A stretch of 25,254 bases of DNA from a virus. The position numbers and the translations under genes are program-made. Positions 1 through 25,254 of this stretch are shown one piece after another. The DNA is taken from the IMG/VR virus record IMGVR_UViG_3300026097_000093, positions 1 through 25,254 of that record. One strand, given 5' to 3'. The notes beneath the pieces were generated by a model. It did not search any database and was not told where the DNA came from. It saw only the letters and a program-made list of their open reading frames with translations. Within the stretch, counting starts at the first letter, position 1. Each line of letters opens with the position of its first letter.

Positions 1-792
1 TACTCCAACTGGAATTTGAAAGTTGGGCTTGGGTCTACCTGCCCATTTTCTTTTTAATTCTGTATATGCTCTCTGAGGCATTCCGTTATATAATCGTTTT
101 AACATGTCTTCGGTATACCCATCAACAACCCTGCTGGCCGTGGGGTCGCTCTGAGGTTTTAACGTTACATTTATGCCCTGCTCATGAAAGAAAAGAGCAT
201 TTTCCCAATCTCGTTCAAACCAGTCTGGGACCATTACTTGGTTAATGGTCACTTGAACATCATGTTCTTGGCAAAAGATTAATTTGTCCGCAAATTCCTG
301 CATTTTTTCCGGAGTGTTTACATGCTCTGTGTGTAAGCTTGCAGTTATACTTGCACGGTGGAAGGGTTTTGCGCTTTCCACATATTCTTCAAACCATTTC
401 ATATTTCGACTACAATTACTAGTCATATGAATACTGGTATAATTAGTATTCTGTACATCGTCTGCAAGGTATTTTAAAATATCTAAATATCCTGGATGAA
501 AAGTTGGTTCTCCACCGCTGAGACTAAAATGAAAACTGTTAAATCCGTTATCCCGTGCTTGGCGCTTTATTTCATCTATTGTTTTAAGACAAAGTTCTGT
601 CGGTCGATGATCTTTTTTGTCAGATCTGGCGTATGGCCAGCAATAGCTACATCTATAATTACAGAATCTTCCAAGGAGCCACGACACTGTGAAGATATCT
701 CTGTATAAAAGTGTGCGCTGGCCTACTTGCGTAATATCATGAAAGGGAATTTTCGTAAAATCGTAATTACTCCATTTGAGATCTTCATTCAT
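1..792 (-). CDS. Radical SAM protein, CNYxCSYC type (3' end cut by window edge)
   Basis: The frame is open from an ATG at 792 to the left edge of the window, giving 264 visible codons, so the C-terminus is missing. The radical SAM [4Fe-4S] motif CNYRCSYC lies at residues 44-51 (C44, C48, C51). The SAM-contacting motif SGGEPT follows at 92-97, the usual spacing in this superfamily. Upstream of the motif is the block FTVSWLLGRF, which closely parallels FQVTWDTGRR in the 403-aa radical SAM protein at 2567-3778, so the two are paralogs. The start overlaps the stop of the SDR-like gene by 8 bases (ATGAATGA), and GAGAAATGGT precedes the ATG as a modest ribosome binding site. Any C-terminal auxiliary-cluster domain lies outside the window. 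The family is clear; the substrate is unknown. Confidence 0.9.
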   Translation of the reverse strand, partial: MNEDLKWSNYDFTKIPFHDITQVGQRTLLYRDIFTVSWLLGRFCNYRCSYCWPYARSDKKDHRPTELCLKTIDEIKRQARDNGFNSFHFSLSGGEPTFHPGYLDILKYLADDVQNTNYTSIHMTSNCSRNMKWFEEYVESAKPFHRASITASLHTEHVNTPEKMQEFADKLIFCQEHDVQVTINQVMVPDWFERDWENALFFHEQGINVTLKPQSDPTASRVVDGYTEDMLKRLYNGMPQRAYTELKRKWAGRPKPNFQIPVGV

Positions 793-1339
793 ACCATTTC
801 TCGCATTGCATAGGATCTATACTTATCTCATTTATATTAACATGTTTAGGTTGTTCTATCAACCACTGAACGTACTGAGCAGCTGTGTCTATATCAAGAC
901 ACTTTCTATCAGTATGTTTTTCTTGCTTGTTTGAAAGTGTGCCAAAACTAATATAACTTACTTTTGGTTTGTCAGACCACACTCCGCCTATAGCTAAAGT
1001 GTTACTGTAATCCCTGAGTGCTTTTTTCTCTGCATTATATAGCCAAGGCTTTCCGTTTTTTACTCTGTCAGTTGTGCTTCCTATGCATACTATATGCGGA
1101 GTATGATTTGCGTCCACACACGACCTATATATTGCGTCTAAGAGGGTGGTTTGTTCAAACCGCCATAGTGCTACACAGTTTATAATTGTGTCATGGGATA
1201 GACAGAGTTTTGCAAATTGTTGCTGGTGTTCTGTTTTGCATAAATCCCATCCGGTCGACTTACTGAAAAATTCTGCAGTCGGAAAAATTTTAGATAGTGC
1301 TCGGGCTAGTCCTTGATTTGGATTTCCGGTTATTATCAT
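785..1339 (-). CDS. Short SDR-like NAD(P)-dependent oxidoreductase
   Basis: This 184-aa protein has short-chain dehydrogenase features. The N-terminal strand runs straight into TGNPNQGLA (residues 4-12), resembling the TGxxxGxG dinucleotide-binding loop. IINCVA (52-57) sits where SDRs carry NNAG, IGST supplies a serine at 88, and YNAEK gives Y101xxxK105, the catalytic pair. It is shorter than a typical SDR of about 250 residues, so part of the substrate-binding region is reduced. I chose the ATG at 1339 rather than one four codons upstream, because it makes an ATGA overlap with the preceding stop and begins the protein directly at the first Rossmann strand. It lies between radical SAM genes in the leftward operon and may reduce or oxidise the same pathway intermediate; that role is inferred. 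The substrate is unknown. Confidence 0.72.
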   Translation of the reverse strand: MIITGNPNQGLARALSKIFPTAEFFSKSTGWDLCKTEHQQQFAKLCLSHDTIINCVALWRFEQTTLLDAIYRSCVDANHTPHIVCIGSTTDRVKNGKPWLYNAEKKALRDYSNTLAIGGVWSDKPKVSYISFGTLSNKQEKHTDRKCLDIDTAAQYVQWLIEQPKHVNINEISIDPMQCEKWYE

Positions 1340-2562
1340 GATTCTAACCAATCTGTAAGCAATGGATCTATATAATCTCCAAAATATTGATTCCTCGATC
1401 TATCAAACAATGTAATTTCCTTTAGCAATAAACTCTTATCTTCGTTATTATTCTTTATTGCCCAATTAATTTGATTTATAAGTTCGCTCACTGCGTAATC
1501 TACATAAGGAACATCCATATAAGGTATAATTCTGCGTTTTGCTTCCTCTAATATATAGCAAGGCAGTCTTTTAATTGCAATGCCACGCTCGGTAGGATAT
1601 ACTTCTGTAAAAACAAGAGCAGGCTTTTGCACAAGGGATAAACACCATTTTATGTAATCGCCAGCATTAAGCACATTTAGAGAGGTCAAAACAAAATTAA
1701 AATCAACCCAATCTTCTACGTCAACAACTTCACTGATATATTTTGGTAACTGATTTTCTATTTCTTTAAATGTTCCTGGATATCTGATATAGTCATAAAC
1801 CTTGTTGACGCCGTCTATGCTGAGTGTATGTTTATTTCCTTTAAATTGTTGAAGCATGCTTATCAGATTATCGTCAAATTGTGTTCCGTTTGTGTGAAAG
1901 GCTAAGACTATATCCTTTGCAGTGTCATTGTCAATATAGCTTTGCAAAAGTTTGATCACTTCTTTATCATAAAATGGTTCTCCTCCTGACATTTTAAGCA
2001 TTTTAATTTTACTAGGATTTTCTAAAAGCCATTTCCACTGAGGAGACTGGTGTGTAGCATGCGGTACACTTGCGCTCCATCTGTCTTTAATTGCATCGCC
2101 TAATTCTGATAATAAATTGTTTTCTTCGAAGTATTTGTGGTCTTTCATTAACAGATTACTGTTACCAGGGGTGCACATTCTACACCTAAGGTTACAAATA
2201 TTTGAAATAGTCACATCAATTATTTCTAGATTTTTTTCATAATCTAGAGCGGTGTTTTCGTCAAAAGAATTATTTCTATATGATTTAAGTCCTTTATCTT
2301 CCATTTTCCAGCATACACTACATGCAGGATCTCTTATTCCTGCAATAAGATTATTGCGCAATTGGTCCATTCTAGGATGATTAAACATTTCTTCCGGAGT
2401 CAAATTGCTTATTTCTCCGGTACCTAAAACATCAGGATCATAAACTCCTTCTTGAGTGTTTGGCATGTTACAACAAGGCCAAAACGACCTTGCTTTATTA
2501 TTTTCAAAATTTTTCATTGCCAGTTGTTTAAAGGGATATTTACAATATGTATTTCTTGACAT
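1336..2562 (-). CDS. Radical SAM protein with N-terminal twitch/SPASM-like cysteine module
   Basis: The 408-aa protein carries an extra cysteine module before the radical SAM core: C7, the pair C30-C31 and C81xxC84, resembling the auxiliary-cluster part of SPASM/twitch domains. The core motif CNLRCRMC follows at 123-130, then SGGEPF at 192-197. The same order occurs in the proteins at 3768-5087, 5900-7312 and 8476-9750. Such enzymes generally reductively cleave S-adenosylmethionine to a 5'-deoxyadenosyl radical, with the extra cluster aiding substrate binding or electron flow; that is family knowledge. The frame extends upstream to a TTG at 2580, but the ATG at 2562 lies four bases after the preceding stop and about 10 bases downstream of GGAAAAG, so I use it. 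It overlaps the next gene by ATGA. The substrate is unknown. Confidence 0.9.
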   Translation of the reverse strand: MSRNTYCKYPFKQLAMKNFENNKARSFWPCCNMPNTQEGVYDPDVLGTGEISNLTPEEMFNHPRMDQLRNNLIAGIRDPACSVCWKMEDKGLKSYRNNSFDENTALDYEKNLEIIDVTISNICNLRCRMCTPGNSNLLMKDHKYFEENNLLSELGDAIKDRWSASVPHATHQSPQWKWLLENPSKIKMLKMSGGEPFYDKEVIKLLQSYIDNDTAKDIVLAFHTNGTQFDDNLISMLQQFKGNKHTLSIDGVNKVYDYIRYPGTFKEIENQLPKYISEVVDVEDWVDFNFVLTSLNVLNAGDYIKWCLSLVQKPALVFTEVYPTERGIAIKRLPCYILEEAKRRIIPYMDVPYVDYAVSELINQINWAIKNNNEDKSLLLKEITLFDRSRNQYFGDYIDPLLTDWLES

Positions 2563-2566
2563 AACT

Positions 2567-3778
2567 TTATGCTTTTCCAATAATATTTGTATCTATATGA
2601 CCTTTAATAACATCGTAGTAATTCTCTTCATACTGGCTTTTAGGTGCACATAATCCGCATCCGCATGTATGTTTAGGACATATCACAGTAGGTAAAGTTC
2701 CGCTTTCCATTTGTTGTTTTAATTGGGCTATAAGTTTTTTTCCTTCACTAATTTTTCCTATAGGCCCTCTAGTTTTATCAAACCTTGCTTGACAGGTTTG
2801 ATGATGGAATACACTATCTGTTTGTTGCTCTAGATGCAGGAAGAACCAATTTACACTGCAATGCCAACCTTTAAACTCTCTAAAGTCAACGAAAGTACTC
2901 TTTCTGCTTTCGCCCGCGTTACTTAGACACATTTCTCTGCTTCCGCAACACGGCCTTCCTATTTTATAACCTTTCTTTTCGGATTCTTTTTTCTTTATTA
3001 TTTCTAATTCTTTGGCTTTTATTTCTTCTGGAGTCGGTTCGCCTGTGGCCCTAAGACGGTCTGAAACTTCTTTCTCTCCATTTAATTCAGCATTTTTGTA
3101 TTGCCAATAATTTTTCATGTAATCAAGTTGATCGTCTGAATAGGTGTGAGCAAAATTACTTCGACTTCCTGGTTCTTCTCCTATTACACGAGGCACATAT
3201 TTAACACCATTATCATGTAGGAAATCACATAGGTCTTTACATTCGTCAAAGTAGGCTGCATGAAACATTACATTAACACTAACACCAAAATTGTGGTCAG
3301 GTCCTTCGGTATGGAATTGCATAATTCTGTCTCTAACCTGCTGTTTTAATTTGTTATCACTCTCAGCATGATAACTAACTGTTGCAAAGCCAAAGTTTTC
3401 CATGACCGCATTGGCCATTTTTTTACCCATTGCACCATTTGTCGTAAGCGCAAATCCGCAGTTCCATTTATCTCTGTATTTGTTTTCGTATTCTGTTTTA
3501 AGGTATTTGGCAAATGGAATAAAATTAGGATTAACGGTGGGCTCTCCTCCAGTAAACCCTATATTAGCAGACTTATATTTTCTATACTGCATATGCAAGT
3601 CAATATATTCAAATAGGAAGTCTGTGTTATTTTTTAATTCTTCTAATGTTGCATGCGGAGAAAAATTATCGTGCCGTATTGCGGGGCAGTATGAACAATC
3701 GTAATTACATCTACGACCTGTATCCCAAGTTACCTGAAATACTCCCCCTGTAAGTAAATCAATTGTATCAAAACTCAT
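2567..3778 (-). CDS. Radical SAM protein with cysteine-rich C-terminus
   Basis: The 403-aa protein has CNYDCSYC at residues 24-31 (C24, C28, C31) and TGGEPT at 76-81. After a core of about 200 residues comes a charged linker rich in E and K (roughly 225-270). A cysteine-rich tail follows, with C277, C278, C284, C307, C329, C367, C372, C374 and C377, well able to hold one or two auxiliary iron-sulfur clusters or a metal site. The tail does not follow the standard SPASM spacing that I know. The core resembles the partial protein at 1-792 (V.W..GR.CNY.CSYC). The ATG overlaps the previous stop by 11 bases and has AAGGAA 8 bases upstream. The radical SAM assignment is firm; the substrate and the cluster count are unknown. 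Confidence 0.9.
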   Translation of the reverse strand: MSFDTIDLLTGGVFQVTWDTGRRCNYDCSYCPAIRHDNFSPHATLEELKNNTDFLFEYIDLHMQYRKYKSANIGFTGGEPTVNPNFIPFAKYLKTEYENKYRDKWNCGFALTTNGAMGKKMANAVMENFGFATVSYHAESDNKLKQQVRDRIMQFHTEGPDHNFGVSVNVMFHAAYFDECKDLCDFLHDNGVKYVPRVIGEEPGSRSNFAHTYSDDQLDYMKNYWQYKNAELNGEKEVSDRLRATGEPTPEEIKAKELEIIKKKESEKKGYKIGRPCCGSREMCLSNAGESRKSTFVDFREFKGWHCSVNWFFLHLEQQTDSVFHHQTCQARFDKTRGPIGKISEGKKLIAQLKQQMESGTLPTVICPKHTCGCGLCAPKSQYEENYYDVIKGHIDTNIIGKA

Positions 3779-5087
3779 CTATATATTCCTTAAATGCAGG
3801 TTCTATTTCAAATAAACTTTCGTTACGCATGGTATCTAGCTTCTTCGTATAAGTTTTAAATTCGTTCCAATGTGTGTCGTAATAACTTTCAGAATTCATA
3901 TAATTACAAACACCAGTTGCTATATCTGTAGCATGTTTTACCACATGGCTTTCAAAATTATTATCATTAATCCATTTTATAAATTCTTCAAAACGTTTTG
4001 TTAATTTTTGTTTTGCATCTTCTGGCAAGACTCTAATATTCAGGTGCTTAGGATGATGAGCAACATGATGCGTAATAACAGGACGTTTTAATGTACTATT
4101 GATAGTCGTAAATCCACTTTCAGTCAGTTTCCATTTCATAAAATCTATCATATGATTTACATTGTATGCTGTAACAGTAAACGCTAACCACCCATAGATA
4201 TTTTTTGGCATAGCGTCTAGCGTTTGCAAGTTTTTATATATTTTTTCCCACTTTGCAGGATATCTTTGATACTCTAAAACTTTACCGTAACCGTCGACGC
4301 TTGCGCCAACACGAACTTGTTTAAAACTCTCCCACATCTTTGATACTCTAGGCGGTAGTGTACTCATATTAGTATTGTATTCAATAATTATATTCTTTGC
4401 ATGTCCTTGATCTATACAGCGTTGTAGGAAATCATAATGACGTTCAATCAACATTGGCTCGCCGCCGGCAAAATAGATATGTCCAATGTTTTCAATATGT
4501 TTTTCAAGATATTCCCAAAACGGTTCATGATTGGGCCAGTCATATTCGCTCGCACACAATTTTCCGTTTACTTCTTTTATTTCTACATTGCCGCTTGTTT
4601 CTTTAAAAAAATTAGAACCTGTAAGTTTAATCCAATCATCGTACCAGGCATTGCTATCGGTTGGTCCGCACATACGGCATTTTAGATTACAAAAATTTCC
4701 AAACCGTAAATCATAATATTGGACAGGAGATTGTTCTACATCAATTGTGCCATCTGCATCAGTCACTAATGCTGCATCTTGAACAGAAAAATTCCAATTT
4801 TCATTTTCGTATTGTCTTCTACTATTTAGACCTGCTTCTTCCTCTGCTTTGCATCTTCCGCATTCGTTATTCCAAACACCTTGGAGCATGTTAATACGCA
4901 TTTCTTTCATAATATCTGCGTTTCTTGCTTCGTCTAAGTCATCCGATCCCGCATTGTAAGCATTCCCGTTGGATTTCCGTATTACGCCCCTATTTTCTGT
5001 AACATTGGCTTGACAACAAACTCGCAGATCTCCGTTTGCCCTAGCAGCCTGAAATATCCAAGGTATAGGACAAAATGTGTCAGACAT
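3768..5087 (-). CDS. Radical SAM protein with N-terminal twitch/SPASM-like cysteine module
   Basis: The 439-aa protein has the N-terminal module C6, C24-C25 (RVCC), then C76xxC79 (NECGRC), followed by the core motif CNLKCRMC at 133-140 and AGGEPM at 207-212. It is the closest local relative of the protein at 5900-7312: both share the CxxPW start, the RVCC pair, the YFAGGE strand and a C-terminal block with HHP..LN..VLP. This pair probably arose by duplication, and the PP-loop ATPase gene now lies between them. The ATG at 5087 overlaps the previous stop by 8 bases (ATGTCTGA). A recognisable Shine-Dalgarno at the right distance is lacking, so coupling to the upstream gene probably drives translation. 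The substrate is unknown. Confidence 0.91.
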   Translation of the reverse strand: MSDTFCPIPWIFQAARANGDLRVCCQANVTENRGVIRKSNGNAYNAGSDDLDEARNADIMKEMRINMLQGVWNNECGRCKAEEEAGLNSRRQYENENWNFSVQDAALVTDADGTIDVEQSPVQYYDLRFGNFCNLKCRMCGPTDSNAWYDDWIKLTGSNFFKETSGNVEIKEVNGKLCASEYDWPNHEPFWEYLEKHIENIGHIYFAGGEPMLIERHYDFLQRCIDQGHAKNIIIEYNTNMSTLPPRVSKMWESFKQVRVGASVDGYGKVLEYQRYPAKWEKIYKNLQTLDAMPKNIYGWLAFTVTAYNVNHMIDFMKWKLTESGFTTINSTLKRPVITHHVAHHPKHLNIRVLPEDAKQKLTKRFEEFIKWINDNNFESHVVKHATDIATGVCNYMNSESYYDTHWNEFKTYTKKLDTMRNESLFEIEPAFKEYIDEF

Positions 5088-5907
5088 TGTTAAGAGCTTC
5101 CATCATTGTTTGTACTCTACTCTCTGCCCATTCTCGTTCGTAACACCACCAACATTCTCCACAAGTTGGAATCTTCATGCCTTCTACATAATCAGTCGCC
5201 GAGGGTACTGCTCTTTTAATTTCTGAATGAAGATTAATGTCTCCCTCGCAACTTCTTGTTGTATCGTACAATTCTATAATATCTAACACATGATATTGTG
5301 TTACTATCCAATCCTTTTGTACATATTTAAACGGATGCGCCAATACAACATTTAATGTATCGTTATGAGACCACACATCTTTTACATTTCCACTAGCAGC
5401 ATCACCGTCTCTATTATTCATTCTATCACTTCTAGTATCGTTATCAGGGTTCTTACTTGTAGCATTAAAAATTGCATCTAGATTATATTCCCATGCAGCA
5501 AATTTATTGAAACTTCCAACAATAATTTGATCTCCACTTCTACCGTCTATAATAGGTCCAGAAACTCCATATTCTAATTCAGGAGGAATATAATTTGTAA
5601 TTCTATCTGCAATAATATTTGGAAAATAACTTTTTAGCTTGTTATAAACCTGTATACTCCACCATCCTTGCCAAGGTCTAGTTGTCCAGCATCTTTGGTA
5701 TGTAATAACATTTACTCGAATGTTGAGTTTGTATTTTTTAATGATACTGCAAACTATATAGGTTAGTAATGCACTGTCTGCACCGCCACTGAGATTTACT
5801 GCAATTTTTTTCCAGTTTGGATCTAGATAGATATCTAAACCACTAATTGTTTCTTTGATTAAGTTTTCATGTAAGTCTTTGTAAAGTAGATTATTATCTT
5901 CAAACAT
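5080..5907 (-). CDS. QueC-like PP-loop ATPase with four-cysteine zinc site
   Basis: The 275-aa protein has the PP-loop motif SGGADS at residues 40-45, which binds the ATP pyrophosphate in adenylating enzymes of the N-type ATP pyrophosphatase group. Near the C-terminus lie C220 and then C249xxC252xxC255, followed by YEREWA. QueC (7-cyano-7-deazaguanine synthase) has a comparable C-terminal zinc site followed by a R..A helix, though with far fewer residues between its first and second cysteines than the 28 here. The family adenylates a carboxylate or thiolates/amidates a nucleobase-like substrate; the substrate here is unknown. I use the ATG at 5907, not the in-frame GTG at 5919, because GAGG sits 6-7 bases upstream and the start makes the recurrent 8-base overlap (ATGTTTGA). 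Its place between two radical SAM paralogs suggests a shared pathway. I see no QueD, QueE or GTP cyclohydrolase here. Confidence 0.78.
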   Translation of the reverse strand: MFEDNNLLYKDLHENLIKETISGLDIYLDPNWKKIAVNLSGGADSALLTYIVCSIIKKYKLNIRVNVITYQRCWTTRPWQGWWSIQVYNKLKSYFPNIIADRITNYIPPELEYGVSGPIIDGRSGDQIIVGSFNKFAAWEYNLDAIFNATSKNPDNDTRSDRMNNRDGDAASGNVKDVWSHNDTLNVVLAHPFKYVQKDWIVTQYHVLDIIELYDTTRSCEGDINLHSEIKRAVPSATDYVEGMKIPTCGECWWCYEREWAESRVQTMMEALNNV

Positions 5908-7312
5908 TAGGGTCCTCACTAAAAATATTTTTCATCTCTGGAAATGTTTCTGCAAATGTTATTCCGCGCTGTTTATCGCATAAATCTAAAAATTCTTTCA
6001 TTTCAGGTAAACGTATACTCCAGTCTTCACTTTCCATAAACTGTAGCATTCCTTTCAAGCGTTTAATCCCATATCCTGCTTCCATAAACTGTTCCTTTGT
6101 AACTTTGCCTCGATGCCAATTAGGGACACCTAATTCCCAATTTTCTTCCCACCATGGATAAAATTCTTCATATTTTCTGCGTACTTCTTCTTTAAACCAT
6201 TTGGGTAATACTTTAACATTTAAGTGCGGAGGATGATATACAAAATGATAGTTAACACCGCCCGCTCCAAATGGCCACATGTTAATTTTATTAAATCCTT
6301 CTTCTAGTTTCCAACGAATGAAATCAGGAATATAATAAATGTTTAATGCTTGTACTGCACAAGCAACAGTAACTTCGACATTATTTGATGTTTCTTTATC
6401 TAAAATATGGAACACTTCTCGTGTTCTGTCCCATTTGCTTGGATAACGAATATAGTCATTCATTTTGTGTATACTATCAACACTATAATGGAATCGAACT
6501 AATTTAAACTCTTTCCACAAATCAAATAAATCTTCTCGCCATTCGACACCATTCGAATTATAACGCAATTCAAGATCTTTCGCATATCCCATTTTTATTG
6601 CATGCTCTAATATTTCGTAATGCTCTTCGATAATAAGACTTTCGCCGCCTGCAAAATAAATTTGCTGCATATTTGGCATTTGCTCATAGAACTGCTCCCA
6701 GAATACAGGATTCTGTTTATGCCAATTATAACTACTTCCGTTATAACTTCCTTTGTCCTGCCACTGCATAGTTTCTTTTAGTGATGCATTTTCTACTGCT
6801 GGAAAAATTGCTTTATAGTCTTTAATCCAGCCCGAACTGTCATGGGGAGAACACATTACACACGCTAATTGACACTTAGTACCAAATCGCAAATCAATAT
6901 ATGCCAACTGAGGAGGAACACTACCGTCCTCGGCAGTATTTTGAATTAACTTATCTACATCAACTCGTTGGCTCCAGTAGTGTGTTTCCCACATTCTTTT
7001 ACTGTTATGACCGGCTGCTTCTTCTTTAAAACATTTCACACAACTCGGAGGTATTTCGCCATTAAGCATTTGTTTGCGCACATTGCGCATGTATGTGCTA
7101 TTCCATGCTGTTTCAAAGTCGCTTACATTTAGATTGTTAGGTTTTCCGTCTTCAGTTTTTAGTATACCAACTTGTCCGCCGTGTTCTTTATCGTTAGTAG
7201 GACCTACCGAACTTGCATTTGCTGTACAACATACCCTCATACTTCCATCAGGCCGAGTGCTTAAATGTACCCAGGGCAGAATGCACCAGGTATCGGATAT
7301 TTTATTTTTCAT
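5900..7312 (-). CDS. Radical SAM protein with N-terminal twitch/SPASM-like cysteine module
   Basis: The 470-aa protein begins with C10 and C28-C29 (RVCC), then an acidic, glycine-rich insertion (about 40-60), then C91xxC94. The core motif CQLACVMC is at 147-154, and AGGESL at 221-226, with serine replacing the usual proline after GGE. The C-terminal half is rich in tryptophan and aromatic residues and shares YHPPHLN..VLP with the protein at 3768-5087. The start ATG at 7312 is 29 bases after the preceding stop, with AAGGTAAG upstream, so it has its own ribosome binding site. It overlaps the PP-loop gene by 8 bases. The radical SAM assignment is certain at family level; the substrate is unknown. 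Confidence 0.91.
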   Translation of the reverse strand: MKNKISDTWCILPWVHLSTRPDGSMRVCCTANASSVGPTNDKEHGGQVGILKTEDGKPNNLNVSDFETAWNSTYMRNVRKQMLNGEIPPSCVKCFKEEAAGHNSKRMWETHYWSQRVDVDKLIQNTAEDGSVPPQLAYIDLRFGTKCQLACVMCSPHDSSGWIKDYKAIFPAVENASLKETMQWQDKGSYNGSSYNWHKQNPVFWEQFYEQMPNMQQIYFAGGESLIIEEHYEILEHAIKMGYAKDLELRYNSNGVEWREDLFDLWKEFKLVRFHYSVDSIHKMNDYIRYPSKWDRTREVFHILDKETSNNVEVTVACAVQALNIYYIPDFIRWKLEEGFNKINMWPFGAGGVNYHFVYHPPHLNVKVLPKWFKEEVRRKYEEFYPWWEENWELGVPNWHRGKVTKEQFMEAGYGIKRLKGMLQFMESEDWSIRLPEMKEFLDLCDKQRGITFAETFPEMKNIFSEDPNV

Positions 7313-7341
7313 AAATTTACTTACCTTTATACATCAGTATG

Positions 7342-7800
7342 TTATTTGTTCGTGGTATCTTTGTAATTTATTTCATTGTGGTATGCTTTATTCTTAGCAC
7401 ACGTTCTAATACAACGACTAATATGCTTGGGGTGTCGAGGGTCCCAACTTTCTCCTAGTATGGTTTTAAACCAAGGATGAGACAAAATATCATCAATGTT
7501 ATTTTCCTGTAAACTATTCCAGTTTTCTCTAAAGTCAGAAAATGTTTCTTTTATATTGTCTTTGTTTCTAAAATAACTATCCCAGAGAAAGCAGCACGGC
7601 CAAACTGTTTTATCGCTAGCAATAAAAATTTCTCCTTCGTGCACATATTTGCATACAATACTATTAAGAACTTCTTTGAGTTTTTCCTCATCAAGGTTAT
7701 GATCTTCATATTCTTTAATAAAATTATCTAGTTCTTGTACTATATCTTTTTTACTGTGTTCTTTAGAACCTGTTGTTGTTATTATTATTTTGTTAGACAT
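7342..7800 (-). CDS. Detached SPASM-like C-terminal half of a split radical SAM protein
   Basis: The 152-aa product has no radical SAM core. Its cysteines C50, C69-C70 (WPCC) and C130xxxC134 match the C-terminal auxiliary-cluster region of the intact 360-aa radical SAM protein at 9702-10784 (C256, MPCC at 273-276, C344xxxC348). Alignable flanks include GEIFIASDKTVWPCC against GSIFITAEGLLMPCC. The gene starts at ATG 7800 inside an A8 tract and overlaps the core-domain gene by 8 bases (ATGTCTAA). Deleting a single A would fuse the two into a protein of about 358 residues, nearly the length of the intact paralog. It may be a separate subunit, a transcriptional-slippage product, a real frameshift mutation or a sequencing error. 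See the matching finding. Confidence 0.8.
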   Translation of the reverse strand: MSNKIIITTTGSKEHSKKDIVQELDNFIKEYEDHNLDEEKLKEVLNSIVCKYVHEGEIFIASDKTVWPCCFLWDSYFRNKDNIKETFSDFRENWNSLQENNIDDILSHPWFKTILGESWDPRHPKHISRCIRTCAKNKAYHNEINYKDTTNK

Positions 7801-8419
7801 TTTTTTTCTTCTTAATTTGAGCAATCCATTCGTTGTAACTATTACGCATACCGGTTCTAGTTGCAAACATAAAATTTAATTCTTTTGCACGTTGTTCAGC
7901 TAATAGTAATTCGTGTTCATTATGATCGAATACTATATAAATCCAACTAGCGTGATTAGGAGGAGCTGAATCACAAAATGCTTGCATATTTCTATCAATA
8001 ACATCATATATTGTGTTAACACGATATATATGATTAGTTTCTTTGTAACCGTCGACGCAAAAATGTATATGGAGTAAGTTAGGACTACTTGAGGCTATTT
8101 TGCCTAATTTAGACCACCAGTCGGCCGACTGTATTCCTCCGTTTGTGCTAATTTCACAAAACCCGTCATACGAAACTAGGTAATCTACCATATCTACACA
8201 TTCTTTATTAAAAGCAGGATCTCCTAAAACTCCGCAGAATTTAAATTTTTTACCTTCGATTGTGCTACGTGAAGGGAACATTTGTTTTATATCGGCAAAA
8301 GTTATCGTATTGATTGAAAATTTATCAGGATTAAGCGTTCTTGCACAACCCGGACAAGCAGCATTACAATTACTAGTAATTTCTAATTCAATTTTATTAA
8401 GAGACTCTAATTCAAACAT
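7793..8419 (-). CDS. Radical SAM core protein, LGDP type (N-terminal half of a split gene)
   Basis: The 208-aa protein is a bare radical SAM core. CNAACPGC is at 18-25, the same residue numbers as CQASCPMC in the intact paralog at 9702-10784, which supports the ATG at 8419 over a GTG at 8434. Instead of GGE it has GVLGDP (63-68), as the paralog has GNLGDP. Further shared blocks are ADWW/EDWW, VDGYKETNHIYR/VDGLKDTNHIYR and DHNEHE/QHNEHQ. It ends in KKKKNV at an A8 tract, just where the paralog's linker continues towards its auxiliary-cluster domain; that part is encoded separately at 7342-7800. The ATG lies about 7 bases beyond the -10 element of a sigma70-like promoter, so its mRNA would be leaderless or nearly so. 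It is the first gene of the second leftward operon. Confidence 0.87.
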   Translation of the reverse strand: MFELESLNKIELEITSNCNAACPGCARTLNPDKFSINTITFADIKQMFPSRSTIEGKKFKFCGVLGDPAFNKECVDMVDYLVSYDGFCEISTNGGIQSADWWSKLGKIASSSPNLLHIHFCVDGYKETNHIYRVNTIYDVIDRNMQAFCDSAPPNHASWIYIVFDHNEHELLLAEQRAKELNFMFATRTGMRNSYNEWIAQIKKKKNV

Positions 8420-8425
8420 TACACT

Positions 8426-8454
8426 ATAATACACTTTATAAATATTTAGGTCAA
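8426..8454 (-). promoter_or_regulatory. Sigma70-type promoter for the 1-8419 operon
   Basis: On the minus strand TTGACC (8454-8449) and TATTAT (8431-8426) are separated by exactly 17 bases. That is a close match to the sigma70 consensus, with 5/6 at each hexamer. It points leftward into the split radical SAM gene, and the predicted transcription start falls on or next to the ATG at 8419, implying a leaderless transcript. The spacer contains the opposite-facing late promoter element. Confidence 0.68.
8437..8444 (+). promoter_or_regulatory. T4-type late promoter element TATAAATA
   Basis: A perfect TATAAATA octamer, the -10 element recognised in T4-like phages by the gp55 late sigma factor, faces the single rightward gene. 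It lies 32 bases before that gene's ATG, leaving room for a transcription start near 8450 and the AAGGAAAT ribosome binding site at 8461-8468. It sits inside the spacer of the leftward sigma70-type promoter. Confidence 0.6.
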
Positions 8455-8475
8455 GTATTTAAGGAAATTATTTTT

Positions 8476-9750
8476 ATGGTATCTAACAAAATGGGCGACA
8501 AGTTTTGTGCTGCGCCATTTACTTCTCTATACGAAGGACAGTTTGGTAAAGTAACTGCATGTTGTGCAATGTATACAGAATTAGGATCTACACATCAAGC
8601 AGATCTAGAATCTATTGTTAACAATGAGAAATTTAAGAATATCAGAAAATCTTTCCTCAACAATACTTTCCCTAAAGAATGCGATACATGTTCTAATTTT
8701 GAAAAAGAAACAGGCTCAATTGCAGATGTAAGAGATGCCTCTAATAAATTTGGAAGATCGAAAATTAAAGAGGCAATAATTGCAACCGATTCAACCGGGT
8801 ATATGCAGCAACAATTTCCAGTGATGTTAGATTTTTTATGGACCAATAAATGTAACTTTGCATGCCTTGGTTGTAATGGAGAACTATCTAGCACTATTGC
8901 ACAAAATTATAACGAGGCTTTTGCCTTAGCACACGGATGCAATAGCGATAGTCTAAATTCAAAATTATGGAGAAATAATAATGATAATAAAATAGACTAT
9001 ATTCTAAAGCATCAAGACAGTATAGAAAAAATACATCTAAACGGCGGCGAACCTTTTATGCAAGAAGATGTCCATGAGCTTTTAGAAATAATGATAAAAC
9101 ACAATCTTCATAAAAAAATTACAATCTGGTCTCACACTAATGGCAGTATAAGCAAATACAAAAGCATAAACATTATTGACGACTACCTCGCAAGATGGGG
9201 TAAAAAGTGCATTATAACTATCAGCCACGACGGACATGGCAAACAAGGTGAATATGTTCGTTACGGACTAAAACAGCAGAAATGGTTAGAAACTTTGAAT
9301 AATTTGCAAAATGCAAATGTTAATGTAAATATTCAAACTTGTTATAGTGTATTTAATGCACTACACTTGGCAGAACTATATCAATGGTATGACGACAATA
9401 CTAAAGTCGACCGAAGAGATAGAAAAATAAATCCTTGGTACGATCCTTTACCATACACTGCAAAGTTTTTACAGGTAGACGAAGAATTATTTGCACAAGC
9501 CAATCAACAACTAGATATTTTGAATAATATTATACAAGGAAACAATTCTTGGAATATAGCACATCTTAAATCATTTCTAAACACAAGAGAAGCTGATAAT
9601 AAATTACATGTTGCAAAAACTAGATTTGCTAGCAGTCTACAAAAATTTGATGCGCTGAGAAACACAGATTTTACATCTACGTTTCCTGAACTTAGAGAAT
9701 TTTATTTGAACTGTTCAGAAAATGGATCAAAATCGGAACCGCACTTCTGA
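8476..9750 (+). CDS. Radical SAM protein with N-terminal twitch/SPASM-like cysteine module (only rightward gene)
   Basis: The 424-aa protein has C11, C29-C30 and C69xxC72 ahead of the core motif CNFACLGC (126-133) and NGGEPF at 189-194. It therefore shares the N-terminal-module architecture of the proteins at 1336-2562, 3768-5087 and 5900-7312. It diverges more from the 3768-5087/5900-7312 pair: it lacks the HHP..LN block, having a WYDPLPYTAKFLQVD block instead. The ATG at 8476 has AAGGAAAT 7 bases upstream and a perfect late promoter octamer 32 bases upstream, so it is probably transcribed late and apart from the leftward genes. Its last 49 bases are also coding on the opposite strand for the end of the 9702-10784 gene. 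It sits between two paralogous LGDP-type radical SAM loci. Confidence 0.91.
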   Translation: MVSNKMGDKFCAAPFTSLYEGQFGKVTACCAMYTELGSTHQADLESIVNNEKFKNIRKSFLNNTFPKECDTCSNFEKETGSIADVRDASNKFGRSKIKEAIIATDSTGYMQQQFPVMLDFLWTNKCNFACLGCNGELSSTIAQNYNEAFALAHGCNSDSLNSKLWRNNNDNKIDYILKHQDSIEKIHLNGGEPFMQEDVHELLEIMIKHNLHKKITIWSHTNGSISKYKSINIIDDYLARWGKKCIITISHDGHGKQGEYVRYGLKQQKWLETLNNLQNANVNVNIQTCYSVFNALHLAELYQWYDDNTKVDRRDRKINPWYDPLPYTAKFLQVDEELFAQANQQLDILNNIIQGNNSWNIAHLKSFLNTREADNKLHVAKTRFASSLQKFDALRNTDFTSTFPELREFYLNCSENGSKSEPHF

Positions 9751-10784
9751 GCGCAAACTCCTAATTTTCCATTTTCCACTCCAGTGAGCGACCAGCTATC
9801 ACTAATACTTTTTATTAGGTTACCATTAATTACATCTTGTATATCGTTATTTATTACGTTTATGCCCTCTTTGCCGCCGGCCATTTCTATGTGATCCCAA
9901 ATTTGCTCTACCCTAGGATCTTGGTGCCACCATTTGTACATACGACCTGCTGTCCAACAGCATGGCATCAGTAAACCTTCTGCCGTTATGAATATACTAC
10001 CTTGTTCTGCAACCTTGCAATTAATTGAACATTTGTTAAGATACTCTTTCATACTACCATATGTTTTTTCAATTTCTTTTTGCTTTTGTAACGCAAGATT
10101 AACATTAACTTCTTTACTTGGCTTTGCTATTTTGGCCGTATGTTCACCTTTTCTGTTAATTGCTTGATGCAGTTCTTTTGGTTTAATATCTGATGTAACA
10201 AATCTGCCTGATTTCTTTTTTATAAATCTTTCTACTCCCCAGGATCTTGCAAGTTGTTCTGCTTCTTCGACCTGATGTTCATTGTGTTGAAAAATTAAAA
10301 AATCCCACCTAGCTCGGCCGCCTGCCCTTATAAATGACTGCATTGACCTTTCTACGATTTCCCAATTCACTCCTTGCCTATATATATGATTAGTGTCTTT
10401 CAGTCCGTCTACACTAAAAATGACAGCACCCATTCTTCCCAATGTATCAGCTAGTTCAGTCCACCAGTCTTCGTCCCTTGCTCCTGCATTTGTATTCATA
10501 CTGAGCCACATGCTTGGATTATGCTGCCTGAAATATTTAAAAATATCCAGCGTATCTCTAGCAACAATAGGATCGCCTAAATTGCCGCACATGTACATCG
10601 TTTTTAATTGTTTGATAAATTCTGGTTTGAATATACGTTTGCAATCTGCAAGTGTTAGTTCTGCGTTTGTTATATGTGGATTATCTGCACCGCCGTTCAT
10701 ATTACGGTCACACATAGGACAAGATGCTTGACACCGCTGTGTTACTTCTAAATGAACTTCTTTTATATCATCATATGTATACAT
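9702..10784 (-). CDS. Radical SAM/SPASM-like protein, LGDP type (intact)
   Basis: The 360-aa protein has the core motif CQASCPMC at 18-25 and GNLGDP at 67-72 in place of the usual GGE. A basic linker (about 185-245) follows, then a C-terminal auxiliary-cluster domain with C252, C256, C275-C276, C344 and C348. This is the full-length form of the gene that is split at 7342-8419. The start ATG shares one base with the preceding stop (TAATG) and has AAAAGG upstream. It is the last gene of the 9702-18758 operon, and its 3' end overlaps the convergent rightward gene by 49 bases, with no terminator visible. The radical SAM family is certain; the substrate is unknown. Confidence 0.9.
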   Translation of the reverse strand: MYTYDDIKEVHLEVTQRCQASCPMCDRNMNGGADNPHITNAELTLADCKRIFKPEFIKQLKTMYMCGNLGDPIVARDTLDIFKYFRQHNPSMWLSMNTNAGARDEDWWTELADTLGRMGAVIFSVDGLKDTNHIYRQGVNWEIVERSMQSFIRAGGRARWDFLIFQHNEHQVEEAEQLARSWGVERFIKKKSGRFVTSDIKPKELHQAINRKGEHTAKIAKPSKEVNVNLALQKQKEIEKTYGSMKEYLNKCSINCKVAEQGSIFITAEGLLMPCCWTAGRMYKWWHQDPRVEQIWDHIEMAGGKEGINVINNDIQDVINGNLIKSISDSWSLTGVENGKLGVCAQKCGSDFDPFSEQFK

Positions 10785-11734
10785 TATCTGCCTTTTCTGT
10801 TTAGTAACACAGTCTCTGCTGTAAAAATTTTTTTTCTAGTTAATGTTTCTAATAATCTACAGTTATTATAAACAATGTCTTTAGAAGCAATTTCATTTAC
10901 AATCTGTATGTAACTTGATTTATCTACCTTCAAATGCACAGTGGGATCTATATGAAAATATAGCTCCCACAAATCTAAATCAATATACTTGATATCATCA
11001 ATTATAATTTTGATAGGGCTATTAGATTTCCTACAATAATTTGTCTTAAAAATACCGTCAATTTTTGTTCCTACCCTAAATTTATTAACAACATCTAGTC
11101 CGTTTTGTAGCAAAAACTTTGGTATGTTAAAATTTGTATTCGTATTCGTATTTGATAGCACATTGTCTGCTTTTTTCCTCCAATCATCATAACCATTATT
11201 GTCACGCATTGAAGTTTCGCCATGCCAAGAAACTTCCAAGGCACCAGTGTCTTTTCTAACTTTCATACTACACTGATTATTATATAAATTTGTAATTTCA
11301 AATAAATGATGCAATTGCCGACTGTTATATTCTTGAATTTTTTTGGTTGATTGTAAAAGTACAGGCATTGTGGGAATATCTAAATAACCTGCAATTGCAT
11401 ACCTTTTACCCCCAGGATGGAAAGTTTTAAGATTCTCCGAACATAATGGACTTTGTATTCCTTTTTGATCTATGCTTGAAACTAAAAACCACAATTGTTC
11501 TGCATAACTTTTTATCGCCGGCACTGTATGATAAAATTTCATCATTTTATAATCCAAATTTAAATAACGGTGAGGCTCAGCATATTCGGGCACTCTGTTT
11601 GGATCCCATAACGCTTGTTTTAAGATATTTCTAGTGGGGTATTTTGGTAAGTAATAAAAGAAATAATTTTTGAAGCATTCGTATGCTTCGTTGGGTAAAC
11701 GAGGTAAGTCGGATATGTCTCGGTCAAGTTTCAT
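10784..11734 (-). CDS. Uncharacterised 316-aa protein
   Basis: I do not recognise this 316-aa protein. It is predicted soluble, with no signal peptide or membrane segment, and is rich in Y, K and N. The stretch ENLKTFHPGGKRYAIAGYL (about 100-118) recalls the IHPGxxR segment of ParB-like proteins, but the surrounding residues do not support that assignment. A low-complexity NTNTNTN run near residue 195 is encoded by a repeated hexamer. It overlaps the upstream radical SAM/SPASM gene by ATGA and shares a base with the downstream radical SAM start, so it is translated between two radical SAM genes. A partner or substrate-binding role would fit but is only a guess from position. Confidence 0.8.
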   Translation of the reverse strand: MKLDRDISDLPRLPNEAYECFKNYFFYYLPKYPTRNILKQALWDPNRVPEYAEPHRYLNLDYKMMKFYHTVPAIKSYAEQLWFLVSSIDQKGIQSPLCSENLKTFHPGGKRYAIAGYLDIPTMPVLLQSTKKIQEYNSRQLHHLFEITNLYNNQCSMKVRKDTGALEVSWHGETSMRDNNGYDDWRKKADNVLSNTNTNTNFNIPKFLLQNGLDVVNKFRVGTKIDGIFKTNYCRKSNSPIKIIIDDIKYIDLDLWELYFHIDPTVHLKVDKSSYIQIVNEIASKDIVYNNCRLLETLTRKKIFTAETVLLNRKGR

Positions 11735-12687
11735 TTTAAATGCCTTAATAAATTTAGGCTAGTCCCTTGTATATCACCTACATCGGTAGCCTCATCATTT
11801 GTCCAAACTAACACGTCAGGATCATCATATAAAAAGTCACATTTTTTACAATAATCTATATTATCAAAGTCTTCCTTGAGATGTTTTTCTCTTAGTTCGT
11901 TGTATAAAGCTCCATTCCATATATCATGTAAACTTTCTTTGTCAGAATATCCTAATACACTCTTTGTCTCATTGGGCGGTCCTAGTGTTTGTGCGCAGGG
12001 TGTTACCGCACCATATCTGCCCGGTTCTCCTCCTGCTCTAATTGTAATTTCATTAGCAAAAGGTCGGCCACAAGTTCTGCGCTTATTAACAATTTTTCTA
12101 TTTTTACTATCAATGTTACCGCTCCAATTGTGCATTTTCCAAACATATGATTTACAGTTTAGTTTTTTTGCTATTGTTTTATATTTTTGGAGTTCCTCGT
12201 CATCAGAAGACAATAAAATGTGATATATGCTAATTTCGCAATTGTAATGCTTTTTTCTTATTTGATCAATACAATATGTTATATTATCCATGATCAAGTC
12301 AAAGTTATCAACAGACATATTTTTCTTATATGAAAGTCTGTCATGCCCTATTACGCTAAATCTGATGTACGTCAACCCCGCTTTTAGACATTTATCCATA
12401 AGAGTTGTGTTGAAAGAGCCATTTGTTTTAACGAATGTTTTCATATTTCTTTTAGAACATTCAGCAATATATAAATCTAAGTCTTTTGCAAGAAACGCTT
12501 CTCCCGAACCTTCTAATTGTATAAGAGGATTGCCGTCTAATTGATCGAGCAATTTTACAAAATGTGGTAATGGCATTTTCCGAGTCCACGACGAGCCCCT
12601 TCCTTTCGACTGGGGACACATTACGCATTTATAGTTACAGCCACCAAAAATTTCTATAGATGCTCTTTCTACTTTTAATTTCTTCAT
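11731..12687 (-). CDS. Radical SAM/SPASM protein (C-terminal SPASM)
   Basis: The 318-aa protein is the most conventional SPASM enzyme here. CNYKCVMC is at 17-24, and GSGEAF at 60-65 stands where most relatives have GGEP. The C-terminal SPASM segment has C206 (RTCGRP), C231 (TPCAQT), the block SVLGYSDKESLHDIWN (243-258) and C280xxC283. The -LG-----L-DIWN- block is typical of SPASM domains, which hold one or two auxiliary clusters and often act on peptides or proteins or on sugar-like substrates. Only part of the usual cysteine set is present, so there may be a single auxiliary cluster (twitch). The start is 8 bases after the SGNH gene, with TTTAGG upstream. No precursor peptide is evident nearby. 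Confidence 0.9.
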   Translation of the reverse strand: MKKLKVERASIEIFGGCNYKCVMCPQSKGRGSSWTRKMPLPHFVKLLDQLDGNPLIQLEGSGEAFLAKDLDLYIAECSKRNMKTFVKTNGSFNTTLMDKCLKAGLTYIRFSVIGHDRLSYKKNMSVDNFDLIMDNITYCIDQIRKKHYNCEISIYHILLSSDDEELQKYKTIAKKLNCKSYVWKMHNWSGNIDSKNRKIVNKRRTCGRPFANEITIRAGGEPGRYGAVTPCAQTLGPPNETKSVLGYSDKESLHDIWNGALYNELREKHLKEDFDNIDYCKKCDFLYDDPDVLVWTNDEATDVGDIQGTSLNLLRHLK

Positions 12688-12695
12688 TATAGAAC

Positions 12696-13421
12696 CTAAA
12701 TAAACTTGTTAACTTTTGGATACATAATTTTAGATAATTCTTTATGACCATCTTGACCTAAATGAAACCCTGTATCTACAACTTTTTTAGGAAAATCAAC
12801 TATTTCTCTCTCTGCAACGAAATCCAGGTGCTGTGTTTGACAATTACGATATCTATCCAAGAAATCAAACATTATCAAGCCTATCTCATTTTCTTTACAT
12901 TCGTGTGCAATAGAAGATTTAAGCAGATAAGAATATCTATCAGAGAATTCGCCTAAAGGTCCTACTCCGTGCAGTAACATAGTTTGGTATGTATCTATAA
13001 ATTTATTTTTATACAATTCTAAATCTGCAGGATTGAAATGAATACAGTAATTATCAAAATTTCCTTTTGCTTTTTGCTCTTTGGTAACTAAATAATTTCT
13101 ATCATACTCGTAATATCCTTTCGAGTATTCTCGCATGTATTTTTTGCTGGATAAAAAATGCTTATACTTGTTTGCGTCCTCTATAAAGGTAACACGACCA
13201 TCTGTGGTCCACTGGATTATAATTAAATCTGGTTTAGATTTAACAATTTCCAATGCTTGTAGACACTGGTTAGACACACTGTTACAAAACATTGAAAAAT
13301 TTTTTACTATTATTTGCGGGGACACACGTTCTGCAAGGAGTTGGGGCCATACCTTTGTATCATATTTGTGTCTATGAAGACTAAAGCTACAACCTATAAC
13401 AGCAATTGTCTTTTTATTCAT
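12696..13421 (-). CDS. SGNH/GDSL hydrolase-like protein
   Basis: The 241-aa protein starts with a hydrophobic strand leading to GCSFS (10-14), matching the block I GxSxS of SGNH esterases with S12 as likely nucleophile. Near the end, VDTGFHLGQDGHKEL (about 215-229) resembles block V with a histidine at 220 followed by the common GxxGH-like tail, but the usual DxxH spacing is stretched to DxxxH (D216, H220). The middle QWTTDGR segment follows IIIQW, like the strand that carries block III in some phage SGNH proteins. Such proteins deacylate or esterify glycans and lipids. It overlaps its upstream neighbour by ATGA and has AGGTG before the ATG. The glycosyltransferases in the same operon make a glycan substrate plausible. 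Confidence 0.7.
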   Translation of the reverse strand: MNKKTIAVIGCSFSLHRHKYDTKVWPQLLAERVSPQIIVKNFSMFCNSVSNQCLQALEIVKSKPDLIIIQWTTDGRVTFIEDANKYKHFLSSKKYMREYSKGYYEYDRNYLVTKEQKAKGNFDNYCIHFNPADLELYKNKFIDTYQTMLLHGVGPLGEFSDRYSYLLKSSIAHECKENEIGLIMFDFLDRYRNCQTQHLDFVAEREIVDFPKKVVDTGFHLGQDGHKELSKIMYPKVNKFI

Positions 13422-13645
13422 TTTTCACCTGCTATTAATTGAATATCTTTACCAGGTCCAATATTGCTTGGTAAATCTCCATATTGGGCTACATACCATT
13501 TTATTACTGCTTTGTACCAATTGTGACTATTATGATGGGCTTCTTTGTTAAATTGATAAATGTTATTATTTGTCGCCTGCATCGTGCTTAATGCCCTGGC
13601 ACTTTCTTTTTGCAGTTCCCGCAGTGTAAGATTATCTAATTTCAT
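13418..13645 (-). CDS. Small uncharacterised protein (75 aa)
   Basis: This 75-aa protein is rich in N, H, Q and W and has no cysteine, signal peptide or membrane segment. The first 30 residues look helical (LRELQKESARALSTMQ). It is real rather than a chance ORF: the start and stop both form ATGA overlaps with the methyltransferase upstream and the SGNH gene downstream, and AGGAAG precedes the ATG. I do not recognise a family. It lacks the cysteine-rich or glycine-rich core expected of a radical-SAM-modified peptide, so I do not call it a precursor. Confidence 0.72.
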   Translation of the reverse strand: MKLDNLTLRELQKESARALSTMQATNNNIYQFNKEAHHNSHNWYKAVIKWYVAQYGDLPSNIGPGKDIQLIAGEK

Positions 13646-14496
13646 GGTCTTCCTATTAACATAAATCTTTTATATCCATAAAGTTCTAATTCGCCTTCGT
13701 ACAAAATTTGATCAAAGGGATATTTTTTCTTCATGTGATCGATGCTGTGTACACAATTTACGTGTTCTTCAATGTCAAATAAATTGTTAGACTGTATTAT
13801 TACCAGTGGATCAGAATTTAACTCTTTAAATTTAAGCTGAAAAAACCATTCTTCTGACATATGTTCTGAACTAGTGTTAACTATAAGATTAGGTAAAAAT
13901 TGTTGTGTATAACCTTCGTCGTTATCGGAATGGTATGTTTTTACATTTAAATTATAACCGTTCTTATTCAATTCAAGATTATTTATATTAGCTAAAACAG
14001 ATTTGACTTTATGACCTTCAATATGGTCTAAGTTAAATATTCTATCACTTGCTATACATGCAGATTTATCTAATTCGATTATTCTTGCATCATCGAAGTC
14101 AAAGTTATCGATATAAGAAATAAATTGGCCAAACCATCCTGCTAAAACTAAAATATTTCCTAAATTGCCTTCCTTTATTTTTTTTAGTTCTTGTATTATC
14201 CAAATTTTACTTAGGACTTGTCCCCTGCTGAAAGCATCTTGTAAAGCAACCGGATCGTTGTCTAGCCTATAATATTTGTGAAAAATATCAAAAATTTTGT
14301 TAGGAGCAAACTTTCGCAAAATGCTAATAAACTCAATCATTCCACTAGGGTTTGTAGTATCAATAACAGGATTATCTGAATACATTGCTTTTTCTAAAAA
14401 CTGCATAAATTTGTAAGCTTCTTGATCACCTTCATATTCAAAATATGAAGAAAGGCCTCTGACCCAATTAAGCGTTGTTTCTGTAGTATTCGTCAT
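13642..14496 (-). CDS. Class I SAM-dependent methyltransferase-like protein
   Basis: The 284-aa protein has a Rossmann-like methyltransferase core starting near residue 113. NILVLAGWFGQF (114-125) is a motif I variant, ARIIELDK (137-144) supplies the acidic residues after strand 2, and LIVNTSSEHM (204-213) matches the strand 4 region. The N-terminal 110 residues are helical and specific to this group. The substrate cannot be read. It follows the tandem glycosyltransferase-like gene with a 29-base overlap and has GAGAAG before the ATG, so it may methylate a sugar or another product of that operon. The motif I variant with W and F in the glycine loop lowers certainty slightly. Confidence 0.72.
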   Translation of the reverse strand: MTNTTETTLNWVRGLSSYFEYEGDQEAYKFMQFLEKAMYSDNPVIDTTNPSGMIEFISILRKFAPNKIFDIFHKYYRLDNDPVALQDAFSRGQVLSKIWIIQELKKIKEGNLGNILVLAGWFGQFISYIDNFDFDDARIIELDKSACIASDRIFNLDHIEGHKVKSVLANINNLELNKNGYNLNVKTYHSDNDEGYTQQFLPNLIVNTSSEHMSEEWFFQLKFKELNSDPLVIIQSNNLFDIEEHVNCVHSIDHMKKKYPFDQILYEGELELYGYKRFMLIGRP

Positions 14497-16111
14497 AGTG
14501 TCTTCTCAACCAATCAAAATCATTTATTTTTTTAAGTGCGTCTATATTACCAGTGTGCTCTTGGCCATATTTTCTTCCAGCAATTGCGCCAGCAATAGCA
14601 AAATTACCAAACGGTTTATCTGCACCTACTGTACACCAGATATTGAGCCGTTCTTCTGTTTCGTCTGTCTTTTGCCTATCGATTACCTTAGAAGCTAACT
14701 TACAGCACTCTCTGAATCCACTTCGCCATGCATTAAATTCATCTGTGTTAAAACTGGTAATGTTAGATAGTTCATTAACGACTTTAAAATGCCTACTAAT
14801 ACTAGTGGTCATATCGGGCTTGCTTGTATCCATGTTTTCTGTAAGATGTCTAGGTAATAACTTAATACCTCCATATCCGTAAATTAATCCATTTACAGGA
14901 TTCTCACAACGCCAGACATGTACAGTGTTTTTATCAGATTCTGGTACGTTATACTCAAAATTAAAATCTTCTTTTATTTTAGCATCGCCGTCTACTACCC
15001 AAAACATATCTGTATTACAAATGGTAGCAGCTTTTTTGTGTGCATTGTGTATTCCTTCGACATTATCAACACGTTTTGCACGGGGGAACCTTAATTTTAG
15101 ATTTTCGTAATTTTCATCTGCATTAGGCTCGCCATATGTAATCATTACAATATCATATTCTTCTGTAGCTGTTGCATTAGACTTACTTTCTTTTATAAAC
15201 TGCCCATGCGTCCTGACTGGATTCTGATACACAGTTTTAAAGAAAATACTTTGTTCTGGATTCAGAGGTTCACTTGCAATAGGAATATCTAACTCTTGTT
15301 GCAACATATTTCCATATGCAATAGTATCTTCGTAAACTCCAGAAGCACTGTCAAATTCGGTTTCTATTTCGCGCCATAAACTATTAAGGTATTCAAAGTC
15401 TCTTACATTTACATAATCCCAATCTGTACACATGGTTTTATATAGCCCATGACGTGCTCCATAAATCGCCCACATACCATTTTTTACATCAGCGCCTACC
15501 ATTAACCAAATCCATAGTCTGTTAAGATTTTTCCAATGTCCATTTAAGAACTCGTCTTTCGAGGGCCTTACTCCTTCAACTAAGGCCATCTTAACACCTT
15601 CTCTAAAACCTGCTCGCCATGCTTGTTGCGGGGTTGCATTATTATGCACCTCAGAAAAACAAGTATTCATCTGAATATATTCAATATCCCAACAGAAATC
15701 TACTTGTGCATGCGGATTATTAGGATCCGCGTGTTCATGCGTCCGCATATTTAGTACTAAGTCTTTTGGCCAGCATTTTATTCCGCCGTTGCCATACATC
15801 AGTCCATTAATTTGGTTTTTTCCTACCCAACTAATAACACTGTTTTCTAAACCTTGTTTATCCCCAAAGTCTATTTCCTGATTCAAAAATTCAGGATTTA
15901 TGATATTATCCCCGTCAATAGTGATAAATCTCTCAGTCTCTGATACACGAGCGCACTCTTTATGTGCTGCATCAGAACCTTCTACACCGTGTACACGTTT
16001 AGCCCAAGGTACTTTCGTTAACAAATCGGCATAATTTTTTTCAGCATTTGGTTCGTCATAACTGAGATAAACAATATCATAATCTATTACTTTAAATTTT
16101 TTATTAGTCAT
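14468..16111 (-). CDS. Tandem-duplicated glycosyltransferase-like protein
   Basis: The 547-aa protein is two homologous halves joined by a linker. Half 1 (about 10-245) and half 2 (about 319-540) share YDIV followed by EPNA(E/D)xNY, AKRV..VEG, a DGD motif (66-68 and 374-376), NGL(M/I)YG.GGIK, AWR(A/S)GFRE and (L)N..W..VGAD. The DGD at the end of a hydrophobic strand resembles the metal-binding DxD of GT-A glycosyltransferases, so a nucleotide-sugar transferase role is likely but not proven. Both halves keep the DGD, so both may be active. The start has GGAG 7 bases upstream and an 8-base overlap (ATGACTAA) with the preceding gene. Confidence 0.72.
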   Translation of the reverse strand: MTNKKFKVIDYDIVYLSYDEPNAEKNYADLLTKVPWAKRVHGVEGSDAAHKECARVSETERFITIDGDNIINPEFLNQEIDFGDKQGLENSVISWVGKNQINGLMYGNGGIKCWPKDLVLNMRTHEHADPNNPHAQVDFCWDIEYIQMNTCFSEVHNNATPQQAWRAGFREGVKMALVEGVRPSKDEFLNGHWKNLNRLWIWLMVGADVKNGMWAIYGARHGLYKTMCTDWDYVNVRDFEYLNSLWREIETEFDSASGVYEDTIAYGNMLQQELDIPIASEPLNPEQSIFFKTVYQNPVRTHGQFIKESKSNATATEEYDIVMITYGEPNADENYENLKLRFPRAKRVDNVEGIHNAHKKAATICNTDMFWVVDGDAKIKEDFNFEYNVPESDKNTVHVWRCENPVNGLIYGYGGIKLLPRHLTENMDTSKPDMTTSISRHFKVVNELSNITSFNTDEFNAWRSGFRECCKLASKVIDRQKTDETEERLNIWCTVGADKPFGNFAIAGAIAGRKYGQEHTGNIDALKKINDFDWLRRHYDEYYRNNA

Positions 16112-16751
16112 TTAGGACTCCGTGGATATATGAATCAAAATATTTCTCAACAAATAAACTTACTCCATTATTTTCTTGTTCTAATAACGTTGTAAAAGGA
16201 ATTTCGATAGGGCCGTTGCCTAGAAAACCATTAGTAGGTAAATCAACATAATTTAGAAATATATGAGGATCATTTTCTTCAGTAATGCTAATATGTATAA
16301 GTTTTTTTAAATCAGTGTTATAATATTTTTTTATATTTGCCAGTATGATTTTTGAAATGTAAATTTGCCATACATTGTTTTTAAGATTTTGAATTACTAC
16401 CATGTCGTTGTTGTCTCTGAGCTGATTAATACTACAAGCCGTGCCGTCTAACTGTAATTTAGGAATTTGATATATCAGTTGACAAGACTGAAATTTTATT
16501 TTTTTATTAACAACCGAAAATAATTTTGTAGAATTATCATATGAGACCATATACTCACTAAACTTATGTTTTCCAATTATTAAATTTTTTACTAAATTAT
16601 GAGGGACTTCTATGCATTTCAGAACAGAATCCTTTTCAAAAGTATTAGATATTCTTTTGATATCTCCTTGTTTATCGTAATAAACGAAGTTAGTAACTTC
16701 TTGCTTCAACGATTTATTAATTTTTTCAAAAACACTTGTTAAATTATTCAT
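16104..16751 (-). CDS. Uncharacterised 215-aa protein
   Basis: I do not recognise this protein. It is rich in N, K and I with mixed strand-like segments, has a single early helix (1-20), and lacks membrane segments or clear catalytic motifs. Its coding DNA is among the most AT-rich of the window. It sits between two glycosyltransferase-like genes and overlaps each by exactly 8 bases (ATGACTAA downstream, ATGAATAA upstream), so it is made together with them. GGGGATAG lies upstream of its ATG. A role in glycan transfer or as a partner is inferred from position alone. Confidence 0.78.
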   Translation of the reverse strand: MNNLTSVFEKINKSLKQEVTNFVYYDKQGDIKRISNTFEKDSVLKCIEVPHNLVKNLIIGKHKFSEYMVSYDNSTKLFSVVNKKIKFQSCQLIYQIPKLQLDGTACSINQLRDNNDMVVIQNLKNNVWQIYISKIILANIKKYYNTDLKKLIHISITEENDPHIFLNYVDLPTNGFLGNGPIEIPFTTLLEQENNGVSLFVEKYFDSYIHGVLND

Positions 16752-17583
16752 GTAAATTTTCTATCCCCGGACAGTCTAGGAAAGTTTCTTCTGTGTAGTG
16801 TAAAACACCTTTTTGTAAACTGTTGCCAATTTTTAAATCACCGTTACGTCCTATGTATGGAGATACATTATCTTGCCAGCTTCCTGAATAAGTTTTCCAA
16901 TTTTGTATCAATGATTTCATATGCGTAAAGGTGACGCTGGATTTGGGGGTGAGAACTTGTGATTCTATCCCTAAAATTTTTATTGCTAAACTGGCAGCAA
17001 CATCGATACTCAACACAGGTGGCGTATTTTTTGGCAAACACTCTGCAAAAAAAACTTTCCAATTATTGCAAATTAGTTCTAACATATTATAAAACTCTTC
17101 TGCGGTTTTAGATTTTTTAAAGTAATGTAATCCTGTGTAAATATTAGGAAGATTATTTGCAGTAAAAACCTTTCTATAAGAATCCTCCGTTACAAGTTCT
17201 TGTCTATATGTTTTTACATTTGATGTAAAAAATAAATCATATTTTTCTAAATAGGTCCACCATCTACTTATATCCTCAAGTACAACCATGTCAACGTCCA
17301 TTACAATTGTGTTATCGTAAGGAGTGCACTGATAAAGTTTATGCCTATTTTCTATTTTCCATTGTGTACTTGTTGCATCGTCGTTACCCGGAATTGAAAT
17401 AACTTTATCAAAGTATTTCAAATCCTTAGTCTGGATCTTGTTATTTGTAACCACAGAAATTTTTTCTTCCGCATTATGTTTTTTTAAAGTTTTTGCAAGA
17501 AGACAGGCCTGAGATATATAACTTAATTTTTTATCTTCCGATGTATTTTCATCTTGCGCCAACACAAGAAATCCTCTACTCAT
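16744..17583 (-). CDS. GT8-like glycosyltransferase
   Basis: The 279-aa protein looks like a GT-A glycosyltransferase. The hydrophobic strand NTIVMDVDMVV (91-101) carries D96xD98 (MDVDMV), the likely nucleotide-sugar/metal site. It is preceded by WKIENRHKLYQCTPYDN, much as GT8 enzymes have a K...L.....D block before their DxD. Later come NIYTGLHYF, like a sugar-binding NxG-type segment, and a C-terminal HYTEE. The neighbouring 279-aa protein at 17576-18415 is a diverged paralog with the same length and layout. The start has GAAAGGTG 6 bases upstream and overlaps the paralog's stop by 8 bases (ATGAGTAG). The donor and acceptor are unknown. Confidence 0.78.
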   Translation of the reverse strand: MSRGFLVLAQDENTSEDKKLSYISQACLLAKTLKKHNAEEKISVVTNNKIQTKDLKYFDKVISIPGNDDATSTQWKIENRHKLYQCTPYDNTIVMDVDMVVLEDISRWWTYLEKYDLFFTSNVKTYRQELVTEDSYRKVFTANNLPNIYTGLHYFKKSKTAEEFYNMLELICNNWKVFFAECLPKNTPPVLSIDVAASLAIKILGIESQVLTPKSSVTFTHMKSLIQNWKTYSGSWQDNVSPYIGRNGDLKIGNSLQKGVLHYTEETFLDCPGIENLHE

Positions 17584-18415
17584 TAATGCACCTTTCCAAA
17601 CTAAATTTATTCATAACATGTACATTTAAACCCTTTGTAGAAATAGGAGTGTACTCGCCGATAATATCTTTTTTCTCAACCAAAAACATCATATAATCGT
17701 CATGAATCTTATATAAGATGTCCTTGTCTATTGTAAAAAAGTGTTTACCAGGAAGTTTTGTTACTATGCTTTGATCCGGATAAAAATTTTGCATTATATT
17801 AATTGCAATACTAAAGGCAAAGTCGTTTCTAAACATAGAGTTACTGATTTGATATACTTTCCGATAATGCTGCCAATTATCTTCTATATAGGATACCAAA
17901 TCAAAGAATATATCATTTTTCTTATTTTTTTGAAAATATATTACTGTAGCCCAGTAGAATTCTATTCCTTTATCACTTACATACGAAAATTCGTGCATAT
18001 CTCTTACATTAGCCAAATCATGGGCTTCTTTATACATCATTAAATCGTTCGGGCTGTCGAAGCAATTTTTCAACAAACTGTTTGATACAATAAAATCAGT
18101 GTCTAACACTATTGTTTTATCATAAGGCGACATGAAGTACGCCAATGTTCTAGATTGGTTTTTGAACATTAGTGTTTTATGTTTAGTAGATCCATCAAAA
18201 TAGAATCTTTTGTTGTCAGTGTTTACATAGGGAATCTCTAAAATTTGATCAATATTGCTCACATCAAATTTATTTTTTAAATATTCGGGAGAATCCGTAA
18301 TAACGGTAGTTGGTAAATCTAGATATTTCTTAATTCTAGTAGACAGAAAAACAGCCTGTTTTACATAGTCAATCTGGCCATTATTATTAGCTACTAGTAT
18401 TGCGCCATTATTCAT
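17576..18415 (-). CDS. GT8-like glycosyltransferase (paralog)
   Basis: The 279-aa protein has TIVLDTDFIV (101-110) with D105xD107, preceded by KTLMFKNQSRTLAYFMSPYDK, which parallels the K.L......PYD block of the neighbour at 16744-17583. The start IL.ANNN...YVKQA.FL resembles the neighbour's FLVLAQDENT..YISQA.LL, so both are the same family and probably arose by duplication. The DxD strand suggests a nucleotide-sugar transferase. It overlaps the 116-aa gene by 8 bases (ATGAATAA), with GAGAG upstream of the ATG. It is the second gene after the operon promoter. Confidence 0.76.
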   Translation of the reverse strand: MNNGAILVANNNGQIDYVKQAVFLSTRIKKYLDLPTTVITDSPEYLKNKFDVSNIDQILEIPYVNTDNKRFYFDGSTKHKTLMFKNQSRTLAYFMSPYDKTIVLDTDFIVSNSLLKNCFDSPNDLMMYKEAHDLANVRDMHEFSYVSDKGIEFYWATVIYFQKNKKNDIFFDLVSYIEDNWQHYRKVYQISNSMFRNDFAFSIAINIMQNFYPDQSIVTKLPGKHFFTIDKDILYKIHDDYMMFLVEKKDIIGEYTPISTKGLNVHVMNKFSLERCINE

Positions 18416-18758
18416 CTATCAAGCTCTCAACACTTCTTTTTTTAGATAATTCTAGATACTTATCGTGATATTCTTGAGAGGCTGTGCTATAACATTCAAG
18501 AATATCACTCAAAAAGGATTCTAGATCAGAAATTATTACAGGAGTATTGTTATCGTCAATTATAATTGCACTGTTATCTCTGGATTCTTTGGATAATAAA
18601 GAAACAAAATTTATTAATACTGGTGTAACTGTAAACTGTCTGCCTTGTGCGAAATACAAACAGTCTTCAAAGAACTTTTCCTGCAGAATTCTTTTCTGAT
18701 TGCTTAATGTGAGAGAATAGTTTGCAAACTCGAGAGCTTTTGAAAGTCGTTGGTCCAT
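18408..18758 (-). CDS. Small conserved-looking protein (116 aa), first gene of the accessory operon
   Basis: The 116-aa acidic, mostly helical protein opens with MDQRLSKALEFANYSLTL and ends with RSVESLIDE. It looks like a small hypothetical protein I associate with marine T4-like phages near the tail-fibre genes, but I cannot verify this here and no function is known to me. It has the strongest ribosome binding site of the window (AGGAGG at 18764-18769, five bases before ATG) and a near-consensus sigma70-type promoter immediately upstream. It is therefore probably abundant and expressed early. Confidence 0.8.
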   Translation of the reverse strand: MDQRLSKALEFANYSLTLSNQKRILQEKFFEDCLYFAQGRQFTVTPVLINFVSLLSKESRDNSAIIIDDNNTPVIISDLESFLSDILECYSTASQEYHDKYLELSKKRSVESLIDE

Positions 18759-18778
18759 ATAGTCCTCCTATCCTAAAT

Positions 18779-18807
18779 AGTATAACAGGATTATCTACAG
18801 TTGTCAA
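18779..18807 (-). promoter_or_regulatory. Near-consensus sigma70-type promoter for the 9702-18758 operon
   Basis: On the minus strand TTGACA (18807-18802) is followed after exactly 17 bases by TATACT (18784-18779). The leader to the ATG at 18758 would be about 13-14 bases and contains AGGAGG. The -35 hexamer overlaps the stop codon of the tail gene ending at 18804, so a separately controlled transcript begins at the boundary of the tail module. Confidence 0.78.
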
Positions 18808-19775
18808 TTACCGGATGTTAAACTAGTAACTATTGAGTAAACAGGATCAGATAGCTTCACTGTGTCGTATGTAGTTCCATTTATAGAAGCAGTGCCGAAT
18901 GGCGTTGCTGATCTTATGAAGGTTCTAACAGTTCCGCTAGCAAAGTCGTCAATAACATTATCACCTGCGGCATCTCTAAAATCCATTAAGAATTCTATTG
19001 TTGAATCATTTATGTTTCTACCATATAATTCAAAAAAGTTCGAAGAATAAGCTCCGCTGCTATTAATAGCATTGCTGTTTTTTCTGAACAGCAATTGATT
19101 GCTTGCAGTTAGATCATAATTTCCTATGGTAGATCCTGTGCCTGCACCAGATGATGAAGTTGCAGTATGATCGAAACTGATTACTCCCATTGAGTCCAAT
19201 AAGTCGGCCCAGTCTAATGCCTTATTTCCAGATGCAGACACCAAATCTGATTCGAATCTAATCTCGCCGCCTGCATTAAAAAAATGTCGCCTGTCTGTTA
19301 CTGATGCAAATTGTATTCGAAATATATGTTGTATTCGATTACGCCAACTTGATGTTCTCTGATCTGTATACCCTGTGCTTCCTGGATCAAATAACTCCAA
19401 ACTAATTTGTGTAGAATCTATATCAAACTTATTCTGTTCTATCGTAGTCATTAGAGTTTCTAAATCTGTTATGTAAGCAAGCTCTGCTTTGTCTGCTCCG
19501 GTTCCAGCTGCACCGCTTCCAATCACAAAAGGATCTACTGAAAAAGCAGATGCACCTACCTGATGAATTCTTGCCCGGACTAAATCAATATAGATATCTT
19601 CATACTGCTGAGCTGTTATTAAATCAACTGTAGCTTCTACGGGATAATGCACACTGCTTTCCAATGTCTGACCATATCCAGACTGCGGAGCTCCTGTTGT
19701 CGAAGTGCCCAAAATAGCTGTAATTCTTTCTTGCAATTCGTTAAACTTCGCTACAGTGATTAGGGTTTGGCTCAT
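18804..19775 (-). CDS. Phage structural/tail-associated protein, paralog of 19836-20930
   Basis: The 323-aa protein starts with VAKFNELQERITAILG and a GYGQ segment, has LVRARIHQVG in the first quarter, DLETLMTTIEQNKF in the middle and RRHFFNAGGEIRFE near residue 165. All of these recur in the 364-aa neighbour. The layout matches structural proteins of unknown role in T4-like marine phages, placed with tail fibres. The composition (rich in S, T, G and N, few cysteines) fits a virion protein. The ATG has AAGGATTTTCT before it. A late-promoter-like TATAAATT lies about 60 bases upstream. It is the last tail gene, and its end overlaps the -35 of the accessory operon. Confidence 0.75.
   Translation of the reverse strand: MSQTLITVAKFNELQERITAILGTSTTGAPQSGYGQTLESSVHYPVEATVDLITAQQYEDIYIDLVRARIHQVGASAFSVDPFVIGSGAAGTGADKAELAYITDLETLMTTIEQNKFDIDSTQISLELFDPGSTGYTDQRTSSWRNRIQHIFRIQFASVTDRRHFFNAGGEIRFESDLVSASGNKALDWADLLDSMGVISFDHTATSSSGAGTGSTIGNYDLTASNQLLFRKNSNAINSSGAYSSNFFELYGRNINDSTIEFLMDFRDAAGDNVIDDFASGTVRTFIRSATPFGTASINGTTYDTVKLSDPVYSIVTSLTSGN
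19264..19289. repeat. 26-base identity shared with 20320-20345
   Basis: These 26 bases are identical to 20320-20345 in the adjacent paralogous gene. They encode the conserved RHFFNAGGEI segment in both. The surrounding sequence is only partly similar. Confidence 0.85.
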
Positions 19776-19831
19776 AGAAAATCCTTGTTATGCTTATTTA
19801 ATACAAAATTAATTATCTGGAACACCGTTTT

Positions 19832-19839
19832 GAATTTAT
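19832..19839 (-). promoter_or_regulatory. Late-promoter-like octamer TATAAATT
   Basis: On the minus strand TATAAATT matches the T4 late consensus TATAAATA at 7 of 8 positions. It lies at the stop codon of the 19836-20930 gene, about 57 bases before the ATG at 19775, in one of the two longest gaps of the tail module. AT-rich sequence makes chance matches likely. Confidence 0.35.
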
Positions 19840-20930
19840 AAACTTGAAACAGTTTCGTATACTGGAGCAGGAACTTCTATGTTAAGATATGCCTCATTAG
19901 CTTCAGTGAAGCTTCCTTTAGCTCTGAAGTGGCCTATAGTACTGGTAAGTGTGCCATTTACAGTATTATCTATAACAGGGTCTTGTGAAAGGTCTTCAAA
20001 TCTAACTTCAAATTGAATTTCTGTTGGGCTTAATTCTTTTGCACGAACCTTAACAAGATTTTGTGAATATATTCCGGCGGCTACAAAAGAGTTACTGGTC
20101 TTCTGGTAAATCACTTGATAGGAACTAACAAGTTGTGAATTTCCGATAGAGGTTTCGGTTGGGGATACAGCACCTTGATATGCGTTAGGGTCGTTAGACT
20201 GTTTTCTTGTTGTGGAATTGTAATTAAAAATAACAACCCCTGCTGTGCTTAAAAGATTTTGCCATTCCAACGATTTGGCGTCGGACCCTGACGGTGTCAA
20301 ATCAAATTCTAATCTGATTTCGCCGCCTGCATTAAAAAAATGTCGACGATGGTCTGGACTTCGAAACGTAACTTTTATTTCGTGTGTTCTGAGGTTATTC
20401 CATGAGTTTGAAAATGAGTCTTGTAAACCTTGTTCGTACTGTCCTTGAGTAGGGTCCATTAGAAATTTATCCTGCTCAATTCCGTCCATTAGCCTTTCGA
20501 AATCTGCAAAACCTTTGAATGCCCCTAGAGGGTCTTCTCTTTCGTAGCTTTGATCAGGATCACCTTGTTCTGGAATCTCTACAAATGTAGATGTTTCTTC
20601 TGCTACGATATTTTTATCTTTCTGGAATAGGATAGGTCTGTCATCAGTTAACAAACTATCAACAATGGTTTGTATTTCTGCGTCATTTGGGCCTATCTGA
20701 TGAATTCTTGCCCTAATAAGATCAATATATAGACTGTTGGCATTGTCAGTTAAGATCTGATTATTTGTTTGTTGATCGTCATTCGAAACCTCCAAACTTG
20801 ACACACTGCTCCCGTAGCCAGACAGTCCTTGTCCGTAACCAGTGTTGCCTGCTCCGAATCCTAAAATGCTGGATATTCTGTTCTGTAAACTATTAAATCT
20901 TGATGCTGTAACTAAATCGCCGACGGCCAT
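19836..20930 (-). CDS. Phage structural/tail-associated protein (364 aa)
   Basis: The 364-aa protein begins with VTASRFNSLQNRISSILGFG and the GYGQGLSGYG segment, followed by LIRARIHQIGP (about 70-80), DFERLMDGIEQDKF near 143-156 and RRHFFNAGGEIRLE near 200. It is the longer of two adjacent paralogs; the 323-aa neighbour lacks the acidic insert around 95-140. No enzymatic motif is seen, and the serine/glutamine-rich composition fits a virion component. The gene starts 10 bases after the 506-aa fibre gene with AAGGAATAGG before the ATG. It probably belongs to the same late transcript as the fibre genes. Confidence 0.75.
   Translation of the reverse strand: MAVGDLVTASRFNSLQNRISSILGFGAGNTGYGQGLSGYGSSVSSLEVSNDDQQTNNQILTDNANSLYIDLIRARIHQIGPNDAEIQTIVDSLLTDDRPILFQKDKNIVAEETSTFVEIPEQGDPDQSYEREDPLGAFKGFADFERLMDGIEQDKFLMDPTQGQYEQGLQDSFSNSWNNLRTHEIKVTFRSPDHRRHFFNAGGEIRLEFDLTPSGSDAKSLEWQNLLSTAGVVIFNYNSTTRKQSNDPNAYQGAVSPTETSIGNSQLVSSYQVIYQKTSNSFVAAGIYSQNLVKVRAKELSPTEIQFEVRFEDLSQDPVIDNTVNGTLTSTIGHFRAKGSFTEANEAYLNIEVPAPVYETVSSL
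20320..20345. repeat. 26-base identity shared with 19264-19289
   Basis: Partner of the repeat at 19264-19289, in the paralogous 364-aa gene; see that entry. Confidence 0.85.
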
Positions 20931-20940
20931 AACCTATTCC

Positions 20941-22461
20941 TTATACTTTAAGTATACACTCTACTAGTTTTTCGCCCTCGTCTTGATTTGTTTCCAATGC
21001 TATACCTACCAGTGCAGCACTGGCAATCGTTGAACATACGCCATTATCGTATGCATACACAGCCATGCCTTTTGACACTGGTCCTGTTACCCTAACAGGA
21101 ACCCTGCCTTTCAATCCTACTGCTTGCCCTTCTGCTTCTGCGTTCATCAAATATGCAGGCTTGTGTGAAATTACGCCAACGCATATATCGCTTGCCTTTG
21201 CTGGATGAACTTCGTGATCACCGTGTGCACAAACTGCAACCGCTGTGCCTACTGATAGCTCTTCGCCTGTGGTATATTTTTCTGCCAAGTCAGCAAATCT
21301 AGCTTGCGTTGCAGTGCCTTGGAAAAGATTTGCGTTGATATTACCGTTACTGTCTCTGGTTGCAATTTTTTCAGGAGTAGCCGCTACATCAGCCGAAACG
21401 TGTGTGGTAGATGCACCGTCAGTTCTTAATGTGCGGGATTCGTCTGCTTCTCCTCTGAGACGTTCGGCATAGATTTCCTTGACTCGATTGTTTGCTCCGC
21501 CAATGTCAAATGCATTGTCTTGCTTTGGTTTGAACCCGGTGATATCGAAAGTCCATGTATGTGTTGCAGTTCCAGAGCCGTCTGTGGTTTTGATTCTAAT
21601 TTCACTGTTAGATGCACTGATTTGATTTCCAATTACACCTTTATCAGTGTCTTCGGTGTAAATTCTTATTACATTATTACCTACGGTTAAGCCTGCATCG
21701 TCAAAAGCAACCAACCCTGAAAAGTTAAGATTACTCTTGAGGACAAACTGGTCAAATGCTACTCCGCCTAGTTTCTGCGCATTAGAGGCAGTGCCGTGGA
21801 ATTCGTAATTTTTAGTATTATCGCCTACGCTGTTTGTAACGCCATTATCTAAGACTTTGGTCCACTTTAATGTAAGTCCTTTTTTAATCCTATCATACCC
21901 TTCTATCGGAGTTAATTCGTTGAGTGAGAACTCCGTAGGGCTTATAATATAAATTACATCATCATTTACAACCGCTTTGATTATGCTTCTCAAAACACCT
22001 GAACTGTCCTGCACTTCATCACTTACCATACTGGTTACGCCACTGCCTGCCAATTGTGGACCGATAAGCACAAAATTGCCGTCAGCGTTGCGGACATATA
22101 ACTGTCCATTGATGCTGTCCCACCAAAAATCGCCTTCTGTAAGTCCTGTTGGTTGGGAAGCTGATACGCTGGATCCACCTGTGCTTTTCCAATATCCTAC
22201 ACCAGGATCGGCTCCATCGCTTGCAACAAAATATTTCAATTTTGTTTCTGCTGTGTCGAACCAAAGCTGTCCACGGATTGCTCTAGTAGGTGCATTTCCG
22301 CCTGCAAAATTTTCTAAAAGGAAAAGAAAATTTTCGTTTTGTATTTCGCCATAACCGGCATAATTTTTTCCAATAAATTTTAAATTGGTTGTTTGATCAA
22401 GCGTTCCATCCTCAACTGTGGTAAGCAAAGAATTGTCGAATCTGTCAATTTGGTAAGCCAT
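20941..22461 (-). CDS. Tail-fibre-like protein (506 aa) with C-terminal DLAEKY-type domain
   Basis: The 506-aa protein shares its N-terminal module with the 622-aa neighbour: YGE..NENF..LLENFA, then AP....RGQ.W.DTA..KL and a FWWDS.NGQL block, a small repeat typical of T4-like marine phage fibres. A central beta-rich region follows, with HGTASNAQKLGG and KQDNAFDIGGANNRVKEIYAERL. The last 120 residues open with FADLAEKYTTGEELSVG and contain GVISHKPA and LKGRVPVRV, a domain common at the ends of phage fibre and spike proteins. It is probably a virion receptor-binding or baseplate-attached fibre. The start is 35 bases downstream of the previous stop, near a late-like GATAAATA element. Confidence 0.83.
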   Translation of the reverse strand: MAYQIDRFDNSLLTTVEDGTLDQTTNLKFIGKNYAGYGEIQNENFLFLLENFAGGNAPTRAIRGQLWFDTAETKLKYFVASDGADPGVGYWKSTGGSSVSASQPTGLTEGDFWWDSINGQLYVRNADGNFVLIGPQLAGSGVTSMVSDEVQDSSGVLRSIIKAVVNDDVIYIISPTEFSLNELTPIEGYDRIKKGLTLKWTKVLDNGVTNSVGDNTKNYEFHGTASNAQKLGGVAFDQFVLKSNLNFSGLVAFDDAGLTVGNNVIRIYTEDTDKGVIGNQISASNSEIRIKTTDGSGTATHTWTFDITGFKPKQDNAFDIGGANNRVKEIYAERLRGEADESRTLRTDGASTTHVSADVAATPEKIATRDSNGNINANLFQGTATQARFADLAEKYTTGEELSVGTAVAVCAHGDHEVHPAKASDICVGVISHKPAYLMNAEAEGQAVGLKGRVPVRVTGPVSKGMAVYAYDNGVCSTIASAALVGIALETNQDEGEKLVECILKV

Positions 22462-22488
22462 TGTTTTTTTAACCCCTGTTATAAAGTA

Positions 22489-22496
22489 TATTTATC
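22489..22496 (-). promoter_or_regulatory. Late-promoter-like octamer GATAAATA
   Basis: On the minus strand GATAAATA differs from the T4 late consensus TATAAATA at the first base only. It lies directly after the stop of the 622-aa fibre gene and 27 bases before the ATG at 22461, a sensible place for a late promoter of the 506-aa fibre gene. Support is from position and sequence only. Confidence 0.42.
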
Positions 22497-24365
22497 TTAA
22501 TAATCTCGCAATGTAGACTGATGAACCCATGTAGGAACAGGTGTTCCTGTGCCTGGATCAACCAACTGTACTTCAAATTCTTCTAGCTTCCTATTGGGGT
22601 TACCAAATGGAATATTTTGAAATGCTATTGCTTCTACTACCTGTTGATTCAATGTGCCGTTAGCATCTACTAACACATTTGCAATGGTGCTTGGCACTGT
22701 ATAGGATACTGCTGAGTAGCTGTAAGTATGTAACCTAGCTACCTTGCCCACATTTGCTGTGTTCGCTGGATATAAGTCGTCTATAAATTCGGCCAAATCC
22801 AGTAGGAATGTGGGTATTGTATCTAATCCTGTAACATCCCAGGTCATCACTATTGGACTCAATTCAATCTCAGAATCTACATATGCTTTGTTAGTTACAT
22901 CATTTACTCCTGTTGGAGTTGCAACGTTTTTGATCTGTCTGGGTGATGCAAACTGCATTGGTCCTGTAGTGGTAAGGATAATATCATCCGCAGCTGTTAA
23001 TTGCAAATTAGAACTGCTGCTGATATCATTTCCATCAATGCCAATATTATCCACATTCAAGAATTCCAAAGTGCCAATTTCTTTTAAATCTGTGGCAAAT
23101 TCTATGTTTGTGAGTGCGTTGTTAGAAAGCTTTTCGCTCCCATTTATTGATAAGCTATTTCCTGCATCATCAATATTAATGCTTTCACTGAACGTCCAAG
23201 ATCCGGTATCTTGCTTCCACAGGATTGTTTTATCCGTTGTGCCTTTAAGAATGATGCCGCCATCGGCTGCTGTAGTATCTGTCGGACTTGAGACAAGGCC
23301 AATCTCTAGATTTTTGTCCTCAATCTGCACTGTTTCTGTCTGGGTTATTAAATTGGTCCCTTCTACTAACAAGTCGCCTGTAACTCTGATATCCCCTTCT
23401 ACATCCAATGTGTATGCCGGTAAGCGGCTTCTGTTGAAAATTCCAATCCTGCCTTCGCTAGCATCCACATACAAAGCATTTACAATACTACCTTGAAATT
23501 TTTGTGATCGCACTCTTAACGCAATGTCGGAATTTGCTAGCTGATTTTCTATGAAAAAGTTTTCCCCTTGAGGTCGCATGTTTACATATCTTGCGCCTGC
23601 GGTTGAGAACACCAATCCATTTTGGTTTCTAATTTCCAAAGATCCGCGCATGAGAGAATTTTGATCCGCTCTCAAGAATTGATCTGCAGAAATCAAACTT
23701 CCGTCAGGTGCTTCAAGCTTTGTAGCATTTTCGGCGGTGCCTATGTATTTGAATTGTGCCTTGTCAAACGCATTAAAACCTTTGAAAATAATTCCCAAGG
23801 GGTTATCGGCCGATACTAATTCCTCGATTCTATTTTCAATAGCAGGAGTAAATTCACTGTTGCTGAAAACTCCAACTGCTAAATTAGCAATAAATAATTT
23901 AACAATAGCGAAAGTTTGATTTTCAGCACTTAATATATTTTCAACAAAAAGACCGCTTTTTCCCTGACTGGATGTAAATGAAGGACCTATCAATACAGGA
24001 TCACTAGAATTATTTGTGAAGAACAATTGGTTATCTCTGCTGTTATACCAAAATTCCCCCGGCAACAAGTCTAGTGGCTGTGTGGCCTGCACGTAAGGCT
24101 CTGCATTCGCCCGCCATTGATCTCCTGTCCAAATGTTTAGTTTATCGTTTGCAGTATCCCACCATATTTGTCCCCTAAGAGGATTACTTGGTGCAGAAGT
24201 GTTTGCAAAATTTTCTAGAAGTTTTATGAAGTTTTCATTGAAGACTTCACCGTATCCACGATACCCCCTTCCTACTAAAGTTAAATTTGTTGAACTAGTA
24301 TCTAATCTTCCATCTACTAATTCAACTAATATTGTGCCGTCTGTCTTATTAAGTTGATAACTCAT
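22497..24365 (-). CDS. Tail-fibre-like protein (622 aa)
   Basis: The 622-aa protein opens with the same N-terminal module as the 506-aa neighbour (YGEVFNENF..LLENFA, APSNPLRGQIWWDTA, FWYNSRDNQLFF). It then has extended beta-rich repeats including YTLDVEGDIRVTGDLLVEG, the TQTETVQIEDKNLEIGLV segment and VTNKAYVDSEI. These are frequent in tail-fibre and other trimeric phage adhesins. The C-terminus (FEVQLVDPGTGTPVPTWVHQ) differs from the neighbour's and likely carries a distinct specificity. It starts 2 bases after the collar gene with AGGGAC before the ATG, so both are translated from one mRNA. No chaperone domain is seen in this protein. Confidence 0.84.
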   Translation of the reverse strand: MSYQLNKTDGTILVELVDGRLDTSSTNLTLVGRGYRGYGEVFNENFIKLLENFANTSAPSNPLRGQIWWDTANDKLNIWTGDQWRANAEPYVQATQPLDLLPGEFWYNSRDNQLFFTNNSSDPVLIGPSFTSSQGKSGLFVENILSAENQTFAIVKLFIANLAVGVFSNSEFTPAIENRIEELVSADNPLGIIFKGFNAFDKAQFKYIGTAENATKLEAPDGSLISADQFLRADQNSLMRGSLEIRNQNGLVFSTAGARYVNMRPQGENFFIENQLANSDIALRVRSQKFQGSIVNALYVDASEGRIGIFNRSRLPAYTLDVEGDIRVTGDLLVEGTNLITQTETVQIEDKNLEIGLVSSPTDTTAADGGIILKGTTDKTILWKQDTGSWTFSESINIDDAGNSLSINGSEKLSNNALTNIEFATDLKEIGTLEFLNVDNIGIDGNDISSSSNLQLTAADDIILTTTGPMQFASPRQIKNVATPTGVNDVTNKAYVDSEIELSPIVMTWDVTGLDTIPTFLLDLAEFIDDLYPANTANVGKVARLHTYSYSAVSYTVPSTIANVLVDANGTLNQQVVEAIAFQNIPFGNPNRKLEEFEVQLVDPGTGTPVPTWVHQSTLRDY

Positions 24366-24367
24366 GT

Positions 24368-25254
24368 TTAGGTCCCTGCATAAATTAGATAATTCAAAGC
24401 CAAATACGGATTCATTACATTAAGTGGCACTCCCAGCGTAGTAGATGCGTCTACGCCCCCTGTGTTAGGAACACCTTGGAATCCTGTAGCGCCTGGCTCA
24501 AGCGCAATAGGAATAGCATCGTTATCTGTTTGCAATTGTCCCGGATTATCGGGATCTTGCGGTCTTTGTGAAACTGCATAGAATTGGCTTTGATCGCCTT
24601 GTAAGTCGTGCTCGTGCTCTGGCAGATTCCTTACTTCAATTGCTCTGCTTTGAAGTCCAGCATTAGATCCTACTTGATCTGGCCCAGCGCCTTGGAACGC
24701 TGTACCATCGAATGTAAAATTCGTAATTGCACCATTAGTAACATTAGTAACTGTAATTGCAAGATCGTGGGTAGGACTAGCACCACCGAATATGTCACCT
24801 GTGATTAAAATTCTGTCACCTACTTGATAGTTTTGTCCTGCCTGTGCAATTTGTACACTATATACACCCACGCTGGACTGCACATTAAACACAGCATTGA
24901 AGCCCGTTCCAATCGTGTTTTCGCCACGCACATTTGTAAAACTCTGGATTGAACTAGTTACTCTGTTTGCCGCTTGGCCGCCCATGTTGTCTACACCTAA
25001 TGGGAAACGGCCTCGCATGTCAGGTAACGCAAAACTGAGTGCGCCGCCGTCTTCGAGCAGGGTAGGATCTCTAAAACTGTGGCCGATAGTTTGCCATAAA
25101 TCGTTGTAATCGCTCTTAAGAACCACAGAACCGTCACATAACAACCAACCTGTGGGCGCAGTTTGTCCTGCGTAAGGTACTAGAGTTCCTATCGGAGTAA
25201 CCGGCACACTTTTTAAGAAATCAATCTTGCTTACTTTAAACACACCTGTGTTAC
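24368..25254 (-). CDS. Tail-collar (gp12-like) fibre protein, 5' end cut by window edge
   Basis: The frame is open through the right edge, so the true start lies outside; an internal GTG at 25243 gives 291 residues. The tail-collar signature is clear: PIGTLVPYAGQTAPTGWLLC (17-36) followed by DG, then FALPDMRGRFPLG (71-83), PEHEHDL and a C-terminal PYLALNYLIYAGT. T4 gp12 and related fibres use this layout. Between RGRF and PEHEH lies an insert of about 70 residues (QAGQNYQVGDRILITGDIFGG and VTNVTNGAITNFTFDG) that looks like a beta-structured module repeated in other marine-phage tail proteins. It is the upstream-most gene of the tail module seen here and is followed after 2 bases by the 622-aa fibre. 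Confidence 0.88.
   Translation of the reverse strand, partial: NTGVFKVSKIDFLKSVPVTPIGTLVPYAGQTAPTGWLLCDGSVVLKSDYNDLWQTIGHSFRDPTLLEDGGALSFALPDMRGRFPLGVDNMGGQAANRVTSSIQSFTNVRGENTIGTGFNAVFNVQSSVGVYSVQIAQAGQNYQVGDRILITGDIFGGASPTHDLAITVTNVTNGAITNFTFDGTAFQGAGPDQVGSNAGLQSRAIEVRNLPEHEHDLQGDQSQFYAVSQRPQDPDNPGQLQTDNDAIPIALEPGATGFQGVPNTGGVDASTTLGVPLNVMNPYLALNYLIYAGT

Follow-up and report, generated by a model that had tools for sequence, protein, structure and literature searches.

According to the available portion of PMC7029224, the host-recognition cluster of pelagimyophages brings radical SAM (rSAM) cassettes and LPS-type glycosyltransferases together. The T4-like marine genome TARA_ERS488813_N000010 contains 12 rSAM genes (PMC5332604, available portion), a count that makes outdated the premise of the initial annotation of the DNA analysed here, namely that one or two rSAM genes per phage genome would be unusual. 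The window, which is the entire virus record IMGVR_UViG_3300026097_000093 (25,254 nucleotides), resembles the pelagimyophage cluster in being a hypervariable island beside the tail fibres of T4-like marine phages that combines rSAM cassettes with putative glycosyltransferases. It differs from the pelagimyophages as described in that portion in its conserved rSAM core, its bacterial relatives and its array of 6–13 rSAM genes. Like TARA_ERS488813_N000010, the present phages are large T4-like marine genomes with many rSAM genes; there, the rSAM genes are tied to a gene for an Fe-S A-type carrier, whereas PF01521 and PF01592 gave 0 matches in 18 contigs here, and Fe-S assembly genes, a partner suggested by the same source, were rejected. 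The available part of that account does not include the pathway, order or origin of the rSAM genes.

An ORF check of the window confirmed all nine rSAM loci (A–I) that the initial annotation had placed in 12.7 kb. The CxxxCxxC motif of the rSAM core is present in 9/9 loci, and all nine proteins match PF04055 in a protein scan (E-values of 7e-14 to 1e-4), seven of them above the curated cut-off of 29.5 bits, with F (22.9 bits) and G (26.8 bits) below it. A six-frame PF04055 search of the record also gave nine matches, seven above the cut-off. The rSAM content of the window is far beyond chance. Eight of the loci lie on the minus strand, as do all other features given below, and G is encoded on the opposite, plus strand. 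The lengths and gaps are approximate because the scripts worked on stop-to-stop frames.

Four of the nine proteins, B (1336..2580; 238 bits), D (3768..5087; 374 bits), E (5900..7312; 417 bits) and G (8476..9750; 238 bits), pass the 170-bit cut-off of the N-terminal-twitch family NF033640, whose name says nothing about function; the other five (A, C, F, H and I) fall short of it. H (9702..10784; PF04055 7.6e-8), I (11731..12687; PF04055 1.4e-11, PF13186 1.1e-8) and F combine an rSAM core with a SPASM-like C-terminal part, which exceeds the Pfam cut-off only in I among these three. For PF13186 (SPASM; cut-off of 21.5 bits), I (35.6 bits) and G (30.1 bits) are above and E (21.3 bits), the detached segment sp (19.0 bits) and H (14.2 bits) are below. 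A (1..792; PF04055 7.3e-14) and C (2567..3778; PF04055 4.5e-10), the latter with a Cys-rich C-terminus, are rSAM cores with other C-termini and do not reach the 180-bit cut-off of the viperin family NF038283 (44.5 and 35.0 bits, respectively). An rSAM core joined to a SPASM or twitch Fe-S part also makes up peptide-maturing rSAMs and sugar-acting ones such as BtrN. The island rSAMs resemble both in this respect, with no curated model for such families at cut-off among the matches listed.

Two of the nine ORFs are incomplete. A is truncated by the contig end, and its family has a median frame of 375 aa, stop to stop. The F ORF (7793..8434; PF04055 1.1e-4) encodes the rSAM half only; the SPASM half, sp, occupies a separate frame (7342..7818, or up to 7866; PF13186 0.0017, under the cut-off), and the break follows a run of eight A. 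The F family comprises 45 of 80 related viral loci, including a split copy in L009; the median length of its frames is 356 aa. L009 has the same frame break and is identical to the window over 17,312 bases, so it provides no independent check of the break. The overlapping 82.5-kb contig of L009 contains 16 PF04055 matches in a complete per-contig count, and the nine of the window are therefore a lower bound. A near-identity search of phage records with the window and PDB sequence searches with E and with P gave no match.

The remaining genes of the array encode proteins of other kinds. S (785..1351) is Rossmann/SDR-like and belongs to a family found in 34/80 loci. The SDR that the initial annotation placed in the same operons is recognizable by eye from GxxxGxG-type and YxxxK motifs in S, but S matches no Pfam family, SDR or other, at E≤0.1. 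P (5080..5919) is a QueC-like PP-loop ATPase, and X (10784..11734; no Pfam match) recurs only in L009, L050, L086 and L087 among the 80 loci. Y (12696..13421), SGNH-hydrolase-like by eye and without a Pfam match, recurs only in L009. At the head of the array lies Z (13418..13645), a near-invariant 75-aa protein with a family in 70/80 loci (63 after removal of overlapping frames). Z is preceded by M (13642..14496), which is methyltransferase-like (PF01564 0.0078, under the cut-off), the putative two-domain glycosyltransferase GT (14468..16111), U (16104..16751), which overlaps both neighbours by 8 bases, and two proteins that are GT8-like by eye, g8a (16744..17583; PHROG 1903, of unknown function, 3.9e-7) and g8b (17576..18415). 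None of M, g8a and g8b reaches the cut-off of a Pfam model. V (18408..18758) is the first gene of the modification operon, and the tail-fibre/collar genes t1–t5 (18804..25243) lie upstream of it; t5 matches PF07484 (6.7e-15) and t3 a tail-fibre PHROG (1.7e-13), and t1, t2 and t4 are named from position and by eye.

Relatives of E are encoded by 262 viral stretches, of which the best 80 (84–100% identity) were kept. These 80 loci contain 653 rSAM ORFs in 91 families, 31 of which are singletons, and CxxxCxxC is present in 644 of the ORFs. Where the flanks are complete (29 dereplicated loci), rSAM genes account for 282 of the 617 ORFs that encode 100 aa or more. To our knowledge, such an rSAM gene density is found nowhere else, and we know of no cluster with this many rSAM genes. 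Gene order and strand are strongly conserved across the 80 loci, compared without dereplication. Among 48 loci with distinct E, H occurs in 44, C in 27, D in 25, F in 25, A in 23, G in 11 and B in 4; where 9.5 kb of downstream DNA is available, A is present in 22/34. Over all 80 loci, H is found in 74, C in 42, D in 38, G in 23 and the rare cassette B in 8, and I is seen only in the identical L009. G has the same strand as E in 10 of its 23 loci and the other strand in 13. The island thus consists of a small core and other rSAM genes that behave as exchangeable cassettes.

Seven of the nine rSAM families were compared and are under purifying selection: the median dN/dS is 0.01–0.18 for A, C, D, E, F, G and H. 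The CxxxCxxC motif is intact in all nine genes of the window. The 90th percentiles of H (0.72) and D (0.47) are high, perhaps through mixed paralogues. The related contigs are T4-like: gp23 (PF07068) is present in 6/18 E-bearing contigs, one of these gp23 proteins being closest to those of large T4-like phages, and is not found on G001, a partial contig overlapping the window. Across the six gp23-bearing contigs, phage–phage identity is 81–98% for E, 82–95% for A (10/15 pairs) and 82–97% for gp23; E and A equal the major capsid protein in conservation, which indicates that both matter to those phages. E orthologues were found on 0/12 other gp23-bearing contigs examined (partial contigs, from 80 gp23 loci fetched), three of which have an N-twitch match of any kind. 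The idea that every phage with this gp23 has E in its core was therefore rejected, and the island is not to be read as universal in the phage clade. A search of 50,697 phage records gave no more than a 22% match for E and nothing for A, Z, GT domain 1, g8a or t2. The initial annotation is thus partly upheld: the DNA belongs to a phage, and most of the genes recur in related genomes as a block of conserved order and not singly and unlinked. Its single multi-step pathway of nine enzymes did not hold, given a family presence that ranges from 44/48 (H) to 4/48 (B), with I only in L009.

The A–E–H core is shared with bacteria, and literature searches turned up no account of the core, of its relatives in bacteria or of the array. 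Orthologues of E are encoded by 15 of 290 genomes of Bdellovibrionota, a lineage known for predatory bacteria, and 15 regions were fetched from 14 of these genomes. The regions contain A in 14 cases (one cut by the contig end; 53–67% identity to phage A), an H-like gene in 12 (at least 41% identity in 10 of them), the GT-family gene in 9 and M in 6. At least two of A, E and H are adjacent in 13/15 regions, and their junctions span ≤59 bases in 21/23 listed, a lower bound from stop-to-stop frames. Outside the core, D reaches up to 51% identity in Bdellovibrionota. In the tree, phage E nests within bacterial E, with a long-branch warning for L106, L111, L105 and the outgroup. The core A, E, H, GT and M was most likely taken over from Bdellovibrionota. 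Mis-binned phage DNA was rejected as the source of the bacterial loci, as searches of the 15 Bdellovibrionota genomes with E did not detect gp23. L106 and L111, in whose MAGs gp23 lies on the same contigs as E, were both treated as phage; L098 and L105 have no detected gp23, yet group with phage E.

The GT-family gene is found in 9/15 bacterial E regions versus 0/39 control loci, and any GT (GT family or GT2 set) in 13/15 versus 4/39; the controls are bacterial loci of at least 15 kb from mixed phyla with other N-twitch rSAMs and no E, and were drawn differently from the E regions. GT2-type enzymes occur in 6/15 regions, and no GT of the kinds searched was found in two, L199 and L203. The structure model of phage GT (pTM 0.75) leans towards a GT-A-like fold. 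At E≤0.001, Foldseek gave 14 glycosyltransferase chains and one HddC, 15 matches in all (TM-scores of 0.26–0.38 by query length), and the best matches include SunS/ThuS, which glycosylate a peptide. The best VIA match has a Z of 10.3 and an rmsd of 3.1 over 137 residues, and the nucleotidyltransferases MobA and IspD are also listed (9.2–9.3). Because the TM-scores are low and nucleotidyltransferases appear in the VIA rows, the fold is no proof of a glycosyltransferase. Within GT, D66, D68 and N69 of the DxD-type motif DGDN are invariant in 19 rows; the match to the curated family Glycos_transf_2 is only 0.022, and three bacterial homologues have no glycosyltransferase match.

The genes from V to H form a coupled operon with tightly packed junctions of −29 to +8 bases. 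A sigma-70-like site, TTGACA-17-TATACT (18779..18807; 11/12 consensus matches), lies before V. In one scan, a site of at least 10/12 precedes V in 11/12 orthologues, the remaining one scoring 9. In another, counted from the first ATG per frame in loci without dereplication, promoter-like sites of at least 10/12 precede V in 10/10 orthologues, GT in 33/67 cases and A in 22/34, compared with 0/137 for the pooled genes B, C, D, S and G and 54/786 for unlabelled ORFs. In the window, A overlaps S, and the sites before A were counted across loci. Promoter-like sites are not enriched over the whole window (91 versus 85.6 expected); only their placement before V, GT and A is unusual. The T4 late motif TATAAATA (2 versus 4.5 expected), CTAAATA (9 versus 8.3) and terminator-like sites (6 versus 9.4) are likewise not enriched in the window. 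A chromosomal block in L292 contains a t2-like protein with V, g8b (34% identity), g8a (36%), GT, E and A; its V copy scores 8 and has no such promoter-like site.

The initial annotation had left the product as a modified nucleotide, a glycan or a small molecule, and the neighbouring genes would favour a glycan. A fusion of sugar type fits this reading: in the phage-like L106, a GFO/IDH/MocA oxidoreductase domain is fused to an rSAM, and the next hit downstream is GT. We tentatively propose that the window covers that part of a phage biosynthetic island which lies nearest the fibres, and that the island is expressed early and makes and tailors a glycan. Early switching-on of the operon would come from host sigma-70-type promoters in front of V, GT and A. 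Within the stable core (A, E, H, GT and M), the three rSAM enzymes A, E and H may carry out radical steps, such as epimerization, dehydrogenation or deoxygenation, by which an unusual sugar is built or activated, and GT and the GT8-like proteins would attach it. The fast-changing rSAM, QueC-like and other enzymes surround the core, and the variable rSAM cassettes would decorate the sugar differently in each phage. The glycan may sit on the surface of the infected cell or on the fibres. Such a product would provide a testable chemical basis for remodelling of the host surface by marine phages. The island links viruses with Bdellovibrionota, and its relatives supply natural combinations of 91 rSAM families and a three-enzyme core simple enough for reconstitution. 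An unlikely, bolder version is that T4-like marine phages turned a Bdellovibrionota A–E–H/GT/M glycan pathway into a diversification engine, in which an invariant core makes the sugar and dozens of rSAM families rewrite its structure in each phage. Such phages would run their own counterpart of O-antigen variation through radical chemistry, acting early and disguising the infected cell or arming the fibres.

Maturation of a peptide or protein is a somewhat doubtful alternative, in which the rSAM array would act on Z or on the upstream tail-fibre proteins, much as rSAM maturases do with peptides. Peptides are the substrates of most SPASM-type enzymes whose function is known, and five of the nine proteins exceed the cut-off of a twitch or SPASM model (NF033640 for B, D, E and G; PF13186 for I). 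Z, the RiPP-type precursor candidate in phages, is predicted from its single sequence to form a long helix (residues 8–55) followed by a disordered, conserved tail, and its near-invariance, which a sugar pathway leaves unexplained, counts against the glycan reading. Fibre genes adjoin the operon, the L292 block retains its t2-like protein, and related loci contain Asp/Asn hydroxylases and nitroreductases. However, Z was not found at the Bdellovibrionota E loci, where the closely spaced A/E/H core persists, and tblastn hits below 1e-20 occur only in the phage-like L098 and L106; Z was thus rejected as a general precursor. No peptide-maturase model reaches its cut-off among the matches listed (best 25 per protein), and the promoter-like sites set the operon apart from the structural genes.

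An improbable alternative is a hotspot that gathers unrelated rSAM genes for unconnected host-takeover tasks. The many rSAM families with their singletons, the occurrence of G on either strand and the private or rare I, X and Y would fit such a hotspot, but order and strand are conserved over the 80 loci, the A–E–H core is retained in bacteria, rSAM–PP-loop fusions exist and the genes are under purifying selection.

Synthesis by the rSAMs and P of a modified base or nucleotide, destined for tRNA or the phage genome, is quite improbable: preQ0 genes are common in viruses (PMC9301287, available portion) and P is QueC-like (PHROG 1550, 4.2e-4), but its family is found in 37/80 loci and is absent from the conserved core, its PF01171 match is only 0.021, no QueE model is at cut-off among the matches listed, and the core neighbours are GT-like rather than known DNA-modifying enzymes. 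P shares the PP-loop SGGADS and, by eye, the C-terminal four-Cys pattern (C..CxxCxxC) with QueC but has no PF06508 (QueC) match at E≤0.1. QueC was rejected as a constant partner, because PF06508 matches at E≤0.001 in only 7/18 contigs, one of them above the cut-off. A related protein from L077 passes PF06508 at 23.3 bits. The link between the PP-loop gene and rSAM chemistry drawn by the initial annotation is borne out by four loci, L061, L067, L077 and L078 (two of them near-copies), in which a P homologue is fused to an rSAM.

Sequence and profile searches of the window, whose 25,254 bases constitute an entire IMG/VR record, bear out the nine radical SAM (rSAM) loci within 12.7 kb that the initial annotation had described, designated here A to I. 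The four N-terminal-twitch enzymes B, D, E and G exceed the NF033640 cut-off. H, I and F contain C-terminal SPASM-like parts, of which that of I alone passes the Pfam cut-off, and A and C have C-termini of another type. Genes are tightly packed from V, the first gene of the modification operon (18758), to H, each junction falling between −29 and +8 bases, and the junctions between F and A range from −26 to +29 bases. The inverted G gene is separated from F by a 41-base gap, and tail-fibre and collar genes are located upstream of the packed array. A frame break at an A8 run (7793–7866) separates F from its SPASM half; two frames meet here, and the second-frame ATG overlaps the first-frame stop (ATGTCTAA). 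The gene may be truly split, or the break may reflect slippage or a mistake in assembly. A T4-late-promoter-like motif, TATAAATA (8437–8444), lies ~30 bases before G in the sole divergent gap; taken as a whole, the motif shows no enrichment, with 2 occurrences against 4.5 expected. The array also encodes X (10784–11734), a protein without a Pfam match that recurs in L050, L086 and L087.

A scan with E identified 262 viral stretches encoding a relative, and the best 80 of the 262 (84–100% identity) compose the locus set. L009, which is identical to the window across 17,312 bases, belongs to a contig with 16 PF04055 matches, and the 18 large contigs of the set contain 8–19 each. The CxxxCxxC motif is present in 644 of the 653 rSAM ORFs that the 80 loci encode (own HMM, E ≤ 1e-3), and the 653 ORFs fall into 91 single-linkage families including 31 singletons. 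Each of the 29 dereplicated loci with full flanks contains 6–13 rSAM genes, and rSAM genes account for 282 of the 617 ORFs that reach 100 aa in these loci.

Gene order is conserved around E as the fixed point. The two-domain GT-A-like gene GT (69/69), the methyltransferase-like M (61/61), the small-protein gene Z (63/63), H (74/74) and F (45/45) are found upstream on E's strand. P (QueC-like PP-loop), D, C, S (SDR-like), B, A and two more rSAM families follow downstream on the strand of E, no family having more than three exceptions. G is upstream of E in every case, sharing E's strand in 10 loci and opposing it in 13. Among 48 dereplicated loci, H occurs in 44, the GT/M family in 43, Z in 36, C in 27, D and F in 25 each, A in 23, S in 21 and P in 20; A is present in 22 of the 34 dereplicated loci having enough downstream sequence. 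G is found in 11 and B in 4 of the 48 loci, and of all 80 loci L009 is the only one in which I was detected. Z (13418–13645) is a 75-aa protein that is near-invariant in these phages, with the pattern ARALSTMQATNNNI..FNK.AHHNS..WY.AVI.WY...YGDLPS..GPGKD.

Median dN/dS values lie at 0.01–0.18 for ten gene families, which include seven of the rSAM genes (A, C, D, E, F, G and H). Across the six contigs that encode gp23, the T4-like major capsid protein (6 of 18 contigs), E (81–98% identity) and A (82–95%, 10 of 15 pairs) are conserved equally to the capsid protein (82–97%), and H is less conserved (63–96%). In contrast, an E orthologue was found in 0 of 12 other gp23-bearing contigs tested, which are partial. 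For one gp23 the nearest matches are Sinorhizobium phage Phosso (69.8%) and Vibrio phage 2.275.O (69.7%), followed by the GAP32 and PBECO4 types (about 65%), all of them large T4-like phages. E reaches at most 22% in the 50,697 phage records searched, with its matches in two Vibrio phages; the records gave no match to A, Z, GT domain 1, the GT8-like g8a or the tail-fibre/collar gene t2. Phage-like contigs also occur within MAGs of Neisseriaceae, Acidimicrobiaceae, Gammaproteobacteria and Chloroflexi (L098, L105, L106 and L111), and L106 and L111 have gp23 and E on the same contig.

The GT domain 1 model (pTM 0.75) yields 15 Foldseek matches at E ≤ 0.001, of which 14 are glycosyltransferase chains and the other is HddC; their TM-scores are low, at 0.26–0.38. 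VIA Z values reach 10.3, and nucleotidyltransferases score nearly as high. Across 19 aligned rows, the GT motif DGDN keeps its D, D and N residues invariant. In phage L106 an rSAM fused to a GFO/IDH/MocA domain stands ahead of GT, and an rSAM is fused to a homologue of P in four loci, two being near-copies. Related loci also hold nitroreductase, Asp/Asn hydroxylase, TauD and AMP-binding proteins, and B12-binding-domain rSAM proteins are encoded on contigs of the same phage set (L286, L287 and L290). Together, the GT model and motif, the fusions, these further proteins and the B12-binding rSAMs fit best with an island that assembles a glycan and tailors it by radical chemistry. The serious rival to this glycan reading is a substrate that is a peptide or protein, namely Z or the fibres, and a nucleotide product is a weaker one.

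The promoter-like site before V scores 11/12 in the window and at least 10/12 in all 10 relatives of one set and in 11 of the 12 of a second set. Comparable sites precede GT (33/67) and A (22/34), are found before F (1/41), E (3/79), H (3/72), P (5/37) and unlabelled ORFs (54/786), and are absent before C (0/37), D (0/42), S (0/33), G (0/17) and B (0/8), in counts from loci that include near-copies. The chromosomal V of the bacterial locus L292 lacks such a site. This placement argues that host-type promoters turn the enzymes on separately from the structural genes, and we infer early timing of enzyme expression.

A genome scan with the N-terminal-twitch alignment returned at least 78 loci, at least 38 of which are titled Bdellovibrio-, Bacteriovorax- or Oligoflexia-type; the best among the matches listed belong to these types, and several such loci combine A, E and H with M or GT. 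An E orthologue (E ≤ 1e-100) is present in 15 of 290 surveyed genomes from the phylum of one bacterial genome in that scan, and the comparison covered 15 regions, which come from 14 of these 15 genomes. A is found in 14 of the 15 regions, one cut by a contig end (13 by clustering). Twelve regions have an H-like gene, at ≥41% identity in 10 of them, 9 have the GT family and 6 have M. Any glycosyltransferase is observed in 13 of 15 regions versus 4 of 39 control loci, which carry other N-twitch rSAMs and no E, were drawn differently and span other phyla; the GT family and the A and H orthologues are each found in 0 of 39. A gp23 match is found in 0 of the 15 E-positive genomes.

A maximum-likelihood tree of E, with D paralogues as the root, unites the 33 phage rows and four phage-like contigs from MAGs in one clade (100/98), whose sister is the bacterial genome G190. 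This clade is nested in bacterial diversity. From the bacterial regions and the tree together, the core (A, E and H with GT and M) most likely moved from Bdellovibrionota into phages, although long branches call for caution. The G190 block, E-GT-A-t2-V-g8b-g8a-GT-rSAM (g8b, GT8-like; gene names by eye), adjoins genes read as pheS and pheT, and transfer by way of G190 may have run either way. L292 (7148–19241), from a Bdellovibrionota genome without a gp23 match, contains a t2-V-g8b-g8a-GT block with E and A beside housekeeping genes (by eye), as if a fibre-modification module had passed between phage and chromosome.

Earlier reports count 12 rSAM genes in one 183-kb T4-like marine phage genome (PMC5332604), note rSAM cassettes within the host recognition cluster of T4-like marine phages (PMC7029224), cover viral preQ0 genes (PMC9301287) and describe Bdellovibrio phage-fibre-like adhesins (PMC10769870, whose main text lacks the terms 'radical' and 'glycosyltransferase'). 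In the open-access literature searched, no account was found of the array, the A-E-H core or the relatives of this core in bacteria.

HTTM-like membrane proteins (by eye) flank the bacterial rSAM clusters in L096, L104 and L095, and one examined from this group has no Pfam match. A GT2 domain lies in the C-terminal half of the bacterial proteins L103 8404–9909 and L197 6670–8274. The L103 protein contains a CxxxCxxC motif in its N-terminal half and may be a fusion of a degenerate rSAM with a glycosyltransferase.
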